DNA of 64,000 nucleotides, from positions 62,001 to 126,000 of the forward strand of contig JAQGOP010000053.1 in assembly GCA_028293545.1 (NCBI GenBank), in the 5' to 3' direction. The notes below the pieces were generated by a model. It was given only the letters and a program-made list of their open reading frames with translations, was not told where the DNA came from and made no database searches. Both the position numbers and the translations under genes were made by a program. Position 1 is the first letter of the stretch. Every line of letters starts with the position of its first letter. Positions 1 to 64,000 of the stretch are shown here, in pieces. Source of the stretch: Verrucomicrobiota bacterium. GTDB lineage: Bacteria; Verrucomicrobiota; Verrucomicrobiia; Opitutales; Opitutaceae.

Positions 1-2
1 TG

Positions 3-1601
3 ATCCGGGAGTTCGACGTCGCGACCAAGCAATTCGTCAGCGGCGGCTTCGTGGTGCCCGAGGCCAAGACCGATGTGACGTGGCGCGATCGCGATCACGT
101 TTACGTGGCGACGAATTTCGGGCCGGGATCGCTCACGAATTCCGGTTATGCGCGAATCATCAAGGAGTGGACGCGCGGCACGCCGCTCGCCGACGCGAAG
201 GTGGTGTTCGAAGGGCGGGTTGCAGACGTCGGAGTCGGCGCGTGGGTTTACGAAGACAAGGTGAACGGCCGCGAATTCATCCGCCGGTCGATGACGTTCT
301 ACACCTCGGAAACGGAGCTTCGCCAGGGTGACGCGTGGGTGAAACTTGACGTTCCTGCGGATGCCGGGGTCGGGGCGTTCCAGGACCAAATCCTCGTCAC
401 GCTGCGGAGCGATTGGACGGTTGGCGGTCGCACCTTCCCGATCGGGGCGTTGCTCGCGATGTCGTGGGACCGGTTCCTGCGGGGCGACCGCGATTTCGAA
501 ATGCTGTTCACGCCCGGTCCGCGCACCGCGCTGGCGGGATCGGCGGCGACGAAGCATGCGCTGATCGTCAACGAACTCGATAACGTCCGGAATCGCCTCT
601 ATGTCCTGCAGCCGACGGCGAAGGGCTGGACGCGGACGCCGCTGGCGACGCCGGAGATCGGCTCGGTGTCGGTGAGCGGAATCGATCGCGAGGAATCGGA
701 TGATTTCTTCCTGCAGGTGGACGGTTTCCTCACGCCGTCGACGCTCTTTCTGGGAACGGTCGGCTCGGATCGGCGCGAGGTGCTGAAGCAGCTCCCGGCG
801 TTTTTCAACGCCGACGGCCTGGAGGTCGCGCAGCTCGAGGCGGTTTCAAAGGACGGGACGCACGTGCCGTATTTCCAGGTTTCCCGAAAAGGCCTGAAGC
901 TCGACGGCGCCAATCCCACGTTGCTTTACGGCTACGGCGGCTTCCGCGTTTCCCAGACCCCGTCCTATACCGCCGGCGTCGGGGCGGCGTGGCTGGAGCG
1001 GGGCGGAGTCTACGTGCTCGCAAACATCCGCGGCGGCGGCGAGTTCGGCCCGAAGTGGCACGGGGCGGCGCTCAAGGCGAACCGCCAGCGCGCGTACGAC
1101 GATTTCATCGCGATCGCGGAGGATCTCGCGGCGCGGAAAGTCACCTCGCCCGCGCATCTCGGGATCATGGGCGGGAGCAACGGCGGGCTGTTGATGGGCG
1201 TGATGCTGACCGAGCGCCCCGACCTGTTCGGCGCGGTGGTTTGCCAGGTCCCGCTGCTCGACATGCGGCGCTACCACAAGCTGCTCGCGGGCAATTCCTG
1301 GATGGGCGAATACGGCGATCCCGACAAACCCGAGGAGTGGGCTTACATTTCGAAATACTCGCCGTACCAGAACATGGTGGCCGGGAAGAAATATCCCCGC
1401 GTGCTTTTCACGACCTCCACGCGCGACGACCGCGTGCATCCGGGACATGCGCGGAAAATGGCGGCCAAGATGATCGAGCAGGGCCACGACATCCTTTACT
1501 ATGAGAACGTCGAAGGCGGCCACGGCGGCGCGGCGAACAACGCGCAGAGGGCCTATATGTCGACGCTGGCGTTCACGTTTCTCTGGAACCAGCTGAAATA
1601 G
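3..1601 (+). CDS. Prolyl oligopeptidase family serine peptidase (S9A), 5' end outside window
   Basis: The reading frame is already open at the first bases (IREFDVATKQFV, then GGF..PEAK, the usual propeller entry of S9A enzymes), so the gene begins before the window and 532 residues are visible. Residues about 1-270 are beta-propeller. The alpha/beta-hydrolase domain follows from about 280, with the nucleophile in GGSNGG (Ser about 392), the aspartate in TRDDRVHP (about 475) and the histidine in GGHGG (about 507), so the triad is complete. The family cleaves peptides after proline and may be cytoplasmic or periplasmic; the missing N-terminus prevents a choice. It runs convergent to the ABC permease gene and its stop codon lies inside a hairpin. 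Confidence 0.93.
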   Translation: MREFDVATKQFVSGGFVVPEAKTDVTWRDRDHVYVATNFGPGSLTNSGYARIIKEWTRGTPLADAKVVFEGRVADVGVGAWVYEDKVNGREFIRRSMTFYTSETELRQGDAWVKLDVPADAGVGAFQDQILVTLRSDWTVGGRTFPIGALLAMSWDRFLRGDRDFEMLFTPGPRTALAGSAATKHALIVNELDNVRNRLYVLQPTAKGWTRTPLATPEIGSVSVSGIDREESDDFFLQVDGFLTPSTLFLGTVGSDRREVLKQLPAFFNADGLEVAQLEAVSKDGTHVPYFQVSRKGLKLDGANPTLLYGYGGFRVSQTPSYTAGVGAAWLERGGVYVLANIRGGGEFGPKWHGAALKANRQRAYDDFIAIAEDLAARKVTSPAHLGIMGGSNGGLLMGVMLTERPDLFGAVVCQVPLLDMRRYHKLLAGNSWMGEYGDPDKPEEWAYISKYSPYQNMVAGKKYPRVLFTTSTRDDRVHPGHARKMAAKMIEQGHDILYYENVEGGHGGAANNAQRAYMSTLAFTFLWNQLK

Positions 1602-1624
1602 GTTTTCGCACCACGCGAAAACCT
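1600..1624. terminator. Bidirectional hairpin terminator between convergent genes
   Basis: A perfect 10-base inverted repeat (AGGTTTTCGC / GCGAAAACCT) with a 5-base loop. It overlaps the stop codon of the peptidase gene and ends at the stop codon of the permease gene. The four Ts/As lie inside the arms, so termination could work from both strands, although no separate T-tract follows. Confidence 0.6.
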
Positions 1625-3318
1625 CAGACGCGGAAGATCGCCCCGAGCTTTTTCCCCAGCAGCAGGCTCAACCCCGTGATGGTGATCCCGAGGAAAACCA
1701 TCGCCCAGACCCCGAGGGCGCTCGCAATGAACTTCCCGTCCCCGAGCAATTGGAAGAGCTCCATGATCGCCTTGGTGATGGGGTAGTAATGCTGTTTCTG
1801 CGCGAGCACCAGTGAATCGCTGACCTCGAGCATCGCGAAGGCGAAGGCGAGCAGCCCGCCCGCGATCAGGTTCGCCGCGATCAGGGGCAGAGTCACCTTG
1901 ATCGTGGCCCTCAGCGGCGGCGCGCCGAGGTTCTGCGCGGCTTCCTCGAGCGTTTCGCTGGTTTGTTCGAACCCGGCCGCGGCGGCGCGAACGACATAAG
2001 GGAGCCGTCGCACGGAGTAGGCGATGATCAGCAAAAACGTCGGGTCGCGCACGGGATTGAGGAACGCGAAAAACCGTCCCTCCTGCGACATGGCAAGGTA
2101 ACCGAAGGCGAGGACCAAACCCGGGACGGCGAGCGGCAGCATCGCGAGGAAGTCGAGCACCTGCCGGCCTGCGATCTTCGAACGCACCACGACGTAGGCG
2201 ATCGCGATCCCGAGCACGATGTCGATGACGGTGGAAATGCTCGCGAACTTGAGGCTGTTCGCGATGGCCGGGACCGTGAGGTCGTGGCCGAGTGCGAGCC
2301 GGAAATTATCGAGGGTGTACGCGTGCGGCACGACCGTGCCGTACCACTCGCGCGAGAACGCGACGAGGATCACGCCGAGGTGGGGCAGGATCGCAAAGGC
2401 GATGACACCGCCGAACGCCGCGGTGCACAGCCAGGCGCGGCCGGGCGCGAGCCGGCGCGGGCCTCCGATGCTCGTCGCCTTCGCCATCATCGCGTGCCCG
2501 GAACGGCCGAAGAGTCCTTTGCCGATCGCGTAGATCGCGATGGAACTCGCCAGCATGATCGCCACGAGCGCGTAGGGAAACGGGTTTCCGCCGATGTCGC
2601 GCAGGCCGTAGTAAATCTGGACGCTGGTCACGCGCGCGTAGTCGAAGATCAGCGGCGTGCCGAGTTCGGTGAACGACCAGATGAACACAATCGTCCCGCC
2701 GGCAAAGAGGCCCGGCTTGATGAGCGGCACCGTGATCTTCCAGAAGCGTCGAAACCCAGTGCAGCCCAGGTTCTCCGCCGCTTCCTCCATCGCCGGGTCG
2801 ATGTTCGCAAGCGCGGCGACGGCGTTCAGGTAAATGATCGGGTAGAGCGACAGCGCCTCCACGATCGCGACGCCCCAGAACTGGTTCGCGGCAAACCAGT
2901 CGAAGGTCCAGCCCGCCGGCCGCAGCCCGAGGTGGATGACGAGGGCATTGAGCGCGCCGTACTGCCCGAAGATCTGCTTGATCCCGATCGCGCCGACGAA
3001 CGGCGGCAGGATCAGCGGGATGAGCACCAGCGAACTCAGCAGGCCCTTGCCGGGAAAAACAAAACGATCGCTGATGAAGGCAAGCGGGAGGGCGATGAGG
3101 AGTGCGAGCGTCGTGGTGGCACACGCGATCAGTAGCGAGTTCACCAAACCGTCGCGGTAGGTAAGGTCGCCCAGGAGGGCGACGAGGAAGGAAAACGTCA
3201 GGTTGCCGTCGGCGTCGATGAACCCGCCCTTGAGGATCTGGGTGATGGGCCAGACGAAAAACACCGCGAAGAAGATCGCAGTGAGGGCGAAGACGATGCG
3301 CGCGAGCGTTTTCGACAT
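1624..3318 (-). CDS. Iron(III)-type ABC transporter permease with two fused permease domains
   Basis: A 564-residue polytopic inner-membrane protein with two BPD_transp_1 domains in tandem (about 60-270 and 350-560). Each carries an EAA loop (EEAAENLGCTGFRRFWKITV and EEAAQNLGAPPLRATIKVTL) that docks on the ATPase. This architecture is that of FbpB/SfuB, ThiP and aminoethylphosphonate permeases, and the overall look is closest to ferric-iron importers. No ATPase or substrate-binding protein gene is in the window; they could follow only if encoded elsewhere, because the convergent peptidase gene lies downstream. The closest same-strand gene is the manganese regulator gene, about 275 bases upstream, hinting at a metal substrate, but that is inference. 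Confidence 0.85.
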   Translation of the reverse strand: MSKTLARIVFALTAIFFAVFFVWPITQILKGGFIDADGNLTFSFLVALLGDLTYRDGLVNSLLIACATTTLALLIALPLAFISDRFVFPGKGLLSSLVLIPLILPPFVGAIGIKQIFGQYGALNALVIHLGLRPAGWTFDWFAANQFWGVAIVEALSLYPIIYLNAVAALANIDPAMEEAAENLGCTGFRRFWKITVPLIKPGLFAGGTIVFIWSFTELGTPLIFDYARVTSVQIYYGLRDIGGNPFPYALVAIMLASSIAIYAIGKGLFGRSGHAMMAKATSIGGPRRLAPGRAWLCTAAFGGVIAFAILPHLGVILVAFSREWYGTVVPHAYTLDNFRLALGHDLTVPAIANSLKFASISTVIDIVLGIAIAYVVVRSKIAGRQVLDFLAMLPLAVPGLVLAFGYLAMSQEGRFFAFLNPVRDPTFLLIIAYSVRRLPYVVRAAAAGFEQTSETLEEAAQNLGAPPLRATIKVTLPLIAANLIAGGLLAFAFAMLEVSDSLVLAQKQHYYPITKAIMELFQLLGDGKFIASALGVWAMVFLGITITGLSLLLGKKLGAIFRV

Positions 3319-3381
3319 GGCCGCAAAGTGTGCCCATCGCCGCAGAATCTCAGCAAGGCGGAAAGGACCACTTCGATCCGT

Positions 3382-3596
3382 TTAGGCACCACGAAATACA
3401 CGAAACACACAAAAAGAATACCAAGGCACCAGGGCTCCCGGAATTTTACCCGCCAAGAAGCGCAAATTTTCCAGGGGCTGCGAAGGGGATTTGGGAGCGC
3501 TTATAAGCGCGCAGAAGTTTCGATCCGAAGCCCCAGAAACTTGTGCTCTTTTGCGGCCAATCCTCCGAAGCCTTGGTATTTCTTTCGTGGTGCCTA
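3382..3596. repeat. Long imperfect palindrome with CACCACGAAA outer arms
   Basis: Outer arms TAGGCACCACGAAA (3382-3395) and its exact complement (3583-3596), inner arms AATACCAAGGC (3417-3427) and its exact complement (3570-3580), and a third imperfect pair around 3458-3479 and 3529-3550. A perfect 14-base palindrome, GCGCTTATAAGCGC, lies near the middle (3497-3510). The whole spacer between mntR and the permease gene can therefore fold into one branched hairpin. The right arm includes the mntR stop codon. It resembles the palindromic intergenic repeats seen further along the window and may be a mobile or structural repeat. Confidence 0.7.
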
Positions 3597-4043
3597 TATC
3601 CGTTTCCGGAGGTAGCGCTCGAAAGCGGCGAGGGTTTCAGGGCTCACGTGGTGCTCGATGCCTTCGGCATCGAGCTCGGCAGTTTTCTCCGGGATCCCAA
3701 TCGAGCGCAGGAAAGCCACCACGGTCGCATGCCGCTGCTGGCATTGCGCGGCGAGCGTGACCCCGCTCGCAGTCAGGAAAATGGCGCGATAGGGCCGCGC
3801 GACCACGAAGCCGTCGCGTTGCAGGCGCGCGATGGTGCGGGTCACGGTCACGTGGGTGACCCCCAGGCGATGGGCGAGGTCCACGACGCGCGCTTCGCCC
3901 TGCGACGCCGACAGGTCCGCGATCGCTTCCACATAATCCTCGGCGATTTCCGAGGCATGCTTGCGGCGGGTCTGCTGCAGGCTCTCGGCCTGCAGGGCGG
4001 AGGGCCGCACTGGCTTCTTGGTGCTTCGGGACGCTTTCTTCAC
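3594..4043 (-). CDS. mntR: Manganese-responsive transcriptional regulator MntR (DtxR family)
   Basis: A 149-residue DtxR/MntR repressor. An N-terminal winged helix (about residues 25-85: SEIAEDYVEAIADL, then VVDLAHRLGVTHVTVTRTIA) precedes a dimerisation and metal-binding helix region with AEGIEHHVSPETLAAFE, the segment typical of proteobacterial-type MntR. It lacks the SH3-like third domain of DtxR/IdeR, as MntR does. With Mn(II) bound it should repress manganese import. The GTG start at 4043 (VKKASRSTKK) is preferred; in-frame TTG codons up to 4076 would add 11 residues. It diverges from the outer-membrane gene and mntH, and a perfect palindrome between them is a likely operator. Confidence 0.88.
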   Translation of the reverse strand: MKKASRSTKKPVRPSALQAESLQQTRRKHASEIAEDYVEAIADLSASQGEARVVDLAHRLGVTHVTVTRTIARLQRDGFVVARPYRAIFLTASGVTLAAQCQQRHATVVAFLRSIGIPEKTAELDAEGIEHHVSPETLAAFERYLRKRI

Positions 4044-4091
4044 GCACGCGCATCGAAACAAGGTTCCAGTTGACAAGTCGAGTCGGCAATA

Positions 4092-4107
4092 TGTAGCTCA
4101 TGCTACA
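4092..4107. promoter_or_regulatory. Candidate MntR operator (MntR box)
   Basis: TGTAGC-TCAT-GCTACA is a perfect inverted repeat with a 4-base centre. The core TAGC-N4-GCTA has the same sequence and spacing as the E. coli MntR box (TAGC-AAAG-GCTA). It sits in the intergenic region between mntR and the divergent outer-membrane/mntH genes, where a repressor would control both directions. A TTGACA hexamer lies at 4070-4075 on the plus strand. Confidence 0.72.
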
Positions 4108-4109
4108 AA

Positions 4110-4127
4110 ATGTATAAAATCATACAT
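4110..4127. promoter_or_regulatory. Second palindrome overlapping the start codon of the outer-membrane gene
   Basis: ATGTAT-AAAATC-ATACAT is a perfect 6-base inverted repeat with a 6-base spacer, starting two bases after the MntR-box-like palindrome. It covers the proposed ATG at 4110. It could be a second operator half, or coding sequence that happens to be symmetric. No Shine-Dalgarno sequence fits between the two palindromes, so the message may be leaderless if this ATG is used. Confidence 0.4.
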
Positions 4128-4940
4128 AAGCCGTCGGTCTTCGCACTGGGCGTCGCCTGGTTCGCGGCCGTGGCGGGCGGGATGGAGCCGGCCGATGCCG
4201 GGGTTCGCGCGACTCCAGGAAAACTTCGGGAAATGTCGACCGATCGGCCCGACGCGACGGAAAGCCCTTTCACCGTCGACGCCGGCCACGTGCAGGTGGA
4301 AATGGACTTTGGCAATTGGACGCGCGACGCCGCCGACGGGACGCGCACCACCGGGTGGCAAGCGGCGCCCCTCAACCTGCGCTTCGGGCTTACTTCCCGC
4401 TTTGAAGCCGGAATCTTCATTGTCCCTTATCTCCGGGTCCGGGAGATCACCGCCGCCGGGGCCCGGGAAATCCATTCGGGCGCGGGCGATGTCACGCTTC
4501 GCGGCAAATGGAATTTCACCGGCAACGATGGTGGCACCGCGTTGGGCCTCATCGTGGACGTCAAGTTGCCGACGGCCGCGCGGATGCTCGGCGATGGTGC
4601 GACCGAAGGGACCGTCCTGCTTCCCGTTGACCTCGAACTCGGTGGCGGCTGGGGTTTGGGCGCGATGATCGGGATGGACGTGAGATTGCGACCAAGTGGA
4701 GCAGGGCGGCGGGCGGTGTGGATTAATTCGGTGACCGCCGGTCATGACCTCAGCGAAAACATCGGCGGCTATGTCGAGGCAGCCTCGGAAACGGGCGACG
4801 GCGCGCAGGTCGCGACCTTGGATGCGGGGCTTGTTTTCAAGGTCGGCTCGAACTCCCGGTTTGATGTCGGCACGGAGATTGGAATCTCGCGCGCCGCGGC
4901 GGATCTGAAAGTCTTCACGGGCTGGGCCCGGCGGTTTTGA
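4110..4940 (+). CDS. Outer-membrane beta-barrel protein (Phenol_MetA_deg/transporter-like), candidate manganese channel
   Basis: A 276-residue protein with an N-terminal signal peptide (basic KIIHK, then the hydrophobic run [16 protein letters not shown]). It then shows the entry motif [15 protein letters not shown], typical of the PF13557 family of outer-membrane barrels, followed by alternating short strands to the C-terminus. Family members are predicted barrels of mostly unknown substrate. It sits 14 bases upstream of mntH and opposite mntR across a likely MntR box, so I infer a Mn(II)-regulated outer-membrane entry route, analogous in role to MnoP but not homologous by any evidence here. 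ATG 4182 is an alternative start but would remove the signal peptide. Confidence 0.72.
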
Positions 4941-4953
4941 TCCGGCGAAATTT

Positions 4954-6321
4954 ATGAATGACGAAACTTCAACGCTGCCGACGCCCGACAAGGGATGGCG
5001 CAAGGCGCGGACCGGCCAGAGCCTGCCGGAATCACACCGCACGATCGCGGTCCCCCAAGGCGCGGGATTCTGGCGGAAGCTCATGGCTTTCTCGGGCCCT
5101 GGTTACCTGGTGGCTGTCGGCTACATGGATCCCGGCAACTGGGCGACCGACCTCGCGGGCGGTTCCCGTTTTGGGTACACGCTGCTCAGCGTCATCCTGC
5201 TGTCGAACTTGATGGCGATCCTTCTCCAGTCGCTCTGCCTCAAGCTCGGCATCGTGACGGGCCGCGATTTGGCGCAAGCGTGCCGGGACCATTATTCGAT
5301 GCCGGTTTCGACGATGCTGTGGCTGCTTTGTGAAGTCGCGATTTGCGCCTGCGACCTCGCGGAGGTGATCGGCACGGCGATCGCGCTCAACCTGCTGTTC
5401 GGCATTCCGCTCGTCTGGGGCGTGTGCCTGACCGCGCTCGATGTGCTGCTCGTGCTCTGGCTGGCGCATCGCGGTTTCCGCTGGCTCGAGTCGCTCGTCA
5501 TCTCGCTCGTGGTCATCATCGGCCTGTGCTTCGGCCTCGAAATCCTTTTTTCAAAACCCTTGATCAGGGACGTGCTCGGCGGATTTCTGCCGGCATTTGA
5601 GATCATCAAAAATCCCGAGATGCTCTACATCGCCATCGGGATCCTCGGCGCGACCGTGATGCCGCATAATCTCTACCTGCATTCGTCCATCGTGCAGACG
5701 CGGAAGTACGAGCAAAATTCCGGAGGCAAGCGCGAGGCGATCAAGTTCGCCACGATCGACTCCACCGTCGCGCTGATGTTCGCGCTCTTCATCAACGCCG
5801 CGATCCTGATCGTGGCCGCAGCGACCTTTCACCAGCAGGGCCGCCACGATGTCGCGGAAATCCAGGACGCCTACAAGCTGCTTGCCCCCATGCTCGGCGT
5901 GGGCATCGCCGGGATCCTGTTCGCGATCGCCCTGCTCGCTTCCGGTCAAAATTCCACGCTCACCGGCACGCTGGCCGGCCAGATCGTGATGGAGGGTTTT
6001 CTCAACATCCGGCTGCGTCCCTGGCTGCGGCGGTTGATCACGCGGGGCATCGCGATCATCCCGGCCGCCATTGTCGCCGGGCTCTACGGTGAAAGCGGCA
6101 CGGCCAAGCTCCTGGTGTTCAGCCAGGTGCTCCTCAGCCTCCAGCTCCCGTTCGCGGTCATCCCGCTCGTCATCTTCACGAGCGAGAAAACGAAGATGGG
6201 CGAGTTCGCGAATCCGCTTTGGGTTAAACTGCTCGCGTGGGTCACGACGGCGATCATCGTCATCCTCAACGTGAAACTGCTGCTCGACTTTGTCGGCTTA
6301 ACCGGTCGCGGGGGATCCTGA
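4954..6321 (+). CDS. mntH: NRAMP-type manganese/divalent metal transporter MntH
   Basis: A 455-residue inner-membrane transporter of the NRAMP family with about 11 hydrophobic segments. The metal-binding motif of helix 1 is present as [10 protein letters not shown] (Asp59, Asn62) and that of helix 6 as [10 protein letters not shown]. These residues coordinate Mn(II)/Fe(II) in structurally studied homologues and transport is proton-coupled. The hydrophilic N-terminus (about 40 residues) is longer than in E. coli MntH. It follows the barrel gene by 13 bases and precedes the universal stress protein gene by 2 bases, so the three are probably one operon controlled from the MntR-box region. Confidence 0.95.
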
Positions 6322-6323
6322 TC

Positions 6324-6770
6324 ATGTACCAAAAAATCCTCGTGGCCCTCGAGAACAGCCGGGCCGACGACACGCTCGTCCCCCATATCGCCGAGCTCGC
6401 CGCCCGCCTCGGATCGGAGCTGCTGCTGGTGCATGTCGCCGACGGTTTCGCCGCGAGAAATTTCGACCAGCTCAAGCTCGCGGAGTCGGCGGAGATGAAG
6501 GCCGACCGCACCTACCTGGACGGCGTGGCGGCGCGGCTCCGCGAAAAGGGGCTGTCCGTCGGGACGGAACTCGTGCTCGGGAATCCGCCGACGGAAATCC
6601 TTAAAACCGCCCAGATCCGCTCGTGCGACCTCATCGCGATGACTTCGCATGGGCACAAATTGGTCGGGGATTTTTTCCTCGGCAGCACGATCGACAAGGT
6701 GCGCCACAACACGACGATCCCGATCCTCGTGGTGCGGGCCGGCAGCGGGACCGCGGCGCCGTTTGCTTGA
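6324..6770 (+). CDS. Universal stress protein (UspA family)
   Basis: A 148-residue single-domain Usp protein beginning MYQKILVALENS and ending IPILVVRAG. Its ATP-binding loop reads SHGHKLVGDFFLGSTIDKV, a recognisable but non-canonical version of G-x2-G-x9-G-S/T, so nucleotide binding is uncertain. The ATG is two bases beyond the mntH stop, which argues for one transcript and perhaps translational coupling. NRAMP-Usp neighbours recur in bacteria; a role in the stress response to metal status is inference. Confidence 0.88.
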   Translation: MYQKILVALENSRADDTLVPHIAELAARLGSELLLVHVADGFAARNFDQLKLAESAEMKADRTYLDGVAARLREKGLSVGTELVLGNPPTEILKTAQIRSCDLIAMTSHGHKLVGDFFLGSTIDKVRHNTTIPILVVRAGSGTAAPFA

Positions 6771-6812
6771 TGCGGGTTGTCAATGGCTGCGTGACCCTGT
6801 GACGTGCGCCCG

Positions 6813-7697
6813 ATGAGTTTGATCGACGCCCACGTCCACCTTTATCCGCCCGCGGCCAACGCCGACCCCGCGGCCTGGGCGGCGGCACGCGGCGAGAGCC
6901 ATTGGGCGGCGCTCACGACGCGGCGCCGCAAGGACCGGCGCGAGGTCCAAGCCTTTCCGTCGGCGGAGGAACTGCTTCGCGCAATGGACGCAGCCGGCGT
7001 CGCCCGCGCCGTGCTCCTGGGCTGGTACTGGGAAAACCCCGCGACCTGCGCCGAGCAAAACCGTTTTTATGCCGAGTGTGTCCGATCCCGGCCGGATCGG
7101 TTGACGGCCTTCGCCACCTTTCATCCCGCCGCGGGGCACGATGAGGCGCTGGCGGAAGTCCGGCGGGCACGCGACGAGGGCCTCTGCGGCTTGGGCGAGC
7201 TCTCGCCGCACTCGCAGGGATATTCGATCGACGACGAGACGTTTGGGGCCGTGCTCGCGCTGGCCGGCGAGCTGGGCCTACCGGTGAATCTCCACGTGAC
7301 CGATCCTGAAAGCGGAGCCTATCCCGGCCGTGTCGGCACGCCGCTGGCGGACTTCACCCGTCTCGCGGGGAAATTTCCCTCGACGAACTTCATCCTCGCG
7401 CATTGGGGGGGACTGCTGCCGCTGCGCGATCCGCAGGCGCTGGAATTTTCCAATCTCTACTACGACACCGCGGCCTCGCCGCTCTTGTACGCGGAGGAGA
7501 TTTGGCGGCGCTTCCTCAATGTCGTGCCGAAAGAGCAGGTCCTTTTCGGCTCAGACTATCCATTGAACCTTTATCCCCGGATCGATGCCGCGCCGGCGAT
7601 GCCCCGAATGATCGCCGAGTTTCATCGGGCCGGACTCACGCCGGACGAACTGAGAGCGCTCGCCGGCGGAAATTTTCGCCGGCTGCTCAGGCTTTGA
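6813..7697 (+). CDS. Metal-dependent amidohydrolase (Amidohydro_2 family)
   Basis: A 294-residue TIM-barrel hydrolase of the PF04909 group. Metal ligands appear as IDAHVHLYPP at the N-terminus (HxH), a histidine in LHVTDPE, another in ILAHWGG and the catalytic aspartate in FGSDYP. Members hydrolyse lactones or decarboxylate aromatic acids; the substrate cannot be read here. ATG 6813 (MSLIDAHVH) is preferred to the in-frame GTG at 6804. The 3' end overlaps the 3' end of the convergent amidase gene by 11 bases. Confidence 0.85.
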   Translation: MSLIDAHVHLYPPAANADPAAWAAARGESHWAALTTRRRKDRREVQAFPSAEELLRAMDAAGVARAVLLGWYWENPATCAEQNRFYAECVRSRPDRLTAFATFHPAAGHDEALAEVRRARDEGLCGLGELSPHSQGYSIDDETFGAVLALAGELGLPVNLHVTDPESGAYPGRVGTPLADFTRLAGKFPSTNFILAHWGGLLPLRDPQALEFSNLYYDTAASPLLYAEEIWRRFLNVVPKEQVLFGSDYPLNLYPRIDAAPAMPRMIAEFHRAGLTPDELRALAGGNFRRLLRL

Positions 7698-8934
7698 ATT
7701 TTTTCAATGCCCAGCCGATCGCCGGGCTGTCCACGGAGCGGACGACGATCTGGAGCCCGGTGCTGAGTCCAGGCGGAAGGTTGACCGGCACCGTCAGCAC
7801 GGGATAGCCGCCGATGCTTGCGGGCGTGGTGAGCACGAGGATGCGGGCCCGATTCACCAACGTGCATTCCAATTTGGGGAGCGCGGGGAAGGGTGACGCG
7901 GGAAGCACGAGGAAATCGAAGCTTTGGAAATATTCTTCCCACACGCGTTTGATTTCAGCGGTCGCGAGGACCGCGGCGCGGCGTTGTTCCGTCGTGATCG
8001 TGTGCACGCGGTTCAGGCGTTGCCAGACTGCGGGGTCGTATTGGGAATGGAAGCGCGTCGCCCACGGCTCATGGGTTTTCCAAGCCTCATCCGTAACCAC
8101 CGTGTTATAGGTATCCACGCTGTCCGAGAAGGCTGAGAGCAGGGCGCTGCGGCTGAGATTGTCGAAAGGTTGGGTAAAACGCACGGCGGCCTCCGCGCAG
8201 GCGTGCGCGACATCGGCGTCCAGGCCGGGCATTTCCAGGTAGCAGCCCCGCGGCTCCCGCTCGGCGCGGCGCATCCCGAGCAGCGCGGCGTTGGTCGACG
8301 CCATGTCCTCCGCGTTTTCCGTGAACCAGCCGGCGGTGTCGTAACTCGGCGCGAGGGGAAAGGCGTCGCCGATCCACGCATCGCGCGGCGTCAGGCGAAA
8401 CCCGAATATCCCGCAGAACGCGGCTGGCAGGCGAATCGATCCACCCGTGTCCGAGCCGATCGCGAGTGGGACAATTCCCGCGGCCACGGCGGCCGCCGAG
8501 CCGCTGCTCGAACCGCCGGTGACGCGGCCGGGAAAACGTGGATGTTCGCAGTCCCCGTAATGCGGATTCTCGCCCGTGATGCCGTAGGCGAATTCGTGAA
8601 GGTGGGTCTGGCCCGCGAGCGCAGCCCCCGCGACGCGAAGGCGCGAAACCATGGTGCTGTCGGCGATCGGGGTGGGGCGGACTTCGGGGAGAAATGTCGA
8701 ACCCGCGCGCATCACGGCATGGGCGACGGGGAAAAGATCCTTGATGAAATAGGGGATCCCGCGGAGCGGCGACGTGGGCGGCGACTCCGCGATGCGCGCG
8801 GCGAGCGCCGGTTCGTCGAGGAGACTGGCGATCGCGGCGCGCTGCTGCCCGGGAGCCAGTCGGGTTCGCACGCGTTCATGCACCTCGTGCGCCGCTCGAA
8901 CCGGGGAGAGTTGGCGCCATTCGGGAAAGGTCAT
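7687..8934 (-). CDS. Amidase signature family hydrolase
   Basis: About 415 residues. The Ser-cisSer-Lys machinery is complete: Lys in PYFIKDLFP, the Gly/Ser-rich stretch TGGSSSGSAAAVAAG, and SDTGGSIRLPAAFCG with the nucleophilic serine. The family hydrolyses amides (AtzF/GatA/allophanate hydrolase relatives); here it could be a general amidase or an aspartyl-tRNA-independent GatA paralogue, with no GatB/C nearby. The ATG at 8934 (MTFPEWRQLSP) has GAGGG about 8 bases upstream; a TTG at 9063 would add 43 residues of low-complexity sequence that overlaps repeat DNA, so I reject it. Confidence 0.86.
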   Translation of the reverse strand: MTFPEWRQLSPVRAAHEVHERVRTRLAPGQQRAAIASLLDEPALAARIAESPPTSPLRGIPYFIKDLFPVAHAVMRAGSTFLPEVRPTPIADSTMVSRLRVAGAALAGQTHLHEFAYGITGENPHYGDCEHPRFPGRVTGGSSSGSAAAVAAGIVPLAIGSDTGGSIRLPAAFCGIFGFRLTPRDAWIGDAFPLAPSYDTAGWFTENAEDMASTNAALLGMRRAEREPRGCYLEMPGLDADVAHACAEAAVRFTQPFDNLSRSALLSAFSDSVDTYNTVVTDEAWKTHEPWATRFHSQYDPAVWQRLNRVHTITTEQRRAAVLATAEIKRVWEEYFQSFDFLVLPASPFPALPKLECTLVNRARILVLTTPASIGGYPVLTVPVNLPPGLSTGLQIVVRSVDSPAIGWALKKFKA

Positions 8935-9255
8935 CGCTGCCACCCTCGGCCCGAGATCCTCGCGAAGCAACTTCCAGCAACTCCAATTTCCGGGCGGGAG
9001 GTGTTGCGACCCGTCGTCGTAGCGCTGGGTGGGTCGAACGGGCGCAGGTCCGTCCGCAGTCAAACGTCGACGTCCCGGCGGCGGGTCTGAGACGCCGCCC
9101 TACGCTCGGTCCCATTACAATATCGGTTGAACCGCGCGCGGCAGCGTGTTCAGGATTGGGCCCCCGAGAGCATCGCGTGCGAGAATGTTCGATCTCGGGA
9201 ATTGGTGTCCATTCGTGGTTAAAAAGTTCGGCAGCATCTAGACGATCGGAATCAT
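8935..9255. other. Divergent intergenic region with repeat fragments
   Basis: No gene is supported here. It holds a GGCGGCG/CGCCGCC hairpin with a 9-base loop (9077-9099), flanked by TAGGGCGGCG-type sequence, and a fragment TGTCCATTCGTGGTTAAAA near 9207-9226 that belongs to the AACCGCGAATGGACGCGAAT repeat family found at about 9.83 and 40.3 kb. The promoters of the amidase and lipocalin-like genes should lie here, but no clear -35/-10 pair was recognised. Confidence 0.6.
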
Positions 9256-9723
9256 ATGAAAACTTCAGACACACCTTCGCAGCCGCCGCTTTCGGCGGAA
9301 TTAATCGGGACTTGGGAATTGCTTTCGCGCGAGGACAACAACCACGCGGGTGAGCGCAGGATTGAGCCGTCGCTCGGGTCGGATCCAATTGCGCTATTAT
9401 ATTTTGACGCCAAGGGGCATTTCGCCGCGCAATTCATGAAACGGCAACGCGTCGCCGACTCCGAGCCCGCGCCGCTCACGAAAGTGCCGAACAACAGCCG
9501 CGCGCGGGGAGGCTACGATGCTTATTTTGGAAACTACCAGGTGGACGACGGCCTTGGCACGGTGAGCACGACGCTTGTCGGCGCGCTCTCGCCCGAAAAT
9601 GTCGGCCAGGTCTACGTCCGGCATATAGCGGTGGTCGGCGACGAACTCACCCTCCGTCTCGATACCGCCGCATCTAACGGAGAGCCGATCAAGCGGACCC
9701 TCCGCTGGAAACGGGTCGGCTGA
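9256..9723 (+). CDS. Lipocalin-like domain protein
   Basis: A 155-residue soluble protein resembling the Lipocalin_5 (PF13924) group. It shows the entry motif ELIGTWELLSRED, then LLYFDAKGHFAAQF, YFGNYQVDDG and a strand-rich second half ending IKRTLRWKRV. Such proteins form a small eight-stranded barrel and often accompany reductases or hydrolases; ligand and activity are unknown. No signal peptide is visible. It is followed about 180 bases later by an LLM oxidoreductase gene on the same strand, with repeats between them, so a shared transcript is uncertain. Confidence 0.75.
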   Translation: MKTSDTPSQPPLSAELIGTWELLSREDNNHAGERRIEPSLGSDPIALLYFDAKGHFAAQFMKRQRVADSEPAPLTKVPNNSRARGGYDAYFGNYQVDDGLGTVSTTLVGALSPENVGQVYVRHIAVVGDELTLRLDTAASNGEPIKRTLRWKRVG

Positions 9724-9727
9724 TTTC

Positions 9728-9753
9728 GTAGCGCAGGCGGCCCGCCTGCTCCG
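9728..9753. repeat. Palindromic intergenic repeat (GTAGCGCAGG family), single copy
   Basis: It starts GTAGCGCAGGCGG and ends CCGCCTGCTCCG, a self-complementary core of GCAGGCGG/CCGCCTGC. The same element, alone or as head-to-head pairs, occurs at about 10.98, 12.91 and 15.38 kb. It begins five bases after the stop codon of the lipocalin-like gene. Confidence 0.8.
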
Positions 9754-9824
9754 AAGCCCGGCGTTTTACCACCGCCTCGGACACGAATCAGAACCACTCT
9801 TCGGATTTCAAGCGTAGTCCAAAT

Positions 9825-9862
9825 CCGGATTCGTGTTCATCCGTGTCCATTCGCGGTTAAAC
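9825..9862. repeat. Repeat of the AACCGCGAATGGACGCGAAT family
   Basis: Reads TCCGGATTCGTGTTCATC then CGTGTCCATTCGCGGTTAAA on the plus strand. This closely matches the complement of 40266-40305 and a shorter fragment at about 9207. The internal GTGTTCATC/GTGTCCATT units are imperfect direct repeats. It lies in the leader of the LLM oxidoreductase gene. Confidence 0.7.
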
Positions 9863-9906
9863 GATCGGCGGTTTGCGAAACGACTTTTGCTCCCTTGATT
9901 GGGCGG

Positions 9907-10959
9907 ATGCAGATCGGCATCGACAGCTTCGCAGCCCTCTTTCCCGATCCCGTCACCGGGGTCGCTCTCAGCGCGGCGAGCCGCATGCGCAACCTCCTCG
10001 AAGAGGTGGAACACGCCGACCAGGTCGGACTCGACGTCTTCGGCATCGGTGAACACCACCGGCGTGAGTTTCTCGACTCCGCTCCCGCCATCATCCTGGC
10101 CGCGGCGGCCGCGCGAACCCGCCGCATTCGGCTGACCAGCGCGGTCACCGTCCTCAGCGCCGACGATCCGGTGAGGGTTTTCCAGGATTTCGCGACGCTC
10201 GACCTGCTGTCGCAGGGACGGGCGGAGATGGTCGTCGGCCGGGGTTCCTTCGGCGAGGCCTACCCGCTTTTTGGCCTCGGGCTCGACGACTATGATTCAC
10301 TCTTTATCGAGAAACTGGACCTCCTGCTCAACATCCGTAAAAACGTGCAGGTTCACTGGTCCGGAAAGCATCGCGCTCCCCTGACCGGGCAGGCGATTTA
10401 TCCGCGTCCGTTGCAGAATCCGCTGCCCATTTGGCTCGGGGTGGGTGGAACGCCGGAATCATTTGTTCGCGCCGGCAAGCTCGGGCTTCCGCTGATGGTC
10501 GCGATCATTGGCGGCGAACCGCACCGATTCCGTCCACTGATCGATCGCTATCGCGAGGAAGGTCTCCGCGCCGGCCACCCCGCGAGCCAGCTCACGGTCG
10601 GCGTCCATTCGATTGGATTTCTCGCCGACACCACGGCGCAGGCCGCGGACGATTTTTATCCGGGATATGCGAGCACCATGACCCAAATTGGCCGGGAGCG
10701 CGGCTGGCCACCGGCGACCCGGGCGCAGTTCGACGCGACGCGCGGGCCCAAGGGCGCGCTGTTGATCGGCGACGCCGAAACCGTGGCGGAAAAAATCCTG
10801 TATGTGAACAAGGCGCTCGGAGGCATCACGCGGCTCACCTTCCAGATGAGCGTCTCGACCATTGCGCACCGGAAGCTGATGCGCGCCATCGAAATTCTCG
10901 GCGCCGAAGTCGTTCCGATCCTCCGCAAAAACCTCACGCCCGTCACCAGTGCGGCCTGA
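9907..10959 (+). CDS. LLM class flavin-dependent oxidoreductase (Atu2307/SP_0267-like)
   Basis: A 350-residue luciferase-like monooxygenase fold protein: MQIGIDSFAA at strand 1, DVFGIGEHHRREF (FMN-site histidines), RIRLTSAVTVLSADDPVRVF, GRAEMVVGRGS and PLPIWLGVGGTPESF. These blocks match the LLM subfamily typified by Agrobacterium Atu2307. Such enzymes use reduced FMN to oxidise an unknown substrate. A paralogue with long identical stretches lies at 58158-59213. ATG 9907 is chosen over an in-frame TTG at 9895 because MQIGID aligns with the start of the paralogue. Confidence 0.87.
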   Translation: MQIGIDSFAALFPDPVTGVALSAASRMRNLLEEVEHADQVGLDVFGIGEHHRREFLDSAPAIILAAAAARTRRIRLTSAVTVLSADDPVRVFQDFATLDLLSQGRAEMVVGRGSFGEAYPLFGLGLDDYDSLFIEKLDLLLNIRKNVQVHWSGKHRAPLTGQAIYPRPLQNPLPIWLGVGGTPESFVRAGKLGLPLMVAIIGGEPHRFRPLIDRYREEGLRAGHPASQLTVGVHSIGFLADTTAQAADDFYPGYASTMTQIGRERGWPPATRAQFDATRGPKGALLIGDAETVAEKILYVNKALGGITRLTFQMSVSTIAHRKLMRAIEILGAEVVPILRKNLTPVTSAA

Positions 10960-10977
10960 TTTGGGGCTAGTTTTGGA

Positions 10978-11076
10978 GCGCAGGCATCCTGCCTGCCTCG
11001 CCCCGTCTGTGCTCGACCCCGTCCTCAAGAGCTCGAGTTCATCGAGTACGGGCCGAAGCAGGCAGGATGCCTGCGC
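10978..11076. repeat. Inverted pair of GCGCAGGCATCCTGCCTGC elements
   Basis: Two 19-base arms (10978-10996 and 11058-11076) are exact complements, separated by 61 bases containing the palindromic GAGCTC. Each arm is itself an imperfect palindrome. This is the CATCC variant of the repeat family at 9.73, 12.9 and 15.4 kb. It is the main feature of the spacer between the LLM oxidoreductase and TPR genes and could form a stable hairpin. Confidence 0.85.
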
Positions 11077-11146
11077 TACACCAGAGCCGGTGCGCTCCGG
11101 ATTTGAAGGGTCGCCTCGGGATTTTTTTTGTGATCGTTTGCCCAGC

Positions 11147-12886
11147 ATGAACACGCCTGACCTGGCCCTCTCGCGCCGTGCGGGGCGCACCTTTGGTATC
11201 ATTGCGGTAGTTTTTGCTCTGGGATTCGTTTCCGGAGCGGCCGGTGTTGAAACCAAGCCCCGGCTTGAGCCGGGGGATTTACGCATCGTCGGGACCGTCG
11301 ATTTCCCCATCACGTGTGCACCGGAAGTGCAGGCGGAATTCACCCGCGGAGTCGCGCTGCTCCATTCGTTTTTCTATGAGGAGGCGCGCCGGATCTTCAC
11401 CGCCGTCGCCGAACGCGATCCCTCGTGCGCCATGGCCCAGTGGGGGATTGCGATGACGTGGTGGCATCCGATCTGGACCCCGCCCGCGCCGGACGAAATG
11501 CGGGCCGGCAAAGCGGCGGCGGATAAGGCCATGGCGATGACCGCCGGCAGCGACCGCGAACGCCGGTTCATCGTGGCCATCGCCGCCTACTATAACACCG
11601 CGGAAAGCCCCTCGTCCGCCCCGGTCGGCCAGTCATGCCACGGACCCGTGGGTCCACCGGATCGGGTGCTGGCTTATGAAAAAGCCATGGGCGAACTCAG
11701 CGCCAAATATCCCGACGATTTCGAATCCCAGGTGTTCCATGCTTTGGCCGTGCTCTCGGTCGGCTACGCCGTGCCGACCGACACCAGCCTTTCCAATCAA
11801 CTGAAGGCGGCGGGGATCCTCGAGAAGTTGCGCGAGAAAAACCCGAACCATCCCGGGGTCACCCATTATTTGATACACAGCTACGACTATCCGCAGCTGG
11901 CCCAACGCGGGTTGTCGGCGGCCCAAGCCTACGGGATCATGGCGCCGTGGGTGCCCCACGCCCTGCACATGCCGTCGCACATCTACACGCGGCTGGGAAT
12001 GTGGGATGACGCCATCGTGTCCAATCGCGACGCTGCCGCCGCCTCGCGCGCCTACGCGGCCAAGCGAAATCGCACGGCCACGGAATCCGAGGAATTACAT
12101 GCCCTCGATTACATGACATACTCTTTCCTGCAGGAGGCGCGGGACGCCGAGGCGAAGAAGGTCGCGGACTTCGTCGGCACCGTGCGGAAGACGAACCCCG
12201 AACTGGAATTTGCCGCCGCCTACGCGCTCGCCGCGGTGCCGGCGCGATACGCGCTCGAGCGCAACGCCTGGTCGGAAGCCGCCGCGCTGACGGTGCCCGG
12301 GGTGCCGCATTGGTCCAAATTTCCGTTCATGGAGGCGTTGATCGAATACGCTCACGCCATCGGTCGCGCCCGCACGGGCGACTTCGCGGGCGCGCGGCAG
12401 GCAATCGAGCGGATGCGGCAGCTGCGCGATGCGACGACCGAGTCGAAGTTTGCCTATTTCAAACTGCACCTCGACCTGCAGCTCCAGGCGGCCACGGCGT
12501 GGGTGGCCTTTGAAGAGGGTCACAAGGATGAGGCGCTGGCCCTGCTGATTCGCACCGCGCAGGCCGAGGATGAACTCGGCAAGCATCCGGTTTCGCCCGG
12601 AGCACTGCTCCCGGTGCGCGAGCAGCTCGGTGAGCTGTTGCTGGAGCTGGGGCGGCCCAAGGAAGCGCTGACGGCCTTTGAAGCCGCGCTTAAAATTTAT
12701 CCCGCCCGTTTCCGGGGTCTGAACGGCGCCGCGTTGGCCGCGGAGCGGTCCGGGGATCGGGCCGCCGCGCGGAGTTATTATGCGAAGCTGGTGGAGCAGA
12801 CAAGGAAGGCGGACGGAACGCGGCCTGAGTTGATCCATGCACGCGAATTTCTCGCGACCGAAACACCGGTGGCGGTGGCGGATTGA
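11147..12886 (+). CDS. Secreted tetratricopeptide-repeat protein with conserved histidine motifs
   Basis: 579 residues. A signal peptide or anchor is visible (LSRRAGRTFGIIAVVFALGFVSGAAG). TPR-like helices run throughout, for example VQAEFTRGVALLHSFFYEEARRIF at about 60-85 and PKEALTAFEAALKIYPARFRGL near 510-535. The middle contains HPGVTHYLIHSYDYP and HALHMPSHIYTRLGMWDDAI, histidine-rich segments conserved in this family of unknown function and not needed by a plain TPR scaffold, so a metal or redox role is possible. ATG 11147 is used because upstream in-frame codons run through the inverted repeat. No partner gene is evident. Confidence 0.8.
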   Translation: MNTPDLALSRRAGRTFGIIAVVFALGFVSGAAGVETKPRLEPGDLRIVGTVDFPITCAPEVQAEFTRGVALLHSFFYEEARRIFTAVAERDPSCAMAQWGIAMTWWHPIWTPPAPDEMRAGKAAADKAMAMTAGSDRERRFIVAIAAYYNTAESPSSAPVGQSCHGPVGPPDRVLAYEKAMGELSAKYPDDFESQVFHALAVLSVGYAVPTDTSLSNQLKAAGILEKLREKNPNHPGVTHYLIHSYDYPQLAQRGLSAAQAYGIMAPWVPHALHMPSHIYTRLGMWDDAIVSNRDAAAASRAYAAKRNRTATESEELHALDYMTYSFLQEARDAEAKKVADFVGTVRKTNPELEFAAAYALAAVPARYALERNAWSEAAALTVPGVPHWSKFPFMEALIEYAHAIGRARTGDFAGARQAIERMRQLRDATTESKFAYFKLHLDLQLQAATAWVAFEEGHKDEALALLIRTAQAEDELGKHPVSPGALLPVREQLGELLLELGRPKEALTAFEAALKIYPARFRGLNGAALAAERSGDRAAARSYYAKLVEQTRKADGTRPELIHAREFLATETPVAVAD

Positions 12887-12910
12887 AAGGGAATTTTTAG
12901 CGCCCGGTGC

Positions 12911-12986
12911 GTAGCGCAGGCGGGCCGCCTGCTCCGGAATCGGAGTGGGGAATTCGATCTCGGAGCAGGCGGGCCGCCTGCGCTAC
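12911..12986. repeat. Inverted pair of GTAGCGCAGG palindromic elements
   Basis: Two 26-base elements (12911-12936 and 12961-12986) are complementary at 25 of 26 positions, with one central mismatch, separated by 24 bases. Each is an imperfect palindrome with a GCAGGCGG core. It follows the TPR gene by 25 bases and could terminate transcription or act as a REP-like unit. Confidence 0.85.
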
Positions 12987-13150
12987 TTTCCCAAGATGGA
13001 GCGGAGATCTGCTTGGCGGCCGACAGCACGGGGTTGGGGACGAAGTGGCCGCCCCGGCAGCGTTTCAGGTGGTTCAGTGCGGTATTTTCCAAAAGCTGGA
13101 ACCTAACGACGTGACCAAGGTATCAGGTGGGTGCTGATTTTGACTCCCTG

Positions 13151-14830
13151 ATGCGTTCGAATCCGATTCGACGGCTCGTCCTTTTGTTTGCACTGCTGGG
13201 CGGAGCAATGGGGTGGGCGCAGGAGGTGGCGCCGACAGATGAGGTGGGAGGCGGGGAGTTGGAAGATGTGACGGTTTTGCCGACTTATAAGGTGAAGGGC
13301 CGGCCGCCGGAAGAACTGGGTTTCCGGATTGCTGGGCGGCTGACGTTGTTAGATTCCGGCGGCACGTACTTGATGATCAGGGAAGTTATTCCCAACACCG
13401 CGGCCGCCAAGGCGGGATTGAGACCAGGTGAGCTGATTGCCAAAATTGATGGCAAGTCGCCGTGGCTGAATCCGTTCAAACTGGGCCGACTGCAGGGCTT
13501 GCAATGGATTGAGGGCGAGGGAAGCAGGAAGACCATGACCGTCTCAATGGAGGTTCGCGCTCCGCACGCGAAAGAGCCGCGCAAGGTGACCATCGTCCTG
13601 CCTTCGCCGGCGCCGCATTGGGGAAGTGAGCAGTGGAACGCACCGGAGGGAAGGACGCCGGCGGTGGTCAAGGAAATGGGACCGATGGCGGCGCTCGCTC
13701 GCGAGGTCATGGACAATGGAATTTGGTCAATGCAGACGGATACGCCGTTTCTTGAATCGGCCCCCTGCAACGTGGATCCCGTTCTCGGTTATCGGTGGAT
13801 GATCGTGCAACCGTCGGGCACGCATGCCATCTGGGTGTCACAGCAACGCGGGAAAACCGAGATCCTGCTCACCTGCTCATCGTCGGAGATGCGCTACAGT
13901 CGTTTCCTCACGTCGCCCGCTGGGGCGATGGACAAGGGGGCTTGCCTGGCTTTTAAAACCCAAAAGGAGCGGAGGGAGGTATCTCCCGAGGAGGTTCGCG
14001 TTGAATTTCAACGGGAAATGGATTTCTGGCTGACGAAGGTGAGGCGGGTTACCGGACGCTGGCCGTTCGAGGCTTGGGCCGGGGAAACCGCCGCGAATGC
14101 CGGTTCCAGTTCGCCGAAAACCACCTCGGCGAACGTCAGCGCGCCGCTGGCCGAATCGTTCCTAAAATTGCCGGTGGCGACGGTGGTCCAGAAGCAGCTT
14201 TTCCTGGATGCACTCGGGAAGATCGGACTCGACGGGGACGGCTGGGCTTTTACCGAAACATCGCGGGCTTTGGGCGATGACCACGCGACGACCGTGCGGT
14301 TCGATCCATCCATGCCGCCGGAGGAGAGCAGCATCTTGCTGAAGGTGGACGGCAAGGCCCCGAAGGCGGCTTACCTGCAGCAATGGCGCAAAGAAGGACA
14401 CGGGCCGCTCCCGGGCCTGGGGGAATTGCCGCCGCTCTCGAGTGTCGTGGACGTGACCGATGTGCGGATTTACGCGGACGAAATGGCGGCGGTGGTGTTC
14501 GAACTGCCGGTGAAGGCGTCGAACGCGGAACTTCCGGCCGATAAATTCCTGGCGCGATTTCGTGTGAACAAAACGCACCGTGGATTCGAGGATTTCTCGG
14601 TGAAGCTGCGCGAGCCGATGCGCGTGGCGGGCATCGCAAAAGTGACCGACGCAGGACTGGAGGCACGTTTCCAGATGTTGGATCCCGCGCTCGCACCTCA
14701 ACCGGTGTGGCTGAGGATGGGTGGCGGGGTGCGCGTATTGTTCGTCAAAATCTCGCGCGCCTTCGAGGTCACGCGCACGGATTTCACACGAGTTGCCGTC
14801 TTCGAGGACTTCGCGAAGCCCGCACCGTGA
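13151..14830 (+). CDS. Exported PDZ-domain protein of unknown function
   Basis: 559 residues starting with a clear signal peptide (MRSNPIRRLVLLFALLGGAMGWAQ). A PDZ domain follows at about residues 45-115: LGFRIAGRL, IREVIPNTAAAKAGLRPGEL, IAKIDGKSP. No protease triad or membrane helix was seen in the remaining 440 residues, so it is not a DegP/site-2 protease. A second, looser region (LPPLSSVVDVTDVRIYADEM) precedes an all-beta C-terminus. An in-frame GTG at 13127 lacks the signal context and was rejected. The gene stands alone between repeat clusters; function unknown. Confidence 0.78.
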   Translation: MRSNPIRRLVLLFALLGGAMGWAQEVAPTDEVGGGELEDVTVLPTYKVKGRPPEELGFRIAGRLTLLDSGGTYLMIREVIPNTAAAKAGLRPGELIAKIDGKSPWLNPFKLGRLQGLQWIEGEGSRKTMTVSMEVRAPHAKEPRKVTIVLPSPAPHWGSEQWNAPEGRTPAVVKEMGPMAALAREVMDNGIWSMQTDTPFLESAPCNVDPVLGYRWMIVQPSGTHAIWVSQQRGKTEILLTCSSSEMRYSRFLTSPAGAMDKGACLAFKTQKERREVSPEEVRVEFQREMDFWLTKVRRVTGRWPFEAWAGETAANAGSSSPKTTSANVSAPLAESFLKLPVATVVQKQLFLDALGKIGLDGDGWAFTETSRALGDDHATTVRFDPSMPPEESSILLKVDGKAPKAAYLQQWRKEGHGPLPGLGELPPLSSVVDVTDVRIYADEMAAVVFELPVKASNAELPADKFLARFRVNKTHRGFEDFSVKLREPMRVAGIAKVTDAGLEARFQMLDPALAPQPVWLRMGGGVRVLFVKISRAFEVTRTDFTRVAVFEDFAKPAP

Positions 14831-14906
14831 TTCGTAATTCGACGATGAGATCACTCTCTCCAGCCGAAGTTTTCCGCCGCGGATTCCGCGGACCTGGCGC
14901 TCTGGA

Positions 14907-14923
14907 GTAACGCAGGCATCCTG
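14907..14923. repeat. Degenerate fragment of the GTAGCGCAGG repeat family
   Basis: GTAACGCAGGCATCCTG matches the left half of the CATCC variant at 10978-10996 with one changed base and then diverges. It lies between the PDZ gene and the small protein gene at 14969 and looks like a decayed copy. Confidence 0.45.
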
Positions 14924-14968
14924 ATGATTCGATCTGGCTTCACGCGTCGCACGGTGTGAAAAGAGCGC

Positions 14969-15379
14969 ATGGTGTTTGCGATCAAAGCTGAGGTTCGCGA
15001 TCCGCGGGCGGAGACGTTTGTTTTCGAGGCGCAGAAGACAATGTACAGCGGCAAGCAGATCGCCAAAGGCGATACGGTGTTCGTCTTCGCGAGCGAGAAC
15101 GAAGGCGGGCCAGGTCTTATCGCGAGCGGAACCGTCGCCTCGGCCAATGCGATCGCAAGGAAGCGCGGGATCGCGCGACAAACGCCGCGCGTGAGCATCA
15201 CCATCCAACGCACCGTGCTCGCGAAGCGGCGTCTGGGGCGGGCCGAGCTCAAGCCTTTTACCGACTGGAACGACGGTCGACCCGAGACCGAGCTCAATTT
15301 CAAATTCTATCGCCAGGCCACGAACAAGATCGTCGGCATTTCGGATGAGGCGGCAGCATTCCTCCGCGGATTCTTCTGA
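14969..15379 (+). CDS. Small conserved protein, possibly PUA/EVE-like
   Basis: A 136-residue protein without signal peptide or membrane segment. The segments FVFEAQKTMYSGKQIAKGD and TVFVFASENEGGPGLIASGT suggest a compact beta-barrel of the PUA-like type (EVE/ASCH relatives that bind modified bases or RNA), by pattern only. The C-terminal half (RAELKPFTDW, ETELNFKFYRQATNKIVGIS) is well ordered and not repetitive, supporting a real gene. It runs convergent to the DUF2934 gene across a large inverted repeat. Function unknown. Confidence 0.62.
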   Translation: MVFAIKAEVRDPRAETFVFEAQKTMYSGKQIAKGDTVFVFASENEGGPGLIASGTVASANAIARKRGIARQTPRVSITIQRTVLAKRRLGRAELKPFTDWNDGRPETELNFKFYRQATNKIVGISDEAAAFLRGFF

Positions 15380-15380
15380 A

Positions 15381-15663
15381 GTAGCGCAGGCGACCCGCCT
15401 GCTTTTTGAAGTAGCGAGTAGCGAGCATGTCGGAAAAAACGATCCGACCGGAATCGGTTTGAACAGAAGGCAACGAAGGTAACGAAGTGGTTTCCGGTCG
15501 GTGTTATCGTTCGTGCCCTTTACGACTATGTCTGGAGGGTTCGGAACTCATACACCAAGGGTACGATCGATTACGCGAACCTGCGTCTCTTTGTTACCTT
15601 CGTTGCCTTCTGTTCAAATGGCTGGGGGTTCGATCTCCTGAGCAGGCGGGCCGCCTGCGCTAC
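15381..15663. repeat. Nested long inverted repeat (two repeat families)
   Basis: Outer arms are GTAGCGCAGG-family elements at 15381-15403 and 15640-15663, in opposite orientation. Nested inside, a 30-base sequence containing GAACAGAAGGCAACGAAGG (15458-15487) recurs as its complement at 15589-15618 with one mismatch. The centre (15488-15588) has no supported gene. The 283-base unit could fold into a long stem and fills the whole convergent spacer between 15379 and 15673. The inner arm contains repeated CAACGAAGG/TAACGAAG units. Confidence 0.85.
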
Positions 15664-15672
15664 TTTGGGACT

Positions 15673-16185
15673 CTATTGCTTTTTGTCCGGCATATCAGGG
15701 ACGTCGACCGTCTGCACCGTGGTAGGCGCGAGATGAGCGGTGGGAAAATCCAGCGTGCTGCTTCCTTTGTTGCGCTCGCGGACTTCGCGCTCGGCTGCGA
15801 GCCAGTAATCAATGGCGCGACCTTCGATGTGACCGCCCTCGGTCCATAATTGGTAAGCACGCTGGGCGATTTCGTCACGATTCGCCACGGGATCAACCGG
15901 AGGAGTTTCTTGCGTGGGCGCAGCGTCGGCGTCGGCGTTGGGCGTTGCCTCGGCGGTAGGACGACGGGCCTTCCGGCGAAACGTATCAGCCTGAATGGTA
16001 GAATCCCGAAGCATTTCGCGTTCCTCGCGGCCTTCGTCGCCGGGCGGGGTTCCCAAAGGCCGGCCTTCTTTTTCCCATTTTTCGTAAATCTCTGCCACTG
16101 CAGCGCGATCGGGCGGGGAGCCTTTGGCGGGCAAAGAAACAGGAGGCGCGTAGGCCTGCTGGGTTTTATTTGGTTTCTGTTTCAT
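15673..16185 (-). CDS. DUF2934 domain protein
   Basis: 170 residues. The N-terminal two thirds are low-complexity and charged (KPNKTQQAYAPP, ATPNADADAAPTQETPP). Residues about 102-140 form a DUF2934 unit: NRDEIAQRAYQLWTEGGH then AIDYWLAAEREVRER, a short two-helix motif often found in small proteins encoded beside glycogen/trehalose genes. An IYEKWEKEGRPLG stretch at about 32-44 looks like a degenerate second unit. No catalytic residue is evident. ATG 16185 is preferred to an upstream in-frame start at 16215. It diverges from a second DUF2934 gene at 16365. Confidence 0.75.
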   Translation of the reverse strand: MKQKPNKTQQAYAPPVSLPAKGSPPDRAAVAEIYEKWEKEGRPLGTPPGDEGREEREMLRDSTIQADTFRRKARRPTAEATPNADADAAPTQETPPVDPVANRDEIAQRAYQLWTEGGHIEGRAIDYWLAAEREVRERNKGSSTLDFPTAHLAPTTVQTVDVPDMPDKKQ

Positions 16186-16253
16186 GATGAGAAGATGGCG
16201 CTTGGACACCGACAATCGTCAGGCGTTCTTCCTCCGCGCGCCGGTGCCCGGGT

Positions 16254-16280
16254 TTTTTCCGGGGAGCATTCCCGGAAAAA
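16254..16280. terminator. Strong symmetric hairpin between the divergent DUF2934 genes
   Basis: TTTTTCCGGG, a 7-base loop and CCCGGAAAAA make a perfect 10-base stem with T/A ends on both strands, the form of a bidirectional intrinsic terminator. It is oddly placed between two divergent start codons, so it may attenuate one or both transcripts or be a repeat rather than a gene-end terminator. Confidence 0.5.
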
Positions 16281-16364
16281 CACCCGATACTGGCAGCCCG
16301 CCCGACCGGGTACGTTCCGGATGCGCCGCGATGAAGCGGCCAATTACTTCAATCGAAACTATCC

Positions 16365-16586
16365 ATGAAAAAGAATCGCAACATCCGCACTGAAGATTCC
16401 ACCCGCCGGGAAAACGCACAGCGCGTCCCGGACAAACAGGCTATTTCGGCCCGCGCCTATGACCTGTGGGAGCGCGAAGGCTCACCTCATGGCCGCCACG
16501 AAGAGCATTGGCACCGAGCTCGTCGTGAGCTTGGCGCCGACGCTGGTGACGACGCCGAACGCATTCCCCGCTCATCGGAGGATTAA
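16365..16586 (+). CDS. Small DUF2934 protein
   Basis: A 73-residue, highly charged protein. Its centre, KQAISARAYDLWEREGSPHG then HEEHWHRARRELGAD, is a canonical DUF2934 motif. The ends are disordered-looking (KKNRNIRTEDSTRREN and DAERIPRSSED). It is paralogous to the domain in the protein at 15673-16185 and diverges from it. It is convergent with treY, about 45 bases away. The molecular function of DUF2934 is not established; co-occurrence with trehalose and glycogen genes suggests a stress role, which is inference. Confidence 0.78.
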   Translation: MKKNRNIRTEDSTRRENAQRVPDKQAISARAYDLWEREGSPHGRHEEHWHRARRELGADAGDDAERIPRSSED

Positions 16587-16631
16587 GCCTTCCCTCGACT
16601 TAACCACGCGCGGACCCCGGTCGGGAGGAAA

Positions 16632-19385
16632 CTATGACGGGGTCTTCAACACCGCGAAAGGCAGGACCTCAAAGAGCTCCGCCAGCGGAAGCGGTTCGCC
16701 CGAACGAAACGCGCGGCCGGTAAAAAGATCGCGCCAGCCGCTGGCACTCTCGGGCAATGTCACCCGAGTGGAGCGCATCGCCATTGAGTCGCCGGCACCC
16801 GCCCGGTAGCGGCGAGGCAGGATTACGGTGATTCCTTCTTCCTCTCGGCGCCGAGCGAAAGCGAGAATTTCAGCCGATCCATCCGCCTCGAGGGCGCGAT
16901 AATCGCCATGGGAAAAAAGACGGGGCGAGGTCCGCCGGAATTCCAGCAAGGTTTGGGTGACGAAGAACTTGATCCCGCCACTGCGCCAATCATCCAGCAG
17001 CCGACTCGCGCTCCTGCGGCCGGCGTCGCGTCGCAAATTATGAAGCGAGGGATAATCGACGGGCCGGCGGTTGTCGGGATCGACGAGACTGAAATCCCAC
17101 GACTCGCATCCTTGGTAGAAATCCGGCACCCCCGGGCATGTCGCCTTGATAATCACCTGGGCCAACGAAACCAACGCCCCCGCTTCCGCGATCTCGCACG
17201 CGGCTGGAGTAAACGCGTCCAGGAAATCGCGGCCCTCGCGGGCTGCGGTCACCCCTTCGATGAACCGATCACACGCGGCGAGGTAAGGCTCATTTGGATT
17301 CACCTCCGACGTGTGACGCTTGGCCTCGCTCACCGCCTTGCGCAGGTGCTCGCGCAGGCGCGCCCGGAATGTATCGTCCACCTCGGCGGGTTCGAGTGGC
17401 CAGACGCCGATAAGAACCTGGAACAAGCGGTACCGATCCAAGAAGTCGGGAGCCTCGGCGTCCTTGACCCGCGTGAGGTGGGGCCGGGAGGCCAGCTCCC
17501 ATTGCTTGACCCACTGTGCCCATTCGAAACTGAATTCCGACAGGACGTAGAGGCGCGCCCGCACGTCTTCGCTGAACTTGGTGTCGTGCGTTGAGGTGGT
17601 CAGCATCGTGTGCGGAGCACGCGCGAGACGGGCGATATTCTCAGCGTGAAATGTCGCGACGGAGGAACCGAACCGGCCCGGGTCCCCGCCGACCTCATTC
17701 AAGGCGATAAATCGTACGTACGTGTAGAATGCCGTGTCCTCGACCGACTTCGCCATGATCGCGCCCGTGTACTGCTGCCAGGTTCCCACCCAGCTGCGGA
17801 TACGGTCGCGATAATCCGCAGTCGCACTGGGGCCGGGATAATCGCCGCGGAGAAGCGTCGCGAGAAATTCGATGGGCTTCGGGTCCGTTCGCGGATTTTC
17901 CTCGATCGCGCGCGCGGCGGCCTCGTCGATCACCGCCTGGTCTGCGGCGGAAACCCCTTTGTCGTCGGCACGGTAGGTGCGGTAGACCGGCAGATAGGCG
18001 ATCAGCAGGAGCAGAGCCATCGTCAGTTCGTGACGACTGAAGTCCCGCCACCGCGGATCCTCAGTCACTAGATCGGTCAGTTGCCACCCGAGCATGCCGA
18101 CCACGTCGGGAAAAAGTTCGCGCATGATCTGAATTTTCCGGGCGACGCAGGTTGCGGAAAATGACATCCGGTCCGCCGTTTCGGTTTGATAGATCGCGGT
18201 AAACGCGGCCTCCCCTGACGCATCGACAAAAATCCCCGCCAGCTGCGGGATGAACTCGTAGCCCGTGGTGCCATGCACGGGCCACGCCGGGGACAATGCT
18301 TCCCCTCCGTTCAGGATTTTTTCGACGATCAGGTAAACACGAGAACCCCGGACGCGCAGCGCCAAGGCCTGCAGTCGCTCGAGGTACCGCGCAGGCTCAC
18401 GGAGGCCGTCCACATGATCGATCCGCAATCCGGTGATGGCGGAATGGCGGAGGAGTTCGCCCAATGCGGCGTGCGTCGCTTCGAATACCGCCGGATCCTC
18501 GACGCGAATCCCGACGAGGGAGCTGATTGCGAAGAACCGCCGATAGTTGATTTCGTGGATTCCCGCTTTCCAGCGCGCGAGCCGGTAGTGCTGGATGTCG
18601 AGGAGCGTGGATAATTCCGCGAACGGCGCGCGGTTGAAGGCTGTGATCGTTTCTCTCCAGCTGGCGGCGAAGGCCGCATCCACCGCAAGGCGGTCCGCAA
18701 GGACGCGGATGCAGGTTTCCGCGTCGCGGGAAAATCCAACCACGTCGTCCGACGCCTCCGGCCACGCCGCGAGCGCGGCAAAATCAGGAATGCCTGGAAC
18801 GTTCGCCGCCTTCGGCATCCGGTTGAGAACAAACGCATAGCCCTCGACGTTCACGGGCAGCCGCGCGTCCCCATAGGTGAATTCAAGCCGGCCCGCTTCC
18901 TCAAGCAGCCGGATTTTTCCTTGTTCCACCACCTTCCCGAAATGGGTTTCCAAGATCGGCAGCAGAATCCGCGGATGCCCGTCGACCGCGTGCTTCGACC
19001 AGTGGATGTCAAAGAAGTCCGCATAGCGCGATCGGCGTCCGTAACGCAGGACATCGTTCCACCATCGGTTCCGGCCGCCCAATGTCGCCATGTGATTCGG
19101 GACGAAGTCGAGAATGAGCCCCATGCCACGGTGGGCCACGGCCGCACAGAGGCGATCGAACGCGGCGCGGCCGCCGAACTCCTCGTTGATCGTGGTGTAA
19201 TCGGAGACGTCGTAACCATGGGTGCTCCCGGGAGTGGCGGCGAAAATGGGGGAGAGGTAGAGGTCCGAAATTTTCAGCGAAGCCCAGTAATCGAGTTCCG
19301 CTTCAGCCGCCGCGAAACCGAACATCGGCGTCAACTGCACGCGATAGGTGGCGCGCGGAATCCGGGGCAAGGAAGCAAGATTCAT
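16632..19385 (-). CDS. treY: Malto-oligosyltrehalose synthase TreY
   Basis: 917 residues, GH13_26. It isomerises the reducing-end alpha-1,4 bond of malto-oligosaccharides to alpha-1,1. Seen: PRATYRVQLTPMFGFAAAEA at the start, DFVPNHMATLGGRNRWWNDV, the nucleophile region GLRIDHVDGL, the acid region YLIVEKIL, TGYEFIPQLAGIFVD and TSTHDTKFSEDVRARLY, all in family order. The length is within the TreY range for long forms. ATG 19385 overlaps the TGA of treZ (ATGA), so the genes are translationally coupled; the in-frame region upstream to 19643 is antisense-like composition inside treZ and was rejected as N-terminus. It is the last gene of the operon. Confidence 0.95.
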   Translation of the reverse strand: MNLASLPRIPRATYRVQLTPMFGFAAAEAELDYWASLKISDLYLSPIFAATPGSTHGYDVSDYTTINEEFGGRAAFDRLCAAVAHRGMGLILDFVPNHMATLGGRNRWWNDVLRYGRRSRYADFFDIHWSKHAVDGHPRILLPILETHFGKVVEQGKIRLLEEAGRLEFTYGDARLPVNVEGYAFVLNRMPKAANVPGIPDFAALAAWPEASDDVVGFSRDAETCIRVLADRLAVDAAFAASWRETITAFNRAPFAELSTLLDIQHYRLARWKAGIHEINYRRFFAISSLVGIRVEDPAVFEATHAALGELLRHSAITGLRIDHVDGLREPARYLERLQALALRVRGSRVYLIVEKILNGGEALSPAWPVHGTTGYEFIPQLAGIFVDASGEAAFTAIYQTETADRMSFSATCVARKIQIMRELFPDVVGMLGWQLTDLVTEDPRWRDFSRHELTMALLLLIAYLPVYRTYRADDKGVSAADQAVIDEAAARAIEENPRTDPKPIEFLATLLRGDYPGPSATADYRDRIRSWVGTWQQYTGAIMAKSVEDTAFYTYVRFIALNEVGGDPGRFGSSVATFHAENIARLARAPHTMLTTSTHDTKFSEDVRARLYVLSEFSFEWAQWVKQWELASRPHLTRVKDAEAPDFLDRYRLFQVLIGVWPLEPAEVDDTFRARLREHLRKAVSEAKRHTSEVNPNEPYLAACDRFIEGVTAAREGRDFLDAFTPAACEIAEAGALVSLAQVIIKATCPGVPDFYQGCESWDFSLVDPDNRRPVDYPSLHNLRRDAGRRSASRLLDDWRSGGIKFFVTQTLLEFRRTSPRLFSHGDYRALEADGSAEILAFARRREEEGITVILPRRYRAGAGDSMAMRSTRVTLPESASGWRDLFTGRAFRSGEPLPLAELFEVLPFAVLKTPS

Positions 19386-21220
19386 GACGTCATCCGGCGC
19401 AGGTGCAGCCACACCGCTTGAGCCCCCTCGAAACGCTCCGGCCAGGGCGCGCCGGGTTGAAGCGGGGAGCGGCCACCCTCGGAATCGAGCGTGACGAACC
19501 AACCGTGGTCCTCTGGCTTCTCGAGAAGTGAAGGCAGGGGAGCGTTGGGCGAGGTCGGGCGAAGCGCGAAAACGAGCGCGCGATCCCCGTCTGGGAACGA
19601 ATAACGCACCACGAGCATCTCTTCGCTCGCGGCGACGCGCCAACGATCACGCGCCCGGGCCGATGGCGTGAGCCAATGATGACGCTCGCGCAGGCAGGCT
19701 CGGAAGAGTTCCAAGGTCGCCGCGCCTTTTTCGTCCCGCCGCGACCAGTCGAGCTTCGAGCGTTGGAAAGTGTCGAGATCCTGGGGATCGGGAACATCGG
19801 TGACGCCGGCATTCAAGCCGCTTTGCTCGAATTCCTTTTTTCGACCCTCCGATACTTGCTTGCCCCGCTCACCTTCGTGATCCGTGAAAAAAAGAAACGG
19901 CGAGGATGAGGCCCACTCCTGGCCCATGAACAGAAGGGGTGAATAGGGGCTGAGGCAAAGGAGGACGGCCGCGGCCCCATACGCCGCTGGGGAAACCAGG
20001 TGCTCGAGTCGTTCGCCCCCGGCGCGGTTGCCCACCTGGTCATGGTTCTCGATGCAGAGGACGAAGGCCGCCGGCGAGAGATGGGTGCACTCCGCTCCGC
20101 GCGGTTTTCCCCGCCAAAATGGATAAGGCTGGCCGCGATAAAACCAGCCGTGACCCAGCGTATCGGCGAGGGCGGCGAAGGTCCCGGGATAGCTCGCGAA
20201 ATAAGATTCCCGGTTGCCCGTGAGGGCGACGCGCAGCTGGTGATGAAAATCATCGGACCACGCGGCATCAAAACCTGCTCCCGCATTTTCCGGGGTGTGC
20301 AGGATTTCAAGCGAGTTGCGTTCGTCCTCCGCGATCAGGAAAGCGCCCCGGGCGTGGACCAAAGCGCTGAGCTCGCTGAGAAAATGGCGCGGGGAGTGAT
20401 CGACGATCGCGTGCGTGGCGTCGACGCGGAGGCCGTCGACGCGGAACTCGTCGAGCCAATACGCCGCGTTCCCCAACAGGAACGATCGCACGCCGGCGCT
20501 CGCTTCGCCGTCGAGATTCAGCGCCGAGCCCCAAGGCGTGCTCTCCGTCGCGTGAAAATACCGCGACGAAAATTCCGGGAGGTAATTACCCACGGGTCCC
20601 AGGTGATTGTAGACGACGTCCAGAATAACCGCGAGTCCCCGGAAGTGCGCGGCGTCCACCAAGGCCCGCAGATCGTCGGGGGTTCCGTAGCAGCGCGCGG
20701 GAGCGTAGAGTGCCACGCCGTCGTAGCCCCAATTGCGGTTGCCCGGAAAATCACCGAGCGGCATGAGTTCGATCGCTTCGGCACCGAGTGCGCGGACGTG
20801 ATCGAGTTTGTCGATGGCTGCAAGAAATGTCCCGGCGTCGGTAAACGCGCCGACATGCAATTCGTAGATGACTTGACCCGTCCATTGCGGCCGGCTCCAC
20901 CCGTCCGCCTTCCAAACGTACGCCGCCGGGTCGACGCACGCGGAATATCCGTGGACGCCATCAGGCTGCCAGCGCGAGGCCGGATCGGGCGCGGACGGTC
21001 CGCCATCGAGCACAAAGCGGTACCGATCGCCGGCGCGTCCCTCCCCGTCGTGCGCGCTCCAGTACCCGTTGGGCTCAGGCGCCAGTGCGATGAGACGGGG
21101 ATCATGGTCGCCAATCATGACGCCGACCGAACTTCTCCCTGGCGCCCAAAGCCGATAGGTTACCCCGGAAACTGTGACCAGGGCGCCGACCGGAATCACG
21201 TTGGGGTCTTTGGAGTTCAT
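19382..21220 (-). CDS. treZ: Malto-oligosyltrehalose trehalohydrolase TreZ
   Basis: 612 residues, GH13_10. It releases trehalose from the maltooligosyl-trehalose made by TreY. An N-terminal E-set/CBM48-like domain (VTYRLWAPGRSSVGV, about 17-95) precedes the (beta/alpha)8 barrel with YELHVGAFTDAGTF, VILDVVYNHLGPVGNY, GLRVDATHAI (nucleophile Asp) and FLIAEDERNS (acid/base Glu), and a C-terminal beta domain. Both junctions overlap by four bases (ATGA), with glgX upstream and treY downstream, so the three proteins are probably produced together. Confidence 0.95.
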   Translation of the reverse strand: MNSKDPNVIPVGALVTVSGVTYRLWAPGRSSVGVMIGDHDPRLIALAPEPNGYWSAHDGEGRAGDRYRFVLDGGPSAPDPASRWQPDGVHGYSACVDPAAYVWKADGWSRPQWTGQVIYELHVGAFTDAGTFLAAIDKLDHVRALGAEAIELMPLGDFPGNRNWGYDGVALYAPARCYGTPDDLRALVDAAHFRGLAVILDVVYNHLGPVGNYLPEFSSRYFHATESTPWGSALNLDGEASAGVRSFLLGNAAYWLDEFRVDGLRVDATHAIVDHSPRHFLSELSALVHARGAFLIAEDERNSLEILHTPENAGAGFDAAWSDDFHHQLRVALTGNRESYFASYPGTFAALADTLGHGWFYRGQPYPFWRGKPRGAECTHLSPAAFVLCIENHDQVGNRAGGERLEHLVSPAAYGAAAVLLCLSPYSPLLFMGQEWASSSPFLFFTDHEGERGKQVSEGRKKEFEQSGLNAGVTDVPDPQDLDTFQRSKLDWSRRDEKGAATLELFRACLRERHHWLTPSARARDRWRVAASEEMLVVRYSFPDGDRALVFALRPTSPNAPLPSLLEKPEDHGWFVTLDSEGGRSPLQPGAPWPERFEGAQAVWLHLRRMTS

Positions 21221-23373
21221 GACGAAGCGCTATGCCGCGGGCGGCGCAGGACGATGAACGAGCGCGCCGAGGCGTCGTAATTGTCGCCGTTAAACGGCTG
21301 GTCGCTCGGCTGGGTGGGGTCGTCGGTATCGATTTCGACCTGCCATTTCCCGCGCAGGTATTCGGGCACTTCGAATGTAATGCCCTCGTGGTGCGCGTTG
21401 AGGAAGAGGAGGAAATCGTCGTCCTCGACGCGTCGCCCGTAACCGTCGCGGATTTCGGCGGCTTGTCCGTCAAGGTACATGGCGAGAGTTCTCATCCAAC
21501 CCTGTTCGGTCCAGTCGTTCGACGACATCTCATTTCCGTCCGAGCGAAACCAGCGCACGCCCGGGGAATTTTCCGCCGCGTCTGGATCGCGCCCGGTGAA
21601 GTTACGGCGCCGGAAAATGGGATGCTCGGCGCGCAGCGCCGCCACGCGACAGGCGAAGTTGTAGAAGGCCTGCCGCCTCTTATCCGCACGCCACGCGGTC
21701 CACGCCAGTTCGTTGTCTTGGCAGTAGCTGTTGTTATTGCCCCGCTGCGTGCGGCTCAGTTCGTCGCCACCGCAGATCATCGGCACTCCTTGCGAGAAAA
21801 ATAGGGTGCACCACAAGTTGCGTTTCTGGCGTTCGCGCAGCGCAACAATTTCCGAATCCTCAGTCGGACCCTCGGCTCCGCAGTTCCAGGAATCGTTGTG
21901 ATTCGAGCCGTCCCTGTTGTCGTCTTTATTCGCCTCGTTGTGCTTCTCATTGTAACTGACGAGGTCCTCCAGCGTGAAGCCGTCGTGCGCCGTGATGAAA
22001 TTGATGCTGGCCGACGGCGTGCGGTCTTGGCCCTGGTAGAGATCGGCGCTGCCGCTCAAGCGATGCGCGATGGCGGAGAGCAAGCCGCTTTCGCCTTTCC
22101 AGAGTTTGCGGACGTCGTCGCGGTATTTTCCATTCCACTCCCGCCAGCCGACCGGAAAGTTGCCAACGTGATAACCGTCATCGCCGATATCCCACGGCTC
22201 CGCGATCAGCTTCACGTGGGCGAGGGCGGGATCCTGGTACAGCGTGTGGAAAAAGGGACCATAGGGATCGACTTCCTTGCGGCTGCGCCCGAGTGCCGCC
22301 GCGAGATCGAAGCGAAACCCGTCGACGTGCATTTCCGTCGCCCAGTAACGGACGGAATCCATGAGGAAGCGCAGTGGCTGTGGATGGACCAGATTCAGGG
22401 TGTTGCCGCAGCCCGTGAAATCGAGGTAGTAGCGCGGGTCGTCGGGCATCGTCCGGTAGTACGTGAGATTATCGATGCCCTTTAAGGAGAGAGTGGGCCC
22501 GAGGTGATTGCCCTCGGCGGTGTGGTTGTACACCACGTCGATGATGACCTGCAGGCCGGCGTGGTGGAAACGCTTCACCATTTCCTTGAACTCGCGCACG
22601 GCCCCCGCCGGATCATTCGCCTTCGCGTACGAGGGCTCCGGCGCAAAAAACGCGAGCGAGTTATAGCCCCAATAATTGCGCAGTCCTTTCTCGATCAGGT
22701 GGCGGTCATGAAGGAAGTGGTGGACGGGCATGAGCTCGATGGCCGTCACTCCGAGCTTTTTCAAATGTGACAGCACGGGATCGGAGGCCAGGCCGGCATA
22801 GGTGCCGCGCAATTCCTCGGGCACCTCGGGATGCAACATCGTCATGCCCTTCACGTGCGCCTCGTAGATCACGGTATCGTACCATTGAACGTCTGGACGC
22901 GGCTCGTCCCCCCAATCGAAACGCTCGTCAATCACCATCGCGAGCGGTGCAAACGGCGCACTGTCGCGCTCATCCTTCTGCCGGTCATCCGCATCGGGCC
23001 CGACCGGCCAACCGAAGACGGCGTCGTCCCAAGCGAGCGTACGCCCAATGGCCTTTGCGTACGGATCGAGGAGAAGTTTGGCCGGATTGTGGCGCGCGCC
23101 GCGCGCCGCGTCGAATAACCCGTGCACGCGGTAGCCATACAGCTGGCCCGGATGGATCCCCTTTAGGTAACTATGCCAGATGCCATTGGAGCAATCGCGG
23201 AGGCGCACCACCCGCGGGGCCGTGTCGTCTGGAGCGCTGAATAAAACCAATTCGACCTGCGTCGCGGCGCTCGCGAACAGGGCGAAATTGGTGCCTTCGC
23301 CGCTCCAGGTGGCTCCTTGCGGAAAGGGTTTGCCGGCTTCTTGAAAATCATCGGGGAATGCGGATGCGGTCAT
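21217..23373 (-). CDS. glgX: Glycogen debranching enzyme GlgX/TreX
   Basis: 718 residues, GH13_11. It hydrolyses alpha-1,6 branches of glycogen or maltodextrins and so supplies linear chains to TreY. Seen: a CBM48-type N-domain (GATWSGEGTNFALFASAATQ, about 20-40), YEAHVKGMTMLHPEVPEELR, IDVVYNHTAEGNHLGPTL, DGFRFDLAAALGR (nucleophile), KLIAEPWDIG (acid/base) and INFITAHDGFTLEDLVSYN. Placed first in an operon with treZ and treY, it most likely serves the TreXYZ trehalose route. ATG 23373 (MTASAFPDD) is used rather than an in-frame start at 23421 because the extra residues are not family-like. Confidence 0.93.
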   Translation of the reverse strand: MTASAFPDDFQEAGKPFPQGATWSGEGTNFALFASAATQVELVLFSAPDDTAPRVVRLRDCSNGIWHSYLKGIHPGQLYGYRVHGLFDAARGARHNPAKLLLDPYAKAIGRTLAWDDAVFGWPVGPDADDRQKDERDSAPFAPLAMVIDERFDWGDEPRPDVQWYDTVIYEAHVKGMTMLHPEVPEELRGTYAGLASDPVLSHLKKLGVTAIELMPVHHFLHDRHLIEKGLRNYWGYNSLAFFAPEPSYAKANDPAGAVREFKEMVKRFHHAGLQVIIDVVYNHTAEGNHLGPTLSLKGIDNLTYYRTMPDDPRYYLDFTGCGNTLNLVHPQPLRFLMDSVRYWATEMHVDGFRFDLAAALGRSRKEVDPYGPFFHTLYQDPALAHVKLIAEPWDIGDDGYHVGNFPVGWREWNGKYRDDVRKLWKGESGLLSAIAHRLSGSADLYQGQDRTPSASINFITAHDGFTLEDLVSYNEKHNEANKDDNRDGSNHNDSWNCGAEGPTEDSEIVALRERQKRNLWCTLFFSQGVPMICGGDELSRTQRGNNNSYCQDNELAWTAWRADKRRQAFYNFACRVAALRAEHPIFRRRNFTGRDPDAAENSPGVRWFRSDGNEMSSNDWTEQGWMRTLAMYLDGQAAEIRDGYGRRVEDDDFLLFLNAHHEGITFEVPEYLRGKWQVEIDTDDPTQPSDQPFNGDNYDASARSFIVLRRPRHSASS

Positions 23374-23587
23374 CGAGCGGATAGTGCGGAAAAGCCACGC
23401 GTGGTTCCGGTTGACGCTCACCTCGGGCCAACTGGGAAAAATTGTGGGCGTCGCGCATCAGCGAGACTCCAAGGTCCGCGTCCCGGTTGAATCCACGCGC
23501 GCAGTGCGGGAATAATCCCGATCCGGCAACCGGGTTTCCCTGTCGCCTCAGCCCTGAACGGCTTCGGCTCGGGCGGGTCCATGCTGC

Positions 23588-24055
23588 ATGAAGCGCCATC
23601 TCGCCGTCATGATCGTCGACATCCAGCGTGCGTTCGACCCGCCGCCGGCGTACGTCGAGAAGGTGGCGCGCTACGCTCGCCGTTTTCCCTGCCGGATTTT
23701 CACGCAGTTCATCAATCCACCGGAATCGATGTTCCGCCGGATCCTGAAACAGCGCAGCTGTCTCCCGGGAACTCCGGACTGCGATCTTCTGCTGGTGCCG
23801 GAGCCGGACGATCTGGTCTTCCAGAAAACCGCCTACGGACTCAAGCCGTCGCACCTTCGGCAGCTGAAGATGCGCGGGATCACGCGGGTGACGGTGTGCG
23901 GTCTCGACACGGACGCCTGTGTCATGGGCGTAATGTTTTCGCTCTTCGACGCCGGCATCGAATGTCACTTGAAGGAAGATCTTTGCTGGAGTTCGTCGGG
24001 TCTTCATCGGTCTGCGATGAAAATCGTCCGACATCAGTTTCCCCAACCCCATTAG
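23588..24055 (+). CDS. Isochorismatase-like cysteine hydrolase
   Basis: A 155-residue Rossmann-like hydrolase. The catalytic triad of the family is readable: Asp11 in MIVDIQRAF, Lys80 in FQKTAYG and Cys111 in GLDTDACVMG. Relatives act on isochorismate, nicotinamide, carbamoylsarcosine or other amides; the short length and the sequence do not settle which. It diverges from glgX with about 215 bases between. A link to the sarcosine-type operon 8 kb away is possible (carbamoylsarcosine amidases belong to this fold) but there is no direct support. Confidence 0.85.
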   Translation: MKRHLAVMIVDIQRAFDPPPAYVEKVARYARRFPCRIFTQFINPPESMFRRILKQRSCLPGTPDCDLLLVPEPDDLVFQKTAYGLKPSHLRQLKMRGITRVTVCGLDTDACVMGVMFSLFDAGIECHLKEDLCWSSSGLHRSAMKIVRHQFPQPH

Positions 24056-24207
24056 CTGCGTCGCATGCTCCGCGATGTTCCCCGACCAACGGCGGTCCGG
24101 CTCCGCCCACGTCAACGAGACTCTCCTGCAGAGCGGTAGATCTCGCGGCATGAAGGACGTGGTCGACTATGGTCAGTCCGTGATGAAAGGTTCGGGACCG
24201 TCAATTC

Positions 24208-24233
24208 CCAGCCAACGAACGGACGTTGGCTGG
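24208..24233. terminator. Hairpin between isochorismatase-like and dioxygenase genes
   Basis: CCAGCCAACG and CGTTGGCTGG form a perfect 10-base stem with a 6-base loop, followed by CCTTT. It could end the isochorismatase-like transcript. It is only about 22 bases upstream of the next ATG, so a role in the leader of that gene is equally possible. Confidence 0.5.
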
Positions 24234-24255
24234 CCTTTGACCGTCGCTCCTTTCC

Positions 24256-25083
24256 ATGAATACCCCTGTTGTTTCGATTGATCCCCTCCGCGCGCGCGAA
24301 AAAGCCGCGCAGTATGACCGCGATGGTTTTTGCCTTCTGCCGCCCGTCATTCCCGCCGAGTTGCTGGCGCGGGTGACGCCGCGCATGGAGGCGGTGATGC
24401 GCGGCGAATATGAGACGGGCAAGAAACCCCTGGATTTCTGGCGCGGCGGCGACGACAACCCGAATGGGCTGCGCAAGATCGACCAGGCTCACGTTTCGGA
24501 CCGCGCGATCTATGAGGCAATCACCCATCCCGCGATCGGCGAATGGGCGGCGGCTGTCACGGGCGCGCGGCGCGTGCAAGTGTGGGCGTTGCAAATGTTG
24601 GTCAAGCCGCCCGGCGGGAATGCGCGCGGCGCCATCGGCTGGCACCAGGACCTTCATTACTGGAAGACCTGGTGGCAGCCGGGCAGCAATGTGTTCACGG
24701 CCTGGCTGGCGATCAGCGACGTGCGCGAAGAAAACGGGCCGATGCATTTCGCGGCGGGCTCCCATCGCTGGGGATTGATCGAAGGCAGTGATTTTACCAG
24801 CGCGGATGAAGCATCGAAACGAAAGATGATCCCGGAAAAAGCGGAATGGCACGACGTCTCGGGTGCAATGCCCCCCGGCGCTTTCAGCCTGCATCAATGC
24901 CTGACGGTGCATGGCAGCCAGCCCAACGTTTCAGAGGTACCGCGGCGCAGTTTCGCCATCCATCTTTGCACCGAGGACGCCACGCCGATCCCCGACCGCA
25001 ACATCGACACCAAGGGCGGTGGCTACGATTACCTTGAGCACCTCGACGACGCTTCGATCTGCCCGGTGATTTATGGTCGATGA
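24256..25083 (+). CDS. Phytanoyl-CoA dioxygenase family protein (Fe(II)/2-oxoglutarate oxygenase)
   Basis: 275 residues with the PhyH double-stranded beta-helix. The facial triad is visible: His130 and Asp132 in IGWHQDLHYW and His219 in LTVHGSQPN. An arginine pair in VPRRSFAIHL is placed to bind 2-oxoglutarate. The N-terminus shows the family phrase YDRDGFCLLPPVIPAELL. Bacterial members hydroxylate small molecules or peptide-like substrates; here the substrate is unknown. Signal peptide absent, so cytoplasmic. The next same-strand gene begins 220 bases later. Confidence 0.88.
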   Translation: MNTPVVSIDPLRAREKAAQYDRDGFCLLPPVIPAELLARVTPRMEAVMRGEYETGKKPLDFWRGGDDNPNGLRKIDQAHVSDRAIYEAITHPAIGEWAAAVTGARRVQVWALQMLVKPPGGNARGAIGWHQDLHYWKTWWQPGSNVFTAWLAISDVREENGPMHFAAGSHRWGLIEGSDFTSADEASKRKMIPEKAEWHDVSGAMPPGAFSLHQCLTVHGSQPNVSEVPRRSFAIHLCTEDATPIPDRNIDTKGGGYDYLEHLDDASICPVIYGR

Positions 25084-25303
25084 GCGATTGGCGGTTTTCC
25101 CGAGCAAACGGACATGGCCGAGGTGCCGCTTTAAATCCGTGTTTACAGGGGTTCGCTGACTACGTTTCGTACCTGCAGATGACGATCGTTTCTGAATCCA
25201 GAAGAGGCCGATGGGACGGTGGAAGCCCCGCGGGCATGTTCACCATTGCTGGTTTCCTCCGCTGTGGTGGGAGTCTGGAAGACCTAGCCAGGGCGTCCCG
25301 CCC

Positions 25304-26203
25304 ATGACCCGCATCGCGATTATTGGTCCAGGGTCGATCGGCGGCGCCGTCGCACTGTGGCTCGAGCAGACCGGTCGGCATGACCTGACGCTTTGCGCGC
25401 GCCGGCCGCTCGCCAAACTTTCCATGGATTCGCCGGCGGGGCATCTTGAAGCGCGCCTGAAGGTGTGGACGCAGCCGGCGGAAGCCGAGCCGGTGGACTG
25501 GGTTTTGGTCGCGACGAAAGCGACCCAGGCTGCGGCCACTGCCTTGTGGTTTCCCCGCTTGGTGGGCCCGACCACGCGCGTTGCGATCCTGCAGAACGGG
25601 GTGGAGCACATCGAGCTGTTCTCGCCGTACCTTCCCATTGAACGCATCGTCCCGGTCATGGTGGCCCTCTCGTCGGAGCGTCCCGCCCCTGACCACATTC
25701 TCCAGCGTGGCCCAGGACGGATGGTCGTGCCCGACGACGCCAAGGGCCGCGACTTCGTGGCCTTGCTCCAAGACACCCCGATCGATGTGAAAACGTCATC
25801 CGACTTCAAAACCGTCGTATGGCGAAAGCTCTGTGGGAACGCCCCGGGCGTGATCAATGCCCTCCTCCTGCAGCCGACGGTGGTGATGCGGGGAGAGAAA
25901 ATCGGGGAGCTTGCGCGCGCGCTCGTCCGCGAATGCATCGCAGTCGGCCGGGCGGAGGGTGCCGCCCTGGATGACGACGTCGAGGGTGCGGTGGTCCAAG
26001 CCCTGCGGCAGGCCCCGCCGGATTCGATCAATTCCCTGCACGCCGACCGCGCGAACGGACGCCCGATGGAAATCGATGTGCGCAACGGGGTCATCGTGCG
26101 CCTGGGCCGGAAACACGGAATTCCCACCCCGTGCAATGCGATGGCGGTCGCGCTGCTCGAAGCGATGCAGGATGGGAGCGCGGGGCCAAGCCCAAGAGGG
26201 TAA
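25304..26203 (+). CDS. Ketopantoate reductase-like NAD(P)-dependent dehydrogenase (ApbA/PanE family)
   Basis: 299 residues. Rossmann motif at the start (IAIIGPGSIGGAVALWL), the catalytic lysine in VVWRKLCGNAPGVINALL, and the C-terminal PanE phrase INSLHADRANGRPMEIDV with the substrate-binding serine/glutamate region, then GIPTPCNAMAVALLEAM. PanE makes pantoate; paralogues of this family reduce other 2-oxo acids or act in oxalate and C4 metabolism, and this divergent copy need not be the biosynthetic one. ATG 25304 is supported by the Rossmann strand starting four residues later; the upstream open stretch is not family-like. Confidence 0.86.
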   Translation: MTRIAIIGPGSIGGAVALWLEQTGRHDLTLCARRPLAKLSMDSPAGHLEARLKVWTQPAEAEPVDWVLVATKATQAAATALWFPRLVGPTTRVAILQNGVEHIELFSPYLPIERIVPVMVALSSERPAPDHILQRGPGRMVVPDDAKGRDFVALLQDTPIDVKTSSDFKTVVWRKLCGNAPGVINALLLQPTVVMRGEKIGELARALVRECIAVGRAEGAALDDDVEGAVVQALRQAPPDSINSLHADRANGRPMEIDVRNGVIVRLGRKHGIPTPCNAMAVALLEAMQDGSAGPSPRG

Positions 26204-26302
26204 TCAACGGCCAAGGCGAGTTGGACAGAAAGGGAGTCCGGGATCAGCGAAGGAGATTTTCGCTCGCGCTCTGTCCGCGTACGTTGGTTGATCGGGCGCT
26301 TG

Positions 26303-27460
26303 ATGCCGAATCTGAGGACTCCTGACGGTTTTGTTGGCTGGATGAAAACTGCGACGCGGACGCTTCCGTCGTTTCGGCTCGCGCGATTGCTGCAGCGCGA
26401 CGCCAACAACCTGGATCTGATCAGGCTGGTGTGCTCATGCCTGGTAATTTTTGGCCATGCGTTCGTCCTGGTGCAGGATCCCGATTTTGAATTGTCCGAC
26501 TGGGATCCGTTCACGTGGCTGGGATATCCCGGGGTATATTCCGCATCCGTCGCCGTGAAAATTTTCTTTTTCATCAGCGGCGTACTGGTGACCAACAGCC
26601 TTTTGACCAAGCGGTCGGTGACTGGATTTTTGCTGGGTCGTTTCTGGCGGATTTGGCCCGCGCTGCTGGTCACGCTCGCCTTGACCGCATTTGTCGTCGG
26701 TCCGCTTTTCACGCAGCTCACGCTGACGGATTATTTCACGAACCCGTGGACCTATCATTACGTGTGGGGAAACCTCTGTTTGTTGGCGTGGAACAATCTT
26801 CCGGGAGTCTTCCAATCCAATCCGACGGGCGAGGCCGTAAATGGTTCATTGTGGACCCTCGCATTCGAGGTCGGAGCCTACCTCATCACCCTGATTCTCT
26901 GGCTGGTGGGAGCCTTCCGGCAACGTTGGGTGTCGGGGTTGCTCCTGGTTTTGATCACAATTGATCCATTGCGGGGTCAGTCGGGAATACTGCCGTGGAT
27001 CGATTCGAATCCGCAGGTGATCTGGCTGCCCTTTTGTTTTGGCTTCGGTGCGTTCCTGGCGGTCATGGCCGATCGGGTTGTTTTGCACCCCGGGATGCTC
27101 GCTGCGATTTTGCTGCTGTTCTACCCGCTCCGTCACAGCGCCTTTGGCCAGCTGTTGGGGCTGGTTTTCCTCCTGGGTACTGTCCTTTACGTATCCGGAT
27201 TGACTCTGCTCCGGAAACTGCGACTGCGGGCCGATCTTTCATACGGCGCCTACATTAGTGCGTACCCCATCCAGCAGATGCTGGTCGCGAAGTTTCCGCA
27301 TTGGTCGCTGCCGGTTCATTTTGTTGCGACCCTGGCCGGCGCATTGATTTTCGGATATTTTTCGTGGCATCTGATCGAGCGTCCAGCGCTGCGCGCCCGC
27401 CAGCGTTGGGCGGATGGCTCCCAGCCGACGGAGGTCAATTGCCCAATCCACACCTTGTGA
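26303..27460 (+). CDS. Membrane acyltransferase (acyltransferase 3/OafA-like)
   Basis: About 385 residues with roughly ten hydrophobic segments. The acyltransferase_3 signature starts at NNLDLIRLVCSCLVIFGHAF (catalytic His) and continues with FFFISGVLVTNSLL, SVTGFLLGRFWRIWPALLVT and NGSLWTLAFEVGAYL. Members acylate extracellular glycans or lipids. The start is uncertain: ATG 26303, ATG 26342 or TTG 26288; 26342 leaves the conserved core intact. Its stop overlaps the GTG of the next gene (GTGA), so the pair is translationally coupled and may work together at the envelope. Confidence 0.85.
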   Translation: MPNLRTPDGFVGWMKTATRTLPSFRLARLLQRDANNLDLIRLVCSCLVIFGHAFVLVQDPDFELSDWDPFTWLGYPGVYSASVAVKIFFFISGVLVTNSLLTKRSVTGFLLGRFWRIWPALLVTLALTAFVVGPLFTQLTLTDYFTNPWTYHYVWGNLCLLAWNNLPGVFQSNPTGEAVNGSLWTLAFEVGAYLITLILWLVGAFRQRWVSGLLLVLITIDPLRGQSGILPWIDSNPQVIWLPFCFGFGAFLAVMADRVVLHPGMLAAILLLFYPLRHSAFGQLLGLVFLLGTVLYVSGLTLLRKLRLRADLSYGAYISAYPIQQMLVAKFPHWSLPVHFVATLAGALIFGYFSWHLIERPALRARQRWADGSQPTEVNCPIHTL

Positions 27461-28482
27461 AGCAATCCACGTTTTCAGATCGCGAATTGGGAGCTTGGTC
27501 GCGACTATCATTCGCGGCGGTATTGGTGGGAGTGCTAATACTTTTCCATTATGCCGGACGATGGGAGAGCGAGGGAACCTCGGCTTTTTTGAAGAGTGAA
27601 GAGCGAAGCCTGACGACAGCGTGGCTGACGCGCATGAATGTGATTAAGCCCGCATCGGTTTCATTTACCGAATGGACATTCAAGGATTTGCCAGAGCGGC
27701 GCGTCCTGATGGTCCACCCACCGGCCCGGTTGGAGTGGACTTTGACCGAGGCTGACCGCGCGGTGCTGTTGGGTTTTGGGTTCGATCCCGCTGTATATGG
27801 CAAGCCTACGAACGGCGCTGACTTCATTCTCGAGCTGGTCAGTCAAAAATTCACCCATCCCGTGTTCCGGAGGCGACTCGATCCCGTGCGAGAAGCCGGG
27901 GATCGGGGCGAAAAACTTCAACTGGTGCAACTGCCTCCTTTTGAAGCTGGCTCGCGGTTGGTCTTTCGCACGGAAGGGGGCCAGTTCAATGACACGGCGT
28001 GGGACTGGATTTATCTTTCGCAGCTGAAACTCCGGCAGGGTTTTTCATTACAACAAAAACAATATCCCCGGTTCAATCGGTACCCGCAGCGGGTGTCGGG
28101 TGAAAATTTTTCAATTTTCGAAGGGCAATCGGGTCCGTTCCTCTTTGCCCCCGCTTCATCGGTCATGGAATTTCGACTGCGGGGAGACGAACGGCAGGTT
28201 GAGCTGGACTATGGTTTCCTGCCGAACGCGTACAGCGAGGGAGGGCATACCGACGGCGCGATTTTCCGCGTTGAATTGCAATCACCCGATGGCGGCTTGC
28301 GAAACCTTTTTGAGCACTATCCCAAACCCAGTGAGCAGCCGGGCGATCGCGGCTTGCTCACGGCTCGGATCCTCCTGCCGGTCCATGCCGCCGGTGACCG
28401 GCTGATCCTGAGTATCTTGCCGGGAGAACACGGTGACGCCAGTTGGGATCACACATTTCTCAAGCGAGTTGAATTCAAGTAA
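27457..28482 (+). CDS. Membrane-anchored protein with two tandem beta-rich domains
   Basis: 341 residues starting at a GTG that overlaps the acyltransferase stop. One transmembrane segment (LSFAAVLVGVLILFHYAG, about 15-32) is followed by two similar extracytoplasmic domains. Domain 1 has NGADFILELV, REAGDRGEKLQLVQLPPF, GSRLVFRTEGG and DTAWDWIYLSQLKL; domain 2 has DGAIFRVELQS, EQPGDRGLLTARILLPV, GDRLILSILPG and DASWDHTFLKRVEF. The shared order indicates an internal duplication resembling galactose-binding/NPCBM-like folds. I infer recognition of a cell-surface glycan modified by the acyltransferase. No catalytic motif is visible. Confidence 0.72.
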   Translation: MKQSTFSDRELGAWSRLSFAAVLVGVLILFHYAGRWESEGTSAFLKSEERSLTTAWLTRMNVIKPASVSFTEWTFKDLPERRVLMVHPPARLEWTLTEADRAVLLGFGFDPAVYGKPTNGADFILELVSQKFTHPVFRRRLDPVREAGDRGEKLQLVQLPPFEAGSRLVFRTEGGQFNDTAWDWIYLSQLKLRQGFSLQQKQYPRFNRYPQRVSGENFSIFEGQSGPFLFAPASSVMEFRLRGDERQVELDYGFLPNAYSEGGHTDGAIFRVELQSPDGGLRNLFEHYPKPSEQPGDRGLLTARILLPVHAAGDRLILSILPGEHGDASWDHTFLKRVEFK

Positions 28483-28513
28483 CATAGCGCAGCGTTGAAG
28501 GAGTGCGGCGTCG

Positions 28514-28532
28514 GGCTTGAGCTGCTCAAGCC
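28514..28532. terminator. Hairpin between convergent genes
   Basis: GGCTTGAG and CTCAAGCC pair perfectly around a 3-base loop. It lies 30 bases after the stop of the duplicated-domain gene and about 140 before the katG stop. There is no T-run, so intrinsic termination is only possible, not shown. Confidence 0.35.
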
Positions 28533-28668
28533 GAAGTCGCGGGGATTCTTCGCTGTCGCTGCTTATGGAATTTGAATGCAGAGACGCGGCGGAGCCGAGG
28601 GCGGAGCGCGTTTGGGACAACGCGTTCCGCCCGAAGATCGTGACTGGCTGATTCGACCGAGCTGGCTT

Positions 28669-31271
<2,603 letters not shown>

Positions 31272-31970
31272 GTGACGTTCAGCAAAACGAATCTCTGGTA
31301 TCTCGGGGCCCATTTCATGGCAAATATCCAGGCTCGAGACCGGAACTCGGCTCGTCAGAACCTGGATTTGATCCTCGGCATCATTGAGCACGAAAGCAAT
31401 GGGCGGTTCGGATATTTCAAGCTCCGCACCCTGCAGGTTCTGACCAATGCGAACCGCGCGGCATTCAATGCCGGGGCTTCGACGGAACTGCTGAATACGC
31501 ACAGCCTGCAGATCGTATGGCAAATCGACGAAGTTCAATCGGCGGCGCAATTGCTCCAGATAGCGCATGGTGCCGTCGATAAAACGATCGGCCTCGTCCC
31601 GGTCGCAAACGAGTACCGGGATCGAATCGTGCAGGAGGCGATTGCCCATATTCGCGACCATTTCGCCGAGGACCTGACCCGGGATACGATCGTGCGGAGC
31701 CTGGGATGCAGCCCCACTCATTTCAGCCGGATATTTTCACAGGCCACCGGATACACTTTTCGCGATTTCCTGATCCAATGCCGTTTGGAAAAGGCCAAGG
31801 AGCTCCTGAGAAATTCGCACCTGCTCATCGGCGAAATCGCGCAGCAGGTCGGTTATGACGATCCATTTCAGTTCTCGAAACTTTTCCGGATCCGCCTCGG
31901 CATGAGTCCTCGCCAGTTTCGCGAAGCGCGCCTTTCCCCGGTTGATGTGATCAAGCCGAACGAGGAATGA
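31272..31970 (+). CDS. AraC family transcriptional regulator
   Basis: 232 residues. The C-terminal 100 residues are a complete AraC double HTH: IRDHFAEDLTRDTIVRSLGC, SPTHFSRIFSQATGYTF, LLIGEIAQQVGYDDPFQFSK and LFRIRLGMSPRQFREAR. The N-terminal half (RQNLDLILGIIEHESNGRF to AAFNAGASTELL) resembles the linker module of regulators that normally carry a PocR sensor ahead of it, yet no such sensor is encoded upstream in frame (a TGA lies at 31239). It is therefore either a short form or truncated. Start GTG 31272 or ATG 31317. It overlaps the convergent P450 gene end by 20 bases. Confidence 0.82.
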   Translation: MTFSKTNLWYLGAHFMANIQARDRNSARQNLDLILGIIEHESNGRFGYFKLRTLQVLTNANRAAFNAGASTELLNTHSLQIVWQIDEVQSAAQLLQIAHGAVDKTIGLVPVANEYRDRIVQEAIAHIRDHFAEDLTRDTIVRSLGCSPTHFSRIFSQATGYTFRDFLIQCRLEKAKELLRNSHLLIGEIAQQVGYDDPFQFSKLFRIRLGMSPRQFREARLSPVDVIKPNEE

Positions 31971-33195
31971 CGCGGGCGCGCAGGTGGCAAAGGCCGCGCA
32001 AGAGGCCGTTCTTCCACACCGGATTGTCTTCCAGAATTTCAATTTGATACGGACCGGTGAGAAGTTCCTCGAGTGCGACCTGCACTTCGAGTCGGGCGAG
32101 GGCTGCACCCAGGCAGAAGTGGGCGCCGTGACCGAATGCAACGTGGCGCACGGGATTACGCTTCACGTCGAGCCGGTCAGGATCCGGATTTGCCGCGGGG
32201 TCGCGGTTGGCCGAACCCAGGAACTGAAGGACGATTTGGCCTTTGCGCAGCGACTGTCCGCGTAGCTCGCAGTCTTCCGTGACCACGCGCCGATTGCGCT
32301 GAAATGGGGAATCGAAACGCAGCAATTCTTCCACGGCGTTGCGGATCAAGGGTGGGTTGGCGCGAAGAATTTCACGCTCGGCCGGGTTCTGGTGCAGGCG
32401 CAGCAGACTCGTTCCGAGGAGATTGGTGGTGGTTTCGTGGCCTCCAATCAGGATGGTGGTGAGCGTCGATATCATCTCGTCATCGGTAAGCTTGTCCCCG
32501 GCCTCGCGGGCTTGGACGAGCGCTGTCACCAAATCGTCCTTCGGGTGAGCTTTCCGCTCGTCCGTCAAACTGTGAAACCGATTGCGCAGCCGCACCAGGG
32601 CGTCGTTGGACGCGAGCAAAACCTCCTGGGAGGGTCGCGGCGTCGCCATGAACTCGACGGTTTTGCTCGACCAAAGCTTGAAATCGTCCCGCTCCGCCTC
32701 GGGCACGCCCATCATCTCGGTGATGACGGTGATGGGCAGCGGATAGGCCAGATCCCGCACCACGTCCATTTCGCCATTTCTCAGCGCGACTTTTGCGAGG
32801 ATGCCGCGAACAATTTCACGGATTCGATCTTGAAGGCGCCGGATCGCCGAGGGGGTGAATCCCTGCTGCACCAGCCGGCGCAATCGCGAGTGATCGCCGC
32901 CATCCACGTTGATGAGCCCCGTGTTGTAATGAGAAATCAGCGGCCGAATTCTATCCTGGAATGAAACCGGGAGTTCCGACTCGAAGACAGCGGTCAGCCG
33001 GCGGACGCTGGAAAAGCGCTCCGGAGTATTGAGGGTTGCGACAACATCATCGTGCCGCGTGAGCAACCAGCAACCCCATGATTGCGACCAGCAAACCGGG
33101 GCGGTTTCCCGCAATTCAGCGTAAAGCGCGTAGGGATTGCGCATGAACTCCTCGCTCTGCAGCCGGGCATCGACGGGAAATTCAGCGGGTTTCAT
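31951..33195 (-). CDS. Cytochrome P450 (class I bacterial type)
   Basis: 414 residues. Haem-ligand Cys361 in FGHGAHFCLGAALAR, the ExxR helix as EELLR, the oxygen-activating I-helix motif LIGGHETTTN (Ala/Gly-Gly-x-(D/E)-T-T form), and the N-terminal phrase NPYALYAELRETAPV common in soluble CYPs. It would monooxygenate a small substrate with electrons from a ferredoxin system; no ferredoxin or reductase gene is adjacent. It is the last gene of the minus-strand run hyuA-hyuB-oxidase-racemase, about 50 bases after the racemase, so it may act on the same substrate. ATG 33195 is used; upstream residues to 33312 are not P450-like. Confidence 0.92.
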   Translation of the reverse strand: MKPAEFPVDARLQSEEFMRNPYALYAELRETAPVCWSQSWGCWLLTRHDDVVATLNTPERFSSVRRLTAVFESELPVSFQDRIRPLISHYNTGLINVDGGDHSRLRRLVQQGFTPSAIRRLQDRIREIVRGILAKVALRNGEMDVVRDLAYPLPITVITEMMGVPEAERDDFKLWSSKTVEFMATPRPSQEVLLASNDALVRLRNRFHSLTDERKAHPKDDLVTALVQAREAGDKLTDDEMISTLTTILIGGHETTTNLLGTSLLRLHQNPAEREILRANPPLIRNAVEELLRFDSPFQRNRRVVTEDCELRGQSLRKGQIVLQFLGSANRDPAANPDPDRLDVKRNPVRHVAFGHGAHFCLGAALARLEVQVALEELLTGPYQIEILEDNPVWKNGLLRGLCHLRARVIPRSA

Positions 33196-33244
33196 GAGGG
33201 GATGGGTGATGTTCCTGCGGGATAAGGGGTGATCGAGGACAGTG

Positions 33245-34003
33245 CTAGGCGCGCGGACGTCGGGCGCGCAGTTGAGCGACTTCCGCTGCCGGCGGTTTTT
33301 GCCAGGTGCCATAGCGGCTCAGCGTCGGGATTCCGGCCTTGCGCGCTTCCACGAGAAACTCCGTGGTTTTGAAACCCGTGAGCACCGGATCGATGATCGG
33401 CACCCCTTGGAGGTCGCCGCGACCGGCCACCGTGAGGGGGCAACTCTGGAGCGTGCAGCCCATGAGAATGGCTTCCGCGCCGTCCTCCTCGATGCACTTG
33501 CGCGCAACGTCGAGCGTGCGCTGGACCAGAATAGAGGGATCCGTCCGTTCGGCGTAGGACTCGCGGGCGGACAGGTTGATGTGACGGACGGACGCCAGTT
33601 TCGAATCGGTGCCGTAGAGCTGGGCGAGTTCGCGATAGCAGTGGACGGTCTTTGGTTCGGTCGCGATGACCGAGTATCGCTGCGAGATTTGATTCACGTA
33701 GTGCGCGCTCGATTCGAATGCTCCGGTCACGACAATGTCGGCCACTTCGCGTGCTTCGCCCAGGCCGGGATCATAGCAGCAGCAGATGAAGACTGCGTCG
33801 AAACCCTGGTCCTGCGCGCGCAGCACGCGTTCGACGACAGCCGAGGCGCACTGAAGCCGATAGTAGATGTAGGTGACGTAGTTGAGCGGAAAGACATCCG
33901 CGATGTTCTCGAATACGAGTTCGGTGTCCGGACGTGCGACGCGGCGGCAGTGTTCGGCTTCGAGCGTGACACCGGCGAATGGATTGAGGACGAGGATTTT
34001 CAT
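33245..34003 (-). CDS. Asp/Glu/hydantoin racemase family protein
   Basis: 252 residues. Both catalytic cysteines of the family are present: CCC at 74-76 in FICCCYDPGL and Cys183 in AILMGCTLQSC. The start is MKILVLNPFAG. Relatives racemise hydantoins or aspartate/glutamate, or cleave maleate. Its ATG overlaps the stop of the sarcosine-oxidase-like gene by four bases (ATGA), and it lies with hyuA/hyuB genes, so hydantoin racemisation is the simplest assignment. An in-frame upstream extension to 34135 lies inside the oxidase gene and was rejected. Confidence 0.86.
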   Translation of the reverse strand: MKILVLNPFAGVTLEAEHCRRVARPDTELVFENIADVFPLNYVTYIYYRLQCASAVVERVLRAQDQGFDAVFICCCYDPGLGEAREVADIVVTGAFESSAHYVNQISQRYSVIATEPKTVHCYRELAQLYGTDSKLASVRHINLSARESYAERTDPSILVQRTLDVARKCIEEDGAEAILMGCTLQSCPLTVAGRGDLQGVPIIDPVLTGFKTTEFLVEARKAGIPTLSRYGTWQKPPAAEVAQLRARRPRA

Positions 34004-35139
34004 GAGAGTGCGGGGAAGCGGTTGAGTCGGAAAAGGGAAATATCCTGCGCGGGCGTACGCCCCTGGATCAGGTGGGAAAGGACTTCGCCGATCACGGGAG
34101 TGAACTTGAACCCGTGCCCCGAGCACGGTGAGCACAGGATGACCCGCGGCGTTTCAGGATGATGATCGATGATGAAATTCTGGTCGTTCGTGAACGTCTG
34201 CAGGCACGCCTGATGCGCCACCGCGCGCCCGGCGAGCGATCCAAAGGTGTTGCGCATGAACTGGGAAAGATTCTGCAGATCGGACGGCAACAGCTTGTCG
34301 TGCTGCTCGTCCGCGGAATCGAGGGGCGTGCCTCCACTGGTTTCGGCGGTTTTGACCGTGCGGCCATCGAGCGTGGGAAACCCGTAGAAATCCCCGCCGC
34401 GATTTTTCAGGATGAAGACCGGGCAAACCTCGGGACGGAAGAGGCTGATATCGGCCATCTCGAACCAAACCTGGACCTTGCGTTTCAGCGTCATGCTGGC
34501 GCCCAGCTTTCGCAGTTCAGGGATGATCCACGCGCCGGTGGTGAGGACGAGTTTCGCCGCGCGCAATCGACGCTTGTCCGTGCGCACCTCGACGCCATTG
34601 GCATCGGCCTGCCAGGAGATCATTCGCTCATCGGGCAGGAGCGTGGCGCCTTCCTCCAAGGCCGATGCCGTATGGGCCTTCACGAAGGCTTCCGGATTGC
34701 CGAAGCCTCCCGCCGGGTCGAAATATACGATGGAATCGTCAGGCAGATTGAAATGCGGATAACGCACCCGCGCTTCATCGACCGTCCAGCACGCATGTGG
34801 CAAGTCGTGCGTGGCGAAGCATTTTTCCATCCCGCGATGAAATTCACTGCCGATGACGCCCGCCGTGATCAGCCCGACATTGTGGAAGAGAGTCACGTTG
34901 CGACGGCGCTCGAGTTCCGCCATCAGCTCGTAGCTCCGGTGCATCAGCGGCACATATGAAGGGTCGAGGAAATATGCCTTCCGGATGATCCGCGAATCGC
35001 CGTGGCTGCTCCCGCGGCTATGGCCGGGCTCAAATTGCTCGATTCCGCAAACCTTCAGGCCGTCCTGCGCGAGATGGAAGAGCGCGCTGCTGCCCATCCC
35101 GCCCACACCAGCCACGATTACGTCGTAGGTGTCAGTCAT
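34000..35139 (-). CDS. Sarcosine oxidase-like FAD-dependent oxidoreductase (MSOX/MTOX family)
   Basis: 379 residues. The FAD-binding dinucleotide fold opens the protein (YDVIVAGVGGMGSSALFHLA). The cysteine that carries covalent FAD in monomeric sarcosine oxidase is matched by Cys312 in QACLQTFTND, with the following NFIIDHHPETP and CSGHGFKFTPVIGEVL in the expected order. The enzyme oxidises an N-methyl group to formaldehyde plus H2O2, or a related secondary amine. It overlaps hyuB by 8 bases and the racemase gene by 4. The presence of katG 3 kb away could cope with the peroxide but is a separate gene. Confidence 0.9.
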   Translation of the reverse strand: MTDTYDVIVAGVGGMGSSALFHLAQDGLKVCGIEQFEPGHSRGSSHGDSRIIRKAYFLDPSYVPLMHRSYELMAELERRRNVTLFHNVGLITAGVIGSEFHRGMEKCFATHDLPHACWTVDEARVRYPHFNLPDDSIVYFDPAGGFGNPEAFVKAHTASALEEGATLLPDERMISWQADANGVEVRTDKRRLRAAKLVLTTGAWIIPELRKLGASMTLKRKVQVWFEMADISLFRPEVCPVFILKNRGGDFYGFPTLDGRTVKTAETSGGTPLDSADEQHDKLLPSDLQNLSQFMRNTFGSLAGRAVAHQACLQTFTNDQNFIIDHHPETPRVILCSPCSGHGFKFTPVIGEVLSHLIQGRTPAQDISLFRLNRFPALS

Positions 35140-36817
35140 CGTGATGGTCGTAGTGTTCGTGAACGAAGTCCGGCGAAACGTAACCATTCTCCTGGTCGAG
35201 CGCGATGGCCTCGCGCGCGCGTTCGCGTGGTGCGCCCCAACCGCCGCCGCCCGGGGTTTCGATGCGGATGCGATCGCCGCGGCGGAGGGTGACGACGGTC
35301 TTGGTCGGCAACTCCCGCTGGGTTCCGTCCGGCGAGATCAAATAAGTGTGGGCGCCGCGGGCATGGCCGCCGCCGTCAAGTCCCCAGGGCGTAAATCGGC
35401 GTCGATCGGAACTCAGGGTCATGGTGGCGAGTTCCCCCAGGAACAGAAATTCGCGCACCAGCCCGCAACCTCCGCGGAATTTTCCGGGGCCACCGCTGTC
35501 CGGGACCAGGCCATACCGCACCACCCTAAGCGGATAGCTTCGCTCCACGACTTCGATGGGAGTGTTCTGCGTATTGGTCAGATGGTTTTGCATCCCATCC
35601 GCGCCGTCGAGGTCGTGACACGCGCCAGTCCCACCGCCGTAGGTTTCGACAAAATTAAAATATCCTCCGGTCGCCGGATTGAGCCCGCCGATGTTGGTCA
35701 GGTTCATTTCGCTGCTGCACGCGGCGCAGACCCTGGTCGGCGCGCACTGGTAGAGCGCGCCCAGGATGACATCCACGACGCGTTGATCGGTGAGGATGTT
35801 GGCGTTTCCGATCGCGGCAGGGAAACGTGCCTGGAGCAGCGAGCCTTCCTCGGCGAGGACGGTGATGGGACGATGCGCTCCGGCGCAGCTCGGAAGGTCG
35901 GGGTCGACCACTGCCTTGATGGCGTAATACACGCACGCACGCGCGGCGGAGATCCGGGCGTTGAGCGGCCCGGCGACCTGGGGCGACGTGCCGGCGAAAT
36001 CGGCGACGAGCTTGCCGCCGCCCACGGTGAGTTTTACCCGGATTCGGACCGGCGGCCCGCCCGCGCCATCGTCGTCGAGGAAATCCTCGAAACTGTACGA
36101 TCCCGGTTTCAGCTGCGCCAGCCCGGCGCGCATGCTGGATTCGGCATGGTCAAGAATCGCGGCGAGATCCCGGGCGATTTCCTGGGCCGTCGCGACCTTG
36201 TAACATTCGAGCACGCGCTTCGTTGCGGTGGTCGCGGCCGCCCATTGCGCCATGAGGTCGCCCTTGAGTTCCCGCTGCGTGCGAACGTTCTGGCGGATGA
36301 GGTCATAGATGGCCTCGTTCATGACCCCGCGCGAAAACAGTTTGATCGGCGGAATCTGGAGTCCTTCCTGGTAAATTTCCGTCACGCCGAACGGCATGCT
36401 GCCGGGAGCGTAGCCACCCATGTCGACGTGGTGCGAGGTGGTCACGATCAACAGGACCGGCTTTCCTTCGTGGAAAACGGCCGACACCATGGACACGTCG
36501 GGCAGGTGCCCGGGTCCGTCGGGGTAGGGCAGGTTCGTGATGACTGCGTCGCCCTCCTCAAAGTGGGCGAGCGGAACCTTCGCGAGCACGGAGCGGATCA
36601 CCCCGGGCATGATGCCGAGGTGCAGGGGAGTGCCGACCTCCGCCTGCGCGATAATCTCGCCGTTGGGCAGCGCGAGCGCGGTGGAACAGTCGAAACGATC
36701 GCGGATGTTCGGCGAATAACTCGCTCGAATCATGGCGGCGCAGACTTCCTCGGCGATGCCCCGCCAGCGGTTGCGGAGAATCTCGAGTTGGATGGGATTG
36801 ACGGCGGAAAGGCTCAT
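35132..36817 (-). CDS. Hydantoinase/oxoprolinase subunit B (HyuB family)
   Basis: 561 residues. Opens with NPIQLEILRNRWRGIAEEVC and shows SPNIRDRFDCSTAL, NGEIIAQAEVGTPLHLG and HHVDMGGYAPGSMPFGVTEI, the metal-binding and substrate loop of HyuB/N-methylhydantoinase beta subunits. It forms the ring-opening enzyme with HyuA, whose stop codon overlaps this ATG (ATGA). Family members hydrolyse 5-oxoproline, N-methylhydantoin or hydantoins with ATP, or carboxylate ketones; the neighbouring sarcosine-oxidase-like gene favours an N-methylated hydantoin. Cytoplasmic. Confidence 0.9.
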   Translation of the reverse strand: MSLSAVNPIQLEILRNRWRGIAEEVCAAMIRASYSPNIRDRFDCSTALALPNGEIIAQAEVGTPLHLGIMPGVIRSVLAKVPLAHFEEGDAVITNLPYPDGPGHLPDVSMVSAVFHEGKPVLLIVTTSHHVDMGGYAPGSMPFGVTEIYQEGLQIPPIKLFSRGVMNEAIYDLIRQNVRTQRELKGDLMAQWAAATTATKRVLECYKVATAQEIARDLAAILDHAESSMRAGLAQLKPGSYSFEDFLDDDGAGGPPVRIRVKLTVGGGKLVADFAGTSPQVAGPLNARISAARACVYYAIKAVVDPDLPSCAGAHRPITVLAEEGSLLQARFPAAIGNANILTDQRVVDVILGALYQCAPTRVCAACSSEMNLTNIGGLNPATGGYFNFVETYGGGTGACHDLDGADGMQNHLTNTQNTPIEVVERSYPLRVVRYGLVPDSGGPGKFRGGCGLVREFLFLGELATMTLSSDRRRFTPWGLDGGGHARGAHTYLISPDGTQRELPTKTVVTLRRGDRIRIETPGGGGWGAPRERAREAIALDQENGYVSPDFVHEHYDHHDD

Positions 36818-38862
36818 GGGGCGCGATTGGGGGTTGCGGCGCGCAAGACAAGATTTCCAAAGGGATCCACTTTGGCTTGGTGACCAGGGGGAACCCAGGT
36901 CGTGGTGTCCGGCTGTTCGATCACGGCCGGGCCGCTAATGACGGTGCCGGACGCCAGCGAAAACCGGCGGTAGACGGCGGCCTCGATGTTTTTCCCGTGG
37001 AGAAACACGTTGCGCTCGCCGATGCGCGCAGGGGATTTTTCCGGGGAATAGGGCGGCGTGACGCTCTCGCGGGCGTGGAGGGTCACCACCGCCCACAATG
37101 CCACGATTTCAACGGGTTCATCGGCGAACGCGTATCCGAAGAGCCGGCGATGCGCCTCGTGGAATAGCGCCGCGACCTCCCGGTCCTTGATGGTTCCGCC
37201 TGGGATTTCGACCGTGAGGGAGTGGCTCTGACCCTGGTAACGCAGCTGCAGGCGACGATCGAGACGGTGGGTTCGTTCCCCGCCGCTTTTGATACCGAGG
37301 CGTCCTCCCGCCTCCTGTTCGAGGTGGTCGAACCTTTCGGCCAGCTCTGATGCCGCCGCGGCGTTCAGCGGACGGAGCCAGGTCTGGAGTTGCTCCTCGC
37401 GCATTTCTGAAATCAGCAAACCGACCGCGGAGAAGACGCCCGGTAGAACCGGCACGATGACTTCGGCGAGGCCCATTTCGTCGGCGAGCTCGGCGCCATG
37501 AAGCGCGCCGGCGCCACCGAACATGCACAGCGAGAATCGGGCCGGGTCATGGCCGCGTTCGACGGTGAGCTTGCGAATCGCGGCCGTCATCCGCGCATTG
37601 ACGACCCGGATCATGCCTTCCGCAGTTTCCTCGATCCCCAATCCCAGCGGAGAGGCGAGGCGCGTTTCAATCGCCCGGCGCGCCGCGGCCAGGTCGAGGT
37701 CCATTCCGCCGGCGAGCGACGATCGCGCCGCAATGCGACCGAGAACGAGATTGGCGTCAGTCACCGTTGGCTCGGTCCCGCCGCGGCCGTAGCACACGGG
37801 ACCGGGCACCGCCCCGGCTGATTGCGGCCCGACGCGGAGCGCTCCGCCGGCGTCAATCCATCCAATGCTGCCGCCGCCCGCTCCGACCGTGTGGATGTCG
37901 ATCATCGGCACATTGATCGCGAGCCCGCTGATATCGGAGCGGCTCGAGTAGCCGAGTTTTCCGCCGTGAATGACTGAGACATCGAAACTCGTGCCGCCGA
38001 TATCCGCGGTGATAAGGTCGGGCCGTCCGGTTTCCGCGGCGAGACGGACCCCCGCGACCACGCCACCCGCCGGGCCGGAGAGCAATGTCTCGACGCTCCG
38101 CTCGCCGGCAACAGCGGCGGTGGTCATGCCGCCGTTGGACTTCATGATGAACAGCGACGACGGCAGGCGTTTCTGACTCAGGCTCGATTTCAACCGTTCG
38201 AGGTAACTCTGCATCTTCGGCTGCACGTAGCTATTGATCACGCACGTGCTGAATCGTTCGTACTCGCCCTGGCTGCGGACGACCTCGTGCGACAGGCAAA
38301 TCTTGGTCCCGGGCAGGTGCTGCCGCAGGAGGTCGCGCAGGGCGCATTCGTGCGCGGGATTCACGTAACTGTTCAACAGACCCACGGCGATGGATTCTAT
38401 TTTCTCGGCCTTGAGCCGGGCGATGACCGCACCGAGCGATCCGGTGTCGAGCGGGGTTTCGACGGTGCCGTCGCACAGGATGCGTTCCGGTACTTCGAAG
38501 ATCAGGGAACGCGGCACGATGGATTTCGGGCGGCGGCCGCGCAGATCGTATAGGCGTGGACGGTTTTGGCGCTGGAGGATGAGCACATCGCGAAATCCCT
38601 CCGTTGTCAGGAAGGCGGTTCGCGCCCCTTTGCGCTCGAGCACGGCGTTCGTGGCGACCGTCGATCCGTGAATGAGATGATCGACCTCCGCGCGGTCGAG
38701 TCCTTCGCGCGTGCACATTTCGATGATCCCATTGCACAGGGCTTCTCCGGGATCATGCGGAGTGCTGTGCACCTTGTGAAACAACCGGCGGCCATCCTCG
38801 ACGTTGATGGCCACCAAGTCAGTGAATGTTCCGCCCGTATCGATGCCAATGCGCCAGCTCAT
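36814..38862 (-). CDS. Hydantoinase/oxoprolinase subunit A (HyuA family)
   Basis: 682 residues. ATP-binding N-terminus of the family (GIDTGGTFTDLVAINVEDG), then HGSTVATNAVLERKGART, RSLIFEVPERI, IADIGGTSFDVSVIHGGK-type phosphate loop and a C-terminal HyuA domain ending SGPAVIEQPDTTTWVPPGH. It supplies ATP-dependent activation of the cyclic amide opened by the B subunit. It starts 15 bases after the aminotransferase gene and overlaps hyuB by four bases. Its length and motif order agree with N-methylhydantoinase and hydantoinase A proteins; acetone/acetophenone carboxylase subunits are related alternatives. Confidence 0.91.
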   Translation of the reverse strand: MSWRIGIDTGGTFTDLVAINVEDGRRLFHKVHSTPHDPGEALCNGIIEMCTREGLDRAEVDHLIHGSTVATNAVLERKGARTAFLTTEGFRDVLILQRQNRPRLYDLRGRRPKSIVPRSLIFEVPERILCDGTVETPLDTGSLGAVIARLKAEKIESIAVGLLNSYVNPAHECALRDLLRQHLPGTKICLSHEVVRSQGEYERFSTCVINSYVQPKMQSYLERLKSSLSQKRLPSSLFIMKSNGGMTTAAVAGERSVETLLSGPAGGVVAGVRLAAETGRPDLITADIGGTSFDVSVIHGGKLGYSSRSDISGLAINVPMIDIHTVGAGGGSIGWIDAGGALRVGPQSAGAVPGPVCYGRGGTEPTVTDANLVLGRIAARSSLAGGMDLDLAAARRAIETRLASPLGLGIEETAEGMIRVVNARMTAAIRKLTVERGHDPARFSLCMFGGAGALHGAELADEMGLAEVIVPVLPGVFSAVGLLISEMREEQLQTWLRPLNAAAASELAERFDHLEQEAGGRLGIKSGGERTHRLDRRLQLRYQGQSHSLTVEIPGGTIKDREVAALFHEAHRRLFGYAFADEPVEIVALWAVVTLHARESVTPPYSPEKSPARIGERNVFLHGKNIEAAVYRRFSLASGTVISGPAVIEQPDTTTWVPPGHQAKVDPFGNLVLRAATPNRAP

Positions 38863-38877
38863 AAAAAAAAGTGCGGG

Positions 38878-40173
38878 TTACGGCCGTGCCACGATTTCAG
38901 CCAGGACGCGGAGGAAGGTTTCGACCTCTTGCGGCGTGTTGTAGTGGGCGAGTGAAACTCGCACGACTTCGGGAACGCCGAGCGCCGTCAGCGTGTGACC
39001 GGAGTAGGCGTCGGTCACGCGGTCGTGCACGATCACGCCCCGATTTCCGAACTGCTGTACAATTTCACCGGTGGTCAGCCCCTCGATCGTAAAGGCGAAC
39101 ACCGCTTCGCGACCGCGGACGGGGTCGCGCTGGCCGTGAAGGGTTACCCGCGGATGCCTGGCCAAGCCCGTCAGGCCTTCGACACCTTCGAGCAGGCGCC
39201 GACTCAGCGCCGCCTCGTGGTGTGCAATCGCCTGCATGCCCGCCGCGAGCTGGCTGCGCCGGTCCCGTTGCGAAATCGATGCGTCCGCCTGGGTCCCAAG
39301 CCACGAGAGATAATCCACCACGCAAGTAAACGCGGCGAACCCGCCGGGATCGCGCGTGCCCAGATCCCAGTCGGCCGCGGGTTTTCCCAGCAATTGCGCG
39401 TGCGGCAGTTTCGTGAGACGCGGGCTGAGATACGCGAAGGCGAGGCCCGGTTTGGAAAAAACCTTGTACGCCGAGAAGACATAAGCGTCGACCCCGGAAG
39501 CCGCGACATCGACGAGGCAATGCTGGGTATGCTGGGCGCCGTCGGCGACGATGATGGCTTGTGGCGCGCGGGCGCGAACCTGTCGCACGACCTCGTTCAG
39601 GTCCGACTGTCCACCCGTGATGTTCGACGCGTGGATGATCGACACCGCCACGGTGCCCGAATCCACCTGCGCAGCGAACGTGTCGGCATCCAATGCGCCG
39701 GTTTTCCGGTTGAGCGGAACCACGCGGCGTTCAAGGCCGTGTCGATCCGCGAGGAATTTCGCCGCATCGTAGAACGATGCGTGGTCGAGCGTGCTGCAAA
39801 CCAGATTGGTGCCGCGAATGCCTGCGACCGCCGCGGAAAGAATGCGGAACGCGCACGAGGTCGTGCTTTGGTCGCAGAGGATCGCGCCGTCACGGGCGTT
39901 CAGGAATGTCGCGACGTCTGCTCGTCCGCTCCGGAGCACGCGACCGATTTCGGACGAGGCGGCGTTTTCGCGTCCGGCATTGTCGGGCAGCGAGGAGTAT
40001 TTCAGGTCGGCATCGAACACGCTGCGAAGCGTCAGTCCGCCGCCGGCGTTTTCAAAATAAACGCGGGCACCGCTGAATGGATCGCGATCGGCGTGAAGGA
40101 ATCGGCTGCGGATCGCCTCGAGCAAGGAAGCCTCGAAGAGTTTTTCCGCAGGGTTGGCGGCGAGAGCTGGCAT
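38878..40173 (-). CDS. Aminotransferase class V family protein (cysteine-desulfurase-like fold)
   Basis: 431 residues of the PLP fold-type I. Seen: YFENAGGGLTLRSV at the N-terminal binding loop, DQSTTSCAFRILSAAVAG, HASNITGGQSDLNEVV, IIVADGAQHTQHCLVDV (PLP-interacting Asp and His), and FSAYKVFSKPGLAF with the Schiff-base lysine. C-terminal YSGHTLTALGVPEVVRVSLA is of this class. The catalytic cysteine loop of true cysteine desulfurases was not identified, so an aminotransferase, lyase or epimerase role fits better. It is the first gene of the minus-strand operon with hyuA, suggesting action on an amino acid released or fed into the pathway. Confidence 0.85.
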   Translation of the reverse strand: MPALAANPAEKLFEASLLEAIRSRFLHADRDPFSGARVYFENAGGGLTLRSVFDADLKYSSLPDNAGRENAASSEIGRVLRSGRADVATFLNARDGAILCDQSTTSCAFRILSAAVAGIRGTNLVCSTLDHASFYDAAKFLADRHGLERRVVPLNRKTGALDADTFAAQVDSGTVAVSIIHASNITGGQSDLNEVVRQVRARAPQAIIVADGAQHTQHCLVDVAASGVDAYVFSAYKVFSKPGLAFAYLSPRLTKLPHAQLLGKPAADWDLGTRDPGGFAAFTCVVDYLSWLGTQADASISQRDRRSQLAAGMQAIAHHEAALSRRLLEGVEGLTGLARHPRVTLHGQRDPVRGREAVFAFTIEGLTTGEIVQQFGNRGVIVHDRVTDAYSGHTLTALGVPEVVRVSLAHYNTPQEVETFLRVLAEIVARP

Positions 40174-40265
40174 GAACTCACTCTAGCAGTTTGGACCGCG
40201 CGAATGACATGGGCTTTCGTGCTCTTTCATGTTGTCCGATGCGTTTCGGAACGAACGGCGCTTAA

Positions 40266-40432
40266 TTTTTTAACCGCGAATGGACGCGAATGGACGCGAA
40301 TCCGGAGTCGGAATTTCAAGCGGAGTAACGGCGATCGGAGGAAGAGGGTGGAGCGGGTTGTTAACGCGCTCCACCACTCAAGCCGCGAGAACTGGATTCG
40401 CGTTCATTCGCGTCCAGTCGCGGTTTAAAAAA
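40266..40432. repeat. Inverted pair of AACCGCGAATGGACGCGAAT repeats with inner hairpin
   Basis: Left arm TTTTTTAACCGCGAATGG plus further CGCGAATGGACGCGAATCC (40266-40305); right arm (40391-40432) is its near complement with a few mismatches. Between them GTGGAGCG/CGCTCCAC (near 40348-40375) forms a second hairpin. The arms are built from tandem GGACGCGAAT units. A related single copy is at 9825-9862. It fills the 303-base spacer between the aminotransferase gene start and the DHDPS-family gene end; no gene is supported in that spacer. Confidence 0.82.
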
Positions 40433-40476
40433 CTCCGGCGCGATGCGGGCCGGGCCCGGCGCTTATGACGTCCTAA

Positions 40477-41424
40477 TTACGGGACACTGGGCGTGCGCGA
40501 TTCGGCGGTCAGAGATGACCGGAAAATATCTGCGTCTCCCTCGGTTGGACCCGCATAAGGCGGCAGCATGCGGAGGGGAAAATCCGGCGCCTTCATCCGG
40601 TAGAGGAGCTTGTCGTAACCGCCATCCATGTGGAAGCGCCCCGCGCCCAGTCCCAGAAGCGTCGCGAGCATGGCCCGCAGCTGGACGATTATCTCTTTCC
40701 GTCGGGCATCGTCGCAGGTCGTAAACTCACGTCCCAGAACGTCGGATACGGAGGAAAGCGAAATCAGCAGGCCGCAATCCCCGACGGTGCGGGCTTCGGC
40801 GTAGCCGAATTCGGTGAAGAAAAAACGCAGCCGCGGCGAAAGCTCCATCAGTTCGCGGACCTTGATCGGATCCTGGATTCCCGTCTTCACCGCGACCAGA
40901 TTGGGATGGGCTGTCACCAGGCGGCGGTATTCGGCCGCTCCCAGGACGCGGCCCACGCGCCCGAGGTTATAGTGGAGAAAGTGGGAGTCGGGGAAACGGC
41001 CGCAGGTTTCCGCAAAGAAACGATCGAGCTCAGCTTCGTTGAGCGTGCCCCAACTTGGAAGCGAGAGCTGGAATTCCCGAAAACCCAGGGAACGTCCGAA
41101 TTCAATGCGCTCGATCACGGTGCCGAGCGAAAGGGAAATAATCCCCAGCATCGGTTGCGCGGCGTGTTTCACGGAACTCTTCCAGAACGCCGTCGCGATC
41201 TGGCGAAACTGGGTTTCTGACACGCCGTAGCCTTCTCCCGCGGTGCCAAAAATGTAGAGATAGGGAGTCAGACTTCGCACGAGCGCGGCGACCTGCCGGT
41301 CGAAGGCGGACTCGTCGAATTCGAACCGTTCGGTCCAAGGAACGACGGCCGTGCCGAGGATCGTGCGATCCTGCATCGGGTTTTTCTTCGCAGCGGGGAG
41401 GGAAGAGGCAGTGACTTTAGGCAT
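40477..41424 (-). CDS. Dihydrodipicolinate synthase/N-acetylneuraminate lyase family protein
   Basis: 315 residues of the DHDPS/NAL TIM-barrel class. The Schiff-base lysine is in NLVAVKTGIQDP, a tyrosine in HFLHYNLGRV fits the proton relay, and YIFGTAGEGYGVSETQF corresponds to the family's GGTTGE-like start. The glycine-threonine motif is altered (GTAGEG), so a 2-oxo-acid aldolase or dehydratase of sugar acids is as likely as a lyase. Its ATG (41424) overlaps the stop of the preceding HpcH/HpaI gene by 8 bases. Two aldolase-type enzymes in one operon suggests a 2-keto-3-deoxy acid pathway. Confidence 0.82.
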   Translation of the reverse strand: MPKVTASSLPAAKKNPMQDRTILGTAVVPWTERFEFDESAFDRQVAALVRSLTPYLYIFGTAGEGYGVSETQFRQIATAFWKSSVKHAAQPMLGIISLSLGTVIERIEFGRSLGFREFQLSLPSWGTLNEAELDRFFAETCGRFPDSHFLHYNLGRVGRVLGAAEYRRLVTAHPNLVAVKTGIQDPIKVRELMELSPRLRFFFTEFGYAEARTVGDCGLLISLSSVSDVLGREFTTCDDARRKEIIVQLRAMLATLLGLGAGRFHMDGGYDKLLYRMKAPDFPLRMLPPYAGPTEGDADIFRSSLTAESRTPSVP

Positions 41425-42238
41425 AGTGCGATTTTGCGTGCGCTTTGGCTTCGGGAGGAAGGCCGGTGACTTGTTCGTGCATGAAGTCCACGCGCTGTTT
41501 GAAATAGAGCCCCAGGCCGTAGACGTCGGAGCCACATCCGAAAACCCGGTAGCCTTCCGCCAGCAATTCCGGCAGCGGCGCCATCATTCCCGGAAGCATC
41601 GCGAATTTTCCATGTTTGCGCGCGGCCGCCCCGATGCGCTTGCGCGCGTTGAGGATTTCCGGGGAATCCATCTTGCCGACTTTGCCGATGCGGTGGCTGA
41701 AATCGCCCGCGCCGAAAAGCAGCATGTCAAATCCAGGCACCGCCGCGATCTCCTCCACGTTTTCCAACGCCTCGGGCGATTCGATCTGCAGGATCACGAT
41801 CACTTCCTCGTTGGAGTGGCGGATATACTCGTCCATCGGGAGCTGGCAGAAGAGGCCGTCGACATTGCCGCCATCGAGGGCGCGTTTCCCAAGCGGATGA
41901 AACCGGGTCCATTCCACGATCTGGCGGGCTTCCTCGGCGGAAGCGACGTGCGGGACGATGATCCCGGTGGCTCCGGCCTCGAGAGGAAGGATATAACTGC
42001 TGTAGCTGCCCCGCGCGACGCGAACGAGGCAATCAATGTCATGAAGCCGCGCGGCCCGAATCTGGTTTTCGATGCCAATCCAGTCGTTGGGGACGTGCTC
42101 GGTGCACAACCAGACGGCATCGGTCCCGGAAAGTCCGGCGAGTTCGCTCACGCGAGGATCGGAAAGATTGAGTTTTAGGATCGTCGGGATTTGGCCCTGA
42201 CGAAGTTGCGCTAACACACGACTACCTCGGGTTTTCAT
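41417..42238 (-). CDS. HpcH/HpaI aldolase family protein
   Basis: 273 residues of the pyruvate-class-II aldolase fold. Divalent-metal ligands fit VILQIESPEALENV (Glu) and LLFGAGDFSHRIG (Asp), and CLVRVARGSYSSYILPLEAG holds the conserved arginine. The family cleaves 2-keto-3-deoxy sugar acids or 4-hydroxy-2-oxo acids to pyruvate plus an aldehyde. It is the first gene of a two-gene operon with the DHDPS-family protein and diverges from a GntR regulator 258 bases away, which likely controls it. Confidence 0.86.
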   Translation of the reverse strand: MKTRGSRVLAQLRQGQIPTILKLNLSDPRVSELAGLSGTDAVWLCTEHVPNDWIGIENQIRAARLHDIDCLVRVARGSYSSYILPLEAGATGIIVPHVASAEEARQIVEWTRFHPLGKRALDGGNVDGLFCQLPMDEYIRHSNEEVIVILQIESPEALENVEEIAAVPGFDMLLFGAGDFSHRIGKVGKMDSPEILNARKRIGAAARKHGKFAMLPGMMAPLPELLAEGYRVFGCGSDVYGLGLYFKQRVDFMHEQVTGLPPEAKAHAKSHYA

Positions 42239-42496
42239 AAATAGGGGGGGGCGAAGGCCAGGTGATTTCAGTTAATCAAATTGTGGTGAGGAACAGGGCA
42301 TCGATCAGGCGTACACAGAAGTGGCCGCAGATTGGATACAAGCAAATTCAAAAACATCCGAAAGGAAGGCAATGAATGGTTTTCAGCCTATTTCTTGATG
42401 TTCACAAATCCCGAATCCCCGACTTATTGACATTAATGGATATCCTCCTTACTCCATTGAATACGCCCGCGGAAAGTTACCGCGCCGCACGTTTTT
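42239..42496. promoter_or_regulatory. Divergent promoter region of the aldolase operon and gntR-type gene
   Basis: About 258 bases without a gene. It carries a plus-strand TTGACA (42427-42432) and a short palindrome CATTAATG directly after it. The aldolase leader starts AT-rich, and GGGGGGG stands near 42244. This is the natural place for a GntR operator; no full consensus half-site pair could be assigned. Confidence 0.4.
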
Positions 42497-43288
42497 ATGA
42501 ATGAAACCGATATTGAAGGCTTCCCGACCGAAAATGCTCACACACAGAGAGCATATGAATTCATCCGTCAGAAGATCTTGGATGGTGCCTATTCGCCTGG
42601 TTATCGCCTGAAGACACTCATCTTGGCCAAGGAATCGGGGGTAAGCCGAACGCCCGTTCGGGAGGCTTTGCGCCAACTGCAAAGCGAGGGGCTCGTGGAC
42701 ATACAGCCCCGCTTGGGTGCCAGCGTTCGCGCCGTGACGTTTTCCCAGTTCAAGGAAATGTGTGAGCTGCGGCTCGCGCTCGAGTCTTTCTCGGCCGAAC
42801 AAGCCGCGCGCAACCGGCAACCGGAGGATATAATCGATCTAGAGGAAGCTTATCGGGAAATGGAAAAGCTGGTCGAGGCCCTGGAGCGGGTGAGCGACTC
42901 TGAAAAGCTCCTGCAGGAGCTGGTTGCCCAGGATATCCGGTTCCATCTTGCGGTGCTCAAGGCGGCGGGAAATAACCTGCTCAAGGCCGAGGTTCTTCGT
43001 TTGCACCTCTTCAGTCGACTCGTGCGAATGGACGTCGGCAAGATGCCGGAAGGTCCCCGGGATTCCACGGTCATCGACACCCCTGAGCGCCGGCGGTGGG
43101 TCCTCGGCTGTCACCACAAAATTTTCCTGGCGATCCAAAGCGGGGAACCCGAGGCGGCCCGTCAGGCGATGCACGAACACTTGAGAGATATCATCGATCG
43201 CGGCGTCATGGCGATGGTCCGCGCGCAAAAGCGTCGCGAGGAGCGGTCAGTGCCTCATTCGGGCGCGTTCTACGCGACGAACAACTGA
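42497..43288 (+). CDS. GntR family transcriptional regulator (FadR/FCD subfamily)
   Basis: 263 residues. The winged helix at about 17-80 has RAYEFIRQKILDGAYSPGYR, KESGVSRTPVREALRQL and EGLVDIQPRLGASVR, the FadR-group pattern. The FCD ligand domain (about 85-230) follows with FKEMCELRLALESFSAEQAAR, DIRFHLAVLKAAGN (metal/effector His) and HHKIFLAIQSGEPEAARQAMHEH. Such regulators sense sugar acids or carboxylates and repress neighbouring catabolic genes. It stands between the aldolase operon (divergent) and the TonB-receptor locus (downstream, same strand), so it could control either or both. Confidence 0.92.
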   Translation: MNETDIEGFPTENAHTQRAYEFIRQKILDGAYSPGYRLKTLILAKESGVSRTPVREALRQLQSEGLVDIQPRLGASVRAVTFSQFKEMCELRLALESFSAEQAARNRQPEDIIDLEEAYREMEKLVEALERVSDSEKLLQELVAQDIRFHLAVLKAAGNNLLKAEVLRLHLFSRLVRMDVGKMPEGPRDSTVIDTPERRRWVLGCHHKIFLAIQSGEPEAARQAMHEHLRDIIDRGVMAMVRAQKRREERSVPHSGAFYATNN

Positions 43289-43550
43289 TTTCCCTGCGAA
43301 CCCCGGTTTACGAGGGCATCCAGGAATGAGTGCGAACGCCTGCCGGCTTTCGCCGATCCCACGTCATTTTCCGCCAACGGAAGATCGCGTGCTTCGTGCT
43401 GGCCAAAATTGAACTGTTTTTTTGCGTTGACAGCGGTTTTAAATTCGGAGGAATTCAAGTGTATGCAAAGAGTGCGGAGGCGAGCGGATTTTATGCTTCG
43501 CCCTCTTTCATCCCGCCCCTGTTCAGTTCTAACCACCAAATCAGACCTGC

Positions 43551-45689
43551 ATGAAAACGAACTCCGTCCCACAGACGTTTAGAAAGTTGATGACAGTCGG
43601 TTTAGCGATCGGGTCCCTCGCGGGACCTCTCTTGGCCCAAACCCCGAGCCCTTCCCCGGCGCCGGATGAGCCCAAGTCCCAAGATTCAGATACGGTAAAA
43701 TTGAATCCGTTCACCGTTTCGGAAACCCAACGGTCCCCTTGGAATTCCCAGCAGACCTTTTCCGGCAGCCGCGTGGCGGAAAACATCATGGATGTGCCGA
43801 TCAACATCTCGATCATCACGAGTGATTTTATCCAGAGCGTCGGCGCCACCAACCTGACCGACGTGCTCAACTATGCCGGCAGCGGCGTCAATCAGCGCGT
43901 AAGTTACCGCGACGATGTTTCCATTCGCGGGTTTCGCGAGCAGTTGAACCGCGATGGCATTGCTTACATCGGATACGGCAACCCCGGATACTATGACGTT
44001 GATCGCATCGAGGTCATCAAGGGCCCGACCGCCCTGGTGTACGGCAACTTCAGTTCCATTGGTGGCACGGTGAATTATGTGACGAAGCGGCCGACCGCGA
44101 CCTCGCAGGGCGAGTCGCATTTTTCAGTCGGCTCCGATTCCTTTTATTCCGCGGATGTCACCCAGCGCGGACCGGTTACACAGGACGGCCGGGTGCGGTA
44201 CCGCGTGACGCTGGGCGGCCAGAATTACGGCGGCTACAAGAACGAGGAATATGAAAACATCAAAGCCTATAGCGGCAGCGTTGACTGGACCGTCACGAAG
44301 GAAATTGAAATGCACTTTGACTATGCGCACGGCGACAATGTCCGCCGCGATTTCAACCGGTCGCTGGTGGACCCGGTCGCGCTGACGCTCGCCCCATTAC
44401 CTGCGGATTTTTCGACCAGTGCGCCTTGGAGCAAGGTGCAATCGAGCAATGACCGCTACCGGGTGGAGGCCATTTATCAACCGACCAAGAACGTCACGGC
44501 ACGTATCCTGGGCAATAGCTTTGAGAATGACTACGGGTACCAAATTCCGCAGCCCGCGGGCGGCCTGAACCCGGCGCAGTATCCCAATTATACCAGCATC
44601 GGGCAGCGCTTCCTCTCTTTTGCCTTGAAGGACAAGAAGCAGGATGTGCAGGCGGACATCACGTGGAAGGTCGATATTGGCGACGTGGCCAATAACCGGC
44701 TTACCGCCGGCTGGGCGAATGTATACACGTCGACGGTGCAGAATCTCCTCCTCGCGCCGATGCCCGACCTGCAGATTTCCACGCCGTTCGACCAGCGCCC
44801 CGGCATTCCGCCGAAGTCCACCTGGGTCTACTTGCTGGATAACTCGGTATCGCGGTCCACCGGTTGGACAGCCTATGTGCAGGATGCCGTGACCCTATTC
44901 CATGATCACTTGATCCTGGTGGCGGGCGTCCGCGATGTGCCGGAAGGGGCGACGAGCAAGGGAGTCAGCACCACCTTGCCGCGTTACGGCATTGTCTATA
45001 AGGTGAACGACGGGCTCTCGCTCTATAGCGGCTACTCGAAATCGTTCAGCCCGCTGTCAGGCGTGGATTTGCTGGGAACTCCGTACCGCGACATCTATGG
45101 CGAAGACAAGGAAGTCGGCATCAAAGTGAATTCGTTCGGCGGCCGGCTGTTTGGCTCGGTGGCATATTTCGATATTCTCAACGATCCGGTTGTCACCCAA
45201 GTGCAGGTCGTCGACCCGCGAACCGGCATCCTCGTGTTCGGCAATCAGCAGACCGGCAAGCAAACCAACAAGGGCGTCGAGGTCGACATGGGGACCCAGC
45301 TCGACCTGGGGCCCGGCCAATTGCTGGGCTTCGCCACGTATTACAATGCCGACCCGAAGGACGAGACGGGCATGAAGCCGGCGCGCGCCGTGTCGACCAA
45401 GATGACCCTCTTCATGCGGTACGAATTCAAGACGGGCCCGGTGAAAGGCTTCAGCATCGGCGCGGGCCGGTCGGAATTTGGCAGCCAGATCGGCACCGGC
45501 ATCCCCTTGGAGCCGGGCTATACTCTATATAGCGCGACCTTGGGTTATACCAAGAAGAACTGGAGCGTCATCGTGAACTTCGATAACGTGACCAACGTCA
45601 AGGATGCCATCCTCGGATCCGAGGCGAACTTCTCGGTCAACACCGAGCGTCCTTTCAGCACCAAGGTTTCGTTTGCCTATCATTGGTAA
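43551..45689 (+). CDS. TonB-dependent outer-membrane receptor
   Basis: 712 residues. Signal peptide ending about LLAQ (residue 30), then a spacer and TonB-box region VKLNPFTVSETQ, the form used in Opitutales receptors. The plug (about 70-195) contains NIMDVPINISIITSDFIQ and DVDRIEVIKGPTALVYGN, ending with GGTVNYVTKRP; the barrel runs to the end with the terminal aromatic residue of FAYHW. The sequence resembles siderophore receptors, but its place at the head of a carbohydrate-type gene run favours an oligosaccharide or related ligand. No SusD partner is encoded. It probably starts the operon 43.5-54.3 kb. Confidence 0.92.
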   Translation: MKTNSVPQTFRKLMTVGLAIGSLAGPLLAQTPSPSPAPDEPKSQDSDTVKLNPFTVSETQRSPWNSQQTFSGSRVAENIMDVPINISIITSDFIQSVGATNLTDVLNYAGSGVNQRVSYRDDVSIRGFREQLNRDGIAYIGYGNPGYYDVDRIEVIKGPTALVYGNFSSIGGTVNYVTKRPTATSQGESHFSVGSDSFYSADVTQRGPVTQDGRVRYRVTLGGQNYGGYKNEEYENIKAYSGSVDWTVTKEIEMHFDYAHGDNVRRDFNRSLVDPVALTLAPLPADFSTSAPWSKVQSSNDRYRVEAIYQPTKNVTARILGNSFENDYGYQIPQPAGGLNPAQYPNYTSIGQRFLSFALKDKKQDVQADITWKVDIGDVANNRLTAGWANVYTSTVQNLLLAPMPDLQISTPFDQRPGIPPKSTWVYLLDNSVSRSTGWTAYVQDAVTLFHDHLILVAGVRDVPEGATSKGVSTTLPRYGIVYKVNDGLSLYSGYSKSFSPLSGVDLLGTPYRDIYGEDKEVGIKVNSFGGRLFGSVAYFDILNDPVVTQVQVVDPRTGILVFGNQQTGKQTNKGVEVDMGTQLDLGPGQLLGFATYYNADPKDETGMKPARAVSTKMTLFMRYEFKTGPVKGFSIGAGRSEFGSQIGTGIPLEPGYTLYSATLGYTKKNWSVIVNFDNVTNVKDAILGSEANFSVNTERPFSTKVSFAYHW

Positions 45690-45703
45690 GCGATGATGCC
45701 ACG

Positions 45704-45733
45704 GCCACCGGCGGGCAATCGACCCCCGGTGGC
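45704..45733 (+). terminator. Hairpin in the receptor/propeller spacer
   Basis: GCCACCGG and CCGGTGGC pair around a 14-base loop, 15 bases after the receptor stop. There is no T-run, so it may be a partial terminator that lowers expression of downstream genes relative to the receptor, or an mRNA processing or stability element. Confidence 0.4.
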
Positions 45734-45762
45734 GCGCAGCAAACCCCCAGCTCGATCTCAAA

Positions 45763-47319
45763 ATGAAATCCCCCAGAGCGTTTGTTTTCGTTCTCATTAC
45801 GTTAATCGGCATGGCGGACGCCGCGGCGGCGCCGCTGGCCGTCGGCCTGCGCAAGCAGTTATTCATGGACGAGCGGTTCGTCGAACAGGCCGAGAACGTC
45901 GTTTGGCGGATGAACAGCCCCGTGAAGGTTGGCGCCGTGCTCACCGGGACCAATTCCTGGGAAAATGGCATCGTCTCGGGCGCGGGGACGGTGATCGAGG
46001 ATGGGGGCAAATTTCGCCTTTGGTACACCGCCTGTCCGGCTTCGGGCCATCCGCTCGGGTTGTTCCGGCTGTGTTATGCGGAGTCCAGCGACGGCCTCAC
46101 GTGGGTGAAGCCCAACCTCGGGATTTACGAGTGGGAGGGATCGAAGGCCAACAACATCCTCATGGAAAGCAGCATTGAAAACGGCGGGGGCGTTTTCCTC
46201 GATCCCACCGCCCCGCCGGCCCAGCGCTACAAGCTGCTCGCCCGCCTTTCGGAAGTGAAAGTCCTGGTCGCGGGACACGATCCCCAGTGGGGCAACGCCC
46301 CCCACGGTTCGGGCCTCTATATGTATACCTCGCCGGATGGACTGCATTGGGACCTGCAGCCCACCCGGGTTTTTCCCTTCTCGCCCGATACGGTCAACAT
46401 GGCGCTCTACGATGATCGCACGAAGCGATTCCTGGCGTACCTTCGGACGTGGAACGGCGACCAGCGACGGGTCGGGGTGGTCGAAATCGAAAACATGCTC
46501 GCGCCCTGGCCGTACGACAAGAACGTGCCGCCGCGTGCGCTTGGGAAATTCGCGGTCGCCCCGAGTTTTCCGGTGCCCGACAAGGAGATTCCCGATGCTT
46601 TCGGCGCCGATGCCGGCGATCCGCCGGACGTCGATCACTACACCTCAGCCACCGTGAAATATCCGTGGGCCGAGGATGTTTACCTGATGTTCCCGAGTCC
46701 GTACCGGCATTTTCCGCCGCCACCGGCCAGCCTGTACCATAACGACGGCCCGCTGGATATCGCACTGGCGATCAGTCGCGACGGGCGAAAGTTTCACCGC
46801 GTCTCGCGCTTTCCCTATATAGAACTGGGCCTCACGGGCGCCGCTGACAGCGGCTCGATGTATATGTTCATCGGGATGATCCGGCATGGGGCTGAGCTCT
46901 TTCAATATTACGGCGGCTGCGACTGGACCCACGGCGGCTTCGAGGGCGTGCCCGAAATGCGGAATCGCGGCGGCGTCCGCCTGACGCGCCAGCGGCTCGA
47001 CGGCTTCGTTTCCCTCGAGGCGGATGAAAAGGGCGGCCAGTTTACCACCCCCGCCCTGATATTCGAGGGCACGCATCTGGCGCTCAACCTGAACGCCTCG
47101 GCCACCGGCGAGGTGTGGGTGGAACTGCGCGATGCGGACGGACACGCGCTGCCGGGTTATGCCTTCGCGGACAGCGATTCGTTGGGCCAGAACGACGTCG
47201 CCAAGGTGGTGACCTGGCGCGGCGGAAAAGCCGACGTCAGCGCGCTGGCGGGCCATGCTGTTCGGATCGCGTTCAAACTGCGCACGGCAAAATTGTATGC
47301 GTTTCAATTTCTTCAATAA
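45763..47319 (+). CDS. Secreted glycoside-hydrolase-32/43-like beta-propeller protein
   Basis: 518 residues with a signal peptide (SPRAFVFVLITLIGMADAAAA). The body is a propeller-like array with blade phrases such as GKFRLWYTACPASGH, CYAESSDGLTWVKPNLGIYE, SKANNILMESS and YMYTSPDGLHWDLQPTRVF, the sugar-binding and Asp-box-like pattern of GH32/GH43/GH130-type folds. The final about 90 residues (HLALNLNASATGEVWVELRD to YAFQFLQ) form a beta-sandwich shared with its neighbour at 47327. Catalytic acids could not be fixed. It lies in the receptor-led run, 8 bases before its paralogue's start. Confidence 0.75.
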   Translation: MKSPRAFVFVLITLIGMADAAAAPLAVGLRKQLFMDERFVEQAENVVWRMNSPVKVGAVLTGTNSWENGIVSGAGTVIEDGGKFRLWYTACPASGHPLGLFRLCYAESSDGLTWVKPNLGIYEWEGSKANNILMESSIENGGGVFLDPTAPPAQRYKLLARLSEVKVLVAGHDPQWGNAPHGSGLYMYTSPDGLHWDLQPTRVFPFSPDTVNMALYDDRTKRFLAYLRTWNGDQRRVGVVEIENMLAPWPYDKNVPPRALGKFAVAPSFPVPDKEIPDAFGADAGDPPDVDHYTSATVKYPWAEDVYLMFPSPYRHFPPPPASLYHNDGPLDIALAISRDGRKFHRVSRFPYIELGLTGAADSGSMYMFIGMIRHGAELFQYYGGCDWTHGGFEGVPEMRNRGGVRLTRQRLDGFVSLEADEKGGQFTTPALIFEGTHLALNLNASATGEVWVELRDADGHALPGYAFADSDSLGQNDVAKVVTWRGGKADVSALAGHAVRIAFKLRTAKLYAFQFLQ

Positions 47320-47326
47320 ATACCCA

Positions 47327-48811
47327 ATGATGAAGACTGCAGTTTTACGGATGGTCGCGTGTGCGGGGATGGGGCTTGCCTGCTCGGCCATCACGGCCGT
47401 GGCGTCGCCTCTCCCCATCGGTAGCAGGCTGGAACTCTTTGTTGATCGCTACCTCGTCGACCGCATGGACGGATTAAAGCTCACCCTGCAGCGTCCACAG
47501 GAGAGGGAGATTGTGTTTCGCTTCGACCAACCTTGGGAGCAGCCGTTTGCCGGGGCCGTTTCCATCGTGAAGGATGGGCCCACGTACATGATGTATTACC
47601 GGGGTGTGAACCGAGGGGCCGACGGCGACTACGATGGCACGACCGAAGTCAGTTGTTATGCGGAAAGCAAAGACGGGATCCACTGGGTCCGTCCCAACCT
47701 GGGCTTGTTCGAGTACCGGGGTTCGAAGGCGAACAATATCATCCTGCCGTCGAACAATCCGCACCACGTTTCCCATAATCTGATGGTGACGCTCGACCGG
47801 CGACCAGGCGTGCCGCCCTCCGAGCGATTCAAAGCCATCGGGGGCGGTCGAAAGGGCGGTTTGTTCCGCTATGTCTCCGGCGACGGTATTCACTGGAAAC
47901 TGTATTCCGAACAATCGCTTTTTGCGGGTTACGCGCTCGATACACTGAACGTCCTGGCCTGGTCGCCGGCCGAGAACTGCTATGTGATTTACCTTCGCAC
48001 CTGGAGTGGCGGTGGAACGCCGACCCATCCCAAGAATGATGGCGTGCGCACGATCAGCCGCTCGACCTCTACCGACTTCGCGACTTGGACGGAGCCGAAA
48101 CAAATGGAAATCGAAGGACCCTTGGAGGACATCTACACCAACGGCACCCATCCCTATTTCCGCGCGCCGCATATCCTCATCTCCCTGCCGTTTCGTTTCT
48201 GGCCGGATCGCCAGGTCTACTCCAATGAAATGATGGATGAACACGGGGTTCATTTCACCCAGAGAAAGGGAATCTCGGACGCAGTGCTCATGACCTCCCG
48301 CGGCGGGAACCGTTACGACCGGACGTTCATGGAATCCTTTGTGCGGCCGGGGCCGGATTTCGGAGCCTGGGTCGCCCGGAGCACCGTTCCGGCCGTGGGC
48401 GTGGTGCCCACGGGAGAGCGGGAAATGTCACTCTACACGACCACGCATCATACGATGCCCGACTATCACGTGCAGCGCTATTCCCTGCGCACCGACGGTT
48501 TTGCCAGCCTCAACGCGCCGTATGCCGGCGGGGAGTTGGTCACGAAACCCCTGATTTTCTCGGGGACGAAACTGGTGCTCAATTACGAAACCTCGGCCTC
48601 GGGGGGACTCCAGGTGGAAGTCCAGGATGAAGCCGGCCATCCGTTACCCGGGTTTTCGCTCGCCGAGTCGCCGCTGATCCTGGGCGACGAAATTGCCCGC
48701 GAGGTCAAATGGGCTTCGGGCGCTTCCCTGGCGGCTCTCGCGGGCCAGCCGGTCCGTTTGCGCTTCGTCATGAAAGATGCCGATTTGTATTCACTGCAGT
48801 TCCAGCCCTGA
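47327..48811 (+). CDS. Secreted beta-propeller protein, paralogue of the preceding gene
   Basis: 494 residues. Starts MMKTAVLRMVACAGMGLACS (signal peptide); two adjacent ATGs are possible, and an in-frame upstream start at 47255 would overlap the previous gene and lose the signal. It matches its neighbour in order: LFVDRYLVDRMDGLKL, GPTYMMYYRGVNRGAD, CYAESKDGIHWVRPNLGLFE, SKANNIILPSNNPHH, FRYVSGDGIHWKLYSE and the C-terminal sandwich (TKLVLNYETSASGGLQVEVQ to LYSLQFQP). The middle differs, with LPFRFWPDRQVYSNEM. Paralogous neighbours suggest related but distinct substrates. Function not proven. Confidence 0.75.
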   Translation: MMKTAVLRMVACAGMGLACSAITAVASPLPIGSRLELFVDRYLVDRMDGLKLTLQRPQEREIVFRFDQPWEQPFAGAVSIVKDGPTYMMYYRGVNRGADGDYDGTTEVSCYAESKDGIHWVRPNLGLFEYRGSKANNIILPSNNPHHVSHNLMVTLDRRPGVPPSERFKAIGGGRKGGLFRYVSGDGIHWKLYSEQSLFAGYALDTLNVLAWSPAENCYVIYLRTWSGGGTPTHPKNDGVRTISRSTSTDFATWTEPKQMEIEGPLEDIYTNGTHPYFRAPHILISLPFRFWPDRQVYSNEMMDEHGVHFTQRKGISDAVLMTSRGGNRYDRTFMESFVRPGPDFGAWVARSTVPAVGVVPTGEREMSLYTTTHHTMPDYHVQRYSLRTDGFASLNAPYAGGELVTKPLIFSGTKLVLNYETSASGGLQVEVQDEAGHPLPGFSLAESPLILGDEIAREVKWASGASLAALAGQPVRLRFVMKDADLYSLQFQP

Positions 48812-48901
48812 GCCACCGTCACATCGAACGAAACTGCGCCGGCTGATCATGAGTTCTTCCTCAAATTCCCCTAGCGCTGCGCCAATCGGCGCGGTGCCTG
48901 G

Positions 48902-50083
48902 ATGTCGCCTCGGATAATGCCCATGCCTGAACGCGTAACGATCCGCAGTGGGCGCGTGGTGCTGTCCGATAGCGTGCTTGAAAACGCCACCCTCGTCATT
49001 GAGCACGGAGTCATCCGCGATGTTATCCCCGGATGGACGAAACGGCGCAGCGATGACGGCGCAACGTTCGATGCGCCGGGCCAGGTGATCGGTCCGGGGT
49101 TCATCGACCCGCATTGCCACGGGGACGGAGTCACGCGGTTCTACGATGACCCCAATCGGGTCGTGGCGAATTTATTGAAGCAGGGGACCACGGGCGTCCT
49201 GGCCACGCTCGGTTACCCGGATATGGTTCGAGGTGACATCGGCGGACAGCTGCAGCGCTTCCAAACTTCGCTTCAGTCGCAGGCGAGGGAAGTGGTCGCG
49301 GGGGTTCATCTCGAGGGCCCTTACGTCAACCGGAAGTACGGCGCACAAACCTCCTGCGGCGTCATCAAGGACTTCGATTCCGTCGAATATGACGCTCTGA
49401 TCGCGCAACACGGCGGGCTCATCAAGTGGTGGACGTGCGCCCCGGAATTGCCGGGCTCCGACGCATTCATCGCGTCGGCCGCGGCGCGCGGGCACGTGGT
49501 GGCCGCCGGGCACTCGGAGGCCACCGTGGAGCAGATCGAGCGGGCGATCGGGCAGGGTTTGAAGGTCATCACGCATTGGACGAATGCGACGGGCAACCCG
49601 TCGGCGGCCGCCTACCTCGGCACGCGCCGACCCGGCATCGATGAAGCGGCTTTGGTTTTCGATCAATTGGCCGCGGAAATCATTCCCGATTCCGGCGGAC
49701 GCCATGTGCATCCGCTCATGGCCAAATTACTTTACAAGGCGAAGGGCCCGGATGGCGTGCTCGTCATCACGGACGCGGGTTACGGCCGCCCGGACGATCC
49801 GACGGATCCGAAACTGGCGGAACTCGATGTGTCGATCGACCGCGACGGGAATCTCGCGGGCTCGCGCCTGACGATGGCCGGCGCGGCGCGCAATTTCCGG
49901 AAGTTTTCCGGCTGCACCTTGCCGGAGCTGTTTCGCATGGCCTCGCTGAATACGGCGCGATTGCTCGGAATCGATCGGCAGGTGGGCTCGATCGAGCCCG
50001 GCAAGCTGGCGAACTTGGTGGTGTGCGACGAGGGACTCCGGGTGAAACAAACGTTTCTTCGCGGGCGCGAAGTGGCGCAATGA
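48902..50083 (+). CDS. N-acetylglucosamine-6-phosphate deacetylase-like amidohydrolase (NagA family)
   Basis: 393 residues. Metal site residues are visible as FIDPHCHGDG, GVHLEGPYVNRKYGAQ (Glu ligand), AGHSEATVEQIE (His) and VLVITDAGYGRPD (catalytic Asp), with the C-terminal NLASLNTARLLGI-type region MASLNTARLLGIDRQVGSIEPG. NagA removes acetyl from GlcNAc-6-phosphate; here neighbouring sugar kinases are missing, so the true substrate may be another N-acetylated or imide compound. Start ATG 48902; ATG 48917 or 48923 are nearly as good. Cytoplasmic. Confidence 0.83.
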   Translation: MSPRIMPMPERVTIRSGRVVLSDSVLENATLVIEHGVIRDVIPGWTKRRSDDGATFDAPGQVIGPGFIDPHCHGDGVTRFYDDPNRVVANLLKQGTTGVLATLGYPDMVRGDIGGQLQRFQTSLQSQAREVVAGVHLEGPYVNRKYGAQTSCGVIKDFDSVEYDALIAQHGGLIKWWTCAPELPGSDAFIASAAARGHVVAAGHSEATVEQIERAIGQGLKVITHWTNATGNPSAAAYLGTRRPGIDEAALVFDQLAAEIIPDSGGRHVHPLMAKLLYKAKGPDGVLVITDAGYGRPDDPTDPKLAELDVSIDRDGNLAGSRLTMAGAARNFRKFSGCTLPELFRMASLNTARLLGIDRQVGSIEPGKLANLVVCDEGLRVKQTFLRGREVAQ

Positions 50084-50129
50084 TCACGTCGCGTCACGCG
50101 CACGCCGGGGCGCGCGCTGGGAAAGCGGG

Positions 50130-51386
50130 ATGAATTTTTTTGCCGCAAGACCTCTGCCGCGCTGGCGAACCGATGCCTTCCTCGCGATGGCGGTGGGCCT
50201 GAATTACGCGGACCGCTCGATCCTTCCCGTCATCTTTCCGGCAATGCGCGGGGACCTCGGCCTGTCGGACGTCACCTTTGGCGTGCTCGGGTCGCTCTTC
50301 CTGTGGAGCTATGCGTTGTGCGGCCCCTTTGCCGGCATGCTGGCCGACCGTTACTCCCGCCGGCTCCAAGTGGTGGTCAGCCTTGCGGCTTGGAGTACCG
50401 CCACGCTCCTCGCGGGCGCCGCGACCGGTTTTCTCATGCTCGCGGCCCTGCGTATAGTGCTGGGAGTAACGGAAGCCCTGTATCTCCCCGCGGGGGCGGC
50501 TCTATTGGGAGACCTTCATGGCCCGGCGACGCGCGGCCGGGCGATGGGCCTGCAACTGCTGGCCCAGAGTGCCGGGGTAATCCTCGGCAGCGCCTGCGCC
50601 GGGTTCATTGCCGAACGTTATGGCTGGCGGCTGAGCTTCGTGCTGCTGGGATCGGTCGGCGTCGGCCTCGCCCTCGTCGCCGGAAAATTCCTCGGTAAGC
50701 CTCCCTCGCCCGTGAAGGTGGGAGTGGTCCGCGCGAACGTCGGTGAAGCCCTCAAGTATTTGGCGCACACTCCGACCTTCCTGCTTATGCTGGCGGAAAC
50801 CATCTTGGGAGGTTCGGCCGTGTGGATTTTTTTCAACTGGATGCCGTTGTACCTTTATGAAGGCCACGGGATGAAAATGGGTGCCGCCGGTTTTGCCGGA
50901 ATGGCGATGCTCCAGGGAGCCAGCATGCTCGGCATCGTCGCCGGCGCGGCGATTTCCGATCGTGCGGTCCGCCGGTCGGCCTCGAGTCGCCTGCTCGTGT
51001 TTGGGACCGCTTACCTGGCCGCCGCCCCCTGCCTGCTGGTTTTTCTTTTCGGCCCGACCTATGGGTGGGTCGTCGCCTCAGTCGCGGGGTTCTCCTTCCT
51101 CCGCGCCCTTGGCTCGGTCAACGAACTGCCGATACTCTGCGATGTCATTCCCCCGCCGTTTCGATCCACCGCGATCGGGATTTTCGTGGCCTGCGCCTGC
51201 GCGGCCGGGGGTGCGGGAATTCTCTTCGCCGCGCTGCTCAAACAAAGCTTGGGCTTGGCCGCGATCTTCGGCGCGTTGAGCGGGATGTTCCTCCTCGCCG
51301 GCGCGGCGCTCCTCTTCGGTCACCGTTACCTGATCCGGAGCGATATCAAACGCGCCAGCGCGTGGATCGATGCGCAACCCGCTTGA
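50130..51386 (+). CDS. Major facilitator superfamily transporter
   Basis: 418 residues with about 12 hydrophobic segments. MFS features include RDxxGRR-like loop motif ADRYSRRLQVVV after helix 2, GVLGSLFLWSYALCGPFAGML, VLGVTEALYLPAGAALLGD and the second-half PLYLYEGHGMKMG loop. It resembles the ACS group of organic-acid and sugar-acid importers (proton-coupled). Placement between an NagA-like gene and an NHL-repeat gene suggests uptake of the breakdown product of the locus. It begins 46 bases after the NagA-like stop. Confidence 0.88.
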   Translation: MNFFAARPLPRWRTDAFLAMAVGLNYADRSILPVIFPAMRGDLGLSDVTFGVLGSLFLWSYALCGPFAGMLADRYSRRLQVVVSLAAWSTATLLAGAATGFLMLAALRIVLGVTEALYLPAGAALLGDLHGPATRGRAMGLQLLAQSAGVILGSACAGFIAERYGWRLSFVLLGSVGVGLALVAGKFLGKPPSPVKVGVVRANVGEALKYLAHTPTFLLMLAETILGGSAVWIFFNWMPLYLYEGHGMKMGAAGFAGMAMLQGASMLGIVAGAAISDRAVRRSASSRLLVFGTAYLAAAPCLLVFLFGPTYGWVVASVAGFSFLRALGSVNELPILCDVIPPPFRSTAIGIFVACACAAGGAGILFAALLKQSLGLAAIFGALSGMFLLAGAALLFGHRYLIRSDIKRASAWIDAQPA

Positions 51387-51398
51387 TCCTGACATTTC

Positions 51399-52445
51399 AT
51401 GAACCCTTTCCGTGCCGCCTCTTTTTTGCCCGCCGCGTGCCATCCATTGCAGCAGTTCAATGACTGGCCGCATCCGCTGCCGGGCATCACGCTCGACCGG
51501 GTGATCGGGGTGGCCGTGGACTCGCGCGGTTTGATCTATGTGGCCCATCGCGGCGAACACCCGCTGATCTGCCTGCGTCCGGATGGAAGTTTTTACCGCG
51601 AGGTGGGAGCAAACGTGAATCGCCAGAGCGTCGCCTACAATTTGCGCGGCCCGGTGCCGGTCCCGCTGGCGACGCGTTACTGGCTGCACGGCCTGCATGT
51701 CGATCTGTGGGATAATGTGTGGGTGACCGATGTGTGGCGGCATCTCGTGATGAAGTACGATCCCGACGGCGTGCTGGTGATGACGCTGGGAATCGATGGC
51801 GAGGCCGGCGCGGAGGAACCGCGATTCAACCAACCGACCCACGTGTGCGCACTGCCGTCGGGTGAATTTTTTGTCACCGATGGTTATGGCAATTCGCGGG
51901 TCGTGAAATTCAACGCGCGCGGCGAACGGTTGATGGAATGGGGCGCCCGGGGAACCGGGCCGGGAGAGTTTCACACGCCGCATGTCGTCGTCCTGGGCCC
52001 GGATGGCAGGCTGTATGTCTCGGATCGGGAGAACGACCGCATCCAGGTTTTCGACCAAGCCGGAAAACTTCAGGCGATCTGGCCCGGCCTTCACTCGGTC
52101 GACGGACTTTGCGTGGCGCCGCAGGGTGGATTTTACGCGGCGGTGGGCGTGGATCACGCGGTGGTCCGCCTCGATGGCGAGGGACGCGTGCAAGATGTGT
52201 GGGCCGAGCCGGGCATGTTTCGCTACCCGCACGGAATCGCGACCGGTCCCGATGGCGCCATCTACGTGGCGGATAGCGGTGACTGGTGGGAACTGGATCC
52301 GCTGACGGCCCGCTGGCCACGGCGCGAGTACAAGCTGGCGCCGCGCGTGGGTGGGGAAGGCAGTGCCGTGAAAAAAGTGGCGCTCACCGGTCCTGCCTTA
52401 TCTGAGCGGCGCGGGCGGGGGTCGCGGTCCAGCGTGCGTTCGTAA
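51399..52445 (+). CDS. NHL-repeat beta-propeller protein
   Basis: 348 residues with six-bladed NHL-type repeats, for example GVAVDSRGLIYVAHRGEHPL, GLHVDLWDNVWVTDVWRHL, HVCALPSGEFFVTDGYGNSR, HVVVLGPDGRLYVSDREND, GLCVAPQGGFYAAVGVDHA and GIATGPDGAIYVADSGDW. Related propellers include peptidyl-glycine amidating lyases and gluconolactonases; no lyase catalytic residues were confirmed. The N-terminus lacks a clear signal peptide. It starts 13 bases after the MFS gene. The last 30 residues are low-complexity and arginine-rich (SERRGRGSRSSVRS), possibly a poorly conserved tail. Confidence 0.78.
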   Translation: MNPFRAASFLPAACHPLQQFNDWPHPLPGITLDRVIGVAVDSRGLIYVAHRGEHPLICLRPDGSFYREVGANVNRQSVAYNLRGPVPVPLATRYWLHGLHVDLWDNVWVTDVWRHLVMKYDPDGVLVMTLGIDGEAGAEEPRFNQPTHVCALPSGEFFVTDGYGNSRVVKFNARGERLMEWGARGTGPGEFHTPHVVVLGPDGRLYVSDRENDRIQVFDQAGKLQAIWPGLHSVDGLCVAPQGGFYAAVGVDHAVVRLDGEGRVQDVWAEPGMFRYPHGIATGPDGAIYVADSGDWWELDPLTARWPRREYKLAPRVGGEGSAVKKVALTGPALSERRGRGSRSSVRS

Positions 52446-52452
52446 GCTCACG

Positions 52453-54261
52453 ATGCAACTGTCGGTCACCGTCGATTTCCCCGACGATATCTGCAAAGGG
52501 CCTTTCGATCACGCGCGGTTAGAGGCGATGATGAAGGCCATCCGGGCGACAGGAGCGACTCGAGTGTATTGGCTTTATTATGGGGAAGTGGCGGCCGGCG
52601 ATCCTCGACGGGGAAATATTTGGGCGACGCACTGGGCAACCTATGGACCGCAGACCATCGCGGTCCTCGGGGAACCATTGCGTGCGGCCGTGAAGGCCGC
52701 GCACGCCCAGGGTTTGGAAATCATTGGGGTGCTCAAACCCTATAACGGCGGACTCTCCGGCAGTTACCCGCTGGGTTCGCCGGAAGCGAAGACGGGATCT
52801 CCGCTCACCAGGATTGGCGGAAATATCCAGCAGGTGATTCCTTTTTTGGAAGAACATCCCGAGATGCGTTTGCAGCGTCGATCGGATGGCGGTCAGTCAT
52901 CCCCCGATGCGACGATTGCCGAAATCCGACTGACCAAAGCGGACGCGGGAGAAACGCGATTGCGGCCGGAGCACCTGCGCCTGTGGGTGAGCGACGACAA
53001 TTTCCAATACCGTCCCCTCGAGCTCGTTCCGACCGGCAGCGTGAGCGTCGAAGAGGCAACGCGCGAAGTGCGCGATTACCACGGCAACCTGCTCACTCGC
53101 ATCGGTGATCCGGTCCGCGTGATCCGTCTGACGGGACTCGAAGTGCGATCTCCCTTTCTCGTGGTCACGACCACGTGGTCGGAGGGCGACGGCGATTTTC
53201 GCAACACGCCACTCGGCATGATCGAAGTGCGCGACGCACACGCCCGACGGCTGGAATGCGTGGTGGCAACCCACGCCGCTGCGTGGATTCAACCGCGGGA
53301 TTTTCGAACCTACGGATTGGAGTTCGACCTGGGCTTCGGGCATTGGGCAATGACACTGGACACGCCTTGGGTGGGCGTGGAGGGCGATCCCCGCCAGGCA
53401 TTCTCCGGGGCGGATGAGTTTGCGAACCATACGCTGTTCGGGCGCGGTCCGTCGGGAGGGTTCGTCGGCATAGCCCTCGGGAAAAATGTCTACCTCCCAG
53501 CGGCGCCCTGCGAAGCATATTCCGAAGTAAAGGCGCTCTGGTGCGGTTGGGTCACGGCGATGCTCGACGCGGGAGTGGATGGAGTAAACCTGAGGATTTC
53601 CGCTCACGGGTGCATGTCGGATGAACCGGAAGCGTATGGCTGGAACCCACCGGTGCTGCAGGCCTATCGGGAACGATTTGGGTTGGACCGGATCGACCCG
53701 GCCAAATTGGCCACAGTGCGCGGAGATGGTTACACTGCCTTCCTGCGCGAGGCGTCGATGCTGGTGAGGGCGCGTGGGCGAAAATTCCACGTGCATTTCC
53801 ACGCGGAGGCCTTTCGCCCGGGGCCGGCATTCGGGCAACAGAATGGGATGCCGGCCAATATCGAGTTCCAATGGCGCCGCTGGATCGAGGAAGGCTTGGT
53901 GGATGAGGTTTATTTACGCACCAGTTGGTTTGAAGCGGCCGAGGACCCGTTGGACACGAGCAGCACCGGCCGCAGCCAACTCGCCGGAATGCTGGCCGAT
54001 CCAGTCGTGGAGGAGATGCTCGGCGTCGCAGGGCAACGCAGCATTCCGGTTACGCTCAATCGTTATATTGGCCGGGCGGCCGGCTTGGCCGAATATCTCG
54101 ACGACCTGTCGCTAATCGCGCGCGACGGACGCTTCGCCGGTTTCGATGTCTATGAATTTTTCGACCTGGCCCAAGCCGATTCGCAGCGATCGGAACTGAC
54201 GCCCAGGCATGGCCGGCTCGACGGCTTGAGACAGCGGTGGACGGACCTGACTTCGCAATAA
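52453..54261 (+). CDS. Unrecognised 602-residue protein, possibly a TIM-barrel glycosidase
   Basis: The N-terminal 110 residues (FDHARLEAMMKAIRATGATR, VYWLYYGEVAAGD, VKAAHAQGLEIIGVLKPYNG) look like the first strands and helices of a (beta/alpha)8 barrel. About 130-310 are beta-rich (PEHLRLWVSDDNFQYRPLEL). After 350 the barrel resumes: MLDAGVDGVNLRISAHGCMS, KFHVHFHAEAFRPG, IEFQWRRWIEEGLVDEVYL and FAGFDVYEFFDLAQ. Acidic residues on strand ends, such as the Glu in HFHAEAF, could be catalytic. No signal peptide. It begins 7 bases after the NHL gene, at the end of the operon. I cannot assign a known family; a family-10-like or similar hydrolase is a guess. Confidence 0.6.
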   Translation: MQLSVTVDFPDDICKGPFDHARLEAMMKAIRATGATRVYWLYYGEVAAGDPRRGNIWATHWATYGPQTIAVLGEPLRAAVKAAHAQGLEIIGVLKPYNGGLSGSYPLGSPEAKTGSPLTRIGGNIQQVIPFLEEHPEMRLQRRSDGGQSSPDATIAEIRLTKADAGETRLRPEHLRLWVSDDNFQYRPLELVPTGSVSVEEATREVRDYHGNLLTRIGDPVRVIRLTGLEVRSPFLVVTTTWSEGDGDFRNTPLGMIEVRDAHARRLECVVATHAAAWIQPRDFRTYGLEFDLGFGHWAMTLDTPWVGVEGDPRQAFSGADEFANHTLFGRGPSGGFVGIALGKNVYLPAAPCEAYSEVKALWCGWVTAMLDAGVDGVNLRISAHGCMSDEPEAYGWNPPVLQAYRERFGLDRIDPAKLATVRGDGYTAFLREASMLVRARGRKFHVHFHAEAFRPGPAFGQQNGMPANIEFQWRRWIEEGLVDEVYLRTSWFEAAEDPLDTSSTGRSQLAGMLADPVVEEMLGVAGQRSIPVTLNRYIGRAAGLAEYLDDLSLIARDGRFAGFDVYEFFDLAQADSQRSELTPRHGRLDGLRQRWTDLTSQ

Positions 54262-54327
54262 AGCCGCGGCGCGGGACTTCTGTCGTCACGAGCGCCGGAT
54301 GACTTCCAACCAAGCGTCCGAGATTTT

Positions 54328-54996
54328 TCAGGCGTGAGCGGTAAAAGCTGGAACTCGAAACTGCAGCCACTCTTCGGCCCGGTGGAATCCGGCGCCCTGA
54401 TGCGGCGTGGTCGATGAAACCATCGGCGCCCGGCCGGGGCCGCAATCGAAGCGGCTGAAGGAAAACTGCCAGATGCTTTCCGCGCGCAGGAATTCCGCGG
54501 GAACGAGCGGCGCGACGGGGATGTTCATCGCCACGCGCCATCGGCCGCGGTCGGCTTCGGGCATGGCCCGCGAGGAAAAATGCGGATCGGGCAGGAGATA
54601 TTGCTCGATGCCGCGATCGCGGGGTGCGTGCAGGCGCGGATAATGCAGGTCGACGGTCACGCCATTTGGCGCCACGTGAAATTCGTGGTAATCGGGCCGT
54701 GCCGTGTGGCGCAGGAAAACTTCGAATGTGTCGCCCAAGTCCCAGAGCGGATCGTTGTGGCGTTTTCCCTCCGTGACGATGTCCGTGTCCTGAAGTTCCG
54801 CCAGCACGACGAAGGCATCAGGAGTTGATGCCAGCCACACTTGTCCCGGACGGAAGTTGGCATCGGGCTGGGGGAGCCAGGTTTGGGCGAACGCCAAAGG
54901 CGTCGCTGCTGCCCATGCGAGCGGTGGCCAGTGCGACACAGCGCACCACTCGTCGAGGTCTGCACGGGATAGTTGGGGGATCAAAGGAAGTGACAT
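54328..54996 (-). CDS. CBM9/DOMON-like carbohydrate-binding domain protein
   Basis: 222 residues with no signal peptide. The body (about 40-215) is a single CBM9-like beta-sandwich: VWLASTPDAFVVLAELQDTD, DPLWDLGDTFEVFLRHTARPD, YHEFHVAPNGVTVDLHYPRL and WRVAMNIPVAPLVPAEFLRA, the same order as in xylanase-associated CBM9 and DOMON domains. It may bind a saccharide or haem. ATG 54996 (MSLPLIPQLSR) is used; in-frame upstream sequence to 55878 covers regions antisense to the next gene and is not convincing. It ends convergent with the sugar operon 66 bases away. Confidence 0.75.
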   Translation of the reverse strand: MSLPLIPQLSRADLDEWCAVSHWPPLAWAAATPLAFAQTWLPQPDANFRPGQVWLASTPDAFVVLAELQDTDIVTEGKRHNDPLWDLGDTFEVFLRHTARPDYHEFHVAPNGVTVDLHYPRLHAPRDRGIEQYLLPDPHFSSRAMPEADRGRWRVAMNIPVAPLVPAEFLRAESIWQFSFSRFDCGPGRAPMVSSTTPHQGAGFHRAEEWLQFRVPAFTAHA

Positions 54997-55120
54997 GCGG
55001 AAAACGCGCGGACGATGGCAGGGCAGGGAAGCGATGGCGGCAACCAAGATAGGAAGTTCACGTTCCAGACTTGGCGCGAGGGGCCTGGCAACGACGGGCC
55101 TCATCGTGGTCGGGGAACGG

Positions 55121-55188
55121 CTCATACTTTTAGTAAGGCTGGGTCCAAAAACACGGCATTGGCCGGTGTGATCGGCGACTGATAGAGT
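55121..55188 (+). promoter_or_regulatory. Promoter and LysR-type site upstream of the patatin-like gene
   Basis: TTGGCC (55159-55164), 18 bases and TAGAGT (55183-55188) form a -35/-10-like pair. Directly upstream is CCAAAAACACGGCATTGG (55145-55162), identical to 57573-57590, and further upstream CTCATACTTTTAGTAA (55121-55136), whose complement, with one change, is at 57552-57567. The shared blocks suggest a common regulator, probably the LysR protein at 56630. Confidence 0.55.
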
Positions 55189-55221
55189 GGGGGTGCAAAG
55201 CCCAACTCGATCACCGCCACC

Positions 55222-56604
55222 ATGAAAATCCTCGACCGCTACAACCACCTCCTTGCGAACCAGAGCCATTCGCGCGGGCACGATCTCGTGACTCATCCTC
55301 GCGAAGCCAACGATGAGTGGGTCGTGGCGCTTGCGTTCTCCGGCGGTGGCACCCGAGCGGCCGCCCTCTCCTATGGGGTGCTGGAGGAACTTTCGCGCAC
55401 CGTTTTTCATCGCAACGGAGAAGCACACCGCCTGCTGAATCGGGTGCGCTCGATCTCCGCGGTTTCGGGCGGAAGCTTCACCGCGGCGTACTATGCGGTG
55501 CATGGCGAACGCATCTTCACCGATTTTGAGCGGGTCTTCCTCAAACGCGACGTGCAGGGCGCCATCATGCGCCGGATGGCGGACCCCAGGATCTGGCTGC
55601 CACTGGCGTCGAAAAAAATCGGACGCAGCGATGTCGCGGCCGATTTTTATCACCGTGAAATTTTCGACGGCGCGACCTTTGGCGATCTGTTGAGCCGCAG
55701 TGATCGTCCGGACCTCCTGATCAATGCAACCGACATGGTGACCGGGAATCCCTTTGCCTTCACCCAGCGGAATTTCGACCTGATCAATTCCGATCTCACC
55801 CGGTTGCCGTTGGCGCGGGCCGTGGCGGCCTCGTCGGCAGCGCCGCTCGTTTTGAGCCCAATCACGCTCCAGAACCACGCCGCGAAGGACACCGCGTCCC
55901 GTCCAGCGTTCGCCCAGAAGTTAGCCGGGGACTTGGATGCAGCAAAAGTTCCCGAGCCCTTGGCCACCGCGATCCGCTCTTATCTGAATGCCGACGACCG
56001 GCCGTTTGTGCACCTCGTCGACGGCGGGGTCTCGGACAATCTTGGTTTGCGCGGACTCCTCGATGTGAGCGCCATGACCGGAGGCTTCGACGAGCTGCTC
56101 ACGCAATGCAATTTTCGCGGAGTCCGAAAAATCGCCGTCATCGTGGTCAACGCGGCGACGCAGCACGGCCCGCGCTGGAGCCACGGTTCCCACCCCGGCG
56201 TACTCGACGTGCTGCAAGCGGTCAGCCAGCAGATCACGCATCGCGGCTCTTCGCGGGCGATCGCGGATTTCAGGAGCGAACTCGAGTCCTGGCGGGACGG
56301 CGCAAGCAGCCCGGTCGGCCCGTCGGCACGGGCGTTTCATTTGATCGAAGTCGGTTTTGAACACCTGGCCGATCCGACCGAGCAAGCGTTTTTCCACGGA
56401 TTGCCGACATCCCTGAACCTCCCGGGCGAGACGGTGGACCGCTTGCGCGAGGCAGGCGGGCGACTGCTTCGGCAGTCAGATTCGTTCCGCGATTTCCGCG
56501 CCGATTTCGAAATGGACCGCGAACAGGAATTCGTAAACCTGACCGGCGGAGACACGGCGAACTTCGCGGCGAATTTGGCCGGAGCCGCGCCGGCCATCGT
56601 CTGA
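55222..56604 (+). CDS. Patatin-like phospholipase
   Basis: 460 residues. The oxyanion motif is FSGGGTRAAALSYGV (about 39-53), the nucleophile is Ser82 in ISAVSGGSFTAAYY, and the aspartate of the dyad is in HLVDGGVSDNLGLRG. The form SVSGG-type nucleophile rather than GTSAG places it among bacterial patatins of less studied type. The rest holds a large insert (about 105-205) and a C-terminal helical region. No signal peptide, so it acts on cytoplasmic or inner-membrane lipids. It is preceded by the promoter pair shared with the DoxX/LLM genes. Confidence 0.87.
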   Translation: MKILDRYNHLLANQSHSRGHDLVTHPREANDEWVVALAFSGGGTRAAALSYGVLEELSRTVFHRNGEAHRLLNRVRSISAVSGGSFTAAYYAVHGERIFTDFERVFLKRDVQGAIMRRMADPRIWLPLASKKIGRSDVAADFYHREIFDGATFGDLLSRSDRPDLLINATDMVTGNPFAFTQRNFDLINSDLTRLPLARAVAASSAAPLVLSPITLQNHAAKDTASRPAFAQKLAGDLDAAKVPEPLATAIRSYLNADDRPFVHLVDGGVSDNLGLRGLLDVSAMTGGFDELLTQCNFRGVRKIAVIVVNAATQHGPRWSHGSHPGVLDVLQAVSQQITHRGSSRAIADFRSELESWRDGASSPVGPSARAFHLIEVGFEHLADPTEQAFFHGLPTSLNLPGETVDRLREAGGRLLRQSDSFRDFRADFEMDREQEFVNLTGGDTANFAANLAGAAPAIV

Positions 56605-56629
56605 TTGCCGAACCTGCCGCCGGCGGATC

Positions 56630-57535
56630 TCAACCACGGGACGATTTCAATCGCGCGACCTCTTCGCGCAGCAATCGCGCGAAAGTTTCCGCGTGCGGAT
56701 TCGGTCGCACGGCCGGCAGGCCCAGCTTAACCGAACCCTCGGACAGGGCCGGGGAAAACGGCCGCGCCACGAGGGTCCGCGGCATGATGCCCACGACGCT
56801 GTCGGCGAGGATCGCGGCGGCGTGATGCGCCTCCAAGGCGGGAAACATCGTGGAGACGCCGTCGTTGACGAGGGCGACGAAACGCGGGGCGATCCCGAAC
56901 GGTTTGAGCATCGTCCGGATGTAGCGGACGTAGTCGGGATAATTCTCCCGGGCCAGGCCGATCAGCGCCAGATCGCGCAATCGCGCCGGTGGAATCTTCT
57001 TCAATTTTGCGAGGGGATGCGTTTCGGGCATGACCAGCACCGGAGCCACCCGTCGCAGCTCGGTCCATTGGAATCCGGTCACGGCATCCGCCGAAGGCTC
57101 GGGTGTAATCAAAAGGTCGAGCTGCCCGGCCTGCGCGAGTTCGTTCATCTCCCGCGAGGAAAGGTCGGCGAGTTCAATCCGCACGCCGGGAGTCGTCGCC
57201 TGAAATTTTTCCAGCGCCGCCGGCATGATGCCCGCGGTGACTGACGGAGCGTAGCCGACGCGCAGGACTTCATTCCGGCTTTCGCCGCGCACCCGTTGCA
57301 TGGCCTTTTCGGCCCGCGCGAGCAAATCGCGCGCCTCCTCGTAGAACACTTCGCCGGCGTCAGTCAGCGTCACCGCGTTGGTGCCCCGCAGGAGGAGGCG
57401 CACGCCAAGCTCGTCCTCGAGGTCCTTCACCTGCCGGCTCAGCGCCGGCTGCGTCAGGTGAAGAGTCTGCGCGGCCCGATTGAACGAACCGTGCGCCGCG
57501 ACCGCGGCGAAGTAGCGGAGATGGCGAAGTTCCAT
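56630..57535 (-). CDS. LysR family transcriptional regulator
   Basis: 301 residues. N-terminal HTH MELRHLRYFAAVAAHGSFNR, AAQTLHLTQPALSRQVKDLE, followed by DELGVRLLLRGTNAVTLTDAG and the two-lobe effector domain from about 90 (EVLRVGYAPSVTAGIMPAAL, LDLLITPEPSADAVTG). ATG 57535 begins the canonical MELRHL; an in-frame extension to 57745 is not LysR-like. It diverges from the DoxX/LLM genes across an element also found before the patatin gene at 55.2 kb, so it likely controls both. Confidence 0.92.
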   Translation of the reverse strand: MELRHLRYFAAVAAHGSFNRAAQTLHLTQPALSRQVKDLEDELGVRLLLRGTNAVTLTDAGEVFYEEARDLLARAEKAMQRVRGESRNEVLRVGYAPSVTAGIMPAALEKFQATTPGVRIELADLSSREMNELAQAGQLDLLITPEPSADAVTGFQWTELRRVAPVLVMPETHPLAKLKKIPPARLRDLALIGLARENYPDYVRYIRTMLKPFGIAPRFVALVNDGVSTMFPALEAHHAAAILADSVVGIMPRTLVARPFSPALSEGSVKLGLPAVRPNPHAETFARLLREEVARLKSSRG

Positions 57536-57551
57536 GAGGAAAATGCAGCGA

Positions 57552-57616
57552 TTACCAAAAGTATGAGCGAGGCCAAAAACACGGCATTGGGCGGCGCGGC
57601 GGAAGCAGGATATGCT
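57552..57616 (+). promoter_or_regulatory. Divergent lysR/doxX promoter region with shared LysR-type site
   Basis: TTACCAAAAGTATGAG (57552-57567) is the near complement of 55121-55136. CCAAAAACACGGCATTGG (57573-57590) is identical to 55145-55162. TTGGGC (57587-57592), 18 bases and TATGCT (57611-57616) give the same promoter spacing as at 55159 and 61845. A tiny frame MKTTTAIE (57637-57663) follows. Confidence 0.55.
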
Positions 57617-57673
57617 GTGTGAGTTCCACTGCTGCCATGAAAACCACCACCGCCATCGAGTGAGCCCACTCCC

Positions 57674-57754
57674 ATGATCGCGACCATTCTTATCCTCATC
57701 GGCCTCGTCCTCGTCACGAGCCTCGACAGCGCGGAGCCCGGCCACCGCGAGTAA
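57674..57754 (+). CDS. Candidate 26-residue hydrophobic peptide
   Basis: ATG at 57674 to TAA at 57754 encodes MIATILILIGLVLVTSLD then SAEPGHRE: one transmembrane-length hydrophobic stretch with a short charged tail. It lies between the shared promoter and the DoxX gene, 23 bases before the latter, and could be a membrane microprotein or just a short open frame. The upstream Shine-Dalgarno sequence is weak. No homologue is known to me. Confidence 0.3.
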   Translation: MIATILILIGLVLVTSLDSAEPGHRE

Positions 57755-57777
57755 GCTTTTTTGAAATCAACCCAACC

Positions 57778-58161
57778 ATGAAAACCATCCTCCTTATCTC
57801 CCGGATTCTGCTCGGCCTGATCTTCCTCGTGTTCGGCCTCAACGGATTTCTGCACTTCATCCCCGCGCCGATGCCGACCGGTATCGCCGGCCAATATGTG
57901 GGCGCGCTGTTCGTCTCGCATTACCTGGCGGTGGTGTTTGCGCTGGAACTCGTTGCCGGCGTCCTGCTGCTCACCCACCGATTCGTGCGGGCGGCCCTAG
58001 TCGTTCTCGCGCCGATCCTCGTCAACATTGTCCTGTTTCACACCTTCATGGCGCCGTCTGGCTTCGCTCTGGCGGTCATCGCCGTCGGGCTGTGGTCGGT
58101 GCTGATCTATCGTGAGCGCGCGGCTTTCTCGCCGCTCTTGGTCGCGAAAGGCGCGTCATGA
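57778..58161 (+). CDS. DoxX family membrane protein
   Basis: 127 residues with four hydrophobic segments: ILLISRILLGLIFLVFGLNG, QYVGALFVSHYLAVVFALEL, FVRAALVVLAPILVNIVLFH and GFALAVIAVGLWSVLIYRE. The opening and the glycine-rich GLNGFLHFIP are typical of DoxX/DoxD-like proteins, linked to thiosulfate oxidation or membrane redox stress in some species. Its TGA overlaps the ATG of the following LLM oxidoreductase gene (ATGA), so the two are coupled. Role inferred to be redox-related. Confidence 0.86.
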   Translation: MKTILLISRILLGLIFLVFGLNGFLHFIPAPMPTGIAGQYVGALFVSHYLAVVFALELVAGVLLLTHRFVRAALVVLAPILVNIVLFHTFMAPSGFALAVIAVGLWSVLIYRERAAFSPLLVAKGAS

Positions 58162-59213
58162 TCGAACTGGGCATCGACAGTTTCGCGATGGCGATTGCGT
58201 CCCCGCTGAACGGCGGGCCGGTTTCTCCCGCACAATTATTGGCCAATCTCCTGAAGGAGATCGAACTGGCCGATCAGGTCGGCCTCGATGTGTTCGGCAT
58301 CGGCGAACATCACCGGGAAGAGTTCGTCGATTCGGCGCCGGCCGTGATCCTGGGCGCGGCGGCGGCCCGCACCAAACGGATTCGCCTCCGGAGCGCGGTA
58401 ACCGTCCTCAGTGCGGCCGACCCGGTGCGGGTGTTCGAGGATTTTGCGACGCTCGATCTCCTTTCCCAAGGCCGCGCCGAAATCGTCGCGGGCCGGGGCT
58501 CATTGACCGAAGCCTTCCCGCTTTTCGGCTACAAGCTGGAGGATTACGATTCACTTTTTGCCGAGAAGCTCGAGCTTCTCCTGAAGATTCGCGCCAAAAC
58601 CCACGTGCATTGGTCGGGAAAACATCGCGCGCCGCTCACGGGTCAAGGTGTCTACCCTCGGCCTTTCCAGAAAGAGCTGCCGATCTGGGTCGGCGTGGGC
58701 GGAACGCCGGCTTCGTTCGTGCGGGCCGGCGTCCTCGGCCTGCCGCTCATGGTCGCAATCATTGGCGGCGAACCGCGCCGTTTTCGCCCCTTGGTCGATC
58801 TGTATCGCGAGGCGGGCGCTCGAGCCGGTCATGCACCGGATCAACTCAAGGTCGGTGTTCACGTGCTCGGTTTTGTCGGCGACACGACCGCGCAAGCCGC
58901 GGCCGACTATTACCCGGGCTACGCGCACACGCTGACGAAATTCTCCCAGGAGCGCGGCTGGGCCGTCCCGACCCGGGCTCAATTTGACGCCATGCGCGGC
59001 CCATACGGCGCGCTTTTGGTCGGGGATGCCGAAACCATCGCGGCGAAAGTCATGGACCTCAACGAGGCGTTGGGCGGCATCTCACGCGTGACCGTCCAGA
59101 TGACAGTGGCAGCGATGCCTCCGAAGAAGCTCCTGCGGTCGATTGAACTCCTCGGCACAAAAGTGTCGCCAATGGTTCAACACGATCTCGCTTCACTCCC
59201 TTTGAGCGAGTGA
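58158..59213 (+). CDS. LLM class flavin-dependent oxidoreductase, paralogue of the protein at 9907
   Basis: 351 residues. Blocks shared with the protein at 9907-10959 include ADQVGLDVFGIGEHHR, SAVTVLSA, HWSGKHRAPLTGQ, LGLPLMVAIIGGEP and RFRPL. The FMN-site histidines are in GEHHREEF. It belongs to the Atu2307/SP_0267-like LLM group and should use reduced FMN on an unknown substrate. It is translationally coupled to DoxX, unlike the other copy, which stands alone after repeat DNA, so the two copies are probably expressed under different conditions. Confidence 0.88.
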   Translation: MIELGIDSFAMAIASPLNGGPVSPAQLLANLLKEIELADQVGLDVFGIGEHHREEFVDSAPAVILGAAAARTKRIRLRSAVTVLSAADPVRVFEDFATLDLLSQGRAEIVAGRGSLTEAFPLFGYKLEDYDSLFAEKLELLLKIRAKTHVHWSGKHRAPLTGQGVYPRPFQKELPIWVGVGGTPASFVRAGVLGLPLMVAIIGGEPRRFRPLVDLYREAGARAGHAPDQLKVGVHVLGFVGDTTAQAAADYYPGYAHTLTKFSQERGWAVPTRAQFDAMRGPYGALLVGDAETIAAKVMDLNEALGGISRVTVQMTVAAMPPKKLLRSIELLGTKVSPMVQHDLASLPLSE

Positions 59214-59295
59214 GTGAGTGACTGCTGGCCGGCCAGTCGAACGCGGGAGGGTGGAGGCCTGTGAACATGCGATTAATTCGGTTGCGCCGGGACGG

Positions 59296-59323
59296 CGCGC
59301 GGACTGCAGCCGCGCGGGCTTTT
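59296..59323 (+). terminator. Hairpin terminator after the LLM oxidoreductase gene
   Basis: CGCGCGG, a 7-base loop and CCGCGCG form a perfect stem followed by GGCTTTT on the plus strand. It lies between the LLM gene and the convergent response-regulator gene. A second symmetric site CTGGCCGGCCAG sits at 59225-59236. Confidence 0.6.
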
Positions 59324-60011
59324 AAAGGTGGACCAGTCCTCGACGCACTGCGGCGGCCGTCGCCTCGCTCCGGCTGAGCACGTTGAGCTTGGCGAAGATA
59401 TTTTTTAGGTGGGATTTTACCGTGCCTTCACTGATGAAAAAATGCCGGCCGATTTCCTTGTTGCTCATGCCGGAAGCGACCTGCTGAAGGATGGCCAGTT
59501 CCCGCTCGGTCAACTCGGGCCCGGAGACATGTTCGGCCAGCTTCGCCGCGATCGACGAGGGGAAATAACTCTCACCTCCATGCACGCTGCGGATGCAGCG
59601 TAAAAGCTCCTCGGGAGGGACATCTTTCAGCAGGAAGCCTTTGGCGCCCGCGCTGATCCCGCGGTAAATATTTTCATCGGAGTCGAAGGTGGTCAGCACC
59701 ACGATCCGGGCGCCTGGACTCTCGGCCCGGATCTGCTGGATGGCCGTCACGCCGTCCAGTTCGGGCATCCGCAGGTCGAGCAAAAGCACATCCGGCTGGT
59801 GGCGGAGCCACTGCTGAACCGCTTCCTTCCCGTTCTTCGCTTCGGCGACAATTTTCATGTCGCTCTCCCGGCCGATCATGGCCGCGAGACCTTCCCGGAC
59901 GACGGAGTGATCGTCCGCGATGGCCACCCGGATCGCGGGCGAGTTGCGGACCGGTCGCGTCTCAATCGTCCCGCCGCCGCCGCCATTGGATTGGGATCTC
60001 AACTTGCTCAT
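59322..60011 (-). CDS. NarL/FixJ-type response regulator (receiver plus LuxR HTH)
   Basis: 229 residues. Receiver domain about 27-150: acid pocket Asp33/34 in IADDHSVVREG, phosphoacceptor Asp79 in DVLLLDLRMPE, Thr in VVLTTFDSD, Lys129 in GFLLKDVPP. LuxR HTH about 165-225: LTERELAILQQVASGMSNKE then GRHFFISEGTVKSHLKNIF. The N-terminus has a glycine run (NGGGGGTIET). The ATG overlaps the stop of a histidine-kinase fragment (ATGA), the usual kinase-regulator order, but that kinase is now only a 3' remnant. So this regulator appears orphaned. It could still respond to another kinase. Confidence 0.92.
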   Translation of the reverse strand: MSKLRSQSNGGGGGTIETRPVRNSPAIRVAIADDHSVVREGLAAMIGRESDMKIVAEAKNGKEAVQQWLRHQPDVLLLDLRMPELDGVTAIQQIRAESPGARIVVLTTFDSDENIYRGISAGAKGFLLKDVPPEELLRCIRSVHGGESYFPSSIAAKLAEHVSGPELTERELAILQQVASGMSNKEIGRHFFISEGTVKSHLKNIFAKLNVLSRSEATAAAVRRGLVHL

Positions 60012-60190
60012 GGTTTTTCCAGTTTGTTCGCGAGGGCCGCCGGCAGGGCAACGCAGAGGCGCGTGCCGCTTTGTGAAGCCGTCTTGATCGTAAGGTGCCC
60101 GCACATCTGTTCCGCGCGCTCCCGGATGCTGATGAGTCCGAACCCGTCGTGCTCCCGGCCGGGATCGAAGCCGATGCCATCGTGGAGCGC
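60008..60190 (-). pseudogene. 3' remnant of a NarX-type histidine kinase gene
   Basis: Reading minus from about 60190, the frame gives HDGIGFDPGREHDGFGLISI, then RERAEQMCGHLTIKTASQSG and TRLCVALPAALANKLEKP, then TGA. DGIGFDPG is the G1 box and GFGLISIRERA the G2 region of a HATPase domain, and the order is that of NarX/DesK-type kinases. No start codon exists; the frame is closed by TAG at 60227-60229 and everything upstream on that strand is unrelated sequence. The catalytic phosphorylation domain, N-box and sensor are missing, so it cannot work as a kinase. Stop/start overlap with the regulator gene is preserved. Confidence 0.75.
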
Positions 60191-60192
60191 GG

Positions 60193-60698
60193 ACTCGGCT
60201 ATTTTAAATTCACTCTCGCCAGGCGTCTATACTTCGACGGTTTCCGGGGGCGAGGGCGTGTCCTTGGTCGAAGCGTACGACCTGAACGTCGGTAACACTG
60301 GTACCCATCTCGTCAATGTGTCCACTCGCGGGTTGGTCGGCAGCGGTGACAACGTGGTGATCGCAGGTTTCGCTGTCGCTGGTACTGCGCCAAAGCGGCT
60401 GTTGATCAGAGTCGTCGGTCCGGCGTTGTCATCCTACGGCGTGTCGGACGTGGTCAATGATCCTCTCCTCCAGCTTTACGTCGGATCTGAATTGGTCGCG
60501 CAGAACAATATTTGGCACGACGATCCTGCAGTGGAAATAGAATCCGCGAGGGTGGGGGCATTTCCGCTGCCGCGCGGCAGCACGGATTGCTCGATGCTCG
60601 TCACGCTTATGCCCGGAAATTACACGGTCATTGCGCGAAGCCAGAGTGGGCGAAGCGGGAATGCGTTAGTGGAAGCGTATGAAGTTCCGTGGCGTTGA
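60193..60698 (+). pseudogene. 3' remnant of a large secreted repeat protein gene
   Basis: Plus-strand translation from about 60193 gives DSAILNSLSPGVYTSTVSG, GEGVSLVEAYDLN, then LVNVSTRGLVGSGDNVVIAG, FAVAGTAPKRLLIRVVGPAL, SSYGVSDVVNDPLLQLYV and finally MLVTLMPGNYTVIARSQSG. This repeats the phrase PGxYT..VSG...LVEAYD and the STRG-VGSGDN-IAGF-RVVGP block seen at the C-termini of large exported Verrucomicrobia proteins. No start or signal peptide is attached; sequence in frame to the left is antisense to the kinase remnant and regulator genes. So only the 3' end of the gene is present. Confidence 0.75.
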
Positions 60699-60851
60699 CG
60701 CCTCGCCGTCGACTGCCTCCACACGTGGGTGTCAGTTTTCTGCGCCCAAGTGACGGTGAAGTTTTAGCGGCACGGTGCGGCCGGTCGTCTCAGCCGGCGG
60801 GAAGTTCGTTGCCTTGCGCAGCGACGCCCGGTCGGCACGATGGCCGGAACG

Positions 60852-61757
60852 ATGGAACTGCGTCATCTGCGATATTTTGTGGCTGTGGCGGAGGCCTTGA
60901 ATTTCACCAGGGCGGCGGCGCGGCTGCGGGTGGCGCAACCGGCCCTGAGCCGTCAGGTCGCGGACCTTGAAGAAGAGCTTGGCGCCGATTTGCTGCGGCG
61001 CACGTCCCGCGGCGTCACGCTGACCGAGGAAGGAAAACTGTTCCTCGTCGAGTCGCGAGTGGTGCTGAATCACGTGAACGATTCCGTTACGAAAGTCCGC
61101 GCCCTCGCGCGCGGCGAATTCGGCGAACTGCAGGTGGGCTATGTGCCGCCGCTGGAACTGCACATCCTCCCGCGGGCCTTGGCGGAATTCCAGAAGACGA
61201 CGCCGGGAGTGAAGGTGGTCCTCCATGACCGGGGCACCGATGAAATCTGCGACGAGCTGCGAGCGGGCACGCTGCATCTCGCGGTCATGATGGAGCCGAG
61301 CGACGATTCGACGACGGGCATAGTATTCGAGGAGGTCGGGCGTTACCCCTTCTTCGTTGCGATGGCGCCCGGACATCCGCTGGCGAGGCGGAAGACGGTG
61401 CCGCTCGAATTGCTGGCGCAGCAACCGCTGGTGGTGCTGGATCGGCGGAGGAATTCGGAATTTCACCGCATCCTCAAGCGGGTGTTCGCCCCGCTGAAAC
61501 CGAACATCGCGACCGAGAGCGACAGCATCAATTCGCTCATCACGGAGATCGGCACGGGCAAGCGCGTCGCCGTGGTCAGCCAGCTGTTCAAGCAGGCGAT
61601 CGGGAGCCGTCTCCTGTACCGGACGCTCGGGGGGAGCGGTGCCGCGATGTGTGTTGGGTTGGCGCGCGCGAAGAATGGCGACGTCACCCCGGCCGGCGAA
61701 AAGCTCCTGGCCACGATTCGGCAGACGGCGTCGCGGTTTGGTGGACAGGCCAAGTAG
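60852..61757 (+). CDS. LysR family transcriptional regulator
   Basis: 301 residues. HTH: MELRHLRYFVAVAEALNFTR then AAARLRVAQPALSRQVADLE and EELGADLLRRTSRGVTLTEEG. Effector lobes: LQVGYVPPLELHILPRALAE, LHLAVMMEPSDDSTTG, and GTGKRVAVVSQLF. ATG 60852 gives the canonical MELRHL; ATG 60840 would add MAGT. It resembles the LysR at 56630 in the HTH region. It precedes an alpha/beta hydrolase gene by 171 bases and probably regulates it through the promoter at 61845. Confidence 0.92.
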   Translation: MELRHLRYFVAVAEALNFTRAAARLRVAQPALSRQVADLEEELGADLLRRTSRGVTLTEEGKLFLVESRVVLNHVNDSVTKVRALARGEFGELQVGYVPPLELHILPRALAEFQKTTPGVKVVLHDRGTDEICDELRAGTLHLAVMMEPSDDSTTGIVFEEVGRYPFFVAMAPGHPLARRKTVPLELLAQQPLVVLDRRRNSEFHRILKRVFAPLKPNIATESDSINSLITEIGTGKRVAVVSQLFKQAIGSRLLYRTLGGSGAAMCVGLARAKNGDVTPAGEKLLATIRQTASRFGGQAK

Positions 61758-61844
61758 CGGACAGGCGAGGGGTCCCGGCTTGGTTGGGCCACAGCCGCTG
61801 GTTTTGATATTCCTGAAAAGCATCGCCGCCAACGGAAGGTGGTA

Positions 61845-61874
61845 TTGGGCAATTTCAGGAGCGGCTGATAGAGT
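61845..61874 (+). promoter_or_regulatory. Promoter upstream of the alpha/beta hydrolase gene
   Basis: TTGGGC (61845-61850), an 18-base spacer and TAGAGT (61869-61874) match the spacing and hexamers of the promoters before the patatin gene (55159/55183) and DoxX (57587/57611). The hexamer pair follows GGTATTGGGC and precedes GGTTCC, about 55 bases before the ATG. No copy of the 16-base upstream element was found here. Confidence 0.5.
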
Positions 61875-61928
61875 GGTTCCACGGTTGGCAATCGCCGCCG
61901 CAACCAAAAACCAAACCCACTAAATATC

Positions 61929-62648
61929 ATGAATGCCCAAAAACAGAATCCCTCGAACGTCAGCCACTCCAACGCCAAGAAAAACATTGTCCTCGTCCAC
62001 GGCGGGTTCGTCGACGGCTCCGGCTGGGCCGGCGTCTACCGCGAACTGAAGCGCGCCGGCCACAACGTCGTCGTGGTCCAGAACCCCACCAAATCCCTGG
62101 CCGACGACGTGGCCACCACCAAGGCCGCGATCGAGAGCGTGCCGGGCGAGGTCGTTCTCGTCGGCCATTCCTATGGCGGTGTCGTGATCACCGAGGCCGG
62201 TACCCATCCCCAGGTTTCGCGCCTCGTCTATATTACCGCCTTCGCACCCGATGCGGGAGAGTCGGTGGCGTCCCTCATCGCCAACCCGCCGGCCGGCGCT
62301 CCGGTTCCTCCGATCCTCCCGCCCAAGGACGGCTATCTCTTTCTCGACCGTTCCAGGTTCGCGGATTCGTTCGCGGCGGACGTCCCAGCGGATGAGGCCG
62401 CCTTCATGGCCGACGCGCAGGTGCCGTGGGGCCTCGATGCCCTCGCCGGCGCCGTGACGATCCCGGCCTGGAAATCAAAGCCGAGCCATTATCTCGTCGC
62501 CACTGAGGACAAGATGATCCCGCCGCCCGCGCAGCGGATGATGGCGGGACGCGCGAAAGCGAATGTGAAGGAACTGGCGGGCAGCCACGCCATCTACGTT
62601 TCGAAGCCCGTGGAAATCGCCGAGTTCATCCGGCAGGCGGCGGCATAA
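61929..62648 (+). CDS. Alpha/beta hydrolase (AB hydrolase 6 type)
   Basis: 239 residues. The oxyanion loop is IVLVHGGFVDGSGW, the nucleophile Ser81 lies in LVGHSYGGVV, the aspartate in LVATEDKMIPP and the histidine in LAGSHAIYVSKPVEIAEF. Relatives include small esterases and haloalkane-type hydrolases with unknown natural substrates. No signal peptide, though the N-terminus is polar (NAQKQNPSNVSHSNAKK). Downstream a strong terminator ends the transcript. Under probable control of the LysR encoded next to it. Confidence 0.9.
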   Translation: MNAQKQNPSNVSHSNAKKNIVLVHGGFVDGSGWAGVYRELKRAGHNVVVVQNPTKSLADDVATTKAAIESVPGEVVLVGHSYGGVVITEAGTHPQVSRLVYITAFAPDAGESVASLIANPPAGAPVPPILPPKDGYLFLDRSRFADSFAADVPADEAAFMADAQVPWGLDALAGAVTIPAWKSKPSHYLVATEDKMIPPPAQRMMAGRAKANVKELAGSHAIYVSKPVEIAEFIRQAAA

Positions 62649-62694
62649 AACACCTGCGCAGCAGGATGGATCGGGCAACGTTTCTTGCCCAGTG

Positions 62695-62731
62695 ATCACC
62701 GGCGAAGCCGAAGGCGTCGCCGGTGATTTTC
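62695..62731 (+). terminator. Intrinsic terminator after the alpha/beta hydrolase gene
   Basis: ATCACCGGCGA and TCGCCGGTGAT pair perfectly around an 11-base loop (62706-62716) and are followed by TTTTC. A smaller GGGCAA/TTGCCC hairpin lies at 62673-62690. This is the clearest intrinsic terminator in the window. Confidence 0.82.
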
Positions 62732-63137
62732 TTTGCTCGGCCACGTCCGATCTCGCCGGCCACACTTTGGCGCACGGAATGACGACTCGCTGGAGGTCAT
62801 CCAGCAGCTGAGCCATTGTCTGCAACAAGAGACGTCGCATCAGCGGCGATTTGAAAGCCTTCGCCAAAAGTGTTCCCGTAGGCGCAACATAACTCCGAAA
62901 CTGCCGGCTGATTTCTTGAGAGCGGACTACGCCGAGGCGCGATCAAATGTGTGGTGATTTCGGCGAATACCATTACGCTGGTCGCATTCCGACCTCTCCT
63001 ATCTCGTGTGCCCGGCACGAAAACCCCTTTCGGGCAACGAAGACGGGATGTGGCGCCGACGTGCGCGCCGGTTCGCTCCCAAGCCTCTTGCCTTCGGCCC
63101 TCCTCCCGCGCTCCGGTGCGCTGCGGTCCACTTCTCG
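62732..63137. other. Intergenic region without a supported gene
   Basis: About 400 bases upstream of the secreted-protein gene. Short frames here have no recognisable motif or codon pattern, and no repeat family member was found. Promoter elements for the next gene should lie here but were not identified. Confidence 0.5.
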
Positions 63138-64000
63138 ATGAAATCGGTCCGCACTTTCTGTCGCTCTGCCATCTTGACCGTCGCGCTGATGTGGCTCGCG
63201 GCCCTGACCGCGCAGGCAGTTGCGCCGGTGAACTCCATGCCAGGTGCTCAGTCTGTCAACGAGGACACCGTCGGTGGGATCGTTTTTTCCCCGGGCAACG
63301 GCAACGCCATCAGCGTTTCCGACGTCGACAGCCCGACGATCACCATGCAGCTGGCCCTGACCGCCGGCTCCTTCACTCTGGCCACCACCAACAATCTCAC
63401 TCTCTCGAGTGGAAACAACGGGTCCGGCTTCATGACCTACAGCGGCACCTTGTCCGCGCTCAATGCTGCGCTCAATGGCCTCCGGTTCAACCTGCCGGCA
63501 AATTATGTGGGGACCGCGACGTTCACCTTCAGCTGCTACGATGAAAACAACGCGCTGGCCCAGAATGCGATCGGGATCACGGTCAATTCGGTCGAGGACC
63601 TGCCCGTGTTCGTGGGAGCGACGACCACGCTCGCCACCTTCCAGAATGCGACCGCGGTGGCGGTCGACGATATTCTCCACGTGAGCGATCCCGACGCCGG
63701 CCAGACCATCACCTGGTCCCAATTTAGTGCGCCGACCCATGGCGTGCTTTCGTTTGCCGGCGGTTCCCCGGGCACCACGAGCCGCGCTTCGGGTTCGACC
63801 GACGTGGCGCCCAGTGCACCGATCACCTACACGCCCGCTGCCGGTTTTTTTGGCGCGGACAGTTTCACGGTGCAGGCTACCGACGGCAACTCCACCACCA
63901 CGCGGACGATTACGGTGACGGTGGCCAAGACCGATGCGGTCCAGGTCGCCAATTCGACGGGAGTCAGCTCCCTCATCGCCGGTTACGTCGGACAGAGTTT
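63138..64000 (+). CDS. Large secreted tandem-domain (cadherin-like) protein, 3' end outside window
   Basis: ATG 63138 opens MKSVRTFCRSAILTVALMW, then LAALTAQAVAP, a standard signal peptide. The open frame continues to the window edge (287 residues visible). Domain 1 has SVNEDTVGGIVFSPGNGNAI, SVSDVDSPTITMQLALTAG and LRFNLPANYVGTATFTFSCY; domain 2 has AVDDILHVSDPDAGQTITWS and ITYTPAAGFFGADSFTVQAT. DxD-type loops and NYxGxxTFTF phrases are typical of cadherin-like Calx-beta/Big tandem repeats in adhesins or giant surface proteins. It is probably many kilobases long. Confidence 0.85.
   Translation, partial: MKSVRTFCRSAILTVALMWLAALTAQAVAPVNSMPGAQSVNEDTVGGIVFSPGNGNAISVSDVDSPTITMQLALTAGSFTLATTNNLTLSSGNNGSGFMTYSGTLSALNAALNGLRFNLPANYVGTATFTFSCYDENNALAQNAIGITVNSVEDLPVFVGATTTLATFQNATAVAVDDILHVSDPDAGQTITWSQFSAPTHGVLSFAGGSPGTTSRASGSTDVAPSAPITYTPAAGFFGADSFTVQATDGNSTTTRTITVTVAKTDAVQVANSTGVSSLIAGYVGQS

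Follow-up and report, generated by a model that had tools for sequence, protein, structure and literature searches.

Within the window (the whole 64,000-nucleotide stretch of a Verrucomicrobiota contig that was analysed), a six-gene operon on the minus strand at 31951–40173 is under purifying selection and is more than a chance assembly of genes. The six genes cannot be judged alone, because genes for a regulator, aldolase, uptake proteins and hydrolases travel with them. Our tentative reading is that the operon forms the intracellular core of a locus that breaks down an imported N-substituted cyclic amide with a lactam-type ring, for example a cyclic dipeptide, which would probably bear a further substituent. 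Most enzymes of the locus are of known kinds, and their combination matches neither the creatinine nor the hydantoin pathways; literature searches for the combination returned no paper describing that set. Genes for HyuA/HyuB, Asp/Glu racemases and DAO enzymes are commonly named after their family, and the substrate is a guess. Here they belong to a small conserved group of genes whose enzymes each limit the substrate of the next, so that one substrate screen could assign several families.

The operon runs from AT, a class-V PLP aminotransferase-fold enzyme (38878–40173; Pfam PF00266, Aminotran_5), through HyuA, the ATP-binding subunit of a putative ATP-dependent cyclic amidase (36814–38862; Hydantoinase_A, PF01968), HyuB, its metal-binding hydrolytic subunit (35132–36817; Hydantoinase_B, PF02538), Sox, a flavin oxidase of the monomeric sarcosine oxidase/N-methyl-L-tryptophan oxidase type (34000–35139; DAO, PF01266, and NF008425), and an epimerase of the Asp/Glu/hydantoin racemase superfamily (33245–34003; PF01177), to a cytochrome P450 (31951–33195; PF00067). 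The original prediction of a six-gene minus-strand operon is confirmed, in that all genes are present with the domains it assigned to them: all six proteins carry those domains at scores above the Pfam cut-offs, and HyuA has its N- and C-terminal domains as well. The likely true starts of Sox, the racemase and the P450 differ from those of the longest open reading frames. Overlaps of 4–8 bases had been proposed among four of the genes, and three overlaps indeed join HyuA to HyuB (4 bases), HyuB to Sox (8) and Sox to the racemase (4); all three are identical in G003, a genome from the same genus, as is the 49-base gap between racemase and P450, while the 15-base gap between AT and HyuA is there a 4-base overlap. 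An open reading frame at 31113–31721 was dropped as a gene; the opposite strand encodes an AraC-type regulator at 31272–31970.

Although the gene order is real, treating the six genes as the unit missed a wider locus, comprising two aldolase-family genes, a GntR gene and a plus-strand block at 43551–54261. On the minus strand lie genes for a DHDPS-family protein (40477–41424; PF00701, 29.6 bits against a cut-off of 22.1) and an HpcH/HpaI-family aldolase (41417–42238; Pfam), the latter divergent from the plus-strand gene for a GntR/FCD regulator (42497–43288; Pfam). Directly after this regulator gene, the plus-strand block encodes a TonB-dependent receptor (43551–45689; Pfam), the propeller-like proteins u518a (45763–47319; a weak profile match, probably secreted as judged by eye) and u518b (47327–48811; a paralogue 34% identical to u518a), an NagA-like amidohydrolase (48902–50083; PF01979), an MFS transporter (50130–51386; PF07690), an NHL protein of 348 residues that matches PDB entry 3fvz and resembles peptidyl-hydroxyglycine lyase (PAL; 51399–52445), and u602, a conserved protein outside known families (52453–54261) that is kept in all three loci described next.

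We compared proteins of the locus across 252 genomes of the family, including G003 and a member of another genus (G564). Conservation of gene order in relatives had been set beforehand as one of the tests on which the unit could fail; the order AT–HyuA–HyuB–Sox–racemase–P450 is kept in both G003 and G564. Ka/Ks values of the six genes are 0.022–0.136 against G003 and 0.055–0.212 against G564, with Ks near or above 1 for the latter. HyuB is at least 84% identical in only three of the 252 genomes, the next closest protein being 36% identical. Common to all three genomes are the HpcH/HpaI aldolase, GntR regulator, TonB receptor, two propeller-like proteins, NagA-like amidohydrolase, MFS transporter, NHL protein and u602. 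In G564 the six genes lie at the other end of the stretch from HpcH, GntR and TonB to u602, whose own order stays intact; the aldolase and GntR genes are found there in a 16-kb piece (L070), directly before the TonB gene. The racemase is the most conserved protein of the locus (98% identity in G003, 91% in G564). The aldolase is 90% identical in G003 and 74% in G564, where it is again divergent from GntR and has a Ka/Ks of 0.100, and the GntR regulator (91% and 62%) occupies the same place; the TonB receptor follows at 83% and 55%. The DHDPS-family protein is 80% identical in G003, with only a 46% relative in G564, about 11 kb from the aldolase gene, and u518b is present in G003 and in two copies in G564. 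In a further genome, G038, two contigs hold relatives of AT (67%, cut by a contig end), the NHL protein and u602, while HyuB is absent at E ≤ 1e-60. Scanning named genomes with two HyuB peptide patterns gave the G003 contig as sole match. Plasmid protein searches with the racemase, HyuA, Sox and AT returned only relatives below 60% identity (for AT, relatives of about 40% in Roseobacteraceae plasmids), and a search with u602 returned none. From this non-exhaustive sampling we opened 11 plasmid neighbourhoods and judged 10, leaving out the unannotated L040; the whole gene set was absent from all 10, and HyuA, HyuB and racemase occurred together in three.

HyuA and HyuB are supported as a two-subunit member of the ATP-dependent lactamase/hydantoinase family (Hydantoinase_A, 315.6 bits against a Pfam cut-off of 22.9; Hydantoinase_B, 576.5 against 26.8). 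They share the two-subunit build and the ATP-site and metal-site motifs of CapAB, N-methylhydantoinase and 5-oxoprolinase, and the HyuB metal-site motifs are kept in all three orthologues; the ATP-dependent ring opening claimed by the original prediction is accordingly retained as a predicted activity. The best PDB match of HyuA is 7hk5, an N-methylhydantoinase (498 bits; 436 bits to 6yra), and HyuB scores 245 and 180 bits against the same two entries. By motif and spacing we mapped the HyuB metal site to D43, H104, D107 and H129 (neighbours D40 and H130 being possible alternatives), spaced like D41/H99/D102/H124 of CapB, with H-to-D and D-to-H spacings of 3 and 22 in both. Among NCBIfam families the two subunits are nearest to those of caprolactamase; unlike CapAB, they score below both equivalog cut-offs (557.3 bits for HyuA and 242.6 for HyuB, against 1000 and 1000) and are accompanied by a racemase, N-alkyl oxidase, P450 and aminotransferase. 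Many genes annotated as 5-oxoprolinase may encode caprolactamases or cyclic dipeptide hydrolases (PMC6061476).

The solved structures nearest to the racemase are hydantoin/allantoin racemases, with 70 bits to KpAllR and 37 to OpaE. In alignment, its Cys75 and Cys183 fall on the cysteine pair of 3qvj, which is replaced by Ser in the variant 3qvk, so that the Asp/Glu/hydantoin racemase named in the original prediction looks active. KpAllR has its cysteines at positions 79 and 184, and Asn/Asp at its position 12 is 100% conserved among allantoin-hydantoin racemases (PMC12661438). Of these two features the locus racemase has the cysteine pair and lacks the Asn/Asp: taking the aligned Asn of 3qvj as Asn12, a mapping of our own, this residue is replaced by Phe9 in all three orthologues, and Thr118 by Ala114. 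Judged from these alignments, the pocket differs from that of hydantoin racemases and at the key position comes nearer to the hydrophobic OpaE/NozR types. With these the protein shares its superfamily, a pair of cysteines and a hydrophobic residue where KpAllR has Asn12, although Ala114/Thr115 fit neither group fully and position 14 differs in G564. NozR acts in cyclo-D-Trp-D-Trp biosynthesis; position 9 alone is no proof of a cyclic dipeptide substrate. Sox scores 388.6 bits against NF008425 (N-methyl-L-tryptophan oxidase; cut-off 257), which supports the proposed sarcosine-oxidase-like enzyme as a putative N-alkyl amino acid oxidase. Like N-methyl-L-tryptophan oxidase and monomeric sarcosine oxidase (MSOX), it keeps C312, R50, R53, K263 and K345 (one Cys, two Arg and two Lys of the flavin site), whereas the place aligned to the MSOX active-site residue His269 is Thr267 in all three orthologues.

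The NHL protein carries the active-site set of PAL and is a predicted lyase. It scores 106 bits to 3fvz over residues 21–293, and each of its R51, H97, Y163, H195, R210 and H278 lines up with a PAL residue and is unchanged across the three orthologues. In rat PAL, H97, H195, H278, Y163 and R210 correspond to H585, H690, H786, Y654 and R706, and the histidines presumably bind Zn. A literature search for PAL residue numbers found no paper giving these; the catalytic dyad of human PAM is Tyr651/Arg703 (PMC10303134). The propeller is of the same NHL type with the same Arg, three His, Tyr and Arg; in contrast to PAL, the protein is bacterial, has no signal peptide noticed by eye and shares its locus with a P450 gene, and no copper monooxygenase (PHM) gene was noticed in the locus. 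The P450 has the haem motif FGHGAHFCLG and EELLR, resembles cyclodipeptide-synthase-associated P450s most closely among NCBIfam families (186 of 500 bits), and has no redox partner noticed among the annotated genes. Because the NHL protein has the PAL set, these alignments suggest that P450 and lyase could together remove an N-substituent; we know of no P450–PAL pair serving catabolic N-dealkylation. The link between the two is loose, since the PAL-like gene, found at E ≤ 1e-40 in 39 of the 252 genomes, commonly occurs without HyuAB (HyuA in only 3 of 22 NHL loci compared). The locus also draws attention to PAL-like proteins, which are widespread among these bacteria.

On the reading that we favour, the TonB receptor and MFS carrier would import the compound once trimmed by the propeller proteins and amidohydrolase. 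The P450 would hydroxylate the carbon adjoining an amide nitrogen, and the PAL-like protein would cleave the carbinolamide, the N-substituent leaving as an aldehyde or oxo acid. The racemase, its cysteine pair intact, may then invert a ring alpha-carbon to the form accepted by the amidase, whereupon HyuA would phosphorylate and HyuB hydrolyse the ring amide at the expense of ATP, as expected from their family. From the freed N-methyl or N-alkyl amino acid the flavin oxidase would yield H2O2, an aldehyde and the primary amino acid, AT would take off the amino group and the HpcH/HpaI aldolase would split the remaining chain, with GntR presumably sensing substrate or product. HyuA, HyuB, Sox, the racemase, the P450, AT and the NHL protein all keep their family motifs. 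Opine or Amadori compounds, mycosporines, sialic-acid-like sugars and thiohydantoin (ergothioneine) breakdown were also weighed and set aside, as evidence for them is lacking.

The original prediction had likened the operon to creatinine or N-methylhydantoin breakdown, and in this respect the case is weak. Such a route, whether from creatinine, N-methylhydantoin or a 5-substituted hydantoin, would have HyuAB produce an N-carbamoyl amino acid, an unlinked carbamoylase strip off its carbamoyl group and the oxidase act on sarcosine or a similar compound, and we consider it doubtful. It draws on the N-methylhydantoinase name of the best HyuA structure, on the nearest solved relatives of the racemase, and on the three plasmid neighbourhoods with HyuA, HyuB and racemase, one of which (Agrobacterium MWF001) adds a Zn-dependent hydrolase. 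Bacterial hydantoin utilisation clusters likewise share HyuA, HyuB and an Asp/Glu-family racemase, but here no carbamoylase was found among the annotated genes of the locus in any of the three genomes, just as the earlier note had said of the cluster, and the racemase pocket is altered (Asn12 to Phe), as is the oxidase (MSOX His269 to Thr); oxidase, aminotransferase and P450 stand in the place of a carbamoylase. Hits to TIGR01879 (carbamoylases) and PF00857 lie outside the locus: TIGR01879 exceeds its cut-off on other contigs of G003 and G564, which suits an unlinked enzyme, and not in genome G000 (84% complete). An isochorismatase-like gene at 23588 had been named as one place to look for a carbamoylase; nothing corresponding to it lies on the 59-kb G003 contig. 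Nor does the route account for the TonB, propeller, PAL-like and P450 genes. A simple lactam resembling caprolactam or N-methylpyrrolidone is unlikely, if the least so of the alternatives: HyuAB would give an N-methyl omega-amino acid, whose nitrogen would be taken by the oxidase or aminotransferase, and the acid would be metabolised. The N-methylpyrrolidone pathway includes an oxidase; our literature searches on its genes gave nothing usable. Caprolactamase subunits are the nearest NCBIfam families, and caprolactam degradation has a lactamase followed by an aminotransferase (PMC6061476). Against this, the scores (557 and 243 against 1000) are far under the cut-offs, the aminotransferase of that pathway is class III and ours class V, and a small achiral lactam needs neither a racemase nor a TonB uptake block.

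Two modules adjacent by chance, one for sugar or amino-sugar use (aldolase, GntR, TonB, propellers, NagA-like enzyme, MFS, NHL protein and u602) and one around HyuAB, seem improbable, a little more so than the simple lactam. NHL, u602 and propeller genes do occur in many loci without HyuAB, and G038 has AT, NHL and u602 relatives without HyuB at the above threshold, yet the two modules adjoin each other in every one of the three HyuAB genomes, arranged in two different ways, and a functional link is therefore favoured. It is very unlikely that the genes build or tailor a modified, cyclic peptide-like metabolite: the P450 affinity and the OpaE/NozR-like racemase position would suit this, but we saw neither a peptide synthetase nor a cyclodipeptide synthase in the annotated part of the locus, and the genes for a receptor, a transporter, an amidohydrolase and aldolase-family proteins agree with import and degradation. 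The narrower form of our preferred catabolic reading, a dedicated Verrucomicrobiota pathway for N-methylated or N-substituted, possibly glycosylated, cyclic dipeptides (uptake, ring epimerisation, P450–PAL dealkylation, HyuAB opening and N-methyl amino acid oxidation), is as doubtful as the creatinine route; its epimerising enzyme would come from the hydantoin racemase family without being a hydantoin racemase. In one published survey, only 3 of 34 hydantoin- or dihydropyrimidine-opening strains degraded any cyclic dipeptide tested, and the two N-methylated ones were cleaved by no strain (PMC3852281). A literature search on cyclic dipeptide hydrolases had none on topic among the matches listed.

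Several proteins fall outside named families. AT reaches the cut-off of none of the 15 NCBIfam families listed for it, and its motif FSAYK, with the presumed PLP lysine, is present in all three orthologues. At E ≤ 0.001 u602 matches nothing in Pfam or NCBIfam, and it has no PDB relative at E ≤ 1; a low-confidence single-sequence model (mean pLDDT 42), which carries no weight here, gave no Foldseek match at E ≤ 0.001, only scattered, mostly barrel-like folds, and u602 accompanies an NHL relative in 8 of the 22 loci compared. u518a (low-confidence structure prediction with mean pLDDT 34) likewise falls outside both family databases at E ≤ 0.001; the u518 profile match is to GH130/GH43-like glycoside hydrolases, with a best E of 2e-4 over about 50 positions, and the amidohydrolase scores 191.1 bits against TIGR00221, below the cut-off of 225.65. 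That propeller proteins and an NagA-like enzyme are encoded here hints that the compound may include a sugar, which would be unexpected for a plain cyclic dipeptide.

The six-gene minus-strand operon of the original prediction, and its order in relatives, are both borne out. A class-V aminotransferase-fold enzyme (AT), HyuA and HyuB (ATP-dependent cyclic amidase subunits), a DAO-family oxidase (Sox), an Asp/Glu/hydantoin racemase and a P450 run from 40173 to 31951 (-), all above Pfam cut-offs, with junctions from AT to P450 of a 15-base gap, a 4-base overlap, an 8-base overlap, a 4-base overlap and a 49-base gap. The last four junctions are the same in G003, a genome of the same genus, where AT–HyuA is a 4-base overlap, and the six-gene order is the same there and in G564, from another genus of the family. 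The home genome, G000, is a Verrucomicrobiota metagenome assembly (84% complete, 63 contigs). Immediately downstream of the P450 lies an AraC-family regulator gene (31272-31970, +; Pfam HTH_18, HTH_AraC), whose G003 counterpart likewise adjoins the P450; a reading frame at 31113-31721, on the strand opposite this gene, is spurious. On the far side of the P450, G003 also carries a PhyH dioxygenase, another class-V aminotransferase and, at L023:6460-7317, another HpcH/HpaI aldolase gene, 68% identical to the window's.

All 16 locus genes, from the P450 through the family-less protein u602, are syntenic in G003 at 80-98% protein identity (Ka/Ks 0.022-0.195). In G564, the six-gene block (69-91%) stands at the opposite end of the stretch, where it lies past u602 and the two converge; its place in the window and in G003 is after the aldolase genes. 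The remaining G564 genes keep their order: aldolase (74%, divergent), GntR (62%), TonB receptor, propellers (two kinds, one extra copy), then an extra DAO oxidase, amidohydrolase, MFS, NHL and u602. The exception is the DHDPS-family gene, for which G564 offers no more than a relative at 46%, located about 11 kb upstream from the aldolase gene and adjoining a second HpcH relative (63%; the pair at L070:918-2966, 11-13 kb upstream of the locus). Without DHDPS, Ka/Ks against G564 is 0.055-0.355 for 15 genes, a rough range given a Ks of about 1 or above. Of all proteins in the locus, the racemase is the best conserved (98% in G003, 91% in G564).

HyuB matches at E<=1e-60 occur in 20 of 252 family genomes, and the same threshold gives no match in ten further members of the genus; only G000, G003 and G564 (3/252) reach 84% identity. 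AT at 67% or more is found in 3 of 141 relatives (G000, G003 and, as a fragment at a contig end, G038), and across 387 phylum genomes AT is matched at E<=1e-40 in two (G000, G460) and the racemase at E<=1e-25 in G000 itself; as neither search returned G003, that genome is absent from those phylum samples. The set thus appears sporadic and to move as a unit, like catabolic islands. Beside the 67% AT fragment (L025), we read from translations a TonB receptor, a secreted BNR/sialidase-like protein and a kelch protein. On Roseobacteraceae plasmids, AT relatives of about 40% adjoin an FAD-dependent oxidoreductase (Ruegeria, L038:7980-11696) and an M20-type deacetylase (Roseobacter litoralis, L039:7992-10569).

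How far does the locus resemble creatinine or hydantoin breakdown? HyuA, HyuB and racemase occur together in 3/10 annotated plasmid neighbourhoods, in an Agrobacterium plasmid with a Zn-dependent hydrolase. In line with the original prediction that the carbamoyl-removal step is missing, we found no carbamoylase in the locus. The TIGR01879 carbamoylase cut-off is exceeded by two proteins in G003 and one in G564, all on contigs other than that of the locus, and by none in the incomplete G000 assembly. The isochorismatase-like gene at 23588, named in the original prediction as one place to look for a carbamoylase, scores only 24.5/370 bits for biuret amidohydrolase; a search through all 59 kb of the G003 contig turned up no counterpart of it. 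The racemase keeps both catalytic cysteines and is closest overall to hydantoin racemases (70 bits to 3qvj, 37 to OpaE). Nevertheless, its substrate is probably not a hydantoin, because its Phe9 aligns with KpAllR Asn12, a position that is Asn or Asp without exception in allantoin-hydantoin racemases and mostly hydrophobic in OpaE and NozR types, according to PMC12661438; Ala114 aligns with KpAllR Thr118. HyuA and HyuB resemble the ATP-dependent lactamase family in their ATP-site motifs and Asp-His-Asp-His metal site (compared with CapB residues from PMC8453981), but score far under NCBIfam caprolactamase cut-offs, so that their sequences do not fix the substrate. Sox exceeds the NCBIfam cut-off for N-methyl-L-tryptophan oxidase and shares with monomeric sarcosine oxidase the flavin-site cysteine, Arg and Lys residues, but has Thr in place of His269, a position at which 7exs has His and the solved 1l9c chain, the one aligned here, itself has Asn. 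A catalase-peroxidase gene (PF00141; 28669-30927, -) lies near Sox, a predicted H2O2 producer, probably by coincidence, since the 59-kb G003 contig holds no counterpart.

The NHL protein (51399-52445, +) matches, over residues 21-293 of 348, the lyase domain (PAL) of peptidylglycine alpha-amidating monooxygenase at 106 bits; Thin, a non-enzymatic NHL-repeat protein, scores higher (124 bits, via repeated segments) and TRIM71 about equally (102), so that bit score by itself is indecisive. What decides for PAL-likeness is the residue pattern: R51, H97, Y163, H195, R210 and H278 align with PAL residues and are invariant in three orthologues. Their partners are R533, H585, Y654, H690, R706 and H786 (rat numbering), R533 and the histidines being part of the PAL active site. 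PMC10303134 gives the PAL Tyr/Arg dyad as Tyr651/Arg703 (human numbering), and PMC6529398 has PAL-type lyases convert an alpha-hydroxyamide to amide and glyoxylate. As the P450 shares the locus with this PAL-like protein, the two may reasonably be supposed to act as a pair in oxidative N-dealkylation. Against such pairing, NHL relatives are widespread (39/252 family genomes at E<=1e-40), and HyuA and AT recur in only 3 of 22 NHL loci (window, G003, G564, G458 and L114-L131, chosen for carrying the gene). Relatives of u602 (52453-54261, +) accompany NHL relatives in 8/22, as does the propeller family. In G458, the NHL–u602 neighbours are a D-serine-dehydratase-type protein, a class-III aminotransferase, an MlrC-type M81 protein, RidA and a sodium symporter, an unnamed pathway.

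We suggest, at somewhat short of an even chance, that the locus serves to import and break down an N-substituted cyclic amide that resembles a cyclic dipeptide or a lactam. Gene content, gene order, selection and motifs are what the analysis shows directly; from these we infer every substrate, the step order, the coupling of P450 and PAL-like lyase, and the roles of propellers, amidohydrolase and regulator. A cyclic dipeptide would be consistent with the racemase pocket, the nearest (sub-threshold) P450 NCBIfam model, the PAL-like peptide-type chemistry and a remark in PMC6061476 that counts cyclic dipeptide hydrolases among HyuAB-type enzymes. A strain survey (PMC3852281) speaks against it: of 34 strains able to open other cyclic amides, only 3 degraded any of the cyclic dipeptides offered, and the N-methylated ones were cleaved by none of the strains surveyed. 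Nor does a cyclic dipeptide explain the hint of a sugar part given by the propellers and NagA-like enzyme. The individual parts are of known kinds; our literature search, which reached few subscription journals, found no description of their combination. Elsewhere in the window, two adjoining alpha-amylase-family genes, one with a CBM48, occupy 19382-23421 (-).
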